Assembly: GCA_028284955.1 (NCBI GenBank)
Contig: JANQQS010000181.1
Span: forward strand, 1 to 64,000
DNA length: 64,000 nucleotides
Origin: Myxococcota bacterium
GTDB taxonomy: Bacteria > Myxococcota_A > Polyangia > Polyangiales > Houyiibacteriaceae
Direction: 5' to 3'
Below, one piece after another: positions 1-64,000 of this stretch (the first letter of the stretch is position 1; every line of letters begins with the position of its first letter). The notes beneath the pieces were generated by a model. It was not told where the DNA came from. It did not search any database and saw only the letters and a program-made list of their open reading frames with translations. A program made the translations under genes and the position numbers.

Positions 1-316
1 CGCTCGAAAATGCTTCGGCATTTCCTCGGTTCGCGGACGCGACGACTGGCCTACCGGCGCTGCGCGATCCTCGGTCCGCGTTTGACACCAGCCTCCTAGC
101 GGAACGATCGGTTCGTGCTTTTCGGTGTTCGGCTATATGCACCGACCGCTTTTGTGGCCGTGCCAGAGATCCGAGGTTTCTTTGACCACGGTCACGTCCA
201 ACGGCTTGCAGTTGTTATTCGGCAGAAGTTTGTTTTTGGGAGCCATCACATGGTCGAGGTTCGTCGAACGGCCCTGTGATTTTCCTTTGCGAAGCGGTCT
301 TCATAGTCTCATATTG
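1..316. other. Window start without a recognisable gene
   Basis: No reading frame in this stretch resembles a known protein. A 37-codon minus-strand frame ending near 138 exists but has no recognisable motif. The region presumably holds the promoter of the VapBC operon that starts at about 317. Confidence 0.4.
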
Positions 317-607
317 ATGACCATGAAGACCATCTCCGTAAGCGAAGCAAAAAGCTCGCTATCTGAGCAAATTCGCCGGGTACAAAAAGGGGGTACCGTC
401 GTCATTACCGACCGGGGAAGACCGGTCGCAAGGCTGGTCGGAATTGCTTCCGTCCTGAAGGACGCAGACTGGATCGTGGAGCTCGAACGGGAAGGTTTGC
501 TACGGCGGCCCATTGCCGAGCTCTCCGCCGATTTCTTAGCCGGCCCGCGACCAAACGACAGCAACGTTTTAGCCGCCTTGCTCGAAGACCGCGAAGATCG
601 GTTATGA
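317..607 (+). CDS. VapB/Phd-type antitoxin
   Basis: This 96-residue protein begins with a Phd/YefM-like segment (TISVSEAKSSLSEQIRRVQ) followed by a short strand-turn-strand, GGTVVITDRGRPVARLV. That pattern is typical of antitoxins that bind DNA through the N-terminus and neutralise a toxin through a flexible C-terminus. The C-terminal part (residues 45-96) is charged and would wrap the PIN toxin. The start is either ATG 317 or ATG 323; both are in frame. The stop TGA overlaps the ATG of the toxin gene as ATGA, so the two genes are translationally coupled. Autoregulation by the complex is expected for the family; no operator was delimited here. Confidence 0.82.
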   Translation: MTMKTISVSEAKSSLSEQIRRVQKGGTVVITDRGRPVARLVGIASVLKDADWIVELEREGLLRRPIAELSADFLAGPRPNDSNVLAALLEDREDRL

Positions 608-1026
608 AGTTTTGGGATGCCTCCGCGCTTGTCCCGCTCATCGTGCACGAAGACCGGAGCTCTTCTTCAGAACACACGCTACGAGACGACCCCATCATCG
701 TAGCCTGGTGGGGAAGTACCGTAGAGCTCGCCTCAGCCATCTCTCGTCGAGAGAGAGAGGGCATGACGAGAGCCGACGCCAACCTGGGGCGAACACGTTG
801 TCGCGAACTCGCCGCCGCGTGGTTCGAAATCACGCCGACTGAAGCAGTGAGGTCTCTCGCTCAGCGACTGTTATTGCGGCATCCCCTGCGCGCCGCCGAC
901 TCCTTGCAGCTCGCGGCAGCATTGGTCTGGTCACGAGGGTCGCCAGAGCAAAGCGACTTCGTATGCGCGGACAAACGCCTCTGCGGAGCAGCACACGCAG
1001 AAGGCTTCCATGTGCTGGAGCTCTAA
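604..1026 (+). CDS. VapC-type PIN-domain toxin (ribonuclease)
   Basis: The 140-residue product has the PIN-domain acidic residues in order: Asp5 in FWDASALV, Glu in the WWGSTVELASA segment, Asp in LRAADSLQLAAA, and Asp in FVCADKRLC. PIN toxins are Mg2+-dependent RNases that cleave tRNA or rRNA when unopposed. The gene follows its antitoxin with an ATGA overlap. All four acidic positions are present and the frame is intact, so this toxin looks functional, unlike the other toxin genes in the window. It converges on the AAA ATPase gene 31 bp downstream. Confidence 0.85.
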   Translation: MKFWDASALVPLIVHEDRSSSSEHTLRDDPIIVAWWGSTVELASAISRREREGMTRADANLGRTRCRELAAAWFEITPTEAVRSLAQRLLLRHPLRAADSLQLAAALVWSRGSPEQSDFVCADKRLCGAAHAEGFHVLEL

Positions 1027-1057
1027 GCGACACGATCGCGCGGCGTCGCCGAAGCGG

Positions 1058-2245
1058 TCAACTCCCTATCGGATGCGCCGGCCTAAGCGCACGCAGAAAT
1101 GCATCGCACGGCTCGCATGGGATTCCGCTGACCTCAAGACGCTCTTCACCTTGATAAAGCAGCAAAGGCCGAGCTTCGGGATAATCTTCTTGAAACGACT
1201 TCAGCCCACGCAGGTCGCGCGGCGATACGCGCGACGCGTGCTTCACTTCGATGGCCCAAAACCCCCGTTCCCCATAGACTACAAAATCGACTTCAAGGCC
1301 GGCTTTGGTTCTCCAGAAGTAGAGCTGCGCGTCCGAGCCCGAGTAGTCGATCCACGCTCTCAAATGCTGAGCGACGAGCCCTTCGAGGGCATGCCCGGCC
1401 ATTTCTTCAGGGCGATCGAGAAGGCCTGCAGGACGAATCGAACGGTAGACCCCGGCATCAAACCAATAAAACTTGGGCTGCGCGCTAAGCGTTCGTTTCG
1501 CGCGCTTTCGAAATATCGGAATGCGAAACCCGAGCAGCAGGTCTTCCATGATCTCGAGATAGCTCACCACCGTCTTGCGGCTCACTTCGCATTGCCGCGC
1601 CACTTCCGCCGCGTTCCACACCGACGCGTGCGAAAAGCTGCTCGCCTCCAGAAAGCGCGCAAAGTTTCCAACATTGCGCACCAGCCCTTCGCTCTGAACT
1701 TCTTCTTTTAGATAGAGCCCCACGTAGGCTTTGAGCGTGTCGCGCGGATGCGCGCTGTCCCACACCAGCGGGAGCGTTCCGTATTGAAGCGCGCGCGCGA
1801 AATCAAAACGGTCGCCAAGCTCGGCCGCCATAAACGGATGCAGCGAACGGGTGAGCGCTCGTCCCGCGAGCAGATTGACCCCTGAGCGTTTGAGTTTCCT
1901 CGCGCTCGAACCGGTCAACGCAAATCGTATTCCTCGCTTCGCTTCAATCTCCTGGTGAACCACATTCAGCAGCGCCGGAACACGCTGAACCTCGTCGATC
2001 ACAACAATGTTCTTGTCCGGATTTCCCGCAATCAGCTCCTGAAGACGCTCCGGCTTCGCCGAGTACCGACGAAACACCGAAGGGCTCAACAGATCGACCC
2101 AGAGCGCATCCGCACAATTCTGCTGAAGCCACGTCGACTTGCCCGTACCTCGAGGCCCAAAAAGGAAGAAATGGGCGTTTGGGTCCCGGAAAAATCGACC
2201 TATTGATGCCGTTTTTCCATCCTTTTTTGCCCTCACAATGCCCAA
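1058..2245 (-). CDS. AAA family ATPase with DUF4143 domain
   Basis: The 395-residue protein carries a Walker A motif (GPRGTGKST) near residue 31 and a Walker B-like IVVIDEVQR near residue 81. It then has a winged-helix-like middle (EVARQCEVSRKTVVSYLEIMED) and a C-terminal DUF4143 restriction-like segment (GLEVDFVVYGERGFWAIEVK). This is the common AAA_14/DUF4143 architecture, whose biological role is unknown although it often sits in accessory regions. The longest frame starts at TTG 2245, and GTG 2236 is an alternative. No ribosome-binding site is decisive. The neighbouring VapBC pair supports an accessory location. Confidence 0.85.
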   Translation of the reverse strand: MGIVRAKKDGKTASIGRFFRDPNAHFFLFGPRGTGKSTWLQQNCADALWVDLLSPSVFRRYSAKPERLQELIAGNPDKNIVVIDEVQRVPALLNVVHQEIEAKRGIRFALTGSSARKLKRSGVNLLAGRALTRSLHPFMAAELGDRFDFARALQYGTLPLVWDSAHPRDTLKAYVGLYLKEEVQSEGLVRNVGNFARFLEASSFSHASVWNAAEVARQCEVSRKTVVSYLEIMEDLLLGFRIPIFRKRAKRTLSAQPKFYWFDAGVYRSIRPAGLLDRPEEMAGHALEGLVAQHLRAWIDYSGSDAQLYFWRTKAGLEVDFVVYGERGFWAIEVKHASRVSPRDLRGLKSFQEDYPEARPLLLYQGEERLEVSGIPCEPCDAFLRALRPAHPIGS

Positions 2246-2341
2246 TAGTCGACAGCGGCGCGCGCCATGTCAAGGGTTCGCAACACCGAGGCCACGAAGA
2301 TCAGGGCTGCGCAATATCAAGGCTAGGTCGCGTGGGCCTGA

Positions 2342-3031
2342 CTAGGCCGTGCTCATGGTAAGCACCACTCGGGTCTGACCGGTTCCTTCGATCGGCGGTG
2401 AACGGTGCACCGCGCCTTGCCCGTCCGGATGGCGCGCCCCCTTCATCAAAATCACCTCGCCGGGCACGGCGTGACGAACCGCGGCGGCATCTTTCACAAT
2501 ATCTTTGTTCGCGTCGGTGGGGCAGTCCACGGGGCGCCCTAGAGCCGCTCGGGTGACAGCGTGGTCCGGCACCCACTCAGTCCCCGGCCCGACGTAGGTG
2601 GTGACGAGTCGGTAGTGCACGTAGTCGACGTGGAACTTTGGGCACTGGTTGGTTCGGATGACTCCAAACGCAACGCGTATGCGGCGCGCGTTCGCAACGT
2701 CGGCAAAGCGCGCGACCAGCATCGCGATGTCTCTCGTGAGCCAGTCACGCGCAGGCGAGGCGATGCCTCGCGTCGCGGCCGACAGATCGTAACCTGGCAG
2801 CGCGATGATTTTGTCGAAGCGTTCGGGAGCGTGCTTCGCCCATTCCACGAGGTGAGCGCCGAGGCCTGCGGGCAGCTCGCGACGCCAAGATGCGAGGTTT
2901 CCCCAGTCGGGGCTTCCCTGGTTGAGGTCTGCGTCCATAGAGCGTTCGCTCCCCCAACTGAGCACGGGATACGGATTGGGCGTCGTCGGCGAGGGAGCAA
3001 GCTGTGACTGCATAGGATTTATGTACCGCAC
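2342..3031 (-). CDS. DUF1826 domain-containing protein
   Basis: The 229-residue protein resembles DUF1826, a family of unknown function often found with CobW GTPases in zinc-responsive clusters. Visible conserved parts include RVAFGVIRTNQCPKFHVDYV, where Cys and His could bind metal, a central LVTTYVGPGTEWVPD, and GEVILMKG followed by a histidine-rich RHPDGQGAVHRSPP. The start is taken as GTG 3031 because GGAAGAAAGGG lies directly upstream; ATG 3013 has no such site. A perfect TGCAA-N5-TTGCA inverted repeat at 3044-3058 lies immediately upstream, so zinc-dependent repression is inferred. The merC-like gene lies 72 bp upstream on the same strand. Confidence 0.85.
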   Translation of the reverse strand: MRYINPMQSQLAPSPTTPNPYPVLSWGSERSMDADLNQGSPDWGNLASWRRELPAGLGAHLVEWAKHAPERFDKIIALPGYDLSAATRGIASPARDWLTRDIAMLVARFADVANARRIRVAFGVIRTNQCPKFHVDYVHYRLVTTYVGPGTEWVPDHAVTRAALGRPVDCPTDANKDIVKDAAAVRHAVPGEVILMKGARHPDGQGAVHRSPPIEGTGQTRVVLTMSTA

Positions 3032-3043
3032 GCCCTTTCTTCC

Positions 3044-3058
3044 TGCAAGCTATTTGCA
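3044..3058. promoter_or_regulatory. Zur-like operator, copy 1 (TGCAA-N5-TTGCA)
   Basis: The sequence TGCAAGCTATTTGCA is a perfect 5+5 inverted repeat with a 5-nt spacer. It sits 12 bp upstream of the DUF1826 GTG start, partly over the ribosome-binding region. The same motif recurs upstream of other zinc-associated genes in the window. Confidence 0.75.
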
Positions 3059-3103
3059 TATAGCGCTCGTACCTAGATACAGGCTGAGATTCGCCGGGGT
3101 GTG

Positions 3104-3529
3104 TTACCCGTAGGCCACCCTTCGGCGGCGACTGAGCACGACGCTCAGCACATGCGCCGCGACAAGCGTAAGACCAGCTGCGATGCTCAGCACGGGCCCT
3201 GCATCGTGCACGTCATGCACGCCGTGCGCACCGCGCATCTCGAGCCAGCGCCCCATCCCGAGCCCCAAAATACCGAGCACGAAAAGGCCTGCCAGATAGC
3301 GATTGCGATGTCTTTTCCAGCCGATCGCCAGCGCCCACGTGGCGAACAAAATCGCCGACGCGGTAAATCCCCACTCCGCGGCCGGACCCGCTAGCGCTCC
3401 CACCCCTAAAGCGGCCAGCACCCCAGGTGCGATGGCGGTGGAGGCACAGTGCACGGAACACACCGCGCTACACACCGCCCCGACTTTGTCGATGCTCCCG
3501 GCAGAAACGGGCTCGTCCGGGTTCGTCAT
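3104..3529 (-). CDS. MerC-family membrane protein
   Basis: This 141-residue protein has a MerC-like arrangement. A first helix contains Cys residues ([20 protein letters not shown]) and is followed by three further hydrophobic segments (about residues 37-52, 80-95 and 115-130). MerC was named for mercury transport, but chromosomal homologues recur in zinc-regulated clusters, so a role in zinc or thiophilic metal movement is more likely here. That is an inference from family and context, and no mercury-resistance genes are present. The start ATG 3529 lies inside a 17-bp tandem duplication. No TGCAA-N5-TTGCA site was found directly upstream; the nearest lies after its stop codon. Confidence 0.75.
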
Positions 3530-3554
3530 GCCAAGCGGTTCGTCATGCCAAGAG
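3521..3554. repeat. 17-bp tandem duplication over the merC start
   Basis: GTTCGTCATGCCAAG occurs twice at a 17-bp period. The upstream copy creates a six-codon reading frame (ATG at 3546) whose TGA overlaps the real merC start as ATGA. Confidence 0.8.
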
Positions 3555-3571
3555 TCGTGGTCGCTTCGAGC

Positions 3572-4696
3572 TCAATTTGTCTCGGTCGGGGGACCGGCGT
3601 AGCAGATATGCCCGATGCCGTCATAGAGAGCGTGGTTCGCTCTGAATTGGCCATGTCCGGTGCTTGATAACGGCGAGTCCGTGACGCTGTAGATCGCCCA
3701 AGTGAAACTCTTATGGTCGTTTCGTTCTACGACGCCGCGCAAAAAACCTAGCGGCTCGGGTTCGTTGTCCTTGTACGAACACTTGAATTGGTCGGTGAGC
3801 AACGTGTGGCCTTCTTCGTAGAGGGTGGAGCGCTCTTCATCCCACAAAGCCGCGCTTTTGAGCATACCTACGACCAGTTCTCGTTCTGCATCGGAGAGCT
3901 CACTCTGAGCATCGAGCTGAATAATTTTCTCAGCTTGATCTCGCGTCAAGAATGCATTCGCACCATGATAGAAACCTCCGAAAAACACGACCTTGTGGTC
4001 GACGTTCCGAAGCACATCGAGGATGCGCTCAGCCATGACAAAATCTCGACGAACGGCTGTGTCAGGTTCCTTAGCAAGCACCCCGCAAAACGGGCTGTCT
4101 TTGTGGAACTGGTCAACGTCAATCGCGAGCACTTTCATCCCAAGCTCCGATGCTCGCTGGATCAACCCTAAAATGCCCGGTCGAAGAGTCATGGTGTCGT
4201 CGAATTTCCCGCATGTATCACTCGTGTTGGGACGGCCGGCAAGAATACCGTCGATGCAGGGTTGATGCTCAACGGGGAGCTCAACCGTCAAATGCGTAAA
4301 CCCTCGAGTGCGAAAACCAGGTAGCGCGTCTCGAAAAAGATTCCGTACCCACACGTTCGACTGCGCAAGCTTTTTGAACTCGAGTAGTCGACGACCGGCA
4401 ACCGAATCGTCGGCCTCAGCAAGAAACTCAGTGGCTTGCTGTTCGACGATCTCCACGTGTTCTTCGCCAAGGAAAACAAATCGAGTATCCGTGGGAACCG
4501 AGGATACGATCTGGTCAGCCGACAACGGCGTGAAGTCTGTAATGGCCGATCCCTGGCAGATGGAGCGGATTCTACCGCTCTTGATTTCGTCGGAGTCGCG
4601 CGTCTCCACTTGCGCAGCGCACCCCACCCCGATAACGGAAATCAAACCTACGAACGCAAGCGATCGAGCACAAAAAAACAGCATTGGTGTATCCAT
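3572..4696 (-). CDS. Lipoprotein, ChaN/EreA-like fold
   Basis: The 374-residue protein starts with a lipoprotein signal ([17 protein letters not shown], cleavage before Cys). The mature part begins with a strand and acidic pair, [12 protein letters not shown], that resembles the metal-binding start of the ChaN and erythromycin-esterase-like superfamily. It later shows [15 protein letters not shown], a DVDQFH segment and [14 protein letters not shown], which fit the same fold. Substrate and function are unknown. The start is taken as ATG 4696, with ATG 4684 as alternative; the frame is open further upstream but runs antisense to the higB remnant. It separates the DUF1826/MerC genes from the rest of the zinc island. 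Confidence 0.6.
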
Positions 4697-4754
4697 CTGC
4701 CACAGAAACGATGATGTCGACGACAACGGACACCACTCGCAGCGGCGCTGGCTC

Positions 4755-4940
4755 ATGCGAGCAAAATACGTGCCTTCGAGCTTAGATGATCTTCGCTCTC
4801 CACCGGGAAACCGGCTCGAACGACTGAAAGGTGACCTGGAGGGTTGGTATTCGATTCGAATCAATGCGCAATGGCGAGTCACCTTTCGTTTCGACAGCGG
4901 CAACGCCTACGAGGTGACGGTGGAGGATTATCATTCATGA
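4755..4940 (+). pseudogene. HigB-type toxin, 5'-truncated
   Basis: The frame encodes 61 residues that match only the C-terminal two-thirds of a HigB/RelE-fold toxin: [18 protein letters not shown], then a [12 protein letters not shown] core and VEDYH. Complete members are about 90-95 residues with an N-terminal helical hairpin, which is missing here. The upstream frame runs antisense through the ChaN-like lipoprotein gene and does not resemble HigB. The stop overlaps the higA ATG (ATGA), so the original operon organisation is kept. A shortened product starting at ATG 4755 could be made, but toxicity is doubtful. Confidence 0.7.
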
Positions 4941-5209
4941 AGTTCAAACGCTTCTCAGAGCCTTTTCATCCGGGAGAAATCCTGCTCGAGGAGTTTCTTC
5001 AGCCAAAAAGCCTGTCTCAACGAGCCTTTGCTCAGCAGATTGGGTGGTCCCCCCGAAAACTGAATGAGATCATCAAGGGCAAACGCGCAGTCACCGCTAT
5101 GTCGGCCATTGAACTGAGCGAAACGTTGAAAACCAGCCCAGAGTTCTGGCTCAATCTGCAGCAAATGTGGGATCTCGCTCGAGCGTACGAACTGCGCGAC
5201 GCATCCTAG
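4937..5209 (+). CDS. higA: HigA-type antitoxin, XRE helix-turn-helix
   Basis: The 90-residue protein has the typical HigA opening ([21 protein letters not shown]) and a helix-turn-helix of the XRE family around residues 23-60 ([23 protein letters not shown]). It ends with the family's [17 protein letters not shown]. It would bind and neutralise HigB and repress its own promoter. It is translationally coupled to the toxin remnant by ATGA. Because the toxin is truncated, this may be an orphan antitoxin retained as a DNA-binding protein. ATG 4937 is chosen from the overlap and from the usual family start. Confidence 0.88.
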
Positions 5210-5210
5210 T

Positions 5211-5232
5211 GTAGAGCACTGATCTTTTGGCC
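5211..5232 (+). repeat. Dispersed 3'-end motif, copy 1
   Basis: GTAGAGCACTGATCTTTTGG followed by CC lies directly after the higA stop codon. Closely similar copies follow or contain the stop codons of genes at 19979 and 25161. Confidence 0.5.
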
Positions 5233-5297
5233 TGATTGCGAGTTTACGATCAATGATGTCGTAGAGCGGCGAGTTCTTCGTGCATCCCTTATTCTCG

Positions 5298-5579
5298 TCA
5301 TTTCGCCGACGCGCGATCCGCAGCCTTTTGCAGCACCTTCCGCGCGACGGCAGCCGCATGATGGGCTCCGGCCGCGTCGCCGAGTAGCTCGCGCCCAGGC
5401 CAACGCGAATCCACGTAGAGCACTTGATGCCAGCGATCCCACGCGAAACGTAGCGGCGCATTTTTCCCGTTGACGTCGACGTCGACCATCACCGGCCACA
5501 GGGCCTCGGTGCGCTCTTTCCCGCGATCAGACACGATGACGTAGGCGGGCTCCTGAATCTCAGCGTAGCGAACGCGCAT
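5298..5579 (-). CDS. Small hypothetical protein in the zinc island
   Basis: This 93-residue protein has no recognised family. It begins MRVRYAEIQEPAYVIVSDRG, continues through a short beta-rich segment with RFAWDRWHQVLYVDSRWPGRE, and ends in an alanine-rich helix (AAGAHHAAAVARKVLQKAAD). No signal peptide or membrane segment is visible. ATG 5579 is preceded by AAGGAAG, a good ribosome-binding site. Its promoter region holds a perfect TGCAA-N5-TTGCA site (5617-5631), shared with the divergent PhoX-type gene. Co-regulation by the Zur-like protein is therefore likely, and a role in zinc limitation is inferred only from that position. Confidence 0.7.
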   Translation of the reverse strand: MRVRYAEIQEPAYVIVSDRGKERTEALWPVMVDVDVNGKNAPLRFAWDRWHQVLYVDSRWPGRELLGDAAGAHHAAAVARKVLQKAADRASAK

Positions 5580-5616
5580 GGTCGCTTCCTTCGGATTATC
5601 GCAATTTATTTGCTTT

Positions 5617-5631
5617 TGCAAGTTGTTTGCA
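5617..5631. promoter_or_regulatory. Zur-like operator, copy 2 (divergent promoter)
   Basis: TGCAAGTTGTTTGCA is a perfect inverted repeat. It lies between the small protein gene (start 5579, minus) and the PhoX-type gene (start 5711, plus). Another TTGCA half-site with AT-rich flanks follows at about 5644-5648, so a second weaker site is possible. Confidence 0.78.
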
Positions 5632-5710
5632 TATAAGCAACCTTTGCATATAAACAATCGTAGAGCAGTGGGTTCTCCATGGCATACACCAGGGAGGCAC
5701 CGTTACGCGA

Positions 5711-7078
5711 ATGGCCTCTGATCTGAGCCGAAGACGTGTCTTGCGCAATGGACTCGCGGCAGGTGCGCTGCTGGGCGGGGGTGCGCTGGGTGGACTCGCG
5801 CTTCGAAACCGGGGTTGCGAGAATCGCGTCGACATGCAGACAGGTCGCGCCCAGTTGCGGGCGGACCCCAAAGGGATTCTCGACCTGCCCGCGGGCTTTC
5901 ACTATCGAGTGCTGCAAAGACATGGCGACCGAATGAGTGACGGCTTTCGGGTTCCCGCCGCGCCTGATGGCATGGGTTGCATCCCCATGAAGGTGGACGG
6001 CGCGAACGCGTGGGTCCTGATGCGCAACCACGAGCTCAAGGAAAGGCCAAGCCTCGATGATGAGGCAGGCGCCTTGCACACTGGTCAAGCTACGCCGTCT
6101 GAAACCTATCGACCCGAACACCGAAATCTTGGTGGCGTGTCTCGATTGGTGATCGACCCACAAACGCTCGCCGTACGAACGAGCAACCTCGTGCTCTGGG
6201 GCACGCGACTCAACTGCGCGGGCGGCGTTGCGCCAGGAGGGTGGCTGAGCTGCGAAGAGGCTGTGGAAAACGGCCACGGCCACGTGTTCTTTTGTGACGC
6301 CCGCGCGGCAAGCATACAGAGCCCACAACCGCTGCTCGCCTACGGCCGCTTTCGGCACGAGGCAGCCGCGTTCGACTCTGCAACTGGGATTTGCTACCTC
6401 AGCGAAGACCGCCCCGACGGGTGCTTCTATCGCTTCGTTCCCGATGCCCCCCGACGGAGTCTCTACGTTGGTCGTCTGCAGGCGCTTGCCATCGAGGGCG
6501 CTTCAAAGATGCACATGGCAACGGCCGAGAGAGGCGATACGTTCGCGGTTCGCTGGGTGGATCTCGATGCCCCGAACCCTACGAGCGATACGCTTCGGGA
6601 AGAAGCCGCCGACAAAGGCGCAGCGTGCTTTCGTCGCGGCGAAGGACTTTGCCTCGTCGCAGAAGCCAAAAGCGCACCAGCCCAGGTGGCGCTTTGTACG
6701 ACCTTGGGCGGTCAAGCCGATCAAGGCCAAGTCTTCGTACTTGCAGCCTCTGGCGAGTCGATCGCTGTCCTCGCTTCGTCATCCGCAGAGCAGCGCATGA
6801 ACATGCCAGACAACATTGTGCTCGCGCCGTGGGGCGATTTACTCTTGGCGGAAGACAGCTCAAAAACCTGCCACCTACAAGGCCTCAGGCTTGACGGGAC
6901 GCTCTACGACATCGCGCGCAATGCCGCGACGGGAAAAGAGTTCGCCGGCGTATGCTGCGCGCCGGACGGGCAAACCGTCTTCGTCAACATGCAAAAGGAA
7001 GGGCTCACGGTCGCGATTCGAGGACCCTTCGCTCAACTATCGAAGAATAGAAGGCGGACAACACAGCGTTCGGCGTAG
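5711..7078 (+). CDS. PhoX-type (DUF839) secreted phosphatase-like protein
   Basis: The 455-residue protein begins with a twin-arginine signal (SRRRVLRNGLAAGALLGGG), so it is exported folded. The mature part shows PhoX/DUF839 beta-propeller features: LPAGFHYRVLQRHGDRMSDG, WVLMRNHEL, a Cys-containing TRLNCAGGVAPGGWLSCEE, a central FRHEAAAFD and MPDNIVLAPWGDLLLAED. Characterised PhoX enzymes use Ca2+ and iron instead of zinc. Such a protein could replace a zinc-dependent alkaline phosphatase under zinc limitation; this is inference. Substrate specificity cannot be read from the sequence. The promoter carries Zur-like operator copy 2. ATG 5711 is the first start before the Tat motif. Confidence 0.8.
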   Translation: MASDLSRRRVLRNGLAAGALLGGGALGGLALRNRGCENRVDMQTGRAQLRADPKGILDLPAGFHYRVLQRHGDRMSDGFRVPAAPDGMGCIPMKVDGANAWVLMRNHELKERPSLDDEAGALHTGQATPSETYRPEHRNLGGVSRLVIDPQTLAVRTSNLVLWGTRLNCAGGVAPGGWLSCEEAVENGHGHVFFCDARAASIQSPQPLLAYGRFRHEAAAFDSATGICYLSEDRPDGCFYRFVPDAPRRSLYVGRLQALAIEGASKMHMATAERGDTFAVRWVDLDAPNPTSDTLREEAADKGAACFRRGEGLCLVAEAKSAPAQVALCTTLGGQADQGQVFVLAASGESIAVLASSSAEQRMNMPDNIVLAPWGDLLLAEDSSKTCHLQGLRLDGTLYDIARNAATGKEFAGVCCAPDGQTVFVNMQKEGLTVAIRGPFAQLSKNRRRTTQRSA

Positions 7079-7168
7079 CGGTTCCAAAAACGACGACCCC
7101 GCTTAGCCTTCGCCCTGCGTTTTCGCAGCACCCCGTCCGCCATGGACATCGAACGAGTCATCGCGGGG

Positions 7169-8242
7169 TTACGACGTCACGAGACAAGCGCGCAGCGTTT
7201 GTTCAAGGGTGTCTGCATTCGGAGGCCGCTTGCTCTCGATCACAATTTCTAGTCGCGAGTCCTTCCGGTCGCCGCGTTGCGTCACCTCTTCGATGCCATC
7301 GGCAAAGTTGAAGCCCTTCCATCCCTCATTGGTCCGTAGCACCGCCTTGATTCGGCGGGCGCCTGGCAATTGAGCCAGCTCCCGAAGCCAGCGCGACACC
7401 TGCTGGGCGTCAAAGACGAGCCCGTCCCAGCAGATCCAGCCCATCGTGGATGCCGCGGGCGAGCAATGAGAGCGCTGCACGATCGGCTGTGAGGCGTCGC
7501 AAATGAGCTCCACCGCCTGCTCCTGGGCAACTGTGTCATGTTCGTGAGCTTCGTGATGCTCAGGGTTGGTTCCAGGCGGGTGGTCGCTCCCGAGGAGGGT
7601 CGCACCTCGGTCGGCAACCAAATCAAGAAACTCCGGCGCGACACGCCCCTTCTCGATCTGTCCGACGAATCGTTTGACGGGTCGAAGCGCGTTCGCCCAC
7701 GAATAGAAAGAGCCAAGCTGGTCCGCGGTCGCGAGATCGGAACGGCCCGCCAGCAGGACATCCGCCGCCTCGATTTGATCCTGGACTTCCTCGCGGCTCG
7801 TAGCCTCATCGAGGCGGCAGGGATCGAGAAGGCACACCACAGAACGTACATCCACGCCTTCACTGAATCCGGGTCGGCCGAGCGTGCCCAGGATTCCCGA
7901 TGCCGTAGCCAACCCCGTCGGTTCGATCAGCAATCGATCGGGACGCCGCTGGAGCAAACGCATCAGCGACACTTCGAACATAAACGCGGCGCTGCAACAG
8001 ATGCAGCCGCCGGCAACCTCTCGAATCTCCACGCCAGGGGTCGCCCCAGATTCGGCGGTGGGCTGCATCAACGCAGCATCCAACCCGACCAGCCCATACT
8101 CATTCACCAGCACGGCCCACCGCTCGTTCGTAGGTCGATGCTCGAGCAGATGATTGATCGCGGTCGTCTTCCCGACCCCGAGAGGTCCCGCGATAAGGTT
8201 TACAGGAATCCGCCGGAAGGCCTTTTTGTTTTTTTCAGGCAC
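7169..8242 (-). CDS. CobW-family GTPase 1 (metallochaperone)
   Basis: The 357-residue protein has a G1/P-loop AGPLGVGKTT near residue 18, a GGCICC metal motif near residue 80 (the CxCC site of CobW/ZNG1 proteins) and LLIEPTGLAT. A histidine-rich linker, PEHHEAHEHD, lies around residue 223, before a CobW C-terminal domain. These GTPases move zinc to client proteins under scarcity. It is not close to the second CobW protein in this window and looks like a different subfamily. The start is GTG 8242. A perfect operator at 8274-8288 lies 32 bp upstream, which supports repression in zinc-replete cells. Confidence 0.88.
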   Translation of the reverse strand: MPEKNKKAFRRIPVNLIAGPLGVGKTTAINHLLEHRPTNERWAVLVNEYGLVGLDAALMQPTAESGATPGVEIREVAGGCICCSAAFMFEVSLMRLLQRRPDRLLIEPTGLATASGILGTLGRPGFSEGVDVRSVVCLLDPCRLDEATSREEVQDQIEAADVLLAGRSDLATADQLGSFYSWANALRPVKRFVGQIEKGRVAPEFLDLVADRGATLLGSDHPPGTNPEHHEAHEHDTVAQEQAVELICDASQPIVQRSHCSPAASTMGWICWDGLVFDAQQVSRWLRELAQLPGARRIKAVLRTNEGWKGFNFADGIEEVTQRGDRKDSRLEIVIESKRPPNADTLEQTLRACLVTS

Positions 8243-8273
8243 GCTCCGTCAGCGTAGGCAAACGATTGCCTGA

Positions 8274-8288
8274 TGCAAGCCGCTTGCA
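8274..8288. promoter_or_regulatory. Zur-like operator, copy 3
   Basis: TGCAAGCCGCTTGCA is perfect and extends to a 21-bp palindrome (8271-8291, arms TGATGCAAGC). It lies just upstream of CobW gene 1. A shorter GGCAA-N4-TTGCC repeat lies beside it at 8257-8270. Confidence 0.8.
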
Positions 8289-8322
8289 TCACAAAGACCT
8301 CGCTGCAACGACCTGGCGCGCA

Positions 8323-8487
8323 TCACCACTCGGTGTGCACGTGGGGATAGCCCCGAATCGCTTCGTCTCGTGTCACCAGTGTTGCCCCAAAGCGTCGGGC
8401 CAACGCCACGATGATCCGATCTGCTGGGTCGCGATGAAAATCACCCGCTGGCGCGCGATGACAGCTTATTGCAAGTGACTTGCGCAT
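8323..8487 (-). pseudogene. VapC PIN toxin remnant (C-terminal fragment)
   Basis: Read on the minus strand, codons 17-54 spell the last part of a PIN toxin: DFHRDPADRIIVALARRF, then GATLVTRDEAIRGYPHV and a Trp before TGA. Complete VapC proteins are about 125-140 residues, so the N-terminal two-thirds with the first acidic residues is absent. The frame stays open to an ATG at 8487, but the first 16 codons do not look like a PIN domain. That junction coincides with the Zur-like operator at 8470-8484. It is best read as the decayed end of a lost toxin-antitoxin locus. Confidence 0.7.
8470..8484. promoter_or_regulatory. Zur-like operator, copy 4 (one mismatch)
   Basis: TGCAAGTGACTTGCG matches the consensus except for the last base. 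It lies 94 bp upstream of the zinc-ribbon gene at 8578, its likely target, and at the broken end of the VapC remnant. Confidence 0.62.
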
Positions 8488-8577
8488 ACGCTATGAAGCT
8501 CCCTCGGTTCGCAAAACCTCGCACAACGCAGGTCTTCGCTCCGCTTCAGCGACACATGGCAGGAAAAGGATCTCAAC

Positions 8578-8889
8578 ATGTTTCGATGTGAATTGTGTGC
8601 AATCGTTCCTGAGTTCAAAGGACGCGGTCCCCGTGTATCTCGCCCGGGAGAGAAGTGCGTCATGGTCGCGACCGAGCAACGCCCTGCAGAATACCCAAGT
8701 CGGTCAAAAGCCCATCGAGTGCGCGTAGGTAGGAAGCCAAAATTCTTCGACGATCCAGGCGGGGCCGGGTACGAAATCGCGAAAGAAGTCAAGGCCTGCA
8801 CGCAGTGCGCAGCGGAGTATGCGACCATGCAGAAAGATGCGGAAGAAGCCGCGTACGGAACCTCGCGGTCACTTCACGTACTCGCTTAG
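8578..8889 (+). CDS. Zinc-ribbon-like hypothetical protein (two CxxC)
   Basis: The 103-residue protein opens with a CxxC (Cys4, Cys7 in MFRCELCAIV) and has a second CxxC at Cys74/Cys77 (ACTQCAAEY), a spacing that fits a zinc ribbon. Between them are a basic stretch (RPAEYPSRSKAHRVRVGRK) and a turn, FDDPGGAGYEIAKEV. I recall similar short proteins as uncharacterised in other genomes, but I cannot name the family. AGGAAAAGGA precedes the ATG at good spacing. An operator with one mismatch lies upstream. A zinc-binding protein induced when zinc is low might act as a sensor, store or zinc-independent variant; that is open. Confidence 0.68.
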   Translation: MFRCELCAIVPEFKGRGPRVSRPGEKCVMVATEQRPAEYPSRSKAHRVRVGRKPKFFDDPGGAGYEIAKEVKACTQCAAEYATMQKDAEEAAYGTSRSLHVLA

Positions 8890-8932
8890 ATGGACAGCCG
8901 CATACCGGCAGATGGACAGCCGCATACCGGCC
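8889..8932. repeat. 22-bp tandem duplication
   Basis: Two copies of GATGGACAGCCGCATACCGG plus two bases lie at 8889-8910 and 8911-8932, immediately at the stop codon of the zinc-ribbon gene. They differ only in the last base. Confidence 0.9.
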
Positions 8933-8941
8933 ACAGGCATC

Positions 8942-9172
8942 TCAATCCCCGTCGACCGTCATCACTGCCGCGACATTCGCCACAAGCCACGCGGACGCAG
9001 CGAACAACTGCAACCAATCCCCGGTGGAGCTGATGCCGTAGGCGAGCACGCTTGCGATCCAGCAGAGGCTGGCAATCGTTTGTCCGAGCCATTCGATGCG
9101 CAGCGCTCGGGCGAATCGGCTTCGCACCGGACCCGACACGACGACTTCGTCATTCCCCGTTAACATACGCAT
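8942..9172 (-). CDS. Small two-helix membrane protein
   Basis: The 76-residue protein has two hydrophobic segments, ASLCWIASVLAYGIS (about residues 34-48) and LQLFAASAWLVANVAAVM (about 54-71), and a basic N-terminus (RSRFARALRIEW). It is probably an inner-membrane hairpin. Its start overlaps the end of the flavoprotein gene by 13 bp (ATG 9172; ATG 9166 is an in-frame alternative), so it is the third gene of the CobW2-flavoprotein operon. Function is unknown. Operon position suggests it anchors or assists the flavoprotein during zinc limitation, which is inference. Confidence 0.7.
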   Translation of the reverse strand: MRMLTGNDEVVVSGPVRSRFARALRIEWLGQTIASLCWIASVLAYGISSTGDWLQLFAASAWLVANVAAVMTVDGD

Positions 9173-10287
9173 TCCTCTCCGCAGCAGGAGAGGTCATCCA
9201 GGTACATGCCCCACCTGCGGTAGTATGCCTCGAGGTCGTCCGTCGGTAGCCCGAGCGAGGTGGCGATGGCTTTGGCGACAATGGCAAATCGTTGTCGATA
9301 TTTGTAGATAAAGCAGAAGACGTGATTGTCGTGACGAACCGTCGGGCCACAGAGAAAGAGCCCTGGCACGATGGTGGATTCGTCGTTCTCGCTGAGCAGC
9401 GGAAAGCCATCTTCGCGTCGCTCAAAAAAATCCTGGACGAACTTGAGACTCCCTTCGAAACCGCCGGCGAGTAGCGGCTTCGACTTCGTGTGAAATCGCT
9501 GCCCTTCAAGTGCCGCGACTTCGTACCCGTCATCTTCGGCGGTCACCGAGACAATGGGCATGTACGGAAACAGTTCCACGTGCTCGACAAACCGGCTTTG
9601 GCGCATTCGTTCAAGTGAGTAGGTAGATAGCGCAACACTGGGGTCGGAAGTCTCAGTCTTCCACGGGCAACCTCTGTCAAACATGCGTACTCGTTTGCCC
9701 CGAAGCGCGAGGTGGTACGCCGCGTCGACGCCGCTTTCGTAACCACCCACCACGACGAAATCGTCACCTTCAAGATCTTCGTAGCTGGCAATGGTCGCGG
9801 TATGGTGACAGAGCGCGCTGCCCGCGAACCCATTCAGACGTGGATATTGGAACTCGCCAGCGGCCCAAATCACATGCTTGGCGTGCAAGGTCTTATCGGA
9901 TGTGTCTATGTGAAAGCTGTCGCCATCGTTGGTGACTCGCTCTACATCGGTATGCTCGAATACCGGCAGGTCAAAGATTTTCGCGACTGCGCGCAAGTGC
10001 AGCGCGTACTCTTTTCCCGTCGGATGTTCGAGCTCCAAGCTGAACGCGGGCGAGACCCCGATCGCAATCGAATTCAAATCGAGCATGCCAACCGAGTTGG
10101 TGGGAAACGAGGGCGTGATGAAGCGAGTCTCGGCTGGCCACAAGTCGAACGATGCGCCGACCGTATGACGTTCCACCACGACGAAGTTATCGATACCTGC
10201 GTGCCGGAGCGACGCCGCAGCACCCACGCCTGCAGCACCGCCACCGACGACGATCACATCGTAGACGTTATCGCGGGCGCCGATCAC
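9160..10287 (-). CDS. FAD/NAD(P)-binding oxidoreductase coupled to CobW
   Basis: The 375-residue protein starts with an FAD-binding Rossmann motif, [19 protein letters not shown], and has a second nucleotide-binding motif, [19 protein letters not shown], near residue 160. This is the two-dinucleotide fold of flavin monooxygenase or thioredoxin-reductase-like enzymes. The redox substrate is unknown. The C-terminus has a Cys cluster, SCCGEECVC, that could bind metal. The start is taken as GTG 10287 because it forms a GTGA overlap with the stop of CobW gene 2; the frame is open upstream but lies within that gene. Tight coupling suggests the enzyme works with the GTPase. Confidence 0.82.
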
Positions 10288-11516
10288 GCAGAACCCCCAG
10301 TCATCTGCAGCTCCGGAAAGGGATTTTGGAACTTTGCCCAGGTCTTGCTGTCGGCGGAGGCAAGGCGCTTCTCGAGCAGACATGCGTCCAGGCGAGCGCG
10401 CATCGCCGCTTCGTCCATCTGCTGGCCGATGAACACGAGTTGCTGAGCGCGATCGCCGAAGCGAGGATGCCAATTGGGCTGCTCATCGGGACGCGGTCCT
10501 CCGGAGACCCAGCGGTCGCGAGGCACCGCCGCCCACCACATCCCCGCGGCGTTCACATTGCTGACGCCGCCGGCTTGCGCCCACTCGTATGCGATCCGGT
10601 GGTCCGCGGCGACCCAGAAGAAGCCTTTTGAACGGAGCACCCCGCGCCAGTTCTCGTCGTTGTGAAAGAAGGCCCACAGTTTCTCCGCATCAAAGGGCTG
10701 CGATGTTCGGTAGGTGAAGCTCGAGATCCCGTATTCCTCGGTCTCCGGCGTATGCTCTCCTTGGAGCTCTCGAATCCAACCAGCGGAGCTTTCTGCTTTC
10801 TCGTAATCGAAGAGGCCCGTGTCGAGCACGCTTTCTAGCGGGACGCGACCACGCGTCGCCATGAGGATCTTCGCGCCAGGGTTCAGCGCCTTCACAATGG
10901 CCTCGACCTCGAGAGCCTGCTCTTTGCTGACGAGGTCGAGCTTGTTGAGCACGATGACGTCTGCAAATTCAATCTGGTCGATGAGCAGATCGGTCACTGT
11001 CCGATGATCTTCTTCGCCCAGCGACTCACCGCGGTCCTGAAGCGCCTCGGAGGCGTTGTAGTCCCGTAGGAAGCTCGCCGCGTCCACGACCGTAACCATC
11101 GTGTCGAGGCGCGAAACCTGACTTAGACTCACGCCATTCTCGTCTTCAAACGTGAAGGTTTGCGCGACGGGAATGGGCTCAGAGATGCCCGTCGACTCGA
11201 TGAGCAAGTAGTCGAATCGCCCTTCTTGAGCCAGGCGCGAAACCTCGGCGAGTAGGTCGTCGCGCAAGGTGCAACAGATGCAGCCGTTCGACATCTCGAC
11301 GAGCTTCTCTTCGGTCCGCGAGAGTTCCGCCCCCCCTCGTTCCACGAGCGCGGCGTCGATGTTGACCTCGCTCATGTCATTGACGATCACCGCAACCCGG
11401 CGCCCTTCACGGTTGTTGAGCACCTGATTGAGCAGCGTCGTCTTTCCCGCGCCGAGGAAGCCTGACAGCACGGTGACGGGAAGGCGCGGAGCGTCGGTCG
11501 ATCGGAGGTCTTCCAT
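10284..11516 (-). CDS. CobW-family GTPase 2 (ZigA/YciC-like zinc chaperone)
   Basis: The 410-residue protein has P-loop [11 protein letters not shown], acidic [12 protein letters not shown], the metal motif [12 protein letters not shown], the GTPase signatures [11 protein letters not shown] and VLNKLDL, and a long C-terminal CobW_C domain ([22 protein letters not shown]). This matches the ZigA/YciC group, a classic Zur-controlled family that delivers zinc to low-zinc enzymes. It is the first gene of an operon with the flavoprotein and the small membrane protein. Two operators (11567-11581, perfect; 11595-11609, one mismatch) lie in its promoter. Confidence 0.93.
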
Positions 11517-11566
11517 GGGTCTCCCGAAAGCTAGGGGCGAAACTGTGTTCGCGATCGAACTGCTTC

Positions 11567-11581
11567 TGCAAACCAGTTGCA
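11567..11581. promoter_or_regulatory. Zur-like operator, copy 5
   Basis: TGCAAACCAGTTGCA is perfect; the arms extend to TTCTGCAA and TTGCAGAA. It sits 51 bp upstream of CobW gene 2. Confidence 0.8.
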
Positions 11582-11594
11582 GAAAGTCTATATA

Positions 11595-11609
11595 AGCAAA
11601 CGGCTTGCA
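11595..11609. promoter_or_regulatory. Zur-like operator, copy 6 (one mismatch)
   Basis: AGCAAACGGCTTGCA lies 28 bp from copy 5, centre to centre, so two dimers could bind nearly on one DNA face. The right half is also part of the perfect palindrome TTGCATATGCAA (11605-11616). Confidence 0.62.
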
Positions 11610-11722
11610 TATGCAACCTCATGCCCATAACTTTTCGCACGCCGCGGCCGTTCGGTGACTCTTCCGCGACGACTGCTCCCACGTCGCCGCCGGGAAGCAT
11701 TTCGTGGTGCTCCGTCGATGCC

Positions 11723-12199
11723 CTAGCGTTTTCGCACCCTTTGCTTCGGAGCGCTGTCCTTCCCTTTCGTTTGCGCAGCAAGGCAATCGGGGCAGTCGCC
11801 GATCAACTGCATCTCAGCGGTGTTTAGCGATTGGCCCCAGCGTCGATCAATGGGGCCAGCGAGTTTCGCCTTCGGCAGGCATTCCACCGCGCCGCAGATT
11901 CGGCATGAGAAATGAGGATGAAGGTGCAGATCGTCATCCTCGCCTCGAGCTTCATAGCGGCTAACACCGTTGACTTTACTTGCGATGCGCGCCAGGCCGA
12001 ATTCTACAAGTTTGAGAAGATTCCGGTAGAGCGTGGCTTGGTCCCAGTTCTCCGTGCCAATCGCTTCGACCACTTCGGTATGAGACAACGGCTTCTTAGA
12101 AGTCGAGAGCAATCGCAGCACCGCAACGCGAGGCGCTGTCGCACGAAGACCGACGTCATGAATTCGCTGTTTTGCGTCGTCGCGGGTGATGTCGTCCAT
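11723..12199 (-). CDS. zur: Fur-family transcriptional regulator, probably Zur
   Basis: The 158-residue protein has the Fur winged helix (GLRATAPRVAVLRLL and ATLYRNLLKLVEFGLARI) followed by the metal-binding dimerisation domain. That domain has HLHPHFSC, a first CxxC (CRIC) and a second CxxC (CPDC) for the structural zinc. Sequence alone does not separate Zur from Fur or PerR. The neighbours (two CobW GTPases, DUF1826, MerC, AztD-like chaperone) make Zur the best reading. With zinc bound, it would dimerise and repress TGCAA-N5-TTGCA sites. An operator with one mismatch at 12294-12308 suggests autoregulation. Confidence 0.88.
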   Translation of the reverse strand: MDDITRDDAKQRIHDVGLRATAPRVAVLRLLSTSKKPLSHTEVVEAIGTENWDQATLYRNLLKLVEFGLARIASKVNGVSRYEARGEDDDLHLHPHFSCRICGAVECLPKAKLAGPIDRRWGQSLNTAEMQLIGDCPDCLAAQTKGKDSAPKQRVRKR

Positions 12200-12225
12200 A
12201 CCGCTAGCACACTAGATGCTGGCGC

Positions 12226-12237
12226 TTGCAGGTGCAA
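12226..12237. promoter_or_regulatory. Palindrome upstream of zur
   Basis: TTGCAGGTGCAA is a 5+5 inverted repeat with a 2-bp spacer, 27 bp before the zur start. It resembles the TTGCATATGCAA palindrome at 11605-11616 and may be a variant regulator site. Confidence 0.4.
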
Positions 12238-12293
12238 TCACATCCTAGAATTTTCGCGAGTTTATGCGGTCGTTTTGCGCGCTTGATTGTTTG

Positions 12294-12308
12294 TGCAACT
12301 GACTTGCG
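12294..12308. promoter_or_regulatory. Zur-like operator, copy 7 (one mismatch)
   Basis: TGCAACTGACTTGCG is 95 bp upstream of zur and downstream of the SnoaL-like gene, so zur is the likely target (autoregulation). Confidence 0.6.
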
Positions 12309-12329
12309 TCAGTACCCGGCGCCCGCGAA

Positions 12330-12384
12330 CCCAGATCAGCTCAATCGGCCCGATCGACCCAGCCAGCCCGATCAACTCAGTCCG
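12330..12384. repeat. Degenerate 18-bp tandem repeat at a gene end
   Basis: Three imperfect units begin CCCAGATCAG, CCCGATCGAC and CCCGATCAAC at 12330, 12349 and 12367. The last unit contains the stop codon of the SnoaL-like gene. Confidence 0.6.
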
Positions 12385-12895
12385 ATGGTGGCATCCATGT
12401 CAGGGAGGAGTGATGAAGCGAGATCAGCACTTTCCCCGACAGCTTGTGATAAGCGAACGTGTAGTCGGCGCGGGTTGCATCGCCGTTTCCTTTGACAAAG
12501 GTGTAATGGCCCATGTCTTTGTAGCCTAGACCCCCTGCCTTAAGAATCGGCCCCACGGCACTTTGAAAGTCTACGTGCTTCCATCCGTGGTTCAAAAACC
12601 CGCCGTCGTGAGGGTAGTCCGCGTCACCTCCCACGAAGTAGGAGCGCGCCCCTGCCTCATCCAAACGAATCACATCCGCCAACGTGGGTTTGAAGAGCAA
12701 CGGTTCATCGGGCGAACCAAAGTCATAAAGCCCAAGAAGTGTCTCTACGTCTTGATCGATGACGGCCTTGGCCCACGATCGCTGCGCGTTGATCACTTCC
12801 GCTTTTGTCATCTTTTCGAATTGTCTCACGCCGACCTCGCCAGGTTCAGGGGATCGACAAGGACCATCGAGGAGGTTTGCCGGTGAGTCAAGCAT
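12377..12895 (-). CDS. SnoaL-like protein of the zinc-cluster type
   Basis: The protein resembles a SnoaL/NTF2-like fold family that is sometimes labelled phosphoribosyl-AMP cyclohydrolase and is found beside CobW genes. Visible parts are ALLFKPT-like LLFKPTLADVIRLDE, SYFVGGDADYPHDGG, MGHYTFVKGNGDATRADYTF and LISLHHSSLTW. Charged and histidine residues could form a metal or ligand pocket. The start is uncertain: ATG 12895 follows GGAG and gives 172 residues, whereas ATG 12811 gives 144 residues and better matches where homology seems to begin. The gene is divergent from folE. No clear operator was found in the shared 69-bp region. True enzymatic function is unknown. Confidence 0.72.
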   Translation of the reverse strand: MLDSPANLLDGPCRSPEPGEVGVRQFEKMTKAEVINAQRSWAKAVIDQDVETLLGLYDFGSPDEPLLFKPTLADVIRLDEAGARSYFVGGDADYPHDGGFLNHGWKHVDFQSAVGPILKAGGLGYKDMGHYTFVKGNGDATRADYTFAYHKLSGKVLISLHHSSLTWMPPSD

Positions 12896-12964
12896 GCTCC
12901 ACCACTTTAATCGCCTGACCCAGGCTGTTTGCGTCGGCCATCGGCTCGCTCTAGGCCTCCGGGT

Positions 12965-13597
12965 ATGAACCGGAAGGCTTTCGCCCTCGTCGCCGCCGCC
13001 GAGGAGCATCGGCAGAACAACGCAAAGCACCGCCCGAGCCGGGAGGAGGCGGAGGAAGCCGTTCGGACGCTCCTACGATGGGCTGGCGAAGACCCCACGC
13101 GCGAGGGTCTTCGGGGCACCCCTGATCGGGTCGTTCGCTCGTACGAAGAGTTCTTCGCGGGCTACGCGGAAGACCCCGTCGAGATTCTCAGCCGTACGTT
13201 CGACGAGACCGCCGGCTACCATGAAATGGTCTTGCTGAAAGGCATCCGTCTCGAAAGCCACTGCGAGCACCACATGGTGCCCATCATCGGCGTCGCGCAT
13301 GTGGCGTACTTGCCTCAAAGCCGGGTCGTCGGCATCAGCAAGCTCGCACGCGTCGTCGAAGCGTTTGCGAAGCGCCTGCAGATTCAGGAAAAGCTCACCG
13401 CCGAAATCGCCAACGCCATCGACCTAGTGCTCGAACCTCGGGGCGTGGCCGTGGTCATCGAAGCGTCGCACCAGTGCATGACAACCCGCGGTGTACACAA
13501 ACCCGGCGTCGACATGGTCACCTCGCGCATGCTTGGTGACTTTCGCGAACACGCCGAAACGCGACGCGAGTTCCTCGCGCTTATTGGCAAGAGCTAG
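12965..13597 (+). CDS. folE: GTP cyclohydrolase I (type IA)
   Basis: FolE converts GTP to 7,8-dihydroneopterin triphosphate, the first step of folate and tetrahydrobiopterin synthesis. The 210-residue product carries the zinc ligands in [10 protein letters not shown] (Cys and His) and [11 protein letters not shown] (Cys). It also has [19 protein letters not shown] and [20 protein letters not shown]. It is therefore the zinc-dependent form, not the zinc-independent FolE2 usually placed in Zur regulons. ATG 12965 is used. The gene is divergent from the SnoaL-like gene and is followed by the metallothionein gene. Confidence 0.95.
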
Positions 13598-13756
13598 CGT
13601 CAGCGAACCCACACGACGGCAGCCGGCTCATCCACGGATGGGCAAGGTAAGTGTACGAGTCGCAGGCGCAAGAAGAGCGAGTGTAAGAATTGCAGGACCG
13701 CTACCGTCAACGTCGATAGAAGCCCAAACGGAGGGCTCTGCGCGAAGGAGGTAGCG

Positions 13757-13915
13757 ATGCAAAAGGAATGTGAGTGTGCATGCAAACAGTGCCCGAGCCC
13801 GTGCTCGTGTGAGTGTTCGACAGCGCGAGACGGCAGCTGTTGTTGCGGAAAAGACTGCACCTGCGGAGACGACTGTCGCTGCGAACCGTCCTGCGGCTGT
13901 CCAACCGCGAAGTAG
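13757..13915 (+). CDS. Bacterial metallothionein-like protein
   Basis: This gene encodes only 52 residues, 16 of which are cysteine (positions 5, 7, 9, 12, 16, 18, 20, 28, 29, 30, 34, 36, 40, 42, 46, 48). There is no histidine and almost no hydrophobic residue. Cys-X-Cys and Cys-Cys-Cys spacing (for example DCTCGDDCRC) is the hallmark of metallothioneins, which bind zinc, copper or cadmium as thiolate clusters. A strong AAGGAGGT site precedes ATG 13757 at ideal spacing. It lies 159 bp after folE and 145 bp before the AztD-like operon. No TGCAA-N5-TTGCA site precedes it, so its regulation is unclear. The His-containing bacterial SmtA fold is not evident; this looks more like an all-Cys type. 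Confidence 0.85.
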   Translation: MQKECECACKQCPSPCSCECSTARDGSCCCGKDCTCGDDCRCEPSCGCPTAK

Positions 13916-13974
13916 AAACCAGTAGTTGGCTCGCACAGGATCAACGCCGACGAAAAAAGCAAGCCCCTTCCATT

Positions 13975-13989
13975 TGCAAGCTGTTTGCA
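13975..13989. promoter_or_regulatory. Zur-like operator, copy 8
   Basis: TGCAAGCTGTTTGCA is perfect and lies 71 bp upstream of the AztD-like gene. It differs from copy 1 only in one spacer base. Confidence 0.8.
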
Positions 13990-14059
13990 TTTGAACTAGC
14001 GTCGCTCTCTCGGCCGCGGCGGCCGAAGTGGTGAAGAACCATGAATATCGAGGAGCGAC

Positions 14060-15433
14060 ATGGAACGAAATAGCAAACAGTCGTTTGCGTGGGCGTTGAT
14101 CCTTTGTGTGGCTTCGGTCGGATGCGGCGATGAAACCGGCGGAGAGCTCGAGCAAGACATCGACCCGAATGCAGCGGAACCAACGACGCCGGACGGTCAA
14201 GCAGGCTCGGATGATCCCGCGGATGGCGTAGTGGACGTGGGCGAGCAATCGTGGGGCCGACTGCTCGTCGGCAACGGCGCGGCAGACGCCACAACGGTGC
14301 CCGTCGTGGACTTAGACGATGCATCGCTCGCTGAGACATTAGAAGTATCCGGACCCTCCCGGGTCTACGCCAGCACGTCCAGCCGCTACGGGTACGCGGT
14401 TCAGACAAGCGCCAACGCGGTCGACGCCATCGACCCTGGGCTTGTGTTTGTGAGTCACCTAGACCACTACCACCTCGAAGACGGCGACCCTCAAGTGATC
14501 GCAGACGAAGTGTTCTCGATTCGATGCCCCACGCCGATTCATTTCGTCGCGCATGACGAATGGGCAGCTGCCTTTTGCGATGGCGACGGCGTCGCCCATG
14601 TGTTCTCCGAGCGATCTATCGGCGCCGATCTAAGAATGCTCGAGGTCCCGAGCGGACGAAGCCATCACGGAGTCGCGCTGGTGACTTTGGGTGCAATCTT
14701 GGTTTCGGAGCCTGACCCCGACGACGAAACCAACCGGCTGCCGATCGGCATGCGAGCGTACGGCCTGGATGGCACCCCGGGCGAGGTATTTGCCGAATGC
14801 CCCGGGCTCCACGGCGAAGCATCCAACGACGAGAGCGCATGCTTCGGCTGTAGCGATGGCGTCATGTGCCTGAGCCAGAATGGCGACGATCTCGAAGCAA
14901 CCAAACTCCCGAACCCCGACGGCACGCTCACCGGCGTGCGCGTCGGCCGAATGGTGGTCGCGCATGGCGATGGTCCCTTCGTGGGCAACTGGGGCCCTCA
15001 GGGCGTGGCGATCCTCGATCCCTCAGATGGGACTTTTGAACCATTGTCGCTGGGGGAAGATATTCTTACCTTCGCCATCGACGAGAAGGGCGAATACCTC
15101 GTTGCGCTCAGCGCGGCCGGCAACCTGCTCAAGGTCCATTTGGAAGACCGTGAAATCAAGGAGACCCTTGCCATCATGCCTGAGTTCGTCGTCGAACCAG
15201 GCCACGGTCAGCGGCGCCCCGCACTCGCGGTGAGCTTCGCCCGGGCCTACGTCGTCGACCCGCGCATGCCAAGCGTGATCGAGGTCGACTTGGCAACCTG
15301 GGAGGAGACCGGACGAACGCTTGCGCTTCCAGACGGCGGCGAGTACCACAGCCTGGCGCTGGTGGCGCAGCCGCCCGAAGGGGCACGCCCGGGCGAGAAA
15401 TCGAAACCTGACTCGAACAATACAAGCCAGTAG
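14060..15433 (+). CDS. AztD-like zinc-binding beta-propeller lipoprotein
   Basis: The 457-residue protein has a lipoprotein signal (FAWALILCVASVGC) and an acidic mature start. The rest resembles the zinc chaperone AztD. There is a histidine-rich loop VSHLDHYHLEDGDP (about residues 136-150), then TPIHFVAHDEWAAAFCDGDG, SGRSHHGVALVTLG, and several propeller blades such as GPQGVAILDPSDGTF. AztD hands zinc to the AztC binding protein of an ABC importer, but no aztABC genes are in the window. Here it is lipid-anchored and followed 36 bp later by a TonB-dependent receptor, so an outer-membrane capture role is inferred. A GAGGAG site precedes ATG 14060. Operator copy 8 lies upstream. Confidence 0.75.
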   Translation: MERNSKQSFAWALILCVASVGCGDETGGELEQDIDPNAAEPTTPDGQAGSDDPADGVVDVGEQSWGRLLVGNGAADATTVPVVDLDDASLAETLEVSGPSRVYASTSSRYGYAVQTSANAVDAIDPGLVFVSHLDHYHLEDGDPQVIADEVFSIRCPTPIHFVAHDEWAAAFCDGDGVAHVFSERSIGADLRMLEVPSGRSHHGVALVTLGAILVSEPDPDDETNRLPIGMRAYGLDGTPGEVFAECPGLHGEASNDESACFGCSDGVMCLSQNGDDLEATKLPNPDGTLTGVRVGRMVVAHGDGPFVGNWGPQGVAILDPSDGTFEPLSLGEDILTFAIDEKGEYLVALSAAGNLLKVHLEDREIKETLAIMPEFVVEPGHGQRRPALAVSFARAYVVDPRMPSVIEVDLATWEETGRTLALPDGGEYHSLALVAQPPEGARPGEKSKPDSNNTSQ

Positions 15434-15469
15434 CCGGGCTCGAACGACCACGACTCCGAGCTACCGGAC

Positions 15470-18055
15470 ATGAACGCGGCGTCGCCTGGCTCGCTCAGGC
15501 ACGTCGCGTTCGTGCAGTGGAGATCGTCGACGATGTGTGGACGCTATGGGGCGCTCCCAATAGGAATGTGGGCGACCACGATGGTCGGGTTTGGATCGCT
15601 TTTCGCGGAGCCCCTTGCGGCTCCCGTCGCGGCGCAAGACGCCGCAGAATCGTTTCAGCCCGACGCGGGTCCCGAATCCGATCCAGAGGCCGACTCCAAA
15701 GCCGAAGCCGAAGCTGAACCAGAACCAGAACCCGGAACCGAGCCCAACTCCGACGCTGAGACAGAACCCGACCCAGAACCCGAACCAGAAGCTGAACCAG
15801 AAGCTGAAGCCGAGCCGAATCCCGGTGCCGATCCTGGTCCCACCGCCGATCCCGAACCAGAACCTGATCCCGAACCTGAAACCGCTGCCGATCCTGAAAC
15901 AGAAACCGCCGCCGAGTACTCACCCGACGAAGACTATGAATACGGCGCAGTCGCAGAAGTAGAAGCGGACATCGAAGAGAAAAAGCTCGCTGCACCAAGC
16001 GACTTCGACATACAGCTCGGAGCCCTGGCGCGGGTGCCTCGAGCCGATGCCCAATCGATGCTAACGCTCACTCCGGGCGTATTTCTCAGTCAACACGCCA
16101 CCACCGGCCACACCGCGGGCATGTTCTTGCGAGGGTTCGACGCCGCGGAAGGCGAAGACTTGGAAGTCACCGTGGAAGGTATCCCGCTCAATGAAGTCTC
16201 TAACGCGCACGGCCACGGCTATACAGACACCGGTTTTGTGATGCCGGAGCTCGTGCACGGATTGCGGGTCATCCAAGGCCCCTTCGACCCGGCCCAAGGC
16301 GATTTCGCGGTCGCGGGCAGCGTGGACTATCGCCTCGGGCTTGAGGAGCGCGGCGTGCACGCGAAAGCAGGCTACGGCCGATTCGGGGAGCGACGCGCCG
16401 GGCTCTGGTGGGGCCCGAAAGGACAATCGACGGGCACGCTTGCCGGATTGAACCTCCACGCGGGGGATGGATTCGGGCCAAACCGTGCCTTCGAGAACGG
16501 CAGCGTCCTCGGTCAATACGAGGGCACGGGCCGGAATGCGGAGCTTCGCTATCGAGTGCTCGCGTTCGCCAGCGCTGCGAGCTGGGACACGGCGGGGGTG
16601 GTGCGTCAGGATGATTTCGAGGCGCGGCGGCTACCTTGCGAAAACGACCGTGATAGCCAGTTGTTCTGTCTCTACGACCCCAACCAGGGCGGCAGCAGCC
16701 AGCGCGTCGGGGTCAGCAGCTCGGTTGCCTGGCGCTCACCTAACCAGCTGATTGACGCACGAGTGTTCGCTCTGGGCCGCGGTCTCGAGATCCGCGAAAA
16801 CTTCACGGGCTTCAACAACGACCCGCGCACCGATGGCGGGGCCCAGCGCGGCGACCTCGCAGAGCAGCGCTACCAGGCGTTGACGGCCGGCCAGCGAACC
16901 ACGTACCGGCAGCAGTTTCGAGGCCTCGGCCGTGAGCAGGAGGTCGAGGTAGGAAGCTACCTTCGCTTTGACCAAGTCGACACCCGGACCGACCGCCTTC
17001 GCGATGAACTCGGGGTCCCCTACCGCACAGACTTCGATCGAGAGATTCAACAAGTCAACCTCGCGGGCTACATCAACGGCAACCTCGCGCTGCTCGACTG
17101 GTGGGATGTGGTGGTCGGAGTTCGGCTTGACTACTTTGGCTACCAGGTCGAGGACAACAACTTTCCCACCGAAGACCGCATTGGCGAGCGTTTAGGCCGC
17201 GCGACGTCGACAGCAAACGGCTTTGCGGTCCAACCACGGGGCAGTCTGCGCTTTCGCTTGGTGAAGGACCTGACCTACTTCATCAGCGGGGGATGGGGCG
17301 CGCGGTCGAGCGATGCGGCAGCGCTATCGGAAGGCGAGTTTGCGCCGTTTGCTCGCGTGGTGGCGACCGAAACGGGGCTCATCTGGGCCCTTCAAGGCCA
17401 GAGCCGCAACAGGCATGCATTCGAAACTGCATTCGAAACTTGGGACCTCGAGTGTCGCGCATCTGCGTTTTTCACTCGCGTCGAACAAGACCTCGTGTTT
17501 GATCCAGTCGCAGGGCGGAACTCGCTCGTGGGGCCCACCCACCGAATGGGCGTGATGGGGTACGTCAAAAATCGCCTTGCGTCCTGGCTGAGCCAGCAAG
17601 CCTCGGTGACCTACACCGAAGCGCGGCTGGCCACCGGCGGCTTACGCGGCAGCGAGCTGGTTCCGTTCGTGCCTCGTTGGCTGCTTCGTTGGGATGTGGC
17701 CGCCACGCACTACTTCAAGATGCGCCGTCAGGCCTTTCTCGTGGGCGCCGGGTTTGGTTTGTCCCATGTGGGTCGACGGCCGTTGCCGCTCAGTGAGTTT
17801 GCCCAGCCCTTCACCATCGGTTCGGCTTCCGTTACCGCGCGCTGGCGCTGGCTCGAGCTTGGCGTGCGTGCTGAAAACCTTTGGAACGTCCGTTATCGGG
17901 CGGCTGAGTTTAACTACCCCTCGAACTTCGACGGCCCGAGCGCACCCACTTCTTCTCTACCCACGCGCCATTTTGCGGCTGGGCCGCCGTTCACCGCGCT
18001 CGCCGAGCTGCGCTTGCACTTCGACTTCGAAGGTTCAAAAACACCTCGTCAATAA
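15470..18055 (+). CDS. TonB-dependent receptor, probable zinc uptake
   Basis: The 861-residue protein has a signal peptide (the actual start may be ATG 15533, giving [13 protein letters not shown]...), then about 110 residues rich in Glu, Pro and Asp. A plug domain follows ([56 protein letters not shown]), then a long beta-barrel ending in LRLHFDF. It would import a metal or metal complex with TonB energy. It sits between the AztD-like lipoprotein and two more lipoproteins. Zinc is inferred from the operon and operator, not from the barrel itself. The acidic Pro/Glu extension is unusual because such regions normally belong to TonB. A 12-bp tandem duplication occurs at 17415-17440 (AFETAFET). 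Confidence 0.85.
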
Positions 18056-18087
18056 ACGCCGGCTTCTGAAACCAAGGCAATCATCCC

Positions 18088-18990
18088 ATGCGCCACGCTT
18101 CGCGACACATTCTGAGGTCACACATTCTGCGACTCCATCGCGCTCTCGGCACACGTTGCGCTCTGCGGACATGTTTGCTCGCCGCTACGCTGTCTGTGCT
18201 CGCGGCTACCCTGTCGAACGCCTGCGTCGACTCAACACCGGGGGAACGCGTTGATGTCCCTGTGGCCTTGGCCGCGCCCAACAGCGCCGACGAAAGCCCC
18301 CAAACATCCGGCCTGCAGACATTCACCGTCGGAGAAGAGGGAACCTGGCGCGTGCAGCTGACCGCGGCGGAGGTCGTTATCACGCGGTTGTCGGTATACG
18401 CCCCGCCATCAACGCAGGTGGCGGGTTGGAGGCCGTGGCGACTGAGCCGAGCTCATGCCCATGCCGGAGACGACAATCTCGAAGGCGCAGCCTTATTGGC
18501 CGAGCTGCGGACCGCGAATACAGTCGATCCGCTCACTCCATCGCCCGGGGATCTGGGGCTCGCATCCGGACGCAGCGGCGAGGTCGACAAAGTGTCGGTG
18601 TCCTACGGCGCGCTTGCCTCGAGCGAGGGCGACGATCCCGTCCATCTTCGAGTCAAGGGAAACGCCAGCGACGGATCTCGCTCCGTAGAATTCGAAGCTC
18701 ACGGGTCTCTCCCTGAAACGCCGCTCGGCCAACGCCTCAATGCGATCTCGCTCAACGGGCCTCGTCAACTCACCCGAGAGACAACCTTGCAATTGCGATT
18801 TCTTCCCGAAGTTTGGTTCGCCCAGGTCGATTTCGACCAGGTCGCGGCGCTGGCGCCAGACCGCGACGGAGTGCGGCGCCCGACAAGCGCCGACCAAATG
18901 ACCGTGGCGCTGTCCCTCGGGCTACGAAACCCACAGGCGCTACTTGCCGAACTCGTCGCCACCGAGCCCGAACAATCATCTCGGAGGTAA
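18088..18990 (+). CDS. Hypothetical lipoprotein in the zinc-uptake operon
   Basis: The 300-residue protein has an arginine/histidine-rich N-terminus, a hydrophobic segment (LLAATLSVLAATLSNAC) and a lipobox Cys. No family was recognised. The mature part contains a His-bearing SRAHAHAGDDNLEG segment near residue 125, a beta-rich middle and an extended strand, TTLQLRFLPEVWFAQVDFDQ. It follows the receptor gene by 32 bp and is separated from the next gene by one base, so it belongs to the same transcript. It may help substrate binding at the cell surface, but this is based on position only. Confidence 0.7.
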   Translation: MRHASRHILRSHILRLHRALGTRCALRTCLLAATLSVLAATLSNACVDSTPGERVDVPVALAAPNSADESPQTSGLQTFTVGEEGTWRVQLTAAEVVITRLSVYAPPSTQVAGWRPWRLSRAHAHAGDDNLEGAALLAELRTANTVDPLTPSPGDLGLASGRSGEVDKVSVSYGALASSEGDDPVHLRVKGNASDGSRSVEFEAHGSLPETPLGQRLNAISLNGPRQLTRETTLQLRFLPEVWFAQVDFDQVAALAPDRDGVRRPTSADQMTVALSLGLRNPQALLAELVATEPEQSSRR

Positions 18991-18991
18991 G

Positions 18992-19954
18992 ATGTTTCCC
19001 CGTAACGCTTCTCATCATCACAAACATGCATGTCATCGCAAACGCGTATGGCTCTGCGGGCTAGCTTGGATTGTCTGCGGGTCCGGCTGCAGCGGAACAG
19101 CAGAAGAAGTGGCCCTGGGTATCGGCGGCAATGATGAGGGCACCCTTGTCATTCGCGCGCACGGAGGCGTCGAGGCTCAAGAAGGAATCGATTCGAGCGT
19201 GTTCTCCGATGGCTATGCGGTGCGCTTTGACAGCGTGCTGCTGTCGATTACCGCCTTCTCGCTCGGCCACAGCGAGGGCGGCCGCAATGACGGCAACACC
19301 GCAGACCTGGATGTTTCGCCCACTGTCGTCGAGCTGGTTCCCATGCCCGCCGATCTCTTTCGTTTTGAAGGCCTCGCGGCCCGGCGCTGGGATCTGCTTG
19401 GCTGGCGAATCGCGCCTCCCCCAGAGGATGCGGTGGTGCACTCTTCGGCAGAAGCCGAAGCTGTCGAGCAAATGCAGCAGAATCGCTGGTCGAGCCTAAT
19501 GCGCGGGCAGCTTATTGCCCCAAGTGGCGAACGGTATGAATTTTCGGTTGGGTTCCCGCTAACCATCGATTATCTCGACTGCGTGTCCGGCACGGATGGC
19601 GGCTCGGGCATTGTGGTGCCTCGCAACGGCGTGGCCGAGGGAGAAATCACCTGGCACCTGACCCATGCGTTTTTTGATTCCTTCGCCGAAGAATCGAAAC
19701 TTCGCGCCGAATCGTGGGTTGCGAGCGCCAACGATCAATCGTTTATCGACAACGCAGCGCTCGCAACGCAGCAGCTTGCAAACCTTCGCGATCGCGATGA
19801 CGGCCTACTCCTCGACCCGACAACCAAGCTTCCCGTCGTCTACATCACGGCCGGCGACGAAGCCATTTCGACCCTGGAAGAGTTCGTGACCCGCGCCCGC
19901 TTCGGCCACTTCAACGGCCTCGACGGCTTCTGCCAAACCGAAGTCAGCGAATAA
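18992..19954 (+). CDS. Hypothetical lipoprotein, last gene of zinc-uptake operon
   Basis: The 320-residue protein starts at ATG 18992, preceded by GGAGG that overlaps the stop codon of the previous gene. The N-terminus has a striking HHHKHACH run before a hydrophobic segment and a lipobox (WIVCGSGC). The mature part includes GTLVIRAHGGVEAQEG, RFDSVLLSITAFSLGHSEGG, ERYEFSVGFPLTIDYLDCV and WHLTHAFFDSF, suggesting a beta-rich domain. No named family was recognised. Acidic and histidine residues are frequent, which could fit metal binding, but this is not demonstrated. Confidence 0.72.
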   Translation: MFPRNASHHHKHACHRKRVWLCGLAWIVCGSGCSGTAEEVALGIGGNDEGTLVIRAHGGVEAQEGIDSSVFSDGYAVRFDSVLLSITAFSLGHSEGGRNDGNTADLDVSPTVVELVPMPADLFRFEGLAARRWDLLGWRIAPPPEDAVVHSSAEAEAVEQMQQNRWSSLMRGQLIAPSGERYEFSVGFPLTIDYLDCVSGTDGGSGIVVPRNGVAEGEITWHLTHAFFDSFAEESKLRAESWVASANDQSFIDNAALATQQLANLRDRDDGLLLDPTTKLPVVYITAGDEAISTLEEFVTRARFGHFNGLDGFCQTEVSE

Positions 19955-19960
19955 CGCTCA

Positions 19961-19982
19961 GGCCAAAAGGCCACTGCTCTAC
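19961..19982 (-). repeat. Dispersed 3'-end motif, copy 2
   Basis: On the minus strand this reads GTAGAGCAGTGGCCTTTTGG followed by CC. The TAG is the stop codon of the CBM6-like gene. GGCCTTTTGGCC is palindromic and could form a small hairpin between two convergent genes. Confidence 0.5.
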
Positions 19983-20818
19983 GGTCGATACGCGGGGTCT
20001 TGCGCTAATACAAAACGATCGAACTCAAACCCATCTTCGCGCATCGAAAACATGACGTCGTGGACTCCGGCGGAAGGCACTTCGATGGTGATGGTTCCGT
20101 CGCGGCCGCAAGGCCCCGCCGAATCTCGCTGCGCGTTGCTCCATGCCCACTTTCCGCGACTGCCGCACCACTGCATTCGTTCGCCACTCGAAGGCCAAGT
20201 TCCATCGATGCCCACATGAATGCCGTTGTCCTCGGTTCCCGTGCTCAGCGCCCGTGCCCATACGAAATACCGGCCCGGGGTGGAAAACCTTACTTCGTAG
20301 GTCAATACGGGCCCCTGACCGCCTCCACCGAAGAAGTTGGTACCTCTGGTCAATTGGTCGTCGTGGGTGACCCGAGTATCGGGCAAGCCTTCGAGATAAG
20401 CACCTCCGCTCGCGCCGTCGAAATGTGGCGGGTCCGGATCGGGGTTGACCCTGGGGGCGTTGCCGTCGCGAAAGACAACCCACGTGCGCGGAGTACCCTG
20501 TTCGTCGTTGTTCGTGAAGTCTTCAGCTTCAATGTCCACAATCCCGTTTCGCTCTTCGTGCATTTGGCCCGGGGCGGGGGGCTCGGATGCGTCTCGAGCG
20601 CCGCCGTCGTTCATGGCCGAGGTAGATCCGTCTCCGTTTGACCCATTCTCATTCGACCCACTCCCGCTCTGTCGTGCTCCGCTCGATCCAGACGCGTTCG
20701 AACCACCTCTGAGCGACCCTGAATCCCCTTCGTCCATCGCTGCCATCATGGATTCATCGCCGCAGCCCACCAGCGCCGCGCACAGCGCCACGATACAACC
20801 ACACCTGGTCCGATTCAT
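19979..20818 (-). CDS. Lipoprotein with CBM6-like sugar-binding domain
   Basis: The 279-residue protein has a lipoprotein signal (CIVALCAALVGCGDES) and a Gly/Ser/Asn-rich linker (residues 30-75). A beta-sandwich follows, beginning GIVDIEAEDFTNND and continuing with ASGGAYLEGLPDT, VLTYEVRFSTPGRYFVWARALS and IEVPSAGVHDVMFSMREDGFEFDRFVLAQD. This pattern is typical of CBM6/CBM35-type carbohydrate-binding modules. It may bind polysaccharide at the cell surface. The frame is open further upstream through a 15-bp tandem array that encodes FDW repeats, so the true start could be earlier; ATG 20818 is chosen because the signal peptide begins there. Confidence 0.75.
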   Translation of the reverse strand: MNRTRCGCIVALCAALVGCGDESMMAAMDEGDSGSLRGGSNASGSSGARQSGSGSNENGSNGDGSTSAMNDGGARDASEPPAPGQMHEERNGIVDIEAEDFTNNDEQGTPRTWVVFRDGNAPRVNPDPDPPHFDGASGGAYLEGLPDTRVTHDDQLTRGTNFFGGGGQGPVLTYEVRFSTPGRYFVWARALSTGTEDNGIHVGIDGTWPSSGERMQWCGSRGKWAWSNAQRDSAGPCGRDGTITIEVPSAGVHDVMFSMREDGFEFDRFVLAQDPAYRP

Positions 20819-20869
20819 CCCAGTCCAATCAAGCCCTGCCCAATCAAACCTTGTCCAATCGAACCCGGT
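20810..20869. repeat. 15-bp tandem array at a gene start
   Basis: Four imperfect units (CCGATTCATCCCAGT, CCAATCAAGCCCTGC, CCAATCAAACCTTGT, CCAATCGAACCCGGT) run head to tail across the start codon of the CBM6-like lipoprotein gene. The start codon lies inside the first unit. Confidence 0.8.
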
Positions 20870-20926
20870 ACAACCCCAAAGAGCACTTCGACGTCCCACA
20901 GCTGCCTCCTCGAAAATATCGTTCGT

Positions 20927-22330
20927 CTATGCAAGCAAGAACGACGCATCGCCCTCTGACGCAACACCACTTCGTTCACCGATCCGCGCGTCGATGCCGT
21001 ATCCCGAGAGCACGGCGTTGTAGAGGTCGGTGCAGTTGATGCGGCGATCGGTAAAAAAGCCCGAGCGGAACCGGCCGCCGCCGCCCGCAACAGCATGGAA
21101 GGCATTGTTCTTGCTGTGATTCCATCCGTATTCCGTGCCTACGACGACGCATGAATTGTCAAGCACGGTTTTCCCGTTCGATTCGAGATGGTTGTTGTCG
21201 TCGAGCTGTGAAAGAAAGTAGGCGATGTTTCGTTGCGCGAGATGCTGAGTCAGCCGCGCGTGCTCGCGCTGATTGTCGTGAAAGTAGCTATCGTGCTGCG
21301 AGTTTCCGGGGAAGTTCGTCGAGCTCCCGAGCGCCTGGTAGGTGCCTTGAAAGTTGGTATGACCGCCAGCCGATTCGAACATCAGATTGCCGTAACGAAC
21401 GAGATCGCAGCGAAGGGCGGCCACCCAAAGATCTGCGTGCAACCGAAACACCCGCTCGAAATCCTGCCAATCGATGGCCGGCGCGCCGGATCCAGTGCCG
21501 TAGGTAAACCGGTCATAGTCGGCGATGGGCGGGTCTGAAGGTTGGCTCGGAGCGCTGCACGAGGCGTTTCCCATGCCGTCGCCTTGATCGATGATCTGGT
21601 CTGCCGGCGCGAGGGACGCCTCGATCTCGCGAAGCGAGCTTACGTGCTCTTCGATTTTGAGCCGCGATTCGCGACCGAGCGGCGAGGCGCTGCCCGTGAA
21701 CCGTCGGTACTGCTCGAGCACACCGTCGAATACACTTCGCTTGATGCGAAGTTCCCGCCGCTCAGCCTCGGTCGGCGCACCCGGAGAGGTCGTTCCGCCA
21801 GACGGTGGAACAAACGACCCAAAAAGCGAATCAAACACCTGCGACGGTCGCTTGATCGGCGGCCGCGGCGATCCATCTGCGCGATACACTCGATTGGCCT
21901 GCGCGTCACAGGCACCACGTCGCCAGAATATCCCTGACGCCAGCACCGGGCTTGTTGGGTCGAGCTCGCGACGCATGATCTGATCGATCGATGCACCGCC
22001 CGCGACCTCGGTACTTCTTTGTTGCTCCCCGACAAACACCACGGTGGCGGTATTGCAGTGCGCGCCGCCGCTGTTTCCTTGACCCATATTGGCCGAACAC
22101 ATGGCCATCTTGTTCGCTAGGCTTCGGTACGGCTCGAGCGGGCCGCCAAAATCTTGTTGCCATGACGGGTCCAAGCCGAGCCCGAAGAACGCAGTCACCA
22201 GACGACACGGAACGCGATTCGTTTCGGCAACGGCCGCGCTGCCCAGCATCTCTTCCAAAAAGGGCAAACCAATCGCCACGGTTCCTGCGCCTCGAAGAAA
22301 GGTGCGGCGGTCGAGTCGAAATTTCTTCAT
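20927..22330 (-). CDS. DUF1552 domain protein
   Basis: The 467-residue protein has a twin-arginine-like signal (LDRRTFLRGAGTVAIGLPFLEEML) and typical DUF1552 parts: GLGLDPSWQQDFGGPLEP, GASIDQIMRRELDPTSPV and VVVGTEYGWNHSKNNAFHAVAGGGGRF near the end. This family always travels with DUF1592 proteins in Myxococcota and Planctomycetes; its role is unknown. The stop of the upstream DUF1592 gene overlaps this start by four bases (ATGA), so they are coupled. It probably resides in the periplasm. Confidence 0.9.
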   Translation of the reverse strand: MKKFRLDRRTFLRGAGTVAIGLPFLEEMLGSAAVAETNRVPCRLVTAFFGLGLDPSWQQDFGGPLEPYRSLANKMAMCSANMGQGNSGGAHCNTATVVFVGEQQRSTEVAGGASIDQIMRRELDPTSPVLASGIFWRRGACDAQANRVYRADGSPRPPIKRPSQVFDSLFGSFVPPSGGTTSPGAPTEAERRELRIKRSVFDGVLEQYRRFTGSASPLGRESRLKIEEHVSSLREIEASLAPADQIIDQGDGMGNASCSAPSQPSDPPIADYDRFTYGTGSGAPAIDWQDFERVFRLHADLWVAALRCDLVRYGNLMFESAGGHTNFQGTYQALGSSTNFPGNSQHDSYFHDNQREHARLTQHLAQRNIAYFLSQLDDNNHLESNGKTVLDNSCVVVGTEYGWNHSKNNAFHAVAGGGGRFRSGFFTDRRINCTDLYNAVLSGYGIDARIGERSGVASEGDASFLLA

Positions 22331-23988
22331 TGCGTATCCAAAATGCGAAAGAGGTCGTGGGTTACGATGATGCGGAGAAGGTCGCTGGTGGTTCCCGTTT
22401 CCGCGACTTCTTCCGCGACGCGCTGAATCGAGGCTTGGTGCTGGCTCGCGAGCCGCGCTGCCACCATGAACTCAAACTGGCGCTGCACGATGCATCGCCG
22501 AGCAAGAGGATTGTTTTTGATGAGTTCTACAAACTCGCGAAGATTTACATAGGGAAGCTGCTCTCCATCCGCGAATGACTCCGGCAGCCACCCATCCACC
22601 GCAACCGGATTGCCGTGTTCGTCTTCGCTTCGATGCCGCCCACGAAAATCAAACGCTTCAAACGCGTAGCCAAGGGGATCGAACTGGCGATGACACGCGG
22701 CGCATTCGGGGCGCTGCAGTCGCTGTTCGGCAATCTCTCGATGAGAAGCATCGTCAGGGAGCGCAGCCGCAAAGGCATCGATCTCTTCCTGCAAAGAATC
22801 GGGCGGGTCCGGCGTCTCGCCGCAAAAGATCTGTTTTTGAAGAAAGAGACCTCGAGCGACGATCTCGCCTCCGTCCGCGTTGGTCATCCCCGCGATCACG
22901 CCAGGCTGCCCAAGCAAGCCCAGGCGCCCCTCCCGAGACAAATCGTACGGAGCGGCAGGGCTTCCCGCGGCAGGGTCTCCAGCTGCAGCCATGCCATAGC
23001 TCTCTGCCAATGCTGGCGTAAGCCAAGTAGGTTCGATGGTGAGCACATCAAAAAACGCCTCGTCACGCTCAACGTGATCTTGGTAGAACGCCACTGCCGC
23101 AGCGGTGAGGTCGGCTCGCAGCCCATCGTCGTCAGGAAGGTTTTCGAGCGCCGCCCAGTCGAGAATGTACCGGGCGCTGACCCGTTTTGTTTTTTCGGAA
23201 TCGGCCAGCATGCGCGTGAGCTCTTCCTCGATGCCCTCTGAGGTATCGAGCTTGCCGCGCTCTACCGCTTCGTAGAGCGCCGCGTCCGGCGCCGATGCCC
23301 ATACCGAATATGAGAGCCGCGACGCCATCTCATAACCATTGACTTCCCGCAGACCAGAAAACCCTTCAATGCGCTCGGCTTCGATCAGATAGAGGAACTG
23401 TGGCGACTGGAGCATCACCTGAGTGAGCGCGCGCGCAGCGCGATTGAAATCTGCTCCTTGCTGAACGAATTCGTCGAAGAGCTGAGTCATCGCGGTGAGC
23501 TCTTCGTTTTCAAGCGGGCGACGAAAAAGTTGAAAACCCACATGTCTCGCAACCGCCTCGCCACATTCCGCGCTCGTCTCCCGGCAGTTGACCTGTGCCG
23601 AGAGAAACGCTTCAAACTCCGGGCGATTGACGATTCGCTCGGCGATGAGGCTGTACGCACGAATATGCTCCGGCAACGTGGCCTGGCCGCTCGGAATTCG
23701 TGTAAAGCCCTCGAGCGGCCGATCGACAGGAAGCTCGCGAATGTCTTCGTCGCTAAGCACAATGCCAAGCACGTCGCCCGCGGTGTAGCGATACTCGTCG
23801 CGGGTAAGTCGCCGTACCAGCGGCGTGGTCGGCGAGAAATCAGGATCGCGGGGCGTCGCCGCAACTGGCCCATCCTTCGCAGCACCGTCTTCGTCGCCAT
23901 TGATCTTGCCCACGCAGCCCACGGATCCGAAGAGTAATCCGAACAGCAAAGCACAGGAGCACGCTGCCAGAATACGAAACGCTGCCAC
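22327..23988 (-). CDS. DUF1592/DUF1588/DUF1585 lipoprotein with CxxCH
   Basis: The protein has a lipoprotein signal (ALLFGLLFGSVGC). In order it shows DUF1587-like PLVRRLTRDEYRYTAGDVLG, DUF1592-like YEMASRLSYSVWASAPDAAL and DUF1588-like TPDPPDSLQEEI. A heme-c-like CAACH follows in a DUF1588 context (CAACHRQFDPLGYAFEAFDF), and then a DUF1585 tail. The family is linked to cytochrome-like or polymer-degrading surface complexes, with no assigned reaction. It is the partner of the DUF1552 protein. The start is uncertain: GTG 23988 lies just before the signal peptide, and the frame is open to 24270 through an 18-bp tandem repeat, which would overlap the divergent LamG gene. Confidence 0.85.
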   Translation of the reverse strand: MAAFRILAACSCALLFGLLFGSVGCVGKINGDEDGAAKDGPVAATPRDPDFSPTTPLVRRLTRDEYRYTAGDVLGIVLSDEDIRELPVDRPLEGFTRIPSGQATLPEHIRAYSLIAERIVNRPEFEAFLSAQVNCRETSAECGEAVARHVGFQLFRRPLENEELTAMTQLFDEFVQQGADFNRAARALTQVMLQSPQFLYLIEAERIEGFSGLREVNGYEMASRLSYSVWASAPDAALYEAVERGKLDTSEGIEEELTRMLADSEKTKRVSARYILDWAALENLPDDDGLRADLTAAAVAFYQDHVERDEAFFDVLTIEPTWLTPALAESYGMAAAGDPAAGSPAAPYDLSREGRLGLLGQPGVIAGMTNADGGEIVARGLFLQKQIFCGETPDPPDSLQEEIDAFAAALPDDASHREIAEQRLQRPECAACHRQFDPLGYAFEAFDFRGRHRSEDEHGNPVAVDGWLPESFADGEQLPYVNLREFVELIKNNPLARRCIVQRQFEFMVAARLASQHQASIQRVAEEVAETGTTSDLLRIIVTHDLFRILDTQ

Positions 23989-24000
23989 CGAATAGCCGCG

Positions 24001-24072
24001 GTTTGAGTGAACACTGCGTTGTAAGCGGACACTGCGGTTTACGCGGACACTGCGGTTTGAGCGGCGATCGGA
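24001..24072. repeat. 18-bp tandem array in a divergent promoter
   Basis: Units GTTTGAGTGAACACTGCG, TTGTAAGCGGACACTGCG, GTTTACGCGGACACTGCG and a partial fourth lie between the divergent DUF1592 and LamG genes. The 222 bp that follow (24073-24294) hold no recognisable gene and presumably contain both promoters. Confidence 0.8.
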
Positions 24073-24294
24073 GTTCAGAAGAGAATCGTCATGATGAACA
24101 CTCCGCACCGCACACACTCTCTCAACTCCCAACTGTGCTCGGCGATAGTCGCCGAGGTGGCTGGGAGAAGTGAGTTCCGCGACATGACCAAAACGGCTCA
24201 ATAAATTTTTCGGACTGCGCGTGCCTTGTTTTTTGTATGGCCGTGTGCGCCAGATTGGCTGCAGTCGCACCTAGCCTGCGTTATATCTAGAAGG

Positions 24295-25161
24295 GTGGTT
24301 TCGCGGAGGCTCTTCGTACTCGCGCTCTTTGTTCTCGTTGCCGCTCACGCCGGTTGCGTGGACAGCTTGCGGGTATTGACCCCGGCGGAGACGCAAACCG
24401 CCGATGCGGGAACTGGCAGCCCACTCGATGGCTCTATCGCGACCCTCGGCGCGGGCCCGGTTGTGCTCTACGAGTTCGACGAAGGAGCAGGAGACCGCGC
24501 ATTCGATAGCTCCACATCCGGCGCGCTCGTCCACCTTCGCGTGAACAACCCCACGCGGGTTACCTGGGTCTCTGGAGGGCTGCGTATCGACGAGCCTACG
24601 GTTTTGGAGAGCGCGCTGCCTCCTTCGGCGCTCATCGAAGCCTGCCGCGCTTCTGGCGAATTGACGATCGAAGCGTGGGTTCGCCCTGCCGAAACCCTGG
24701 TGCGAGGAACCCGGCGCATCGTCACGCTCTCGGCAAGCGCAGCCGTACGCAATTTCACGCTCGGACAAGGCGCGCTCTTTTCCGAGCCCGACAGCGACGC
24801 GTACGTTCTTCGCGTTCGCACGAGCCAGCTCGAGGGCACCCGGCAAACCCAAGAAAACGGTCTTCCGATGCTCTCTACGGGTCCAGGATTTGCGCGCCCC
24901 GAGCTCACCCACGTCGTTTCGGTGCATCGCGCAGACGGCAGCGAAGCGATCTTCGTCGATGGTTCCGTCGCCGCGCAAGGGTCGCGCCTCGGCGATTTTT
25001 CAACTTGGGACGACCGCTACCGAATCGCGGTGGGAAACGAGCTCGACCAATCGGGCGACACGCGGGCTTGGACCGGAGAACTTCACAAACTCGCGATCTA
25101 CGCCCGTGCCCTTCCCGAAGAAGAGATTCAGAGTCTCGCCGCCGAAATGAATCTCAAGTAG
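24295..25161 (+). CDS. LamG-domain lipoprotein
   Basis: The 288-residue protein has a lipoprotein signal (LFVLALFVLVAAHAGC) and a concanavalin-like LamG jelly roll: VVLYEFDEGAGDRAFDSS, GELTIEAWVRPAE, RIVTLSAS, HVVSVHRADGSEAIFVDG and ELHKLAIYARALPEEEI. Such domains bind glycans or proteins, and they are commonly linked to DUF1592/DUF1552 genes as surface recognition modules. The start is taken as GTG 24295 because the signal peptide begins there; ATG 24226 is possible. The stop codon lies in dispersed motif copy 3. Confidence 0.8.
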   Translation: MVSRRLFVLALFVLVAAHAGCVDSLRVLTPAETQTADAGTGSPLDGSIATLGAGPVVLYEFDEGAGDRAFDSSTSGALVHLRVNNPTRVTWVSGGLRIDEPTVLESALPPSALIEACRASGELTIEAWVRPAETLVRGTRRIVTLSASAAVRNFTLGQGALFSEPDSDAYVLRVRTSQLEGTRQTQENGLPMLSTGPGFARPELTHVVSVHRADGSEAIFVDGSVAAQGSRLGDFSTWDDRYRIAVGNELDQSGDTRAWTGELHKLAIYARALPEEEIQSLAAEMNLK

Positions 25162-25179
25162 AGCAGTGACCTTTGGACC
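25158..25179 (+). repeat. Dispersed 3'-end motif, copy 3
   Basis: GTAGAGCAGTGACCTTTGG followed by ACC includes the TAG stop of the LamG gene. It matches copies at 5211 and 19961. Confidence 0.5.
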
Positions 25180-25193
25180 ACGGCAGTTAGGCG

Positions 25194-25979
25194 TTGTTCG
25201 AAGATGAGCCGGAATACGTGGTCTCTCTCACGTTTTGGTCGGTTCTCGTGAGCCGAAATCCTACTTCGGGGGTACCTACCCCAGTGAGCCATGCTGAGAG
25301 GTCACTGCAAAAATCGCCAGGTCGTGCGGCGCCCGCCGCGAGCCCCAGTCGCGCGCTCAGCGATGCGCAGCTGGTGCTCGCGGCTCGCGATGGCGCCCAG
25401 TGGGCATCCGAAGCGCTCTACACGCGCCACGCGCCCATGGTGCTGGGGCTTGCCCATCGCTTGCTCGGACGCGCCGACGAGGTCGACGATTTGGTTCAAG
25501 ATGCGTTCGTGGCCGCATTCGAAAATCTGCCCCGGCTACGTGATCCCCAAGCATTTGCGTCATGGGTGGGCGGCATCACGGTGCGCACTGCGCGAAAGAC
25601 CATTCGTCGCAAACGCCTTCGCCGCAAGTTCGGCCTCGAACGCCATCATCCCCTCGACACCGAAGAGCTCGTATCGTCTCAAGCGCCTCCTGACGTGGGC
25701 GCGGAACTTCGCGCGATCTATGCCATGCTCGAGACGCTCGACCCCGACGTCCGGGTGGCACTGGTGCTCCGGCGCGTGGAGGGCCTCAAGTTGACGGAAA
25801 TCGCAAGCTTCATGGGCATCTCGCTGGCCACCACCAAGCGCAGGTTAAACGCTGGCGAAACCGCGCTCGCAGCTCGGCTCTCGTCGCCTCATTCTCGGAT
25901 CGCTGGGCGCCGAGCCACCGACCGCAAGGGCACTGGGCGACGAACCCAGGACAACCAATATGGCAGAGGGCCCGAATGA
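25194..25979 (+). CDS. ECF-type RNA polymerase sigma factor
   Basis: Region 2 is visible as DEVDDLVQDAFVAAFENLPRL followed by SWVGGITVRTARKTIRRKRLRR. Region 4 follows as ALVLRRVEGLKLTEIASFMG with ISLATTKRRLNAG for -35 recognition. The product is an ECF sigma factor that probably transcribes its own operon or surface genes. The start is unclear: the longest frame begins at TTG 25194, and GTG 25248 is a likely alternative because the conserved part starts near LSDAQLVLAARDG. Its stop overlaps the FecR gene start (ATGA). It is the first gene of a three-gene set. Confidence 0.88.
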   Translation: MFEDEPEYVVSLTFWSVLVSRNPTSGVPTPVSHAERSLQKSPGRAAPAASPSRALSDAQLVLAARDGAQWASEALYTRHAPMVLGLAHRLLGRADEVDDLVQDAFVAAFENLPRLRDPQAFASWVGGITVRTARKTIRRKRLRRKFGLERHHPLDTEELVSSQAPPDVGAELRAIYAMLETLDPDVRVALVLRRVEGLKLTEIASFMGISLATTKRRLNAGETALAARLSSPHSRIAGRRATDRKGTGRRTQDNQYGRGPE

Positions 25980-27154
25980 ACCCGTCGCCTCCTGAAGAGC
26001 CCAACATGAATCGAGCCCAAACGAACGATGCCGATAACGTAATGGACGCGCGCGACCACCGAGAGTGGGTCGCGCCGCCCAACGAAGCGGTTCGACTGCG
26101 GCGGATTCAGAGCGCAGTTCGCGACCGCGTAGGTCATTCACAATCCGTTCGCTCATGGCGCCGATGGATGAGCAACCCTTATGTTTGGGGACCTTCTTCG
26201 TTTGTGCTGGGCGCCGGTTTGGTCGCCCTCGCGGTGTTCTCAACGGTTCGACCTCCTCATCCCCAACCCGACGCCGCACATTCGCGGTCAACGACAGCGA
26301 CTCCGGAGCAACCAGAACTATGGCAGGACACGAACCTGCATACCGAGCAGACGTCGCGCACCGTCCGCTTGGCAGACGAATCGACAATCGACGCGCAGCC
26401 GCACACGTTCGTGGAAAACATCTCGAGCACGTCATCGCAAGTCGTACTGGCTCTGCATCGCGGGTCAGCAACCTTTGATGTCGCTAAGAACCCTGCGCGG
26501 CGCTTTTGGGTGATGGCAGACGACGTGCGCGTCGAGGTCGTGGGCACGCGGTTTTCGGTTCGCCGACAACCCGCCGATCCTCACACCGTGGAAGTCTCGG
26601 TATCCCGAGGCCGCGTGTTGGTACATACCGCAACCGGCACGTCTCGAACGCTTGACCCTGGCGACCAGGTACGCACGGCATCGCGCGCCCCAAAGGCCAC
26701 CCCTTCGCTCGAAGACAACGCAGATGCAAAACCACGAGTCGCAGGCCACGCCCGCGCCCACACGAAACCGCGCGCCACCCCCAAGACCGCAGCCGAGCTC
26801 ATCGAACGCGGATCGATGGCCCGCCAATCCGGCCGAATTGACGACGCGCTCGCCGCCTACGAAACACTGCTTCGTCTCTACCCTCGTGACGCCCGTGCAG
26901 CCCTCGCTGCGTTTGAGCTCGGACGTTTGCACATGGACAAGCGTCGCAATCTGCGCAGCGCAGCTCGCGCATTCGAAACCGCGCTCCGAGATGCACCGAA
27001 TTCTGTTTTTTCAGAAGACGCACGCGCACGGCTTGTGCAAATCTACGATCGATTGGGCCCAAGCGCACAATGCGTACGCAAGCAACGCGACTACATCGCC
27101 AGCCACCCAAGCGGACGACACATGCGAAAAATACGCCTTTTGTGCGAAAAATAA
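25976..27154 (+). CDS. FecR-domain anti-sigma-like protein with TPR
   Basis: The 392-residue protein has a cytoplasmic N-terminus (about 1-65), one transmembrane helix (YVWGPSSFVLGAGLVALAVF, about 67-86) and a FecR domain (RLADESTIDAQPHTFVE, VEVVGTRFSVRRQ, VEVSVSRGRVLVHTATG). The C-terminus contains tetratricopeptide-like helices (GRIDDALAAYETLLRLYPRD). FecR proteins sense periplasmic state and control the ECF sigma factor encoded beside them. There is no obvious TonB receptor gene next to it, so the usual FecIRA signalling by an iron receptor is not evident. Coupling by ATGA supports joint function. Confidence 0.83.
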   Translation: MNPSPPEEPNMNRAQTNDADNVMDARDHREWVAPPNEAVRLRRIQSAVRDRVGHSQSVRSWRRWMSNPYVWGPSSFVLGAGLVALAVFSTVRPPHPQPDAAHSRSTTATPEQPELWQDTNLHTEQTSRTVRLADESTIDAQPHTFVENISSTSSQVVLALHRGSATFDVAKNPARRFWVMADDVRVEVVGTRFSVRRQPADPHTVEVSVSRGRVLVHTATGTSRTLDPGDQVRTASRAPKATPSLEDNADAKPRVAGHARAHTKPRATPKTAAELIERGSMARQSGRIDDALAAYETLLRLYPRDARAALAAFELGRLHMDKRRNLRSAARAFETALRDAPNSVFSEDARARLVQIYDRLGPSAQCVRKQRDYIASHPSGRHMRKIRLLCEK

Positions 27155-28188
27155 GCCTTCCATGCGCGTTCGCTATATCGTCGGTGCTTGGCATCTCGTC
27201 GGCGGGAAGCGCGCAAGAACGCCCACCCTCTGCAACTGACGACTGCGAAGCGCATGGCCCCCCCATCGTCATTCTCTTGAATGGACCGCGCTGGTCACCC
27301 GCGTTTCGAAAACAAGTTCTCTCAAACCTCCAAGCTACGCTCCGCGACCAAGGATTTTCGCTCTGCACAAACCAAGCGCTCGAAGCGCGCGCGCCGGCCA
27401 CTGTCGAAATTCGAACCCACGAACTTCCTCGGGTATCGGTAGGCATCGAAATTCGCGATCGGGTCACCCGCAAACGCGTCTCCCGCTCAGTTGACCTCGC
27501 AGAATTCCCTCAAGACGCGCGGGCGCTGGCGCTCGCGGTAGCCAGCGACGAACTCCTGAGGGCTAGCTGGATGGAGCTTGCGCTCAGCGACTCCGCCGCC
27601 TTCGTTCGCCCGCCGCCGCCTGCTGTTCGGAACACCGTGGCCCGAGAAACCCGGCAGGCCGCGCGCACCTGGCTCGGGCTCGCGTTTGCGTGGGAAAGCT
27701 ACCGGGGCGGTGAGCACCACCTCGGCGGCGACTTCACGCTCACCCATTGGTTTCGTTCTCGCATTCGACGGCGACCCCCACGCTGGGGCTTGGACCTATC
27801 CCTCGGCGGCCGCTCAGGTTTGCGCGCCCAATCGACTAGCGGAAGCGTACGCGCCACCGTATTCTCGGCCGGCCTCGTGCTGCTCGTTCGTCTAGCTTCG
27901 GGCTCAACGAGCGGCCTCTCCGCGCTTCTCGGAACCCGCATCGCCTACGTATCCTTCGAAGGCGATGCGCGCGCCCCCGCGCGCGACGATCAAAAAGCCG
28001 GAATCCTCGGCGAAGCACGCATCGGGCTGCGCGCATCGCTGCGGGTACACCGAGCCATCAAACTCCGCATCGATGGCGGCGCGCTTGTCCCCATCCAAGG
28101 CGTCGAAGCCCAAGACGGCGAAGAACGAGTCACCGCCGCAACCAGCGTCGGCGCATTCCTAAACAGCGGCGTAGCGTTTGGGTTCTAG
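27142..28188 (+). CDS. Secreted beta-barrel-like protein of the sigma operon
   Basis: The 348-residue protein has a signal peptide (KISLPCAFAISSVLGISSAGSA), then a small alpha/beta region with IVILLNGPRWSPAFRKQV, and a beta-rich second half that ends in GVAFGF, typical of outer-membrane barrels with a C-terminal aromatic. No family was recognised. GTG 27142 is used because the signal peptide begins there; the longest frame (ATG 27070) lies mostly inside the FecR gene. It overlaps that gene by 13 bp, so it is likely the output of the sigma/FecR system. Confidence 0.65.
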   Translation: MRKISLPCAFAISSVLGISSAGSAQERPPSATDDCEAHGPPIVILLNGPRWSPAFRKQVLSNLQATLRDQGFSLCTNQALEARAPATVEIRTHELPRVSVGIEIRDRVTRKRVSRSVDLAEFPQDARALALAVASDELLRASWMELALSDSAAFVRPPPPAVRNTVARETRQAARTWLGLAFAWESYRGGEHHLGGDFTLTHWFRSRIRRRPPRWGLDLSLGGRSGLRAQSTSGSVRATVFSAGLVLLVRLASGSTSGLSALLGTRIAYVSFEGDARAPARDDQKAGILGEARIGLRASLRVHRAIKLRIDGGALVPIQGVEAQDGEERVTAATSVGAFLNSGVAFGF

Positions 28189-28256
28189 AGAATGGGACTA
28201 AGCACTAGCGTTGAACGAAATAGCGTCGACTGACAACTCGTAGTACGGAGGTGGTC

Positions 28257-29141
28257 ATGTTGTCGGGAGTAGAAAAGGCGCTGCTTGCAGTGCTGGTGCT
28301 GGTGTTGATGACGGGGATGGGGGCAACTCTCGAGGTTCGGCATTTTCGCGAGGTCATGCACAAGCCGAAAGGGGTTTTGGTAGGACTCGCGTCGCAGTTT
28401 GGCTGGATGCCGCTGCTTGCCTTTGGTTTTGCGAAAGCGCTCGGGCTTCCGAGCGACCTTGCGATAGGACTCGTCATTGTGGGATGCACGCCGGGCGGAA
28501 CTACGTCGAACCTGTTCACCTACTACGCCCGCGCTGATCTGGCGCTCAGCATCAGCATGACCGCCATGTCAACGCTCGTTGCCGTGGTGGCGATGCCGCT
28601 TCTGCTCCTGCTCTATGCAACACCGTTCTCTCAGTCAGCCGACAGCGATTTGGTGGTTCCGTACGGCAGCATCGTCAAGACGCTGGTCGTCGTGTTGCTG
28701 CCGGTTGCGATCGGCATGACTGTTCGCGCAAAAAAGCCCCCCGTCGCGACAAAACTCGAGACGATCGGAAGCGTTGCCGGAGTCGCGACGCTGATTTTGC
28801 TCGTCGGCTCAAGCTTGCTGCGAAACGGCCATCTGCTCGCGCAAACGAGCCTGGCGATGTTTACGGCGGCCATCGGGCTCGGCGCTTTGGGCTTGGGTTT
28901 AGGCTATCTCGCAAGCCGCGCCCTGCGCATGCCCAAGGCTCAATGCCGAGCGGTCTCGTTCGAAACGGGCATTCAAAATAGCCCTCTCGCCTTCGCCATC
29001 ATTATCGCTAGCTTCCCCAGCGCCACCCACTCGCGCCTGCTCTGGCTCCCCCTGCTCTACGCACTCTTCGTGCTCATCACTGCATCGGTCGTCACTACAA
29101 TCTACTCAAGCCGAGATCGACGAACATCTCGCGAAGCTTAG
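28257..29141 (+). CDS. Bile acid:sodium symporter family (BASS) transporter
   Basis: The 294-residue protein has about nine hydrophobic helices and the BASS signatures LASQFGWMPLLAFGFAKALG, VGCTPGGTTSNLFTYYARAD and FETGIQNSPLAFAIIIASF. Members carry organic anions with sodium; the substrate cannot be predicted here. A GGAGG site precedes ATG 28257 (GTG 28251 is also in frame). It stands alone and converges with the Cys-rich lipoprotein gene. Confidence 0.9.
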   Translation: MLSGVEKALLAVLVLVLMTGMGATLEVRHFREVMHKPKGVLVGLASQFGWMPLLAFGFAKALGLPSDLAIGLVIVGCTPGGTTSNLFTYYARADLALSISMTAMSTLVAVVAMPLLLLLYATPFSQSADSDLVVPYGSIVKTLVVVLLPVAIGMTVRAKKPPVATKLETIGSVAGVATLILLVGSSLLRNGHLLAQTSLAMFTAAIGLGALGLGLGYLASRALRMPKAQCRAVSFETGIQNSPLAFAIIIASFPSATHSRLLWLPLLYALFVLITASVVTTIYSSRDRRTSREA

Positions 29142-29168
29142 CCCGATAACGTTCGCGTGTTCGGACGG

Positions 29169-29252
29169 GTCGCGTGGCGCACTCAACGAATCCGCCACGC
29201 GACGTTCCAATGCATCGGAGCAGGTCGCAGCTGTCAGAGACGGCTGCGACCT
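29169..29252. terminator. Two strong hairpins between convergent genes
   Basis: GTCGCGTGGCG pairs perfectly with CGCCACGCGAC (29169-29203). AGGTCGCAGC pairs perfectly with GCTGCGACCT (29222-29252). Neither is followed by a T-run, but their position between two convergent genes fits bidirectional termination or RNA stabilisation. Confidence 0.6.
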
Positions 29253-29266
29253 ATCCGAATGTGTGG

Positions 29267-30022
29267 CTATAGCGAACCGCAGACGAAATCTGTGCCCGAA
29301 TAGATGCTGTCCGCAGTGCAGTCGCTGGAAGCGTCGTTGCATTCGCAGAAGCCGCTATCCATATCGCACACGCCCCGGCCACCGCATGCCTCGTCGTTGC
29401 TGCATTTGCAGTCGCCCGACGCAGTGTCACATTCAAAGTTCTCGGGACAATCCATTTCCGGTTCGTTGCAATCGAAGTCTGAGGTGACGGTGGTGTTCCC
29501 CACACACTGATTGGCCGAGTCACAAGTTCGTTCCAAGGCACACAAGGTCACGTCTTCGTCGTCAATGTCCTTGACCGTGGTTTCCACAAACCCGGTTTGA
29601 CAGGGCGGGTCGAGAGGCACCACACATTTTCCGCCATCCCCGACTGCGATGCACACAAACGGAGCCGTGCATTCTTCGCTGGTAGAGCAGTCGGTGTTCG
29701 ACTCACCAATCGAAAGTTGGCATTCAACGTCCTCTTCGCAAGGTGTCACGCATCGGCTGTCGTCGCTGCATACCAACCCGCTGTCGACAGGGTCTGAGCC
29801 AGGGACGTTGACCATGCAATCCGCATCTTCGCTGCACTCTTCCACGCACTGGTCCGGCGTGTCGACAACCGTCGTACCCCCGCCGTCGGTGGTGGTGGTC
29901 GAGCCGCCGTCGGTGGTGGTCGTCGAACCACCGTCCGTTGTGGACGAGCTATCGTCGTCGCCACATCCGATTCCGGCGACTGCGAGAGACAGCGCCATTC
30001 CCCAAAACAATGATTTCGTCAT
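29267..30022 (-). CDS. Cys-rich lipoprotein with Thr/Gly linker
   Basis: The 251-residue protein has a lipoprotein signal (GMALSLAVAGIGCGDDD) and a linker of repeated TTTDGGS units. About 30 cysteines follow in EGF- or disulfide-knot-like spacing (CVEECSEDADC, CDSANQCVG, CKCSNDEACGGRGVCDMDSG). It is probably a disulfide-stabilised surface protein of the kind common in Myxococcota. No enzymatic motif is visible. The GGAG-like upstream region at about 30030 is AT-richer than its surroundings. Confidence 0.8.
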   Translation of the reverse strand: MTKSLFWGMALSLAVAGIGCGDDDSSSTTDGGSTTTTDGGSTTTTDGGGTTVVDTPDQCVEECSEDADCMVNVPGSDPVDSGLVCSDDSRCVTPCEEDVECQLSIGESNTDCSTSEECTAPFVCIAVGDGGKCVVPLDPPCQTGFVETTVKDIDDEDVTLCALERTCDSANQCVGNTTVTSDFDCNEPEMDCPENFECDTASGDCKCSNDEACGGRGVCDMDSGFCECNDASSDCTADSIYSGTDFVCGSL

Positions 30023-30164
30023 AAATACTCCCTTTAAGCGAGAAACAATTCTCGAACGAGGGGTCTGCTAGCATCAAACCCGCGGGGGTGAAAGAAAAAC
30101 AACCACCCGTCCCAAGTTGCGGATAGTCGTCCGGCTTGCAGGCTACGGAGTCGCTTCTCGCAAC

Positions 30165-32165
30165 TCAGCTCTCCAGCTCTTCTCGTTTCGTTTCGATCGC
30201 CTCCCAGCGGGCGTACATTTTGGCCAGGCTCGCCTGCTTGTCTCGGTGCTCGTTCGCGAGCTGCTGGAGCCGCTCGAGGTCGCCGGTCGGTGAAGACAGC
30301 TCAACCTCGAGCGCAGCAATCGCTTCTTCGAACTCGGCAATGTTTTGCTCGAGCTTCTTGAGCTCGATGCGTTCACCGTAGGTAAGCGAACGTTTCGCAG
30401 GTTTTTTTTCGCGCCCCTTTCGGCCTTTTTCCGCCGTGTCGTTTTTCGCCAGGCTCTTCTCGGCTGGGTTTTTCTCGGCCGAACCCTTCTCGACAGGGTT
30501 TTTGTCAGCAGGGTTTTTGTCAGCAGGGCTTTTGTCAGTTGGGCGCGACTGTTTTTGTTGATGGTTTCGATATGCCGAGTAGTCGCCAGCGTAGTGGGTG
30601 ACGCGTCCTTCGCCTTCGAACGCGAGAATCGAAGTGGCGATGCGATCGAGAAAGTAGCGGTCGTGGCTCACCACCCAGACCGCACCCTGAAACTCTACGA
30701 TCATATCTTCGAGGGCGCTCAGGGTATGCACGTCGAGATCGTTCGACGGCTCATCGAGAATGAGCAGGTTGGGCTTGCTGAGCAGCAACTTCGCGAGCAA
30801 TACCCGCGCCTTCTCCCCACCGGAGAGCGACCCGACTTTTTGCGCGACGCGACGACGATCGAAAAGGAAGCGAGCGAGATAGGCATGAATCTCGACGTCT
30901 CGATCGCCAAAGCGCACGTGTGAACGCTGTTCCGCCACGTTTTCTCGAACCGAGCCATCTTCGTCGAGGCCGCTCCGAGCTTGGTCGAGATAAGCGATCG
31001 ACGTATTGGCGCCTTGCTTGACGGTTCCGCAGGTCGGTTGCTGCTGCCCGAGAATGATCCGAAGCAAGGTGGTTTTCCCCGAGCCACTGGGACCCACCAC
31101 TCCGATGCGGTCGCCCTCACACATGGTGAGCGTGAGATCGCGGATCAGCGGCTTGCCGCCTACCTGAGCACCCACGTTGTCGAGGTCCAGAATGGTTTTT
31201 CCGCTTCGAATCGATTCGAGCGCCAATGTCGCCGTTCGCTCCGCCCTCGGGCCGGATTGATTTTGAAGCGCTTCGGCGCGGTCGATGCGCGCTTTTTGTT
31301 TTGTGCCTCGCGCTTTGGGCCCACGACGTAGCCATTCGAGCTCGCGCCGAAGCAGGTTTTGTCGGTTGGCCTCGGCGCGCTCGGCATGAGCCTGTCGCTG
31401 CGCTTTCTGTTCCAGATAGCGAACCCATCCTCCTTGATAGGCGTATACCTGGCCATGCTCAACCTCGAGCGTTCGCTCCACCACGCGGTCGAGGAGGTAG
31501 CGATCGTGGGTGATGAGCAACAGTGCGCCGCGAAACGTGGTGCGGAGATACGTCTCGAGCCACTCTACGGTATCCGCATCGAGATGGTTGGTGGGTTCGT
31601 CGAGAATGGCAAGGTCCGGCTCGGAAACCAACGCGCGCGCGAGCGCCACCCGTCGACGCTGACCTCCGCTCATAGTCGAGAGCCGCGCATCGGCGTCAAC
31701 ACCCAGCCGCTGCATCACCGCATCGGCCTGATGCGCGCGATCCCATCCACCCAATCGTTCAACTTCTTTTTCGGCGTCCGAAAGCCGTTCAAGCGCGGCG
31801 GACGATGTCTGCTCGGCGAGTGACGCGGCCAATTCATCGTAGGCAGCCCTCGCCGCAAGCCACCCTTCAAGGCCGGAAAGCACAGTGTCGCGAGCGCTCT
31901 GCGTTTCATCGAAATCCGGCGCCTGGGAAAGCCACACGACCCGCGCGCCGCGCCGAAGCACCACGTCTCCCGCATCCGGGGCCTCCGCGCCCGCTAGAAT
32001 TCGAGCCAGCGTCGTCTTCCCGCTGCCGTTGACCCCAACAAGGCCGACGCGTTCGCGCTCGTGAATCGAAAGCGAAACATCATTCAAGATGGAATCGGGC
32101 CCGTAGCTGCGGCTCACGTGCTGCGCCGCAAGAACAGGCGGCCGCGCAGCGGGAGCGGAAGACAA
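30165..32165 (-). CDS. ABC-F family ATPase (Uup-like)
   Basis: The 666-residue protein has two ABC domains. The first has GVNGSGKTTLARIL, MSGGQRRRVALARAL and LAILDEPTNHLD. The second has GPSGSGKTTLLRIIL, LSGGEKARVLLAKLL and LLILDEPSNDLD. The helical linker between them holds the ABC-F interdomain region. The C-terminus ends in a coiled coil (ERIELKKLEQNIAEFEEAIAAL) preceded by a Lys/Pro/Asp-rich spacer that contains a 15-bp tandem repeat. Uup proteins act on ribosomes or DNA. The start is TTG 32165, two bases after the GMC gene stop, so it is the last gene of that operon. Confidence 0.92.
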   Translation of the reverse strand: MSSAPAARPPVLAAQHVSRSYGPDSILNDVSLSIHERERVGLVGVNGSGKTTLARILAGAEAPDAGDVVLRRGARVVWLSQAPDFDETQSARDTVLSGLEGWLAARAAYDELAASLAEQTSSAALERLSDAEKEVERLGGWDRAHQADAVMQRLGVDADARLSTMSGGQRRRVALARALVSEPDLAILDEPTNHLDADTVEWLETYLRTTFRGALLLITHDRYLLDRVVERTLEVEHGQVYAYQGGWVRYLEQKAQRQAHAERAEANRQNLLRRELEWLRRGPKARGTKQKARIDRAEALQNQSGPRAERTATLALESIRSGKTILDLDNVGAQVGGKPLIRDLTLTMCEGDRIGVVGPSGSGKTTLLRIILGQQQPTCGTVKQGANTSIAYLDQARSGLDEDGSVRENVAEQRSHVRFGDRDVEIHAYLARFLFDRRRVAQKVGSLSGGEKARVLLAKLLLSKPNLLILDEPSNDLDVHTLSALEDMIVEFQGAVWVVSHDRYFLDRIATSILAFEGEGRVTHYAGDYSAYRNHQQKQSRPTDKSPADKNPADKNPVEKGSAEKNPAEKSLAKNDTAEKGRKGREKKPAKRSLTYGERIELKKLEQNIAEFEEAIAALEVELSSPTGDLERLQQLANEHRDKQASLAKMYARWEAIETKREELES
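30496..30540. repeat. 15-bp in-frame tandem repeat
   Basis: GGGTTTTTGTCAGCA occurs at 30496-30510 and 30511-30525, with a diverged third copy at 30526-30540. It encodes repeated ADKNP in the ABC-F C-terminal spacer. Confidence 0.85.
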
Positions 32166-32167
32166 AG

Positions 32168-33736
32168 CTACGAAGCCACCACCGCCGCAGCGGCTCGCTT
32201 GCCGATCATCATCGACGGTGCGTTGAGCGCGGCAACTGGTGCGACCGGCATGATGCTGGCGTCGGCGACGCGAAGGCCCTCAAGTCCGTTCACCTTCAAC
32301 TCGCAATTCACCACCGCGCGATCGTCTGCGCCCATGCGGCAGGTGCCCGCGTAGTGGTAGGTGGTCATCACGTTTTGGCGCGCCCAGGCGTCGAGGTTTT
32401 TATTCAGTGGGCCAGGGAGAAGTTCGCGGTTTCCAAAGTTGCGCAGCGGCGCCGTGGCCGCGGTGTCTCGCGCTTTTTCGACGCCGCGAAGCAATGTCGT
32501 CATGTCGCTCGAGTGAGCGAAGTAGCCCGGGTCGACCGCGGGCGATATCGCCGGGTCTGCGCTCCGCAAGGTGAGTTTGCCGCGACTTTGGGGTTTGCCC
32601 AGAATCACCACGATGCCCCACATGCGGGCCACAAAGTCGGTGACCGTGCGCGAACGGAAGGCGGCGGCGATCGCTCCGCGCACGCCGTTTCTCGCCCAGC
32701 TTCGCTGGTACAGCCGCTCGGGTAGCGCAATCGAGGGAAGCAAACGAATCAGCCCTTCACGAAAACTCGAACGCGCGGGGTAGAACACGTAACAGGTGTC
32801 TGGTTGGCCCGCGACAAGCTCAGCGCTTTCGCCTACGCGGTGAAAGCCATAGAGCTGCGGATAATCGCAATCCACGTCGCGCTTGCCGCGAAAAAAGAGC
32901 TGCACGTTGGGATGGTCGTGGAGATTCTGGCCCACCTCGGGCTGGTTCAGCACCACATCAATGCCCAACGCCGAAAGGTCAGCCGCGGGGCCCACGCCAG
33001 ATCGCAACAGAATCGCGGGCGACGCCAACGCACCAGCGCACAGAATAATCTCCGACGAAGCAGCGGCTTGATGAACCACGCCGCCTTGCTCATAGACGAC
33101 CCCGGTGGCCCGAGTGCCCTCGAAGGTCACTCGATGAACCGACGCTCCAGTGTGCACCGTCAAGGTAGGTTGCTCGCTTGCTGGCGCGAGAAACCCGACA
33201 AAGGAAGACCTTCGTCGGTCCCCTTCATAGTTCATCCATTCGTATCCGAGCACGCCGCTCAAATCGCCGTCGTTTAGATTTTCGCTGCGGCGAAATCCCG
33301 CTTGCTCGGACGCCGCGATGCAGCGTTCGGTCCAATCGGTAGGCGCGCGACGACGAGGTCGAAGCACATCTTCCACCGATTGGAAGGACGGAACCACGTC
33401 GTCCCAGCGCCAGCCCGCAGGCCACTGCGCGAAGTCTTCCTTGGCGCCGCGGGTGTAGACCATCGCGTTGACCGACCCGCTGCCCCCGAGCCCGCGCCCC
33501 GAGCCCATGAAGAGCCGGCGATCGTTCCAGCGGTCGTCGCGCACACTGAAGCGCTCGTATAGGAGCTCGTCGTTGGTGAATGCCTTCTTGTAGCCGTCGG
33601 CCGCGAGGGTCTCGGGATGCTCTTCTGCATGCGGGCCTGCCTCGAGCAGCAAGACGTCCCCGCGCGCCGCAAGCTCCGCCGCGACGATGCAGCCAGCCGA
33701 GCCTCCGCCCACCACGATAAAGTCGTAGGTCTTCAT
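32168..33736 (-). CDS. GMC-family FAD oxidoreductase (choline-dehydrogenase-like)
   Basis: The 522-residue protein has the FAD motif DFIVVGGGSAGCIVAAEL, the GMC signatures SGRGLGGSGSVNAMVYTRG and CAGALASPAILLRSGVGP, and the C-terminal catalytic His region NVMTTYHYAGTCRMG. It oxidises an alcohol to an aldehyde. The upstream coupled aldehyde dehydrogenase suggests a two-step alcohol-to-acid pathway. No signal peptide is seen. ATG 33736 overlaps the ALDH stop as ATGA. Confidence 0.92.
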   Translation of the reverse strand: MKTYDFIVVGGGSAGCIVAAELAARGDVLLLEAGPHAEEHPETLAADGYKKAFTNDELLYERFSVRDDRWNDRRLFMGSGRGLGGSGSVNAMVYTRGAKEDFAQWPAGWRWDDVVPSFQSVEDVLRPRRRAPTDWTERCIAASEQAGFRRSENLNDGDLSGVLGYEWMNYEGDRRRSSFVGFLAPASEQPTLTVHTGASVHRVTFEGTRATGVVYEQGGVVHQAAASSEIILCAGALASPAILLRSGVGPAADLSALGIDVVLNQPEVGQNLHDHPNVQLFFRGKRDVDCDYPQLYGFHRVGESAELVAGQPDTCYVFYPARSSFREGLIRLLPSIALPERLYQRSWARNGVRGAIAAAFRSRTVTDFVARMWGIVVILGKPQSRGKLTLRSADPAISPAVDPGYFAHSSDMTTLLRGVEKARDTAATAPLRNFGNRELLPGPLNKNLDAWARQNVMTTYHYAGTCRMGADDRAVVNCELKVNGLEGLRVADASIMPVAPVAALNAPSMMIGKRAAAAVVAS

Positions 33737-35316
33737 CGCCGAAACGCGACCCCCATCAAATCACGCAGCCCTGCCCATCGACCGCGCAGCCCGCGGCCGT
33801 AGAGCGTGCGAATGACGCCTCGCGCGCGGTCGTAGTCGCGCGGCCCAACTGGAAATACCTTCGCCGGGGCGTGCAGCGGCATGCGGTCTTGCAACACGGC
33901 TTTTCGATTGGTGCATGCGCGCAGGCCTTCTGGTCCGTTGAGGCGCCCAAACCCCGAGCCTCGTACGCCGCCGAAAGGAAGCCCTTGCACCATGTAGGTC
34001 AACCCGTAGTCGTTGACGCAGGCGCTGCCGCTCACGATCTCGTCGGCGATGCGCTTCGCGCGCGTTCGGTCTTTCGAGAGCACGGTGGTGCTCAGGCCGT
34101 ATTGCGTCGCGTTCGCCACGTCGATGGCTTCGTCATCGCTTGCCACACGCATGATGCACATCACCGGGCCGAAGGTTTCTTCGTGCATGATGGCCATATC
34201 CGGCGTGCAATCCACCAGCACTGTGGGCGCGAAGTAGTTTCCCGGAGCGTCAACCCGGGTGCCGCCGACGAGAGGCCTTGCTCCTTTGATGATCGCGTCG
34301 CGCACCAAGCGGTCTACGATATCGAGCTGCTGCGGCGTAACCATCGCGCCTACTTCTACTCGCTTCTCCAGCGGCGGCCCCTGAGTGAGCTCTTTCGCCA
34401 ACTCGGTCACCCGGGCCACAAATGCGTCGTAGATGCCGTCGTGCACCAGTGTTCGCTCCGCGGCCAAGCAGTTTTGACCCGCCGCGATATACGACCCGTT
34501 GAGTGCCGCGTAGGCTGCTTGTTCGAGGTCAGCATCGTCGCAGACCACCATCGCGTCTTTGCCGCCGAGCTCCAAGATCACCGGCGTCACCGTCTTGGCG
34601 CTTTCGGCAATCACCGCCTGGCCGTTGCGCATCGACCCGGTGAAGATCACAAGATCGGTGCCGCCCGAGACCACCGCGGCGCCGGTCTCGGCATATCCGT
34701 GCACCAGGGTGACCAGCTCGGTCGGCATCTCGTGCGCGCGCAGCGCTTCATGGAGAATGCGCTCGAAACGAGCCGCCGACCATGCGACATGTTCGCTCAC
34801 TTTGATCACGCAGCCATTCCCCGCAAAGAGCGCGTGAATGGCAGGGCCCAAAATATTTTGCAGCGGGTAGTTCCAGGGGCAGATGATGCCGACGACGCCA
34901 AGCGGTCGGTATTCGATGGACGCGCGCTTGTGAGGAAAGAGCCCGCTTGACACGCGCTCCGGGCGAAGCGCTCGTTCCCCATGAGCGATGGTCCAGCGAA
35001 GTTTTTCGCTCACGGGCCAAATCTCCCCGAGCATCGCGTTCTCTCGCGTTTTGCCAGCGTCGCGAACGATGAGCTCGCAGAGCTCGTCGGCATGCTGGAG
35101 AATATGCTCTTGCATATGCCTCAGCACTGACCGACGCGTACGAAACGATGTTTTGGCCCATTCCCGCTGGGCGCGACGCGATGCGGAGATCGCCTGGCGC
35201 ACTTGATACGGAGAGGTCACCACCACGTGGCCAAGACGGCGCCCCGTCGCAGGCTCCGTGCATTCGATTAGGTTATGGGTTTCGTGAGAAGAAACCGCTC
35301 CCGTCACCGCGCTCAT
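33733..35316 (-). CDS. Aldehyde dehydrogenase (NAD(P)-dependent)
   Basis: The 527-residue protein has the NAD-binding GVVGIICPWNYPLQNILGPA, the catalytic Glu motif VILELGGKDAMVV and the catalytic Cys in AAGQNCLAAERTLV. A late EETFGPVMCIM motif completes the ALDH superfamily pattern. It resembles coniferyl/succinate-semialdehyde-type enzymes, but substrate is not decided. It is the first gene of an operon with the GMC oxidoreductase and ABC-F protein. The last 30 residues are basic (DRARGVIRTLYGRGLRGRWAG) and may contact membranes. Confidence 0.92.
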   Translation of the reverse strand: MSAVTGAVSSHETHNLIECTEPATGRRLGHVVVTSPYQVRQAISASRRAQREWAKTSFRTRRSVLRHMQEHILQHADELCELIVRDAGKTRENAMLGEIWPVSEKLRWTIAHGERALRPERVSSGLFPHKRASIEYRPLGVVGIICPWNYPLQNILGPAIHALFAGNGCVIKVSEHVAWSAARFERILHEALRAHEMPTELVTLVHGYAETGAAVVSGGTDLVIFTGSMRNGQAVIAESAKTVTPVILELGGKDAMVVCDDADLEQAAYAALNGSYIAAGQNCLAAERTLVHDGIYDAFVARVTELAKELTQGPPLEKRVEVGAMVTPQQLDIVDRLVRDAIIKGARPLVGGTRVDAPGNYFAPTVLVDCTPDMAIMHEETFGPVMCIMRVASDDEAIDVANATQYGLSTTVLSKDRTRAKRIADEIVSGSACVNDYGLTYMVQGLPFGGVRGSGFGRLNGPEGLRACTNRKAVLQDRMPLHAPAKVFPVGPRDYDRARGVIRTLYGRGLRGRWAGLRDLMGVAFRR

Positions 35317-35362
35317 AGTCTATCTCCAAGTCGGTCTTGCAAGCCCGCGCTGCTCTAGCTTG

Positions 35363-35426
35363 GCATGAATCAGGCTCCGCATGAATCAGGCTCCGCATCA
35401 ATCAGGTTCTGCATCAATACAGCTTT
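35363..35426. repeat. 16-bp tandem array at the dtd 3' end
   Basis: Units GCATGAATCAGGCTCC (twice), GCATCAATCAGGTTCT and GCATCAATACAGCTTT run head to tail. The last unit includes the stop codon of dtd. The array lies between dtd and the ALDH gene start, both on the minus strand. Confidence 0.85.
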
Positions 35427-35899
35427 CGAGTATCTATCTGAATGGTCACCGGTCCGGCAACTTCGCTTCGAACCAACATATCGGCCCGAAACCGCCCCGT
35501 GGCAACGCAAAGTTTCATGCTTCGAAGGGCTTGCACCAGTGCCTCGTAGTGCGCCTCGGCCGCTTCAGGAGGCGCGGCACCGTCAAACGACGGCCGAAGC
35601 CCGCGGCGCACGTCTCCAAACAGGGTAAACTGGGAGATCACGAGCACTTCTCCGGACGCGTCATCGGGCCGTTCGCGGTCGAGGAGCGACGCGGTCATCT
35701 TGCCGTCCCCTTCTTTCGAAAACACACGCAAACCAGCGATTTTTCGGGCCATGTACTGTACATCGGCGTCGCTGTCGTCGCGCGCCGCGCCCAAATAGAC
35801 GAGCAAACCGGGGCCGATCTCGCCAATCGTCTGGGCATGTATCGTCTGGGCATGTACCTCCACAGACGCTCGCCGAACCCGCTGCACCACCGCGCGCAT
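35414..35899 (-). CDS. dtd: D-aminoacyl-tRNA deacylase
   Basis: Dtd removes D-amino acids (and glycine mischarged on tRNAAla) from tRNA. The 161-residue protein shows MRAVVQRVRRASVEV at the start, the catalytic SQFTLFGD and the Gly-cisPro-type motif GPVTIQIDTR near the end. It is longer than usual because residues HAQTI are duplicated by a 15-bp tandem repeat at 35826-35855 in a loop after the first strand. ATG 35899 is chosen by alignment to the family start. Confidence 0.93.
   Translation of the reverse strand: MRAVVQRVRRASVEVHAQTIHAQTIGEIGPGLLVYLGAARDDSDADVQYMARKIAGLRVFSKEGDGKMTASLLDRERPDDASGEVLVISQFTLFGDVRRGLRPSFDGAAPPEAAEAHYEALVQALRSMKLCVATGRFRADMLVRSEVAGPVTIQIDTRKLY
35826..35855. repeat. 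15-bp in-frame duplication within dtd
   Basis: ATCGTCTGGGCATGT is present twice without mismatch, adding five residues to Dtd. Confidence 0.9.
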
Positions 35900-35955
35900 A
35901 CATCGCTCCGCTATCACGAATCGCGGGCGCTCGCTTCTCATGATAGAAAATCGCG

Positions 35956-36585
35956 ATGACGAACACCGTCGGCCTCACCGGAGGAATCGCCTGCGGCAAA
36001 AGCACGGTGGCGGAGATGTTCGCGAAGCTTGGCGTTCCGATTGTGGATGCGGACCAGCTTGCGCGCGAGGTGGTCGCGATCGGCACCGAGGGCCTCGCCG
36101 AGATCGTGGCCACGTTTGGCGAGCACGTCCTGAATACGGATGGCTCACTGAATCGTGACGCACTGGGGACGATTGTATTTCAGGACGCGGAAGCTCGCGC
36201 GCAACTCAACGCAATCACCCATCCGCGCATCGCCGCGCTCAGCGCACAGCGAATTTCTGAACTTCAAAGCTCCGCAGTCCCCTACGTGATATATGAAGCA
36301 GCGTTATTGGTGGAACATGGTCTCGCCAACGCGTTCTCGGCCCTCATCGTGGTCACGCTCGACCTCGAAGCACAGCGACAACGACTCATGATGAGAGATC
36401 GCCTAAGCGAAAAGGAAGCCGACGCGCGAATCTCCGCGCAGCTTTCCATGGACAAAAAGGCAGCCGTCGCCGACTTCGTGATTGCGAATGACGGCAGCCG
36501 AGCACAAACAAAAAAGCGCGTCGACGAGATTCATCGTGCGCTCCTGGAACAATTTGAGTTCACCCTCGACAAACCGAGCCCGTAG
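35956..36585 (+). CDS. coaE: Dephospho-CoA kinase
   Basis: CoaE phosphorylates dephospho-CoA, the last step of coenzyme A synthesis. The 209-residue protein has the P-loop GLTGGIACGKSTVAEMF, the DADQLAREVV motif and ITHPRIAALSAQRI in the lid/CoA region, plus YVIYEAALLVEHGL. It is divergent from dtd with a 56-bp gap and is followed closely by an SDR gene on the same strand (15 bp). Confidence 0.96.
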   Translation: MTNTVGLTGGIACGKSTVAEMFAKLGVPIVDADQLAREVVAIGTEGLAEIVATFGEHVLNTDGSLNRDALGTIVFQDAEARAQLNAITHPRIAALSAQRISELQSSAVPYVIYEAALLVEHGLANAFSALIVVTLDLEAQRQRLMMRDRLSEKEADARISAQLSMDKKAAVADFVIANDGSRAQTKKRVDEIHRALLEQFEFTLDKPSP

Positions 36586-36600
36586 AACACGACCGAGTCT

Positions 36601-37791
36601 ATGCCCACGCCTTCAAACACCCCTGGAACCCCAACCGCGAGTGCCTCAACTAAGTTCGGGAGCGACGCAGCTCCCCACCCGCCCGTGGTGCTGGTCACGG
36701 GTATTCCGCAAAGCTTTCTATCCCGCCGCTTGCTCACAGCATTGTTGACTCAGCATGCGTCGATCGACGTGCGGACGGTGGTTCGGGAATCGGATCGCGA
36801 ACGCGCGCGCACATTCCTCAGCGAACTGCCCACTGAACAACGGAAGAGAGTTCGCCTGCTCGAAGGCAGCGAAACGTCGATGGACCTGGGACTTTCCGGC
36901 GCGGAATTCGCCGCGCTGGCCGAGGAAGTCACCTGCATTCACCACGCAGGACTCGTGAGGCATCCGGGAACCCCCAAGGACCAAGCTGAGCGCGCGAATA
37001 TCGACAGCACACGGGAAGTGATCGAGCTCGCCGAGCAAGCGCCGCACCTGGATAAATTCGTGCACTGGTCGACGACGTTGGTGTCAGGGGCGCAGCGAGG
37101 CGTGGTGCGCGAAGACGAACTGAGCGCATCAGCCGGCTTTCGAAGCCCCGTCGAAGAATCGCTCTTTCGAGCGGAGCGACTGGTCCGAGAGGAGCTCGCT
37201 TCCGAAAAACGGGTGATCTTGCGGCCGAGCATCATCGTCGGCGATTCTCGAAGCGGGGAGATCGACCGGCTGCAAGGCCCTTACTTGCTGGTCACTCTGA
37301 TGCTCAACTCGCCATCCGAACTCCGCATGCCCATGCCGGGCCGGGGCGACACACCGCTGAACTTTGTGCCCATTGATTTCGTGGTGCAGGCGGGACTGGA
37401 TATTGCTGCGGACGCGCGGTCGGCCGGTCGCACATTTCATCTCATCGATCCCAATGCCCGCACCGCGCGGCGCGTATTCGAATTGATCGCGGAAGCGACA
37501 GGAAAACCGCTGCCCCGCGGCTTCGTTCCCACCAACGTAGCCACCACGCTGCTCCGCATTCCCGGTCTCGACCGGTTCAGCGATGTACCGCGTACGTTTT
37601 TGGAGCAACTCGCCACCAACGTCACATTTGACGATCGCGAAGCGCGAGAGTTGCTCGACGAATGCGGCACCCGCTGCCCGACCTTTGATTCGTACGTCGA
37701 TATTATGGTGGACTACGTTCGCGAACAGCGCGCTCAGCGCCGAGCACGGCATGTGGAAACGCAACTCGGCGACACCGATCCGTTGTCCTAG
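36601..37791 (+). CDS. NAD(P)-dependent SDR reductase (extended type)
   Basis: The 396-residue protein has a Rossmann start (PPVVLVTGIPQSFLSRRLL, a degenerate glycine motif), an acidic EEVTCIHHAGLV segment, and FVHWSTTLVSGAQRG in place of a clear YxxxK. VEESLFRAERLVREEL and VILRPSIIVGD follow. This resembles the thioester-reductase or extended SDR fold used for lipid or sugar substrates. The catalytic tyrosine is not obvious, so activity is uncertain. Confidence 0.75.
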   Translation: MPTPSNTPGTPTASASTKFGSDAAPHPPVVLVTGIPQSFLSRRLLTALLTQHASIDVRTVVRESDRERARTFLSELPTEQRKRVRLLEGSETSMDLGLSGAEFAALAEEVTCIHHAGLVRHPGTPKDQAERANIDSTREVIELAEQAPHLDKFVHWSTTLVSGAQRGVVREDELSASAGFRSPVEESLFRAERLVREELASEKRVILRPSIIVGDSRSGEIDRLQGPYLLVTLMLNSPSELRMPMPGRGDTPLNFVPIDFVVQAGLDIAADARSAGRTFHLIDPNARTARRVFELIAEATGKPLPRGFVPTNVATTLLRIPGLDRFSDVPRTFLEQLATNVTFDDREARELLDECGTRCPTFDSYVDIMVDYVREQRAQRRARHVETQLGDTDPLS

Positions 37792-37990
37792 TCTAGCTGC
37801 ATCCCACAGCAACGGATTGGCCGAATACAGCGTGTCGGTCACACCGGTGTGCCTCACGAACCACACTTGCACTCCGGCTTCCGCAAATCAGCGAGGGTTT
37901 TTCGACGGCACGGAGCTTGCTGATGGGTTCTTTCGGCTGGGCGGTGCGCATCGCCCGTCTTTCGTTCGAAAACGAACAACGGAGGAACCT

Positions 37991-38761
37991 ATGGCCGTCG
38001 CGGCAGCTCTGGAATCTCAGTCGTCACGCTACGAAGGGTTTTACGAAGGATGGCGCGAGCTCGTGCGGCTCGTTCGTTATGACGTACGCTATCGGGTGCG
38101 CCGGATGCATCAAATCCTGCGCGAGCTCGATATTTCGATCGATGATCGCGACGTGCTCGACGTGGGGTTTGGCTGGGGCGACATGCTGGCGAGCTTTCCC
38201 CGTAGCTGCCGGCTCGTAGGCGCCGACATCTCGCCTTCGGCGATTGCCTACGCAAACCAAAACACCGCCTTTTCCGAACATGTATCGGCTCGGTTTTGCA
38301 CCATCTCCGAGCGCGACCCCGAAGACCTTCCTCGAGGCCCCTTCGACATCATCGTTTCTTCGCACGTGCTCGAACACGTGCCTGACGACCGCGCCTCCAT
38401 GCAAGCGATGTACGATCGATTGCGTCCCGGCGGCGTCTTAGTGGCCTTCGTGCCGGTGGAACCTCCGGACTACAGCCCGATTCACCTGAGGATTTATTCG
38501 ATTCAGTCGCTCACCGAACGATTGATGCAAACCGGTTTCGATATCCTTCACTCCGAAGGCAGCATGTACGCCGAGGGCCATGCCTTTCGGCTCATTTCGA
38601 TTCCCGTGCGGCGCCGCTGGCCAGGCATGCGCTATCTCGCGGCGGCGATTCGACACGTGAGCCTGTCGGCCTTTCCTTATCCGGCGCTATTCGGAATCGA
38701 CCGCGCGATGTTCCGCCTGGGCTTTCCGAGCTGCCAAGCTGTGGTCGTAGCGAAGCGCTGA
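37991..38761 (+). CDS. Class I SAM-dependent methyltransferase
   Basis: The 256-residue protein contains SAM motif I (VLDVGFGWGDMLASF), an acidic end of strand 2 (LVGADISPSAIAYA), FDIIVSSHVLEHVPDDR and GGVLVAFVPVEPPD. The target is unknown. The start ATG 37991 is preceded by GGAGGAACCT. The 199-bp gap after the SDR gene holds no recognised gene. The stop TGA lies in a 16-bp tandem array. Confidence 0.88.
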   Translation: MAVAAALESQSSRYEGFYEGWRELVRLVRYDVRYRVRRMHQILRELDISIDDRDVLDVGFGWGDMLASFPRSCRLVGADISPSAIAYANQNTAFSEHVSARFCTISERDPEDLPRGPFDIIVSSHVLEHVPDDRASMQAMYDRLRPGGVLVAFVPVEPPDYSPIHLRIYSIQSLTERLMQTGFDILHSEGSMYAEGHAFRLISIPVRRRWPGMRYLAAAIRHVSLSAFPYPALFGIDRAMFRLGFPSCQAVVVAKR

Positions 38762-38822
38762 GTGGTGGCGACACTGAGTGATGGCGACACTGAGTGATGG
38801 CGACACTGAGCGGTGGCGACGC
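38759..38822. repeat. 16-bp tandem array over a stop codon
   Basis: Four units of TGAGTGATGGCGACAC (first TGAGTGGTGGCGACAC, last TGAGCGGTGGCGACGC) begin with the methyltransferase stop codon and run to the end of the TldE gene. Confidence 0.9.
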
Positions 38823-38830
38823 GCAGAGCG

Positions 38831-40198
38831 CTACCGTCCCGCCACCGTCATCGCGCTCACGCGAAACGTGGGGCTGGCGGTGGCCGTGCGCAGGTCCAAA
38901 TCGTCTGCCACGGCGTCGATGCGTTTTAGGAGCTCATCGAGATTCAACGAAATCGTTACCTCAGCGACCGGATAGGCGAGCTCTCCGCCATCGATGAAAA
39001 ACCCCGCCGCGCCGCGACTAAAGTCGCCCGTGACCGCGTTGAACCCAAACCCCATCATCTCGGTTACGTAGAGGCCCTTCGGGGTGTCGGCGAGAAGTGC
39101 TTCGGGCGACATCGAACCCGGCGCGAGCAAGAAGTTGCTTGTCGCCGCGCTGACTCCGCCCGACGAACCGCGGGAAGCGCTCGCCGTGCTCTGCATGTCC
39201 AGCTTGCGCGCGCTGTACGAGTCGAGCAGGTAGCTCTTGAGTTTCCCTTGGTCCACCACGACATTCTTGCGCGAGAGCAGACCCTCGCCATCATAGGCTC
39301 GAGAGCCGGGCGCTTTGGGAATCAACGGGTCGTCGACGATGGTGACAAGCGGGCTCGCCACGTCGGTATCGAGGCGGTCGACGAGGTAGCTGCTTCGCCG
39401 CCAAATCGCCCCTCCGGACGCGCAACTGGCCACGAGCCCAACAATCGAACGCGCCGCATCCGGGTCAAACACGACTGGTAATTCTTGAGTATCGACCTTC
39501 TGCGCGCCAAGCTTGCGCAGCGTCCTCCGCGCGGCTTCTTTGCCGACCGATACAGGGTCTTCGAGCTCTGCGAGATGTCGCCGAGCCGCCCAATGATAGC
39601 CGCTCCGTTTCTTGCCGTCTTCGTCGTCGACGACGGGGTTGACCACAAGCGACGCGTAGCTGCCTCGGCTGCTCCCCACAAACCCGCCGCTCGTCACCAG
39701 CGCGCTTGAACCCGCGGCACGGGCGAAAGTCGCCCCTTCGCTATTCGAAATGCGCTCGTCTGCGTCGAACGCCGCGCCTTCTCCTTGAAGCGCGCGCTCT
39801 AGCGCCACATCCGCGCCGAGCTCGCTCATCGCGGGATCGAAGATGTCCAAATCGGCGTGTTCGTCGGATTTCGACAGAAGCGCTGAGTCGGGTGGCCCAG
39901 CAAACGGGTCTTCTTCGCTGAGCCGCGCGAGCTCTACCGCGTCTTCCACGAGCCGCGCTCGTCCTGTTTCGCTCATATCGCTCGTATACGTAACGGCCAC
40001 GTGTTGACCGATCATCACGCGCATGCCGACTGCGCGCGATCCGGCTTCTTCCACGAGTTCGGGCGCCCGCAACCGCACTTTGGTCGACAGATGCGACCCT
40101 TCACGCACGATCACTTCAGCCACGTCGGCACCGGCTTTTTTCGCGCGATCGACCAGGTCTCGCCCGATGTCGATCAGCGGGCTTGCGTCCGCGCTCAC
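38831..40198 (-). CDS. tldE: TldE/PmbA-type peptidase subunit
   Basis: TldD/TldE form a heterodimeric metalloprotease; TldE is the inactive partner that shapes the chamber. The 455-residue protein lacks an HExxxH motif and shows the PmbA-family segments AVGMRVMIGQHVAVTYTSD, NSEGATFARAAGSSALVTSGG, VVFDPDAARSIVGLVASC and YVTEMMGFGFNAVTGDFSRGA. The start is GTG 40198 from a GTGA overlap with the TldD stop, although the frame is open further upstream. The pair acts on peptides such as RiPP precursors or antitoxins. Confidence 0.92.
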   Translation of the reverse strand: MSADASPLIDIGRDLVDRAKKAGADVAEVIVREGSHLSTKVRLRAPELVEEAGSRAVGMRVMIGQHVAVTYTSDMSETGRARLVEDAVELARLSEEDPFAGPPDSALLSKSDEHADLDIFDPAMSELGADVALERALQGEGAAFDADERISNSEGATFARAAGSSALVTSGGFVGSSRGSYASLVVNPVVDDEDGKKRSGYHWAARRHLAELEDPVSVGKEAARRTLRKLGAQKVDTQELPVVFDPDAARSIVGLVASCASGGAIWRRSSYLVDRLDTDVASPLVTIVDDPLIPKAPGSRAYDGEGLLSRKNVVVDQGKLKSYLLDSYSARKLDMQSTASASRGSSGGVSAATSNFLLAPGSMSPEALLADTPKGLYVTEMMGFGFNAVTGDFSRGAAGFFIDGGELAYPVAEVTISLNLDELLKRIDAVADDLDLRTATASPTFRVSAMTVAGR

Positions 40199-41643
40199 GA
40201 TCCCACCTGCGTTCCGCCGACTGTCACTGACGAGATTTTGATGGTTGGGCATCCCACCCCCACGGGCACCGATTGCCCATCCTTCCCACATGTCCACACG
40301 CCATCGGACACTTCGAGGTCGTTGCCCAGCATGACCACCTTGCGCATCACGTCGGGCCCGTTCCCGATCAGATTCACGCCCTTCAGCGGCGCAGTAAGCT
40401 TACCGTCTTCGATCAAGTATCCCTCCGTGAGAGAAAAGACGAAATCGCCGTTGCTGATGTCGACCTGGCCGCCACCAAACTTGCGTGCGTACACGCCTTT
40501 TTTCACCGTCTTGAGAATCTCCTCGGGGTCGCTTTGCCCCGCGAGCAGCATGGTGTTGGTCATGCGCGGCATAGGATGGCTTTTGTAGCTTTCGCGGCGC
40601 CCGTTGCCGGTCGGCCGTGTATGAAAGAAACCCGCCGAATGCCGGTCCTGCATGTAGCCAGTCAAGGTGCCGTTTTCGATGAGCACGCTGCGACCAGGCA
40701 CGTGTCCTTCGTCGTCGACGTTGATCGACCCCCGTGAGTGCATAAGCGTCGCGTCGTCCACGACGGTGCATAGTTCGCTCGCGACGACATTGCCGATTTG
40801 GTCCGAGTAGTTGCTGGTCTTCTTGCGATTGAAGTCTGCTTCGAGACCGTGGCCCACCGCTTCGTGGAGCAAAATGCCGCTGTCGCCCGCGGCGAGCACG
40901 ACTTCCATCTCCCCCGCCGGCGCTTCCTGCGCATCCAACATCGCCACCGCCTGGCGCACCGCCTGCTCAGCGTGCCATTCGGGGCTCTTCTCATCGAAAT
41001 AGTTCGTTCCGATGCGGCCACCCCCACCCGAGGAACCGGACTGGCGCTTTCCATCCGACTCCACAATGACCTGCACACCAAAACGCATGAGAGGTTGGTG
41101 GTCGCGCGCGAGGCGCCCCGAGCTTGTCGCGATCAACACATCGCGAATTTCTTCGCTGAGCGACGCATTGACCCGGACCACCCGTGCGTCTTCGGCGCGC
41201 GCTTTGCGATCGGCGCGGGCGAGCAGCTCTTTCTTTTCTACGCCGGGAACCTCGAGCGTAGACGCCGCTACCGGATAGCGCGCCGCTACGTCGCGCGTCT
41301 CTACACGCTGAGGCGCCGCGGCGGTTCCTCCCGCTGCAATCTGCGCCGCAGTATGCGCCGCGCGTGTCATCGCCTCCATCGAAAAGTCTTCGACGTAGGC
41401 GTATCCCGTCGCGTCTCCCTTCATCACCCGGACACCCAAGCCCATCGACACGTAGCGACCCGCCGACTTGAGGATGCCTTCGTCGTACGAGTAGCTTCCG
41501 CTCACGGAATACTCGAAGAAGAGATCCGCGTAGTCGCCGCCTTGGCTGAGCGCCTCGGTGAGCAACTTTCTCGAAATCTCCTCGTCGATGGCGTGCGTTC
41601 CGCCGTCTGCGAAAGGGGCCTGATATCGTTGCGATTCGTTCAT
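40195..41643 (-). CDS. tldD: TldD-type metallopeptidase
   Basis: The 482-residue protein carries the zinc-binding HEAVGHGLE (HExxxH) near residue 240. The surrounding core is LAAGDSGILLHEAVGHGLEA. The protein also has SVSGSYSYDEGILKSAG, RGSINVDDEGHVPGRSVLI and FVFSLTEGYLIEDGKLTAPL. It is the catalytic partner of TldE and cleaves unfolded peptides. ATG 41643 is chosen; ATG 41673 is also in frame. Confidence 0.94.
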   Translation of the reverse strand: MNESQRYQAPFADGGTHAIDEEISRKLLTEALSQGGDYADLFFEYSVSGSYSYDEGILKSAGRYVSMGLGVRVMKGDATGYAYVEDFSMEAMTRAAHTAAQIAAGGTAAAPQRVETRDVAARYPVAASTLEVPGVEKKELLARADRKARAEDARVVRVNASLSEEIRDVLIATSSGRLARDHQPLMRFGVQVIVESDGKRQSGSSGGGGRIGTNYFDEKSPEWHAEQAVRQAVAMLDAQEAPAGEMEVVLAAGDSGILLHEAVGHGLEADFNRKKTSNYSDQIGNVVASELCTVVDDATLMHSRGSINVDDEGHVPGRSVLIENGTLTGYMQDRHSAGFFHTRPTGNGRRESYKSHPMPRMTNTMLLAGQSDPEEILKTVKKGVYARKFGGGQVDISNGDFVFSLTEGYLIEDGKLTAPLKGVNLIGNGPDVMRKVVMLGNDLEVSDGVWTCGKDGQSVPVGVGCPTIKISSVTVGGTQVGS

Positions 41644-41715
41644 GCGCCCCGGCACTCTACGCGGAGCCGACACGAAGCGCCAAGAACTACGCGTTTTGCT
41701 GCGTCGTTTGCTCGT

Positions 41716-42705
41716 CTACCGGCGCATAAAGGCGCCCGCCACCCCCCAGAGGTCGTGGCAAGGGCTGGTTTTGGTGCCCTGCTTGCCCGTGAGATACCAG
41801 TGCACGTAGCACCACAGGCGTTCGTAATCGAACTTGGGCCCCGGGTCGCCTCGGGTATTGCTTCCGTAGCTGCTGAGATAGCGCTTCGAGACCTCTTCAT
41901 GAGAAATCACGTGCCGGTCGAACTGTGCGCGGGAATCGCAACACATCCCTGTACTGCCAAGCGGATCGCTGTCGGTGCAGCTTTGGTTTTGAAACTCGCG
42001 GCACGCCCACGCGACCGTCAATCCCACGCTCGAATAGACTTCATCTTTCCAGCCGAGGCCTTTGCAGGTTCGCCCGCCTGGCCCGTGTTCCGCTGCGCTC
42101 GCGTACCCCGATATATGAACGCCGATACTGCGGCCGTTTTCGCAGAGCGCATGCCCTGGAATATGCGACTTGGTGGGCACCATCTGCCGCGTGAACCCGT
42201 CGCAATCGACGTGGAAGTTGTCGGACTTCGCATCCGCCGTCGATTTGAATAGATTGTTGCCCCCGCAGAAATCCGCCTCATTGGTGTGCAAGACCATCAG
42301 CGCGACATTGCGTTGCCCGTTTCCATCCGGGTCGACGTTGCTCGGCGCAGGATTGTCACAATCGCTTTGGTAGCCCTTGGTCATCGGCTCTGGACCGGTG
42401 CAGTCAGGCTCGTAGTCGCCGACCAAATACGGAACCTCCGTGTTGAACGCGCCGTACGTCTTGTGGGGAACGGCAAGCTTGGTGGGAATCTTGTCGCCGT
42501 TGGTTCCGTCGCCACAGGTATCCCCGCTGGGGATCACGGGAGCGCATGCTTTGCGCCCCTCTTCAAACCCTTTTCGTTGCTCTTCGGTGAGACGCGATGC
42601 GGCAACCGCACTCTTGGCTTGCAAGTCTTCCGCCGAAGGAGCCGAGGCTATGCAGCCGGCGCAGGCAGACGACATCCATATCGCCAGCGCCCATACATTG
42701 TTCAT
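41716..42705 (-). CDS. Amidase_2-like peptidoglycan-binding lipoprotein
   Basis: The 329-residue protein has a lipoprotein signal (VWALAIWMSSACAGC). The mature part resembles an N-acetylmuramoyl-L-alanine amidase fold: VALMVLHTNEADFCGG (zinc-ligand His), VPTKSHIPGHALCENGRSIGVHISG, and a C-terminal HVISHEEVSKRY followed by DPGPKFDYERLW. Many cysteines suggest disulfides. ATG 42705 is the start at the signal peptide; the frame is open to 42861. Activity is probable but untested. Confidence 0.72.
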   Translation of the reverse strand: MNNVWALAIWMSSACAGCIASAPSAEDLQAKSAVAASRLTEEQRKGFEEGRKACAPVIPSGDTCGDGTNGDKIPTKLAVPHKTYGAFNTEVPYLVGDYEPDCTGPEPMTKGYQSDCDNPAPSNVDPDGNGQRNVALMVLHTNEADFCGGNNLFKSTADAKSDNFHVDCDGFTRQMVPTKSHIPGHALCENGRSIGVHISGYASAAEHGPGGRTCKGLGWKDEVYSSVGLTVAWACREFQNQSCTDSDPLGSTGMCCDSRAQFDRHVISHEEVSKRYLSSYGSNTRGDPGPKFDYERLWCYVHWYLTGKQGTKTSPCHDLWGVAGAFMRR

Positions 42706-42923
42706 CGGCGTACCCCGCACGTGGGCGGTTGGAGCAAAAAACATGCCGTCCCAGATATGGGTCACGGCCCCCAGCGTTGACGAAACGACTTTGAAATTGC
42801 TGCTTTTTTCTGGGGTGCCGGCTCGTACCGAGGTGCACCTGGGGCAGACCATCGACCCCACCGGCGCACGGTTCGACTACTCGGCTGGCAATTCCAGGCG
42901 GCGGTCAGGCCTGGATTGACACG

Positions 42924-42945
42924 AAAACTGTGTAACACTAGTTTT
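42924..42945. promoter_or_regulatory. Probable antitoxin operator
   Basis: AAAACT and AGTTTT form inverted arms around GTGTAACAC (42930-42938), which is itself an inverted repeat. It lies 5 bp before the antitoxin ATG, where an RHH protein would bind. Confidence 0.5.
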
Positions 42946-42950
42946 GTGGA

Positions 42951-43193
42951 ATGAAGAACATCACGCTGTCGTTGCACGAAGACATCGTGCGCTGGGCTCG
43001 CGTGTACGCCGCCGAACGCGACACCAGCGTGTCTGCTTTCGTCGCGGATATGCTGCGCGAACGCATGGCGCGCGAACAGGGTTACCGCGCGGCGGAATCG
43101 CGATTCTTTGCTCGAAAGCCAACTTCCCGAAGCGCGCCAGGAGACCGCCGAGCCAGCCGGGAGGACCTGCATGACCGACGCGGTCTTCGTTGA
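42951..43193 (+). CDS. Ribbon-helix-helix antitoxin (CopG-like)
   Basis: The 80-residue protein opens with a beta-strand and helix-turn-helix of the RHH type: MKNITLSLHEDIVRWARVYA then TSVSAFVADMLRERM. The strand pairs in the dimer to bind DNA. The basic tail (RKPTSRSAPGDRRASRED) would contact the PIN toxin. It overlaps the toxin frame by 23 bp. The upstream inverted repeat supports autoregulation. Confidence 0.82.
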   Translation: MKNITLSLHEDIVRWARVYAAERDTSVSAFVADMLRERMAREQGYRAAESRFFARKPTSRSAPGDRRASREDLHDRRGLR

Positions 43194-43612
43194 CAGCAAC
43201 GTCCTGATCTATTTCGTCGACGCTGCAGAACCCAACAAACAAGCGCAAGCGGAACGATGGCTGCGTGCCCTCTGGAAAACGCGCCGAGGCCGCTTGAGCA
43301 CCCAGGTGCTTTCCGAGTTTTTACGTCAACGCCACCCGCAAACTGGCAAAGCCACTCTCCAACGACGAAGCTTTCGAAATCGTAGAATCGCTGTTCACCT
43401 GGCAACCCGCCAACGTAGACGCGCCGCTCATTCGAACCGCGCATAGCTTGCAGCAGCAACACTCCCTCTTGTGGTGGGACGCGTTGATTGTCGGGGCCGC
43501 GATGCACACCGAATGCCGCATACTGCTCTCAGAAGACCTCGGCCATGGACAACGCTTCGACACGCTCACCGTGCAAAGCCCATTCAAGTCTGACCCAAGC
43601 GACGCGACGTAA
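43171..43612 (+). pseudogene. VapC PIN toxin with a frameshift
   Basis: The first part begins VFVDSNVLIYFVDAAEPNKQ and continues to STQVLSEF. It then loses frame at a run of five T (around 43317-43321). Shifting by one base restores FYVNATRKLAKPLSND, IVESLFTWQPANVDAPLIRT, LLWWDALIVGAAMHTEC and a LLSEDLGHGQ tail, which match the rest of a PIN domain. The insertion is therefore one T in a homopolymer. All acidic residues are present across the two frames. It may be a real mutation, phase variation or a sequencing error. ATG 43171 follows GGGAGGACC. Confidence 0.8.
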
Positions 43613-43651
43613 AGCAAAATCGGCGAGTGACGTAAGACAAAATCGGCGAGT
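43606..43651. repeat. 23-bp tandem duplication over the vapC stop
   Basis: GACGTAAAGCAAAATCGGCG plus AGT is followed by a second copy that differs by two bases. The first copy contains the toxin stop codon TAA. Confidence 0.85.
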
Positions 43652-43707
43652 CACGAAGCGTGGGAGTGGGTTTGCTTCAGCGGCCCAGGGATCGTAATTT
43701 CAGCATT

Positions 43708-45348
43708 ATGCGCGACGCGTTCAGTCATATGTATCCTCTCACCGCGCTCGTTCTGGCGCACACCGTGTTGGCGCTCGGCTGCTCCTCCGACGATGAAAAG
43801 AAACGACTTGAAGACGGTAACGGGGAGTCGACGGCTTCGTCAGACGAGAATCGCATCCCCTCCGATCCGGAAAACCCAGCCACATGTGCGCAAGCCGAGT
43901 CGCTTCAAAGCTACGTCGGGTGCGATTTTTGGCCCACTGTCACCCTCAACGGCGTGTGGAGCATTTTCGATTTTGCCGTGATTGTCGCCAACACCGGCGC
44001 GAGCGAAGCCGAGGTTGTGGTCAGTCTTGGAGAGCGCGAAATGCGACGAGCCGTCATTGCTCCGGGAACGCTGTCGAAAATCTTCTTGCCGTGGGTTGCC
44101 GAGACCAAGGGGCCGGATGCGCCTTGCGTCATTCCCGTTCGGACGGACCGGTCGATTTGGGCGCCAAATTCAGCGTACCACCTCACGAGCTCGGTACCCG
44201 TTGCGGTATACCAATTCAGTCCGCTCGAGTACCAGCCTTCAGGCGGCCCGCCGGGCAAAGATTGGTCGAACTGCCCCGGTCCTCAAGACAGTTGCGGACG
44301 CCCCTGCCTAGCGTATACGAACGACGCCTCGCTTCTCCTGCCCAGCACCGCGCTTACCGGAAACTATCGCATTGGCGGCCGTCCTATTTCCAATGCGCGT
44401 CCCGGATTCATCGCCATCACCGGTCTGCACGACGACACCACGGTGACGATTGAAGGCTCCGCGACGGTGAGCCGGGTATCAGGTGCTGGTCCATTTCCTG
44501 GGTTTGCGGAGCCGGGCGGCACGGCTTCTGCGAAGCTTGGCCGAGGCGACGTCTTGGAAATCGTTGGCGGGCTATCCCAGGCAGATTTTAGTGGGTCATT
44601 GGTCAGGGCCGACCGGCCGGTACAGGTGATCTCGGGAATGCCATGTGCATTCGTTCCGGAAGGCAGGCCGTCGTGCGATCATCTCGAAGAGCTGGTCCTG
44701 CCCGCGGAAGCGCTTGACCGACGGTATTTCGTCGCCCCGCCCACCGGCCCGTTTGGCTCTGCGGTCGGTCACTCCGTGCGCCTGGTGGGCAACGTGAATG
44801 GAACCACCCTCGATTACCCATCGGGCAAGCCGCCGAACGCGCCTGAGAGCCTCGATGCGGGGCAGACCGTTGACCTGGGAATCGTCACCGACGCGTTCGA
44901 AGTGGTGGGGAATCACGAGTTCTTGATTTCGACCTTTCTGCAGGGCGGGTCGATGGTGGATCCGCGCGACGTCGACAGTGTGGAGAAGCAGGGAGACCCA
45001 TCCCAAACCTTTGTCGCGGGCGTTGCGCAATTTCGTAAAAAATACGTGTTTCTTGCCCCGACCGACTACAACACCAACTTTGCCGATGTCGTGATGCCGA
45101 TGGGCGCTCAGGTCACCATCGATGGTGAGCCGGTTCCAGCCCCGACCGCCATTTCGTCAGATTTCGGTGTTTCGCGCATTCCGCTCGCTGCGGGACAAGA
45201 CGGCGCGCACCTCCTTGAATCGGCCCAACCGGTGGGCATTCAAGTCATGGGCTATGGCGACGCCACAAGCTACCAATACCCCGGCGGAATGAACCTCCGG
45301 CCTATCGCCGATGCGCCGCCGCAGGCATCCGAGCCCGACCTTCGCTAG
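43708..45348 (+). CDS. IgGFc-binding-like surface lipoprotein
   Basis: The 546-residue protein has a lipoprotein signal (TALVLAHTVLALGC) and an acidic linker. The rest is a large beta-rich domain of the IgGFc_binding type: VGCDFWPTVTLNGVW, VAVYQFSPLEYQPSGG, ASLLLPSTALTGNYRIGG, PGFIAITGLHDDTTVTIEG and VQVISGMPCAFVP. Homologues are common in Myxococcota and are predicted adhesins; immunoglobulin binding is not implied. ATG 43708 is chosen. ATG 43729, at the signal peptide, is an alternative. Confidence 0.82.
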   Translation: MRDAFSHMYPLTALVLAHTVLALGCSSDDEKKRLEDGNGESTASSDENRIPSDPENPATCAQAESLQSYVGCDFWPTVTLNGVWSIFDFAVIVANTGASEAEVVVSLGEREMRRAVIAPGTLSKIFLPWVAETKGPDAPCVIPVRTDRSIWAPNSAYHLTSSVPVAVYQFSPLEYQPSGGPPGKDWSNCPGPQDSCGRPCLAYTNDASLLLPSTALTGNYRIGGRPISNARPGFIAITGLHDDTTVTIEGSATVSRVSGAGPFPGFAEPGGTASAKLGRGDVLEIVGGLSQADFSGSLVRADRPVQVISGMPCAFVPEGRPSCDHLEELVLPAEALDRRYFVAPPTGPFGSAVGHSVRLVGNVNGTTLDYPSGKPPNAPESLDAGQTVDLGIVTDAFEVVGNHEFLISTFLQGGSMVDPRDVDSVEKQGDPSQTFVAGVAQFRKKYVFLAPTDYNTNFADVVMPMGAQVTIDGEPVPAPTAISSDFGVSRIPLAAGQDGAHLLESAQPVGIQVMGYGDATSYQYPGGMNLRPIADAPPQASEPDLR

Positions 45349-45480
45349 TGCGACGCGGGCATCCGAAACCATGCCCGCGTCGCTCGAATCAGACGCGTCG
45401 GTGCAGCCGAGGAAACAAAATGCGGATAGACTGGCCACGCACGCCGAACGTATGCGCGCCCCATACTGCTGACGAGTCAT
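45157..45480 (-). CDS. Possible small lipoprotein, antisense 3' overlap
   Basis: A 107-codon frame has a strong AGGAG site 4 bases before ATG 45480. The N-terminus is a credible lipoprotein signal, CVASLSAFCFLGC, followed by TDASDSSDAG, which matches the mature starts of other lipoproteins here. The second half runs antisense through the end of the IgGFc-type gene and has no recognisable domain, so the true protein may be a remnant that lost its 3' end. The strong hairpin at 45350-45383 lies inside its coding sequence. Confidence 0.4.
   Translation of the reverse strand: MTRQQYGARIRSACVASLSAFCFLGCTDASDSSDAGMVSDARVALAKVGLGCLRRRIGDRPEVHSAGVLVACGVAIAHDLNAHRLGRFKEVRAVLSRSERNARNTEI
45350..45383. 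terminator. Strong hairpin after the IgGFc-like gene
   Basis: GCGACGCGGGCAT and ATGCCCGCGTCGC pair perfectly over 13 bp with an 8-nt loop. No T-run follows. It begins one base after the stop codon and probably ends or protects the mRNA. Confidence 0.65.
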
Positions 45481-45619
45481 ACTTCTCCTGCTCGTCTCTT
45501 CCGCGGCCCTAGCCCTCGCGACCTTGGTCCACGACTAACTTATTCTTACTTCGCGGCTGGCTCGGAGCAAACGGCAACTTTTTGCAATCCTTTGGAGTCA
45601 TTTCGCTCCTTCCATCAAG

Positions 45620-47551
45620 CTACTTCATCGGCATGCGACTTCGAGTATGCACGCGACCGTTGCCCGATGTACTCATGACAAATGAGCGACCCCGGTAGCG
45701 AAGAAAGTCGGCACGGTTGTCCCCGTTGAAGTCACCCACGATGGTGTTTTCGTACGGCATGTCGCGCCCGTCTCGAAAATGGACGAAATCCCCGCGCCCT
45801 CCCCAGGAAATACGCCACGTATTGCGTTGCGAGTAGTGAAAGTTCGGATCATCGGGGTAGTAGCGAGCAATATCGGTGCGCCCATCGCCGTTGAAATCAG
45901 CAAACACCATATAGTTGAGGGCGGTTGAAAGACGTTTGTTTAGTCGCTGCCAGCGGGTCGTCCCGCTCCAAGACACCGACCATTGGCTGTTGGCGAGCCC
46001 GAATACGTCGCTGCGCCCGTTGCCATCGAAATCCCCGATCCTTAGGTCACGCTCGGTGTGACGAGACGTGTTGAGGTACTCCCACGAGCCCATGCCGTTT
46101 TCGCTGCCGTAAGAGACCCACCACCGACTGCCATCGGCGTGAAAGACGTCGGACTTCCCGTCTCCATTGAAGTCGCCCACAAGCAGACGGCGTTTGGGAA
46201 TAGAGGTTGAAGGACCGACTCGCTGCCAAGCCCCCACGCCATCGAGCGACCAGTACCAGCTACTTGCAGCGACGAACAATACATCGGTGCGCCCATTGCC
46301 ATTGAAATCGCCGAAGAGCATATGGGCCAGGCGGTCGGGAGAACCCTTTAGGTACTTCCATTCGCGCCTCGCAGCTCTCGAATAGACAAACGATGTGCCG
46401 TTCGGTTGCAAGACATCGTCGTAGCCGTCTCCATCGAAATCGCCCACTGCGAGGTCGCGCGAAGTGTTGACACGGTAGCGGTTTCCCTGCTCGTAAGCGA
46501 GCGTGCCCTCGGTCTTGATCGCGTCATCATCGTCGTCGTGGACGAGCGCGTTGTGGGTGAAGTACGCGCCTATCGTCGGCTTTCCGCGCAAGTAAAATGC
46601 GGCGCGAGGGCGTAAGCCCAAAGAGTTCGTCTGGGCGCCCCGAAAGGTGTTGTACCGAATGCGGGTCATTTCCCCAGCGTGGCCGCCGCGTCCTCCACCG
46701 CCGGTCCCGTGCATGTCAAAATGTTGGTCCCAGGTGCAGAAAGGGTTCGGATAGTAATAGTAGCAATCACCCCCTTCGAGAACGAAGTTGTGTTGCGCGG
46801 TATAGCCGGAGTAGGGGTGCCCGCTACCGGCGATGGCGTGCCGGTTGGAATCAAACAAATTTCGTTCGATCAGCGCGTAGCCGAAGGACCGAATCACAAC
46901 ACCATACCCGCGCCCTGCTTTGCGATTGTGGTGAATATAGTTGTCGTGAATGCGCATCCGCTCCACATCGTTGTACGAGATTCGCCGCCGGGTGTTGGAT
47001 ACGGAAATCGCGGACTCTGTCCATCCCGCGAACTCGTTGTTGTCGATGCGAATGTCTTCACTGTCGTGGATATACAAGCCGCGGGTGTGTACTTGTCCTC
47101 GGCTCTTGCTTCGCGAAGGACCAAAAATACGTAGACCGGTGACGCGAACGTGATTGGCCTCCTCAATATGGAACGCCGCATATGGAAAGCCAGTCATCGT
47201 GATCGATGGGCCTTCAGCAAAAACGCTTTCATTGCGGTTGCCTTTGAGGGTCACGCCGGATGGAATTCGGATTCCTCCTTCTGGCGAGAGCACAATGTTG
47301 CTTCTTACATGAACGGTGGATCCAAATCGGGCGTTTTCGAGAGCGCGCCGCAGTTCGGCTTCGTTGTGCACGAAGGCATCGCGAGGGATTCCGTGGTCCC
47401 CAGGTCCGCCAATGCGGATCGCGACGTTTTCGGAGGCTCCGTCGATCTGTGACTCCTGTTCGATTGTCGATGCGGCGCACGCGCCAAGCGTCCAAAGTGA
47501 GAGCATCGCGCAGCACACGCGTTTGGTGTTGGCGGAGCGAACATGTTTCAT
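45620..47551 (-). CDS. Beta-helix/FG-GAP lipoprotein, paralogue A
   Basis: The 643-residue protein has a lipoprotein signal (LSLWTLGAC). The N-terminal half is a right-handed beta-helix of pectate-lyase type (GGIRIPSGVTLKGNRNES, RVTGLRIFGPS, RIDNNEFAGWTESAI, RIHDNYIHHNRK). The C-terminal half has about six FG-GAP/VCBS repeats with calcium-binding loops (GDFNGDGKSDVF, FADFNGDGRTDI). It may bind or cleave a polysaccharide; catalytic residues cannot be assigned. It is a paralogue of the gene at 48566-50533, with near-identical order and phrases. An AAAGGG site precedes ATG 47551. Confidence 0.82.
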   Translation of the reverse strand: MKHVRSANTKRVCCAMLSLWTLGACAASTIEQESQIDGASENVAIRIGGPGDHGIPRDAFVHNEAELRRALENARFGSTVHVRSNIVLSPEGGIRIPSGVTLKGNRNESVFAEGPSITMTGFPYAAFHIEEANHVRVTGLRIFGPSRSKSRGQVHTRGLYIHDSEDIRIDNNEFAGWTESAISVSNTRRRISYNDVERMRIHDNYIHHNRKAGRGYGVVIRSFGYALIERNLFDSNRHAIAGSGHPYSGYTAQHNFVLEGGDCYYYYPNPFCTWDQHFDMHGTGGGGRGGHAGEMTRIRYNTFRGAQTNSLGLRPRAAFYLRGKPTIGAYFTHNALVHDDDDDAIKTEGTLAYEQGNRYRVNTSRDLAVGDFDGDGYDDVLQPNGTSFVYSRAARREWKYLKGSPDRLAHMLFGDFNGNGRTDVLFVAASSWYWSLDGVGAWQRVGPSTSIPKRRLLVGDFNGDGKSDVFHADGSRWWVSYGSENGMGSWEYLNTSRHTERDLRIGDFDGNGRSDVFGLANSQWSVSWSGTTRWQRLNKRLSTALNYMVFADFNGDGRTDIARYYPDDPNFHYSQRNTWRISWGGRGDFVHFRDGRDMPYENTIVGDFNGDNRADFLRYRGRSFVMSTSGNGRVHTRSRMPMK

Positions 47552-47804
47552 GGAACGACCCTTTCGTTGACCTTCGGTTGGAAGGCGTGATGTGAATGGT
47601 TGGGTGAGCTTGTGTCGCTCGAGAAGCGACAAGCCCATAGCAACGGCACTGCATGCCGCGTGCCGCTTGCTGCGTGTTGCGCGCGCCCCATCAAGAGCCA
47701 CGAAACGCAGCGCATCCGTCTTGTTTTGCGTGAAGCAGGCGGTTGCTTTCGACTATCCCGCAGCGTGCGGCACGCGTGCGGGATGAGTGCCGACCATCAC
47801 AGCG

Positions 47805-48569
47805 CTACGGAGCGCAGCATCCTTCACGGTCGAGAAACGAGATGATTCTCGACCAGGTTTCTTCGGGCGCGTCGTGCAGCATGAAATGGCCTGCACCGAG
47901 CACCGCCTCGATCGAAAGCGCGGGCCCAGAGGGGCGCGAATGGTAGGTCCCGTGCTCGCCGATCAGGAGCAATCGCGGGCATCGAGCGGTTTCGAAAGCT
48001 CGTTTGAGTTGACCGGCCTTGCTCCATCGAACGATCGAACGACAGGTCTCATAGAAGGCGCGGCCAGAAATCTGTTCGAGCGCGTTCAAGCGGCTCTTGG
48101 CTCCAGCTGTTCCCGTGGCGGCGAGTCGACGTTTCAGGTCTGGGTAGTACTCGCGGCAAAAGTCGTCCCACGAAAGAGCGTCGACACGCTTGCTTTCGCC
48201 GCAGTCTTCCAAGCTGAGATTGCCTTCGAGGCTGATGAGGGTTCGTACGAGACCTGGGAAACGCTCTGCGAGCCGTGTTCCGATCATGCCGCCGAGGCTA
48301 TGACCGACGCAATGCACTTCTCGCACACCGCGCTGATGTAGCTGCTCGACCACCGCGTCGCATTGACTGTCCAGGTCGAAGTCAAAACGCTCGGGAGCCG
48401 GAGTATCACCGAAGCCTGGAAGGTTGATGGCGAGAATTGAAAAGCGACCGAGGCGCGAGTCGGAGAACGCGGCATGAAAGAGTTCTCGATTCGATTGCAG
48501 CCCGTGAATCAGGAGCAGCCAAGGGGCGCTCGCGCTGCGCCTGAGTTCACGGGTCGCAAACATCATCAC
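47805..48569 (-). CDS. Alpha/beta hydrolase
   Basis: The 254-residue protein has the nucleophile elbow GHSLGGMIG, the oxyanion segment LLLIHGLQSNRELF, ILAINLPGFGDTPAP and a C-terminal His in GAGHFMLHDAPEE. No signal peptide is seen. Substrate is unknown. Its ATG overlaps the stop of paralogue B (ATGA), so it is translationally coupled to that surface protein. Confidence 0.88.
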   Translation of the reverse strand: MMMFATRELRRSASAPWLLLIHGLQSNRELFHAAFSDSRLGRFSILAINLPGFGDTPAPERFDFDLDSQCDAVVEQLHQRGVREVHCVGHSLGGMIGTRLAERFPGLVRTLISLEGNLSLEDCGESKRVDALSWDDFCREYYPDLKRRLAATGTAGAKSRLNALEQISGRAFYETCRSIVRWSKAGQLKRAFETARCPRLLLIGEHGTYHSRPSGPALSIEAVLGAGHFMLHDAPEETWSRIISFLDREGCCAP

Positions 48570-50533
48570 TTCATGGGAAAGCGGCTGCGAGGGTACACCG
48601 AGCCCACGCCCGCCGAGCTCATGGCAAAACTGCGGCCATCGTAGCGAAGAAAGTCGGCGCGCCGGTCGCCGCTGAAGTCACCCACGACCGTGTCTTCGTA
48701 CGGCATGTCGCGCCTGTCTCGAAAATCGACGAATTCCTCGCGCCCGCCCCAAGAAATACGCCATTGTCCGCGTAACGAGTAATGCACGCTTGCATCATCT
48801 GGGTAGTAGCGGGCAATGTCGGTGCGGCCATCCCGGTTGAAATCAGCAAACGCCATGTAGTTGAGGGCAGTGGAAAGTCGCCGATTCAGTCGCCGCCAGC
48901 GGGTCGTCCCGCCCCAAGACACCGACCACTGGCTGTCGGCGAGCCCGAACACGTCACTGCGCCCGTCGCCATTGAAGTCCCCGATGCGAAGGTCGCGCTC
49001 GGTATGACGAGAAGTGTTCAGGTACTCCCATGCGCCCATGCCGTCCTCGCTGCCGTAGGAGACCCACCAGCGATTGCCGTCGGCGTGAAAGACGTCGGAC
49101 TTACCGTCTCCATTGAAGTCGCCCACGAGCAAGCGGCGTTTGGGAATGGAGGCTGCAGGACCGACCCGCCGCCAAGCCCCCACGCCGTCAAGCGACCAGT
49201 ACCAACCCTCCCTCGCGAGGAACAATACATCGGTGCGCCCGTTGCCGTTGAAATCGCCGAGGAGCAAATGGTCCAGACGGCCCGAAGACGCCATTAGGAA
49301 CTTCCATTCCCGTCTCCCAGCCCTCGAATAGACAAAAGACGTGCCGGTGGCTTGAAAGACGTCGTCGTAGCCGTCTCCATCGAAATCACCCACCGCGAGT
49401 TCTCGTGAAGTGTCGACATAGTACTGATTGTTCCGCTGGTAGACGGCCGTGCCATGGGTCTTGATCGCGTCATCTGCGTCGCTGTGAATGAGCACGTTGT
49501 CGGTGAAGTACGCGCCGATCGTCGGCTTTCCGCGCAAGTAAAATGCGGGGCGAGGGCTAAAGCCAACAGCGTTCGTCTGAGCGCCCCGAAAGGTGTTGTA
49601 CCGAATGCGAATCATTTCCCCGGCGTCGCCGCCGCGTCCCCGGGTGCCGGACCCGTGCATGTCAAAATGTTGGTCCCAGGTGCACAACGAAGGTCTCGGA
49701 AAGTAATAGTAGCAATCGCCCCCTTCGAGAATGAAGTTGTGTTGCGCGGTGTAGCCGGAGTGGCGGTGGCCGTTGCCGCCGGCAATGGCGTGTCGATTGG
49801 AATCAAACAAGTTTCGCTCGATCAGAGCGTAGCCGAAGGACCGGACCACGACGCCATACCCGCGCCCTTGTTTGCGGTTGTGGTGAAAATAGTTGTCGTG
49901 AATGCGTACCCGCTCCACGTTGTTGTACGATACCCGTTGGGTGTTGGATACATGAACAGCGGACTCCGTCCATCCCGCGAACTCGTTGTTGTCGATGCGG
50001 ACGTCTTCACTGTCGTGGATGTACACGCCGCGGGTGTTTTCTAGATGTTCGTTCACACTTCGCGAAGGGCCAAAAATACGTAGACCGGTGACGCGAACAT
50101 GGTTGGCGTCCCGAATGTAGAACGCCGCGTGTGGATAGCCAGTCATCGTGATCGATGGGCCTTCGGCAAACACACTCTTGTTGCGATCGCCTTTGAGGGT
50201 CACGCCAGATGGAATCCGGATTCCTCCTTCTGGCGACAGCACAATGTGGCTTTTCACATGAACGGTGGATCCAGGTCGAGCGTTTTGAAGAGCGCGCCGC
50301 AACTCGGCTTCATTGTTCACGAAGGCATCGCGGGGGATTCCAGGATCCCCCGGTCCGCCGATACGAATCGCGACATTTTCGGAAGCCCCCTCGACCTGCG
50401 ATTCAGGATCGAACGTGGATGCGGTGCATGCGCCAAGCAACGAGACCGCGAGCTGCGCGAAGAACCAATATCGTTTTGTGGAGCCATGTTGTTTGACGGA
50501 GCACAGTTGTTTGATGCTGCGACGATGTTCCAT
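48566..50533 (-). CDS. Beta-helix/FG-GAP lipoprotein, paralogue B
   Basis: The 655-residue protein repeats the whole architecture of paralogue A: lipoprotein signal (FAQLAVSLLGAC), acidic start, beta-helix half (GGIRIPSGVTLKGDRNKS, RVTGLRIFGPS) and FG-GAP half with loops such as GDFNGDGRSDVF. Differences cluster in the beta-helix turns and in a few FG-GAP blades. AAAGGA precedes ATG 50533. The alpha/beta hydrolase gene follows. The 5' regions of A and B are also similar, so a segmental duplication is likely. Confidence 0.83.
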   Translation of the reverse strand: MEHRRSIKQLCSVKQHGSTKRYWFFAQLAVSLLGACTASTFDPESQVEGASENVAIRIGGPGDPGIPRDAFVNNEAELRRALQNARPGSTVHVKSHIVLSPEGGIRIPSGVTLKGDRNKSVFAEGPSITMTGYPHAAFYIRDANHVRVTGLRIFGPSRSVNEHLENTRGVYIHDSEDVRIDNNEFAGWTESAVHVSNTQRVSYNNVERVRIHDNYFHHNRKQGRGYGVVVRSFGYALIERNLFDSNRHAIAGGNGHRHSGYTAQHNFILEGGDCYYYFPRPSLCTWDQHFDMHGSGTRGRGGDAGEMIRIRYNTFRGAQTNAVGFSPRPAFYLRGKPTIGAYFTDNVLIHSDADDAIKTHGTAVYQRNNQYYVDTSRELAVGDFDGDGYDDVFQATGTSFVYSRAGRREWKFLMASSGRLDHLLLGDFNGNGRTDVLFLAREGWYWSLDGVGAWRRVGPAASIPKRRLLVGDFNGDGKSDVFHADGNRWWVSYGSEDGMGAWEYLNTSRHTERDLRIGDFNGDGRSDVFGLADSQWSVSWGGTTRWRRLNRRLSTALNYMAFADFNRDGRTDIARYYPDDASVHYSLRGQWRISWGGREEFVDFRDRRDMPYEDTVVGDFSGDRRADFLRYDGRSFAMSSAGVGSVYPRSRFPMK

Positions 50534-50836
50534 GAGAAAATCCTTTCGTAGGCTCTGCAGGTGAAGGCGTCGTGCTGATGGTGGTGAGCCTGTGCGGCAC
50601 GCCAAGCGACGCGCACATAGAGCACCTGTTGCATCGCGCGTGCCGCAAAAGAGCCTCGCGCACGCGGCTCATCAAGAAGCGAGAAGATCGCGTTTTGGCC
50701 TTGTTTTGTACGCCTCCTAGGCGCGCTCCAAAACATCCCGGCTCCTGCCTCGGCGTGCGGCGCGCGGGCGGTGCGGGAACCGTTCACTCCCGGTACCCAT
50801 TCGCGCTCTCGTCGGGTACAACCGCGCTCGGAAATC
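50534..50836. other. Divergent intergenic region
   Basis: These 303 bp separate paralogue B from the TAP-like hydrolase gene. Parts resemble the upstream region of paralogue A (AAGGCGT and GGTGAGC words at similar spacing). No gene or clear promoter motif was recognised. Confidence 0.4.
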
Positions 50837-52711
50837 ATGCGTTCATTTCGTTCAAGAATCGGTTCAAGAAAAATCAGCAACGAATATGCCGCGCGGCTTC
50901 GCATATTGGTTGCGCTTGCCGGATCGATCGCCGTGGCGGGAACATGGGGATGTGCGGCCGAGGCCACAGAGGCCCCGCCGTTGGCCATCAAATCCGCCAA
51001 CGTGGATTCGACCCGCTGCTGGCCTGCCATCAAACAACTGAAAACGAATCGCTCAGCGCAATGCATGTACGTTCGCGTTCCGCTTTGGCATCCAGACTCA
51101 GGCGGCGCGCTCGCCGCGCGAGCGAATCCACCGCTCGATACTGAGCTTCAGCTCGCTGTGGCGGTGCTTCAAGCGCCGACCCCTTCATCACGCCCGCCTC
51201 TGTTCTACCTGCGCGGAGGGCCCTTCGAAACGATGGCGGTGTTGAAATGGGTGGGCTCCGCGTTGGATGAAATAGCAGACGACCGCGACCTCGTTGTTTT
51301 CGACTATCGCGGGGTGGGCAAGTCGAAGCCTCGCCTCGAATGTTCTATCTCGGATGCCGATAAAGACGCGCTCGTACCCCGCCACACGTCGTCGCCAGAG
51401 CACGAAAATAGTCGTCTACTCGAGCACCACAGGATCCTCTCACAAACGAAATGTGCGCCTCAGCTCGCCAAAAAAGGCCTTGACCTCTCCGCGTTCAACT
51501 ATCGCCAACTCGCCCTGGATGTCGACGCCATCCGTGGCGCCCTGGGTTACCCCCAAATCGATATCTACAGCGAATCTGCCGGAACCACTATCGCACAACA
51601 CCTCGACCGGCTTCGTCCTGGCATGGTGCGCTACGCTGTACTCGACAGCCCTCTCGCTTACGACGTCGACTTCGCAGCGAATGCCCACAGAATCGCGATA
51701 AACCATGCGCTGCGCGAGGTTTCGCGAGCTTGCCTAGCCGAACCAGGGTGCCGCGCAGGATACTGCATCAACCAAACCGGCGACCGCTGCGATGACGTCG
51801 AAAACATGTTCGCGACGCTCTACCAGCAACTCAACGACACACCGGTCGCGATTTCCCTTCACGAAGCGTATCGATCTCAACTCGAGTCGCCACCCAAGGA
51901 GTTCCTGTTGTGGGGCCACTCGTTGGTCCAATGGGCGGTAGGCCGATTGGCCCATGAGGTCGCCCCGCGGCCTTTGATCGATGACCTGGTTACGTTGATT
52001 GGTATGACAACGGATCGCATCCTGAGCCGACCGTCAACGCCAAAAGCAAATGCGCTGCTTCAGTACATTGCGTTTCGACTCCTCAATACGGCGGAGCTCG
52101 ATCCGCGCCGCACGTTTGCCCACCGTGTGCTGTTGTACACAACTTCGCTTTGCACAAGCTATGCAATCCGTGAAGGTTTTCTGCCACCCCCGGGAATGGG
52201 ACCTCTGCCGAGGCCTCCAGAATTCAGACCACCTCCCAATCCAAGCCTCGTTCAGTTCTTTGTGCCTCCACCTCTGAACGCATGCCTGGCGGGGATGCTG
52301 GAGCGTGATTCGTTTATCGCGCCTCCGAATAATCGAACCATGCAGGTCCTCATACTTGCGTCACGCTTCGACGCCATCACCCCGCCCATGTACGCCCGAA
52401 GGGCGCAACAACTCATCGGCGCAGACCGCACACAGCTCACGATGTTTCAAAGCGCGCCCCACGCGGCGGCGATATCCAGAACACCCGACGGCCAATGCGC
52501 TCGGCATCTCGCGAGAAAGTTTTTTCTCGACCCCAACTCTACGAGGCCGCCCAACTGCGCCGACCGCTCGGCTCCGCCACCCATGACTCGGCCACCCATG
52601 ACTCGGCCACCCACGACTCGGCCACCCATGACTCGGCCGCTTGGTACTCAGCCGCAGGCAGCGCAACCACCACCCAGTTTCGTGCCAACACCGCCGCCGA
52701 TCACTAGCTAA
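50837..52711 (+). CDS. Secreted alpha/beta hydrolase with TAP-like C-terminus
   Basis: The 624-residue protein has a lipoprotein signal (LVALAGSIAVAGTWGC). A proline-iminopeptidase-like core follows: PPLFYLRGGPFETMAVL, DLVVFDYRGVGKSKP, the nucleophile IYSESAGTTIAQHL, and a TAP-like LILASRFDAITPPMYARRAQ with a His later in the FQSAPHAAAI segment. It is probably a peptidase or esterase at the cell surface. The C-terminal tail contains four 15-bp repeats encoding PPMTR and ends in a proline-rich stretch. ATG 50837 is used; ATG 50771 is upstream in frame. Confidence 0.82.
   Translation: MRSFRSRIGSRKISNEYAARLRILVALAGSIAVAGTWGCAAEATEAPPLAIKSANVDSTRCWPAIKQLKTNRSAQCMYVRVPLWHPDSGGALAARANPPLDTELQLAVAVLQAPTPSSRPPLFYLRGGPFETMAVLKWVGSALDEIADDRDLVVFDYRGVGKSKPRLECSISDADKDALVPRHTSSPEHENSRLLEHHRILSQTKCAPQLAKKGLDLSAFNYRQLALDVDAIRGALGYPQIDIYSESAGTTIAQHLDRLRPGMVRYAVLDSPLAYDVDFAANAHRIAINHALREVSRACLAEPGCRAGYCINQTGDRCDDVENMFATLYQQLNDTPVAISLHEAYRSQLESPPKEFLLWGHSLVQWAVGRLAHEVAPRPLIDDLVTLIGMTTDRILSRPSTPKANALLQYIAFRLLNTAELDPRRTFAHRVLLYTTSLCTSYAIREGFLPPPGMGPLPRPPEFRPPPNPSLVQFFVPPPLNACLAGMLERDSFIAPPNNRTMQVLILASRFDAITPPMYARRAQQLIGADRTQLTMFQSAPHAAAISRTPDGQCARHLARKFFLDPNSTRPPNCADRSAPPPMTRPPMTRPPTTRPPMTRPLGTQPQAAQPPPSFVPTPPPITS
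52577..52636. repeat. 15-bp in-frame tandem repeat (PPMTR)
   Basis: CCACCCATGACTCGG is repeated four times (one unit has a single change) and encodes the proline/threonine-rich tail of the TAP-like hydrolase. Confidence 0.92.
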
Positions 52712-52766
52712 AGCAACCGAATACTCGTTCGGGGAATCGCAACGTAAACCGCCATCGCGGCTTCGG

Positions 52767-53924
52767 TTAACGCAGAAAGCTGACAATCTCGCTGGCGATT
52801 CGTTCTACGCCGTCGGTTTCGAGCTCTCCAAATATCGGCAAGGCGAGGACCTCGCGCGCGGCGCGTTCGCTTTCAGGGAACGAGCCAAGCGGACACGCCA
52901 AGGCTTCAAAGCACGGCTGCAAATGGAGGGGGAGCGGATAGTAGATGGCGGTGGCAATGCCGGCTTGGGCGAGGTGGGCTTTGAGCGCGTCGCGGCGGTC
53001 GGTGCGAATCACGTACTGGTTGTATACGTGCCCTTCGTGCACCCGCTTGGGCGCGATCAAGCGCTCGGGAGGAAGCCCTGAGTTCGCGAAGAATTCGTCA
53101 TAGAGCGCAGCGTTCCTTCTTCGGCCTTCGGTCCAGCGCTCAAGGTAGGGAAGCTTCGCGCGCAAGATCGCAGCCTGCAACGCATCCAAACGGAAGTTTC
53201 CTCCCACTAGCGAGTGGTAGTATTTCGGTTTACTGCCGTGCGCGCGAAGCACGCGAACTTGCTCAGCGAGTTCGGCGTTCGAGGTCGTCACCAAGCCGCC
53301 ATCGCCGAAGCCGCCGAGGTTCTTGGACGGGAAAAACGAAAACGCGGCGAGGGTTCCGAGGCCTCCCACGATGCCTTCGCAGCAGCGCGCGCCCAGCGCC
53401 TGAGCCGCGTCTTCAACAATCGGCAAATCGCCCGCTGCTTCGCGAATGGCCCGCATATCACAGGGCTGCCCGAAGAGATGCACGGGCATCAGCGCTCGTG
53501 TACGGGGGGTCACTGCGTCGGCCACGTGGGTGGCATCGAGGTTGAAGGTGACCGGGTCAATATCTACGAATACTGGCTTGGCTCCCGAACGCACGATGCT
53601 GCCCGCGGTCGCGAAAAACGTGAACGGCGTGGTGATAATCTCATCTGCTTCGTGTGAAACAACGTTTTTCCACATGTTCGACGCGTCAACTCCGAGAGCC
53701 ATGAGCGAAATGAGCAACGCGTCGGTGCCGCTCGATACGCCAATGGCGTGAGGCACGCCGAGATATTCCGCGATCTCTCGCTCCAACGCCTCGACTTCGG
53801 GCCCCAAAATAAACCGGTTTCCATCCAGCACGCGGGCGATGGCGCCTTCGATATCGGCTCGAAGCGGGCCGTTTTGGGCGGCCAAATCGAGCATAGGAAT
53901 CTTCTTTTGAGGGGCATCGAGCAT
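52767..53924 (-). CDS. DegT/DnrJ/EryC1/StrS sugar aminotransferase
   Basis: The 385-residue protein is PLP-dependent: the Lys lies in SFFPSKNLGGFGDGG, with MPVHLFGQPCDM, PIVEDAAQALGA and LPYLERWTEGRRRNA. It would add an amino group to a nucleotide-3-keto-sugar. It sits with an N-acyltransferase and a Gfo/Idh dehydrogenase, the set that makes a 3-acetamido sugar in WlbA-D-like pathways. ATG 53924 is used; the frame is open to 54011. Confidence 0.9.
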   Translation of the reverse strand: MLDAPQKKIPMLDLAAQNGPLRADIEGAIARVLDGNRFILGPEVEALEREIAEYLGVPHAIGVSSGTDALLISLMALGVDASNMWKNVVSHEADEIITTPFTFFATAGSIVRSGAKPVFVDIDPVTFNLDATHVADAVTPRTRALMPVHLFGQPCDMRAIREAAGDLPIVEDAAQALGARCCEGIVGGLGTLAAFSFFPSKNLGGFGDGGLVTTSNAELAEQVRVLRAHGSKPKYYHSLVGGNFRLDALQAAILRAKLPYLERWTEGRRRNAALYDEFFANSGLPPERLIAPKRVHEGHVYNQYVIRTDRRDALKAHLAQAGIATAIYYPLPLHLQPCFEALACPLGSFPESERAAREVLALPIFGELETDGVERIASEIVSFLR

Positions 53925-53929
53925 CGTAG

Positions 53930-54562
53930 TTAGCTTCCCTGTAGAACGATTTGATCTCCACGAACGGTTTGATCCCTGCGAACGATGTAGCGGTCGCCGC
54001 AGCGTGCGCACTGAGGCTCTTCCGCGGAAGGCAGCGTCTCACCGCAGCGACACACAAAGCCGCACGGACGAGCCGGTACGCCAATCGCCAGCACGTGCGG
54101 CGCAATGTTTTTTGTGACCACCGCGCCAGCCCCAATCATCGCGTAGTCGCCCACGTCATGCCCACACACCACGGTCGCGTTGGCACCGATGGTCGCGCCG
54201 CGGCCAATGCGCGTGGGTCGGAATTCGTCTTTTCGACTGACGTGCGCGCGCGGATTGACCACATTGGTGAACACGCAGCTCGGCCCCAAGAACGCATCGT
54301 CTTCCACCTGCACTCCGGCGTAGATCGACACATTGTTTTGGACGCGTACGCCATCTCCAATCACCACCCCCGGAGCCACGAACACGTTTTGGCCGAGCAC
54401 GCATCGCGCACCGATCTTTGCCGCCGCGCTGACATGCGAAAAATGCCAGATGCGCGTCTCAGAGCCCACCGTCGCACCGCCATCCACCACCGCCGTTGAA
54501 TGGACCTGGGCCGTAGGGTGTACCGCGCCGGGTTGCTGGGCGTGTGGTGAAGTCTTGGTCAA
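53930..54562 (-). CDS. Hexapeptide-repeat sugar N-acyltransferase (WlbB-like)
   Basis: The 210-residue protein shows left-handed beta-helix repeats (VHPTAQVHSTAVVDGGATVG, IGARCVLGQNVFVAPGVVIG, IGRGATIGANATVVCGHDVG). It also has CVFTNVVNPRAHVSRKDEF, characteristic of WlbB/WbpD acyltransferases that acetylate a 3-amino sugar. A C-terminal zinc-finger-like CRCGETLPSAEEPQCARCG follows. The start TTG 54562 forms TTGA with the stop of the dehydrogenase gene. The 5-bp gap to the aminotransferase gene shows one operon. Confidence 0.9.
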   Translation of the reverse strand: MTKTSPHAQQPGAVHPTAQVHSTAVVDGGATVGSETRIWHFSHVSAAAKIGARCVLGQNVFVAPGVVIGDGVRVQNNVSIYAGVQVEDDAFLGPSCVFTNVVNPRAHVSRKDEFRPTRIGRGATIGANATVVCGHDVGDYAMIGAGAVVTKNIAPHVLAIGVPARPCGFVCRCGETLPSAEEPQCARCGDRYIVRRDQTVRGDQIVLQGS

Positions 54563-55626
54563 GAAAGCTCCACCCGCACGCCGGCGCGCTGCATCGATTG
54601 CGTTCCTGCTTCGAGCGCCCGAACTACGGCCAGTCCCGAACGACCATCGGCAATCGGCGGTTTCCTCGTGCGGACCGCATCGACAAATGCCTCGCACTCA
54701 GCGCGCAGAGGCTCCACGCTTCCGAGCGAAGGCGCTTCGGCCTCACCTCGGCGAACAGGTATTCGGCCTCCTCCTCCAGTTGATGAAACGGAGGCCGGGT
54801 CCACGCCTTTGTCGTGAATCACTAGTTTCGCCTCCAAAGTGTCGTCAAACACCGCCATCTTCTTTGAACCGACGACGACCAAGCGCCGGGTTTTGGTGGG
54901 GTCGAGCCAGCTCACATGAATATGCGCGATGCGGTTGGAGGAATAGTGAAGCGACGCGAATACCACATCTTCAATACGCGCTTCGGATTGAATCATCACG
55001 CTTCCGGTCGCGTGCACCGCTTCCGCTTCGGCGCCGAGCATATAATTCGCCAGGGAAATGTCATGCGGAGCGAGAGACCACCACGCATTTTCGTTCTGAC
55101 GTACGACCCCGAGATTGAGGCGCTGCGTATACACATGCTGGATATCGCCGAGGTCGCCTTGTTCGATACGCTCGCGCAGCGCAATCACCGCTGGATGATA
55201 GAGCAACAGGTGACCCACCATCAGGATGCGCCCGCGCACGTCTGCCAGCTCGCAAAGCTCTGCCGCATCCCGGGTCGATAGCGCCATCGGCTTTTCCACC
55301 AGCACGTCTTTTCCTGCCTCGAGCGCCTGTCTCGCAAGTTCGAAATGAGAGGGCGCATCGGTCGCCACCACCACCGCGCGAAGGGTCGAATCCCCGACGA
55401 TTGAGGCAGCGTCTGCGAGCACTTCCACAGCTGGATGTTCGCGAGCCACGCGCGCACGAGTCGCTTCCGAGCAATCGCAGACGTATCGTAGTTCGACGCT
55501 ACTCATCAGCGAAAACGTGCGCACGTGATTCTTGCCCCACCCCCCCGCGCCAATCACCCCCACTGAAAGCATTGCCTCCGGTTGGTTCATTGAGCCTGGT
55601 TGGTTCGACGAGTCTTGCGAGCTCAT
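54559..55626 (-). CDS. Gfo/Idh/MocA oxidoreductase (nucleotide-sugar 3-dehydrogenase)
   Basis: The 355-residue protein has a Rossmann start (GVIGAGGWGKNHVRTF), the EKPMALSTRDAAEL motif with the conserved Lys, and DVLVEKPMAL with VGHLLLYHPAV. By operon partners it would oxidise UDP-GlcNAc (or its uronate) at C3 to feed the aminotransferase. ATG 55626 overlaps the thiolase stop (ATGA). The N-terminal 18 residues ([17 protein letters not shown]) are encoded by an 18-bp tandem repeat and are probably non-functional. Confidence 0.9.
   Translation of the reverse strand: MSSQDSSNQPGSMNQPEAMLSVGVIGAGGWGKNHVRTFSLMSSVELRYVCDCSEATRARVAREHPAVEVLADAASIVGDSTLRAVVVATDAPSHFELARQALEAGKDVLVEKPMALSTRDAAELCELADVRGRILMVGHLLLYHPAVIALRERIEQGDLGDIQHVYTQRLNLGVVRQNENAWWSLAPHDISLANYMLGAEAEAVHATGSVMIQSEARIEDVVFASLHYSSNRIAHIHVSWLDPTKTRRLVVVGSKKMAVFDDTLEAKLVIHDKGVDPASVSSTGGGGRIPVRRGEAEAPSLGSVEPLRAECEAFVDAVRTRKPPIADGRSGLAVVRALEAGTQSMQRAGVRVELS
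55576..55612. repeat. 17-18-bp tandem repeat at a gene start
   Basis: CCGGTTGGTTCATTGAG and CCTGGTTGGTTCGACGAG are imperfect tandem copies that encode the SNQPGSMNQP N-terminal extension of the Gfo/Idh protein. Confidence 0.6.
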
Positions 55627-56897
55627 GACGAATGCTCCGGTGGGCCGGGTTCACGCTCCAAAATCATCGCCAACCCTTGCCCCACGCCGATGCAAAGAGT
55701 GGCCAAGCCGTAGCGGGCTTGTCGGTCTCGCATCAGATGCGCGAGCGTGACCACGATGCGTGCGCCACTCGAGCCAATCGGGTGGCCGAGGGCAATCGCG
55801 CCTCCTCGGAGGTTCACCTTCTTGGGGTCCAATCCGAGTTCGCGTATGCAGGCCAAACTTTGAGCCGCGAACGCTTCGTTCAACTCGACGATTTCAATAT
55901 CGTTCACGCCCAAGTTTGCGCGCTTGAGCGCGCTCCGAGTCGCAGTGACAGGCCCGATGCCCATATAGTTTGGATGCACCCCGGTCGCCGCCCAGGCGCG
56001 CACGGTAGCGAGCGGCGCAAGCCCCTGCGCGGTCGCCCAAACGCGCGAAGTGACTACGACCGCCGCCGCTCCATCGCTCAGCGGAGAGGAGTTTCCCGCC
56101 GTGACGGTGCCCCCTTCTCGAAATACCGGCCGGAGCGCGGCGAGTTTCTCGAGCGATGTATCGGGTCGTACTCCTTCGTCTCGATCAAAAGCGGCTTCCG
56201 GTTCCTTCTTCCGTTTCGGAATCGGTACCGATACAACTTCGCGATCGAACGCGCCATCCTTCCATGCCGCGTCGGCTCGCTGATGACTGGTCAGCGCAAA
56301 CGCATCCTGGTCTTCACGCGAAACGTCGTAGCGCTCAGCGACGTTTTCTGCCGTCTCTCCCATCGAATGAAGTTCAAACCGTTCACGCATACGCGGATTG
56401 GGAAACCGCCATCCTAAGCTGCTGTCGAAGATGCCTGGCGGCGTTCGAGGGAGCGCTTCTTCGGCCTTGTTCATCACGTAGGGGGCGCGGCTCATCGACT
56501 CTACGCCACCCGCCACCATCACCTCGTAGTCGCCCAAACGAATCGCTCGTGCCGCGGCAATGATCGCTTCAAGGCCGGAACCACAGAGCCGATTCACCGT
56601 CACCGCCGGCACTTCGTACGGAAGACCAGCCAGCAACGCAGCCATTCGTGCCACGTTGCGGTTATCTTCCCCGGCCTGGTTGGTCGCGCCGAACACGACT
56701 TCTCCGAGCGCTTTCTTCGCCGCGGGCGCGCGCGAAAGCGAAGCATCCAAGACCACCGCAGCGAGATCATCGGGGCGCACGCGAGATAGAGCTCCGCGAT
56801 AACGCCCCACGGGCGTACGCACGGCTTCGACAATCACGGGGTCGAGATCACCGCCATTCTGAGGCACCATCCGCGAGTTGCTACCACAACGAGCCAT
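55623..56897 (-). CDS. Acetyl-CoA C-acyltransferase (thiolase)
   Basis: The 424-residue protein has the catalytic Cys in [15 protein letters not shown], the His in [14 protein letters not shown] / [17 protein letters not shown], and the second Cys in [15 protein letters not shown]. It joins or cleaves acyl-CoA units, probably in fatty-acid or acetoacetyl-CoA metabolism. It is coupled by ATGA to the Gfo/Idh gene, an odd functional pairing that may only reflect gene packing. ATG 56897 is used; ATG 56870 is internal and in frame. Confidence 0.93.
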
Positions 56898-56926
56898 CTC
56901 GACGCTAGACGGCGTGGTCCGATGAA

Positions 56927-58174
56927 TCAGTGTTCACTGCATGCGGTGTCAAATCGATCAAGCCAGCGGCGCATCCGCGGCATGTGAGCAGTCCATGTAT
57001 TCCGCTGTCCGGCGGCTCGCGCCCCCGATTGAAGCTGCAACCTGAGGTCGAGATCACGCACCAAGCGATCGACGGCGGCGCGGAGGCGCTGTGCATCATC
57101 TGGCCGGGCATCGTCTGGCCGGGCATCATCTGGCGGAACGAGCAGCCCATCGCGCTCATGCGAGACCATTTCCGAAATGCCGCCAGTCGCTGATGCGACA
57201 ACCGGCAGCCCCGCCGAATACGCCTCGAGCACCACCCTCGGCGCACCCTCCTCGCGAAAGCGGGTTGCTCGAGACGGCACCACCAACGCGTCGGCGGCCG
57301 CAAGCCATCGACTCTTATCCGGCTCGCGAACTTCCCCCACAAAGCGAACCGGCGCGTCACACCGGACCGCCAATCGCTCGAGGCGAGAGCGCTCGGGTCC
57401 GCGGCCCGCGACCACGAGCTCGCGGTCTCGGCATCCTGCAAACGCGCGAATCGCGACGTCGATGCCTTTTATCGGAATCAAGCGACTCAGGCACAGCGCA
57501 GTGAACTTATGCAGCCCGAGGGCGCGACGAGTCCGATCGCGCGACATGTCAGGGGGCGCTCCATCAACCCCCATCGGCGCAGCAAACAAACAATGCTTTC
57601 GCCAGATTTCTGTTGCAGGTGATTTCGGAAGCAGCGCCGCAAACGTCTCACCTTGGCGCTGGCTCACACACTGCACGCGAGCGCGCTGGTGGACCAAACG
57701 GCGCACGAACCGACGTCGCCCGGGAAGCTGCCGCAAAAGATGCAGGTCTGAACCATGCACCACCGCCCAGTGTGGTCGGCCGTGGGCCACGAACGATGCC
57801 GCCATCCCGCACGGCAGTACCCAATGGCTCACGACCCCTTGCCATCCCGAGCCGTAGCGCCGCGCGGCATGCCACAGCACACACGGAAACGCAGCTGCTC
57901 CCGGCCACGCCAGGACATCTCGGCGCAAGTTGTCAGGCGCTCCTGCTCGAAAAAAGGTTCGCGCCATCGCGCGCGGCCACATATAGGAAAGCCAGCGAAC
58001 CGAAATTCCCGGCCAAGGCTGCGTCCAAGCGCGGCCAACTCCATTGCGCGGCGCAAGCACATCGACCGTGCACCCAAGCTGCACCAGTACCTTCGCATGC
58101 TCGAGCACAAACCCGCCTGCCGAGTCGCCATCGAACCGAGGAAACGACGTCGTAAGCAGCCCCAGCCGGATCAC
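56927..58174 (-). CDS. Family 4 glycosyltransferase
   Basis: The 415-residue protein has the GT-B N-terminal domain (LTTSFPRFDGDSAGGFVLEHA, VDVLAPRNGVG), a central CLSRLIPIKGIDVAIRAFAG and the nucleotide-sugar EX7E-type motif VVPSRATRFREEGAPRVVLEAY with SAGLPVVASATGGISEMV. It probably adds a sugar to a surface polysaccharide together with the nucleotide-sugar genes upstream in the operon order. The start is GTG 58174. The acidic linker DDARPDDARPDDA comes from a 15-bp tandem repeat (57093-57137). Confidence 0.9.
   Translation of the reverse strand: MIRLGLLTTSFPRFDGDSAGGFVLEHAKVLVQLGCTVDVLAPRNGVGRAWTQPWPGISVRWLSYMWPRAMARTFFRAGAPDNLRRDVLAWPGAAAFPCVLWHAARRYGSGWQGVVSHWVLPCGMAASFVAHGRPHWAVVHGSDLHLLRQLPGRRRFVRRLVHQRARVQCVSQRQGETFAALLPKSPATEIWRKHCLFAAPMGVDGAPPDMSRDRTRRALGLHKFTALCLSRLIPIKGIDVAIRAFAGCRDRELVVAGRGPERSRLERLAVRCDAPVRFVGEVREPDKSRWLAAADALVVPSRATRFREEGAPRVVLEAYSAGLPVVASATGGISEMVSHERDGLLVPPDDARPDDARPDDAQRLRAAVDRLVRDLDLRLQLQSGARAAGQRNTWTAHMPRMRRWLDRFDTACSEH
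57093..57137. repeat. 15-bp in-frame tandem repeat in the GT4 gene
   Basis: GCATCATCTGGCCGG, GCATCGTCTGGCCGG and GCATCATCTGGCGGA form three units and encode DDARP repeats in a linker near the C-terminus. Confidence 0.85.
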
Positions 58175-58195
58175 CTTACGAAAATCCTGGTCACC

Positions 58196-58816
58196 TTAGA
58201 TTCCGAACGCCATGCGCAGATAGGCGAGCCCCTCGAAATCCCAACCACTGGAGTCGTTGTCGGTTGCGATCACGCCCTCGTCCGCGCCGGAGAAAAACAA
58301 GTGATAGCCAATCTGGGGCGTGATGCCGACCGAGAAAAACTTGGCGAAGGTATAGCGCGGGCCGAGCCCAGCCTTGAACCCAATGCCGCGCGTGTTCACC
58401 TGGTTTCCGGATATTCGTTGCCCGTCCACCATCCGCGTTTCGTTATCGCCAATGGATCCGAAGTAGACCGAGCCAGCCAATCGAAAGACCAGTGCCCATT
58501 GCTGATTGAAATTCCACGCGGTGTCTCCGCCCATGTTGAAACTCCACAGCGATGCGTCCTTGCCGAAAAAATTCAGGTAGTTGACGTACGCGCCGATGAA
58601 CAGAATGCGCGCACCAATTTCAAACCCGCCCGCGCCGCCAGAGGCCCAGTCAAAAAAGTCAACGCCCCCGTCTCCGCGGCCCGTAACGCCACCCACCAGA
58701 CCCGAGCCCCACACGGTAAAGAATCGCCCATCGGCGCGAGCCGTCGTGGGCAGCGAGCCGAGACACAACGAGATCGCAGCTGCGCAGAGCGCCAGCCGTG
58801 CAGCGCGAAACCCCAT
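58196..58816 (-). CDS. Outer-membrane beta-barrel-like protein
   Basis: The 206-residue protein has a cleavable signal peptide (ARLALCAAAISLCLGSLPTTARA) and a barrel of amphipathic strands (FFTVWGSGLVGGVTG, AWNFNQQWALVFRLAGSVYF, FSVGITPQIGYHLFFSGAD) that ends LRMAFGI. GAGGGG precedes ATG 58816. No family is recognised. It is a small porin- or OmpW-like protein by size, not by motif. Confidence 0.7.
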   Translation of the reverse strand: MGFRAARLALCAAAISLCLGSLPTTARADGRFFTVWGSGLVGGVTGRGDGGVDFFDWASGGAGGFEIGARILFIGAYVNYLNFFGKDASLWSFNMGGDTAWNFNQQWALVFRLAGSVYFGSIGDNETRMVDGQRISGNQVNTRGIGFKAGLGPRYTFAKFFSVGITPQIGYHLFFSGADEGVIATDNDSSGWDFEGLAYLRMAFGI

Positions 58817-58920
58817 ACGGCAACCCCTCGAACGTAGCGAACGACCGGAACGAACCTCTGAATTTCCTCGCATGGAGAAACACTAGGACGCTCACAACAC
58901 CGCGCAAGCCCATCACAAGG

Positions 58921-58957
58921 CAAAAAAAAACCCCCGCCAGACGGCGAGGGCTTTTTT
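58921..58957 (-). terminator. Rho-independent terminator, bidirectional form
   Basis: CCCTCGCC and GGCGGGGG pair around GTCT and are flanked by A and T runs on both sides. Read on the minus strand, it terminates the DUF4397 gene that ends at 58971. Confidence 0.85.
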
Positions 58958-58970
58958 CTTCGCGCCGCGA

Positions 58971-59909
58971 CTAGTTGCCGGCCGGCGCCTCGTTCGCCAC
59001 AACGATCAACGCGTTGTCCGAAGCTGGCGTGGCAAACACCGCTCCAGCTTCGCCCGCACCCGGCAGCATGCCGAGCTGTTCCGCGGTGAGGGAGGTGATC
59101 GGGTCACCGTCGCAGTCGCCCGCGGCTGCCACGAAGATCGTGGACGTCGCAGTAATCGCGCTCGGCGGAGCCTCGATGGTGGCCGATTCGCCGTAGGCAA
59201 GCCCGTCGGTATCCGATGCGAGCAAGTCCAGCGGCGCGCCGGCGTCGTCACCCTCATCACCCAAGCATACCGTTACCGGGTCTACGGCAGGATGCCCGTG
59301 GGCCACGGTGATGGCGAAGCTCGCCGAATCCGCCGGCTCAAGCGCGTCGACAAACGCGTTGAGCTGAGGCGCGCGATCCGCCGGCGCCCCATCCATAACG
59401 CTGCCGATGGCGCCGACCGTGAACACGTCGGTGGTGTTCAGATTGAGGTCGCCCACGTTCGCGGTGAAGAGCGGAGCAACCCCCGCATCGTCGGTTGCGC
59501 TTGGGCACATGCCGTTGTCGATGGCTTCCCATGGATACACCGCTAGCGTCGCGGCTGCAGGAAGCGCGGACGCATCGATGCTCAAGAACGGCGTCACAGC
59601 GCCTTCCTCAAGAGCTTCGGGAGGATCCGTCGGGCTGGCAGAGAACAAGCCATTGACGAGCAACGAGCCGCTGGCGAGCGGAACACAAATGCCAACCGGA
59701 CCGGCTTCCGCGATCAGGTGTGCGATACGGAAGGTCAGGTTGCCTCCCGCTGTCCCTCCATCGCTGCCTCCGCCGTCCGACGTGGCTGCATCGGTGGTGC
59801 TGCCGCTATCGGTTCCTGCGTCGGTCGACGAGGTATCGTCGTCGCCACAGCCCACTCCCGCAATCGCGAGCATCGAGGCCAAGAACAAGTAAGAATTTTT
59901 CTTCATCAT
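58971..59909 (-). CDS. DUF4397-type lipoprotein
   Basis: The 312-residue protein has a lipoprotein signal (LFLASMLAIAGVGCGDDD) and a linker rich in Ser, Thr, Gly and Asp. A DUF4397-like domain follows: FRIAHLIAEAGPVGICVP, FLSIDASALPAAATLAVYP, NLNTTDVFTVGAIGSVMDG and VDPVTVCLGDEGDDAG. Function is unknown. ATG 59909 and 59906 are adjacent. A rho-independent terminator follows. Confidence 0.8.
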   Translation of the reverse strand: MMKKNSYLFLASMLAIAGVGCGDDDTSSTDAGTDSGSTTDAATSDGGGSDGGTAGGNLTFRIAHLIAEAGPVGICVPLASGSLLVNGLFSASPTDPPEALEEGAVTPFLSIDASALPAAATLAVYPWEAIDNGMCPSATDDAGVAPLFTANVGDLNLNTTDVFTVGAIGSVMDGAPADRAPQLNAFVDALEPADSASFAITVAHGHPAVDPVTVCLGDEGDDAGAPLDLLASDTDGLAYGESATIEAPPSAITATSTIFVAAAGDCDGDPITSLTAEQLGMLPGAGEAGAVFATPASDNALIVVANEAPAGN

Positions 59910-60233
59910 GAAACGCTGTCTCCCTTAGCTGATGACAAACTGCTGTAGAGCTTCGTCGAACGCGAAGCGTCCCCATCGCAAACCCCAACTGAGCAGAAAG
60001 CATGCCGATTGGGATTTTTCCTTTGATCTCCGAGCAGAACGACAATCCGCGACCTGTTCGCGTGACGCAACCGCGACATCTGTGTCCGGCTGGTGAAGTA
60101 TGTCTATGGGCTATTCTCCCCACACATTTCCTGAGATTTCCCCACCACCCGGTAGCGATGAACACAAGTTCAGGTTCAACGACCCTCCGAGGAGCGCGGG
60201 ATATACATGGCGGGATTCAGCTTGGCCAGGCAA
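59910..60233. other. Intergenic region of 324 bp
   Basis: This region separates transketolase (minus) from the DUF4397 gene (minus) and holds the promoter of the latter. A weak hairpin, GCTTCG / CGAAGC, lies near 59947. No gene was recognised. Confidence 0.4.
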
Positions 60234-62285
60234 TCACAAAAATGATCGCGCGGCAGCGGCGACCCGCTGAGCCGTGATGCCGAGTTCTTGGTACAACTGG
60301 TCGTAGGGCGCAGACGCACCGAAACGTTCCATGGTCACCATTTTGCCACGCGCTCCGACCCACCGTTCCCATCCGAAGCCACGGGCCGCCTCCACGACCA
60401 CGCGAGCGTCGATGTCAGGCGGCAAGACTTCGTCGCGATACGCCTGGTCCTGCTGCTCGAAGAGCTCCCAGCTAGGCATGCTCACCACCCGCGCACGAAC
60501 TCCTTCGGCCAGCAACATCTCACGCGCTTCGAGCGCGATCTGCACTTCGCTGCCCGTACCGATCAGAATCACTTCTCGCGCTTGAGCCGCGTTCTTCTGG
60601 TCAAGGGGCGCCTCGGCCAGAACATACGCGCCTCGTTTGGCCCCATCGGCGGCCGCCAGCCGACTTCGATCGAATACCGGCACGCTTTGACGGGTGAGCA
60701 CCATCGCCGCGGGGCCGTCGCAGGCGATTGCCGCTTGCCAGCAGGCGCGGGTTTCGTTGGCGTCGGCCGGCCGAAATACGGTGAAGCCGGGGATCAAGCG
60801 AAGCGCCGCGAGATGCTCGACCGGTTGGTGCGTGGGCCCATCTTCCCCGAGGCCGATTGAATCATGGGTGAACACGTAGCGGGCCCGCAATCCCATCATC
60901 GCGGCAAGCCGAAGCGCGGGGCGCATGTAGTCGCTGAACACCAAAAACGTCGCGCAAAATGGCATCACCCCGCCATGCAACGCCATGCCGTTCACGCTAG
61001 CCGCCATCGCGTGTTCGCGAATGCCGAACGCGATCGTTCGAGGTGCTCGCTCGTCTTCTGAAGCTGCTGCGTGTTCGCTCGCCTCGCCCGGCGCGGAAAA
61101 CGCCGGAAGGCCTTTAAATGCGACGTTGTTGGAACCCGCAAGGTCAGCCGATCCACCAACCAGCTCCGGAATGGAAAACATGAGCTTCCGCAGCACTTCT
61201 CCGCTGGCTTTTCGAGTGGCCATGCCCTTCTCGTCCACGTCGAACACCGGCAACTCTCCGTCTTCGATCGACGGGAACTGATCGTTCATCGCGCGCTCAA
61301 AGTTCGTCGCGTCATCCGGGTGGGCTTCCCGGTAAGACTGAAGGCGATCTTTCCAGCCGCGATAACCCGTACGACCCGCCGCCCGAATCACTTCGGTCGC
61401 TGATTCCACGGCGGGAGGCACGTGGAAGTCTTCCTGCGGCCAACCCATCACATCGCGCGTGCGCCGGATCTCGTCCGCGCCGAGCGGCGCCCCATGCGCT
61501 CCCGGGGTGCCCTGTTTGTTGGGTGCGGGATATCCGATCACGGTCCGCACGCGGATAAAGCTCGGCCGGTCGGACTCTCGTGCCGCATTGCCGGCGGCCA
61601 CAATCGCGCCGATGTCGTTCCCGTCCTCCACGCTATCGACACGGAAACCGTAGCTCTCAAACCGACGCAGAACGTCCTCGGTGAAGCAAATATCTGTCGA
61701 CCCATCGATCGTGATCCGGTTGTCATCCCAAAACACCACCAGCTTGGACAGGCGCAGGTGACCCGCGAGCGACGCAGCTTCGGCGCACACTCCCTCCATC
61801 AAGTCGCCGTCCGACGCAATGACCCATGTGTGATGATCGACCAGCTCGAGGTCGGGCCGATTGAACCGCATGCTTAGCTGGCGTTCCGCCATCGCCATGC
61901 CCACCGCGTTGGCCAACCCCTGTCCCAGCGGGCCGGTCGTCGTTTCTACACCCACGGTGTGGCCGAACTCCGGATGCCCCGGCGTGAGGCTATTCCACTG
62001 ACGAAACTTGCGAATATCGTCGAGCGAAATCGGATAGCCGCTCAGATAGAGCAGTGCGTATTGCAGCATGGACGCGTGACCACAGGAGAGCACGAATCGG
62101 TCGCGGTCAGGCCAATCGGGATGCGCGGGGTCGTGACGTAACAAGCGGCTGTAGATCGCCCAGCCCAGCGGCGCGAGCGCCATGGGCGTGCCTGGATGTC
62201 CGCTCCGTGCCGCTTGCACAGCGTCCATCGAAAGCGCGCGAATGGTATCAATCGCCGTCTGGTCCAGCTGTTCGAGCTCGGGCAT
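60234..62285 (-). CDS. tkt: Transketolase
   Basis: The 683-residue protein binds thiamine diphosphate: SGHPGTPMALAPLGWAIY near the start, TTTGPLGQGLANAVGMAMA, the diphosphate loop ASDGDLMEGVCAEAASLAG with DDNRITIDG, and VFTHDSIGLGEDGPTHQPVE in the second domain. It transfers two-carbon units in the pentose phosphate pathway. ATG 62285 fits the family start; ATG 62312 is upstream in frame. It is divergent from the transhydrogenase operon. Confidence 0.96.
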   Translation of the reverse strand: MPELEQLDQTAIDTIRALSMDAVQAARSGHPGTPMALAPLGWAIYSRLLRHDPAHPDWPDRDRFVLSCGHASMLQYALLYLSGYPISLDDIRKFRQWNSLTPGHPEFGHTVGVETTTGPLGQGLANAVGMAMAERQLSMRFNRPDLELVDHHTWVIASDGDLMEGVCAEAASLAGHLRLSKLVVFWDDNRITIDGSTDICFTEDVLRRFESYGFRVDSVEDGNDIGAIVAAGNAARESDRPSFIRVRTVIGYPAPNKQGTPGAHGAPLGADEIRRTRDVMGWPQEDFHVPPAVESATEVIRAAGRTGYRGWKDRLQSYREAHPDDATNFERAMNDQFPSIEDGELPVFDVDEKGMATRKASGEVLRKLMFSIPELVGGSADLAGSNNVAFKGLPAFSAPGEASEHAAASEDERAPRTIAFGIREHAMAASVNGMALHGGVMPFCATFLVFSDYMRPALRLAAMMGLRARYVFTHDSIGLGEDGPTHQPVEHLAALRLIPGFTVFRPADANETRACWQAAIACDGPAAMVLTRQSVPVFDRSRLAAADGAKRGAYVLAEAPLDQKNAAQAREVILIGTGSEVQIALEAREMLLAEGVRARVVSMPSWELFEQQDQAYRDEVLPPDIDARVVVEAARGFGWERWVGARGKMVTMERFGASAPYDQLYQELGITAQRVAAAARSFL

Positions 62286-62488
62286 GCACGCTCCCCGCAA
62301 AGACTTCCTCAAATAGGGTCGCCCGCGGATCTAGCAGGGCCGCTAGGGCGGGCCAACCCCAAACCTCGCACGATCCCGGTCGCGCAGTCGACCTACTGCG
62401 TCGCCCGCTCGCCGCATTGCAGCTCTGCCGCATTGCATCCCAACCGTTTGCGGAGTACGCCCGTCGCCCGAACTACCGGAGAACGACG

Positions 62489-63658
62489 GTGCACGTTTTT
62501 GTTCCAAAAGAGCGCTCGGCGGGGGAAACCCGGGTTGCCGCCACCCCTGAAACGGTGAAGCGACTGGTGCAAGCTGGCTTCCGCGTGGTTGTGGAAGCAG
62601 GCGCCGGTCGCGACGCACATATCGGAGACGACGCATTCAAGAGCGCGGGCGCCGAAGTTCCAGCCGACGCTGGGGCCTCGTGGAGCGGCGCAGACGTCGT
62701 GCTCAAGGTCGCCGCCCCAACGGTGTCCGAAATCGACGCCCTCAAGAAAGGGGCGCTGGTCATCGCGCTGATGTCGCCGTTCAAAAACCTACGCGCTGTA
62801 GCTCGACTTCGCGATCGACAAGTGACCGCGTTGGCCATGGAGCTCGTTCCTCGCATTAGCCGCGCCCAAACGATGGACGCGCTATCGTCGCAGGCTTCGA
62901 TCGCAGGTTATAAGGCCGTCCTTCTCGCCGCCGCGCGGCTGGACAAGTATTTTCCGCTTCTCATGACCGCCGCGGGCACGGTGCAGCCCGCGCGCGTAGT
63001 GGTGATGGGCGCAGGAGTCGCGGGCCTTCAAGCGATCGCGACGGCCCGGCGACTCGGCGCGGTGGTTGAAGTAAGCGACATCCGTCCGGCGGTGAAAGAG
63101 CAAGTCGAATCTCTGGGCGGACGCTTCATCGAGCTGCCCATGAAAGAGAGCGGCGAAGGGCAAGGCGGATACGCCAAAGAAATGAGCGCTGATTTTCTCG
63201 AAAAACAGCGCTCGATCGTCCGCGAACATCTTGTCGCCGCCGACGTTGTCATCACCACTGCGCTGATTCCCGGAAAGCCCGCCCCGGAGCTGGTCAGCGA
63301 AGAGACGGTTCGAGACATGCGAAACGGTGCCGTCATCGTTGACCTCGCGGTCGAACAGGGGGGCAACTGTCCGCTCTCCAAGCTCAACCAGGAAGTAGTT
63401 GAACACGGAGTGGTGATCCTGGGTCACGCCAATCTGCCCGCTACCATGCCCGCGGACGCGAGCTTGCTCTACGCACGGAACGTACTCGCGCTCGTCAAGC
63501 ACGTGAGCGAGGAGGGCGCGATCAAGCTCGACCTAGAAGACGAAATCGTGCAAGGCGCGCTGCTGACCCACGACGGGGAAGTGCGACATGCGCCCACCGC
63601 CGAACGAATTGAACAAGCCCCGCCCGCAAGCCATCCGCCGCCTCGAGCTGCAGTCTAA
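62489..63658 (+). CDS. pntA: NAD(P) transhydrogenase subunit alpha, part 1
   Basis: The 389-residue soluble domain I protein binds NAD(H). It starts with VFVPKERSAGETRVAATPET, has a Rossmann VVVMGAGVAGLQAIATARRLG, the mobile loop region with QGGYAKEMSADFLEKQ, and ALIPGKPAPELVSEETV. In the two-part form of the alpha subunit, the membrane part is a separate gene, and it follows here. The start is GTG 62489, preceded by GGAG; the longer frame upstream is antisense to tkt. Confidence 0.93.
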   Translation: MHVFVPKERSAGETRVAATPETVKRLVQAGFRVVVEAGAGRDAHIGDDAFKSAGAEVPADAGASWSGADVVLKVAAPTVSEIDALKKGALVIALMSPFKNLRAVARLRDRQVTALAMELVPRISRAQTMDALSSQASIAGYKAVLLAAARLDKYFPLLMTAAGTVQPARVVVMGAGVAGLQAIATARRLGAVVEVSDIRPAVKEQVESLGGRFIELPMKESGEGQGGYAKEMSADFLEKQRSIVREHLVAADVVITTALIPGKPAPELVSEETVRDMRNGAVIVDLAVEQGGNCPLSKLNQEVVEHGVVILGHANLPATMPADASLLYARNVLALVKHVSEEGAIKLDLEDEIVQGALLTHDGEVRHAPTAERIEQAPPASHPPPRAAV

Positions 63659-63712
63659 CGCTGGAAGCGAACACCAGGGACTCTCGCGAGACAATCAGGA
63701 GACACATTCATC

Positions 63713-64000
63713 ATGACGATGGGACCGCTCTTAATCGGCGTGTACGTATTCGTACTCTCGATGTTCGTGGGCTTTGAAATCATCACCAAAGTCCCCCCCA
63801 CGTTGCACACACCACTGATGAGCGGCGCAAACGCCATCAGCGGCATCACCATCGTGGGCGCGTTTGCCGCCGCTACCACGGGGGAACCCTCGGTCGCCAA
63901 CCTGCTCGGCGGCCTCGCGGTATGCCTCGCCACCATCAATGTGGTCGGCGGATTTTTGGTGACCGACCGCATGCTTCGCATGTTCGGAAAGAAGCGATGA
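63713..64000 (+). CDS. NAD(P) transhydrogenase subunit alpha, part 2
   Basis: The 95-residue membrane protein has three to four hydrophobic segments (LLIGVYVFVLSMFVGFEII, ISGITIVGAFAAA, LLGGLAVCLATINVVGGFLV), typical of the short alpha-2 subunit, and a basic end (RMLRMFGKKR). It forms part of the proton channel with the beta subunit. The beta-subunit gene would be expected next but lies outside the window, which ends at this stop codon. Confidence 0.93.
   Translation: MTMGPLLIGVYVFVLSMFVGFEIITKVPPTLHTPLMSGANAISGITIVGAFAAATTGEPSVANLLGGLAVCLATINVVGGFLVTDRMLRMFGKKR

Follow-up and report, generated by a model that had tools for sequence, protein, structure and literature searches.

A candidate Zur-controlled operon for outer-membrane zinc import with an AztD-like lipoprotein, a TonB-dependent receptor, and two lipoproteins of predicted MbnP fold in a Myxococcota bacterium

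Results

Organization of the four-gene operon

The window described here, a stretch of 64,000 nucleotides (contig C5), belongs to a genome of 6.07 Mb that is 96.6% complete and distributed over 223 contigs. Named relatives suggest a placement of the organism in or near Sandaracinaceae, of the order Polyangiales (Myxococcota). Four co-directional genes span positions 14060–19954 of its plus strand, separated by gaps of about 36, 32, and 1 nt. They encode, in this order, an AztD-like lipoprotein of 457 residues (14060–15433), a TonB-dependent receptor (15470–18055), and two further lipoproteins, called A (18088–18990) and B (18992–19954). The best start of the gene for lipoprotein B is the ATG at 18992, positioned behind GGAGG, and not the TTG at 18944. 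An initial annotation of this DNA had placed an AztD homologue with a lipobox directly before a receptor and two lipoproteins, and this layout is confirmed by homology, by the common direction of the genes, and by the short gaps between them. A scan for sigma-70 promoters found no site and is uninformative.

The candidate Zur operator and the surrounding zinc-response genes

A candidate Zur operator, ATTTGCAAGCTGTTTGCATTT (13972–13992), precedes the start of the AztD gene by about 68 bp. Its core, TGCAA-GCTGT-TTGCA, is a palindrome of the form TGCAA-N5-TTGCA, in line with the perfect operator of the initial annotation. Another perfect palindrome, the GC-rich 8-1-8 element TCGGCCGCGGCGGCCGA (14010–14026), lies between the operator and the AztD start. 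Seven copies of the TGCAA-N5-TTGCA palindrome are present in the window, all within its first 14 kb. When the window was scanned with a 21-bp matrix trained on sites of the same genome and of one relative, sites of at least 20 bits were found at 3041, 5614, 11564, 11592, and 13972, all within positions 1–14,000; those at 5614, 11564, and 13972 had been used for training, and those at 3041 and 11592 were outside the training set. Weaker sites occur at 8271 and 8467, the remaining 50 kb contain nothing comparable, and no 20-bit site (0.0) arose in 60 random sequences matched to the window in length and nearest-neighbour composition. The pattern TTTGCAANNNGTTTGCA, with at most one mismatch, has five matches in 6.07 Mb, all adjoining zinc-type genes, compared to three for the reversed control. 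Since this count is hardly above that of the control, weight is placed on the matrix, on the gene context, and on the relatives described below.

Starting from the left end of the window, the box at 3041 accompanies a gene for a DUF1826 protein (2342–3031, minus strand; PF08856, E=1.1e-44), and the box at 5614, the strongest in the window, a gene for a PhoX-family alkaline phosphatase (5711–7078, plus strand; PF05787, E=3.8e-53). The weaker box at 8271 is found at the gene of a second COG0523/CobW GTPase (7169–8242, minus strand; PF02492, E=1e-35), and the pair at 11564 and 11592 at that of the COG0523 zinc metallochaperone GTPase ZigA (10284–11516, minus strand; NF038288, 631.9 bits with a cut-off of 600). 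A FUR-family regulator, presumed to be Zur, is encoded at 11723–12199 (minus strand; PF01475, 43 bits), and in two related loci, L098 and L099, its homologue and zigA are attached to the genes for AztD, the receptor, and lipoproteins A and B. Most genes beside the operator copies are well-known low-zinc response genes, and alkaline phosphatase of the PhoX type does not use zinc. COG0523 proteins and aztD are listed among the low-zinc response genes (PMC5387054). The hallmark of a Zur regulon, an operator common to zinc-response genes with a FUR-family gene nearby, is present here, and the FUR-family protein would be the Zur that binds these candidate operators.

Three other genes lie in or next to this cluster. 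FolE (12929–13597) was considered as a zinc-sparing paralogue and rejected, as it is the sole FolE found in the genome. A protein resembling metal-independent carbonic anhydrases (12377–12859, minus strand; NCBIfam E=5e-18, under the cut-off) may serve to spare zinc. A very Cys-rich, metallothionein-like open reading frame of 52 residues (MQKECECACKQCPSPCSCECST..., 13757–13912, plus strand), placed between folE and the operator of the AztD gene, has no family match. Contig C124 carries a palindrome of the same type as that at 13972, perfect over arms of 12 bp, ahead of the gene of a second AztD lipoprotein, aztD2 (locus 26254–30692), which is followed by two TldD/PmbA-like genes, and another Zur-type site on this contig precedes one of two hisI genes.

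The AztD-like lipoprotein

The first protein of the operon matches the AztD family model NF038015 with E=1e-46 and 159 bits, under the model cut-off of 400 bits, as well as the crystal structures of AztD (6cmk, E=3e-35; 6ck1, E=3e-30). It starts with a lipobox (LCVASVGC22) that is followed by an acidic linker and, by homology, a β-propeller. In AztD from Paracoccus denitrificans, site 1 is formed by His124, His167, and His218, and site 2, from which zinc donation has been shown, by His99, His102, Asp104, and His408, the last of these conserved at 68% (PMC6689063). All three histidines of site 1, as well as the positions of His99 and His102, are kept in the alignment, which assigns His161, His202/203, and His251 to site 1 and His133, His136, and His138 to site 2, with a histidine replacing Asp104 as the third ligand. 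The C-terminal His408 of site 2 has no clear equivalent in the alignment with the P. denitrificans protein, and the cysteine pair of the disulfide is kept (Cys247–Cys264). In an alignment of 14 AztDs, most of which belong to this group with few exceptions, the histidine triad of site 2 is present in 12, whereas site 1 is complete in 8 and lost in 6, making the zinc-donating site 2 the better kept of the two.

A lipobox near the N terminus is found in most AztDs of related loci. The lipobox and the +2 residue of the protein described here only suggest anchoring in the outer membrane, with its inner leaflet an equally possible location. The AztD of one related locus (L063, 2219–3928) carries a long C-terminal tail of repeated His, Asp, and Gly residues. 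A plasmid of Pseudoalteromonas piscicida (L106, 5830–7182) encodes an AztD-like protein with a lipobox and a His/Asp-rich N terminus, with no ABC genes seen nearby; a lipidated AztD lacking ABC neighbours exists, therefore, outside Myxococcota as well.

The TonB-dependent receptor

Both the plug (PF07715, E=7.8e-8) and the barrel (PF00593, E=2.2e-9) of the receptor score over the gathering thresholds, and no PDB chain is matched by its sequence at E 0.01. The plug carries the motif AHGHGYTD, and ahead of it the receptor has a very long acidic N-terminal extension rich in Glu, Asp, and Pro (15530–15960). The substrate of the receptor cannot be read off its sequence. The AztD-linked receptors, including this one, form a single clade with a support of 0.914. 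This clade also includes one receptor with no AztD (L073), which nevertheless has a strong Zur-type site, while receptors outside the clade have neither an adjoining AztD nor a Zur-type site. With a threshold of 12 bits, 9 of the 11 loci of the AztD clade have a Zur-type site, compared with none of the 8 loci that have other receptors (Fisher p=0.0007, for loci that are not fully independent). Two loci of the AztD clade (Polyangium L057/L095 and L059) carry weak sites only.

Lipoproteins A and B

The two remaining proteins, described earlier as unknown lipoproteins, are both present, with cysteines that are conserved in their families and lipoboxes that are weak in the copies from the window; a predicted fold can now be added to that description. 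Profile comparison relates A to B with a probability of 97.5% (E=6e-12). No credible family was found for either in Pfam or NCBIfam, whether searched singly or by alignment, and a sequence-profile search of the PDB returned nothing. The lead was given by predicted folds. AlphaFold2 models (pLDDT 83 for A and 88 for B) have MbnP (7l6g) as their top match, with Z 9.3 over 196 residues and an rmsd of 4.4 for A, and with Z 9.9 over 192 residues and an rmsd of 3.7 for B, the next unrelated chains reaching Z 5.4 and 6.6, respectively. Foldseek alone is merely suggestive, with best E values of 1.5e-3 and 9e-3. No curated MbnP sequence model is listed for any member of the A and B families at E up to 1, and no di-haem partner of the MbnH type is recognized beside the module by counts of multiple CxxCH motifs in open reading frames. 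For these two reasons, A and B are called MbnP-like in fold and are not filed as MbnP. Lipoprotein A has a conserved A-x-A-H motif, whereas His222, His225, Asp229, His306, Cys197, and Cys314 are invariant in B, where the three histidines and the aspartate are plausible metal ligands. A and B are homologous proteins of predicted MbnP fold that form with the receptor a conserved and more widely distributed module.

Conservation in Polyangiales and other Myxococcota

Of the 379 genomes of the phylum sample, 63 encode lipoprotein B, usually with the receptor and lipoprotein A. AztD is rare, with matches in 15 of the 379 genomes, about nine of them convincing and some marginal. It is repeatedly encoded beside the receptor, together with lipoprotein A, lipoprotein B, or the two of them, in UBA1660, G173, ACE_MYX11, an uncultured member of Myxococcales, Polyangium fumosum, Polyangium sp. 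15x6, G347, Labilithrix, and a Polyangiaceae bin. About ten loci that have diverged to protein identities of about 23–50% share the association of the four genes, in co-directional as well as divergent arrangements. When a matrix made from the sites of this genome alone was applied to the 300 bp before each aztD, a Zur-type site was found in all 12 cases from other Polyangiales (p 0.002–0.038 each), while the control aztD of Pseudoalteromonas had none (p=0.49). Copies of the receptor–A–B module that are free of AztD have no Zur-type sites. Because such sites and AztD are confined to loci of the AztD-linked receptor clade, the general module of a receptor and two lipoproteins appears to have a zinc branch, to which AztD belongs.

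The inner-membrane step

No ABC importer genes are present in the window, in agreement with the initial annotation, and a search of the genome, at 96.6% completeness, for a more distant partner gave no match to the ZnuA (PF01297) or ZnuB (PF00950) families. These families are also unmatched in G345 and G377 (90% and 82% complete), although both are present elsewhere in five of nine AztD-bearing genomes, where AztD could feed a solute-binding protein. A ZIP importer was rejected as the inner-membrane step, the sole match being under the family cut-off and part of a fusion with a Cu/Zn efflux-like part of the SO_0444 type. Such a fusion is encoded at L079, 1201–3060: its N-terminal part is ZIP-like, its efflux permease is of the SO_0444 Cu/Zn type, and its tail is rich in His. 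As far as this genome is sequenced, the inner-membrane step appears to be made with neither ZnuABC nor AztABC.

Discussion

The AztABCD systems of P. denitrificans and Citrobacter koseri (PMC6689063) share with the operon the AztD family, ligands of both sites, the disulfide, Zur-type regulation, and a COG0523 neighbour. In turn, the AztD described here is a lipoprotein encoded beside a TonB receptor with no AztA, AztB, or AztC genes, its site 2 has His in place of Asp as the third ligand, and its score is under the AztD model cut-off. ZnuD of Neisseria (PMC4557270) and ZnuK, ZnuL, and ZnuM of Caulobacter (PMC4176598) are likewise TonB receptors under a Zur-type operator, although that of Caulobacter is GTTA-N5-TAAC rather than TGCAA-N5-TTGCA, and the available text of these reports describes no accompanying AztD or MbnP-like lipoproteins. 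MbnP (7l6g; PMC3621798) also has TonB receptor neighbours, whereas A and B are two lipid-anchored paralogues. In TbpB/TbpA and HpuA/HpuB (PMC7857515), the genes of a lipoprotein and a TonB receptor are likewise paired to exploit a metal source that is scarce; here, a putative surface pair of this kind would use a lipoprotein of the zinc-binding AztD family. ZepA of Anabaena (PMC10957091) is another extracytoplasmic protein under the control of Zur that aids zinc uptake, but it is a secreted PEP-CTERM protein with a β-sandwich domain and not an AztD. The only link between AztD and TonB found in the literature is a Paracoccus expression study, in which they are separate genes.

The operon is probably a Zur-repressed module for zinc import across the outer membrane, with AztD as a lipid-anchored carrier. 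Of the zinc capture proposed by the initial annotation, a zinc-responsive outer-membrane uptake operon with a lipidated AztD and a receptor, and with no dedicated ZnuABC or AztABC, can be retained, as the Zur-type sites, the zur and zigA neighbours, the retained zinc ligands, the conserved synteny, and the missing ZnuA and ZnuB all agree. As zinc falls, Zur would leave the operator and the four genes would be made; the receptor would move zinc, either free or bound to a chelator, across the outer membrane, and AztD would bind it in its high-affinity sites and pass it on from site 2. AztD may either load the receptor from the outside or receive zinc from it within the periplasm. Lipoproteins A and B would be accessory metal-binding proteins or partners of the receptor, as their fold, the invariant His and Asp residues, and their constant linkage suggest. 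A more specific version, in which AztD is exposed on the surface, captures zinc there, and docks on the receptor as a TbpB/SusD-like partner together with the two MbnP-fold lipoproteins, replacing its ABC-coupled use in a bacterium with no ZnuABC, is offered only tentatively.

The location of AztD is also the basis of the strongest alternative, for which the chances are somewhat below even. If anchored to the inner membrane, or to the periplasmic leaflet of the outer membrane, AztD would act as it is known to do, as a zinc chaperone or buffer of the periplasm, and the receptor would only supply zinc to that compartment, with no contact between the two. Lipoproteins face the periplasm by default sorting, aztD2 on contig C124 has no receptor alongside, and the AztDs of G345 and G377 also have none beside them within the stretch seen. 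However, the repeated linkage of AztD to the receptor and the shared receptor clade suggest more than common regulation, and no AztC-like recipient was found in this genome. In an unlikely alternative, what the module takes up is a zincophore, a chelator that binds zinc, or a different metal (copper, for example), and AztD and Zur adjust it no more than indirectly. The predicted fold of A and B matches that of a methanobactin operon protein (PMC3621798), and the AztD-free copies with no Zur-type sites indicate that the module is not in itself dedicated to zinc; nevertheless, the copies of the AztD clade do bear these sites, in places with zigA and zur as neighbours, and the MbnH-type multi-haem gene is not recognized beside them. 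A chance neighbourhood of unrelated genes under one regulator, a coincidence that the rarity of AztD in the phylum might allow in a few lineages, is strongly disfavoured by the recurrence of all four genes in divergent loci and is very improbable.

The way in which zinc passes the outer membrane has been established for few receptors, and studies of AztD have dealt with its role in assisting an ABC importer. The proposed zinc import module would place the AztD family in a second setting, would link an orphan lipoprotein fold to identified partners, and would supply a candidate Zur operator for Myxococcota. As a cultured strain, P. fumosum DSM 14668, carries all four genes, this proposal is testable.
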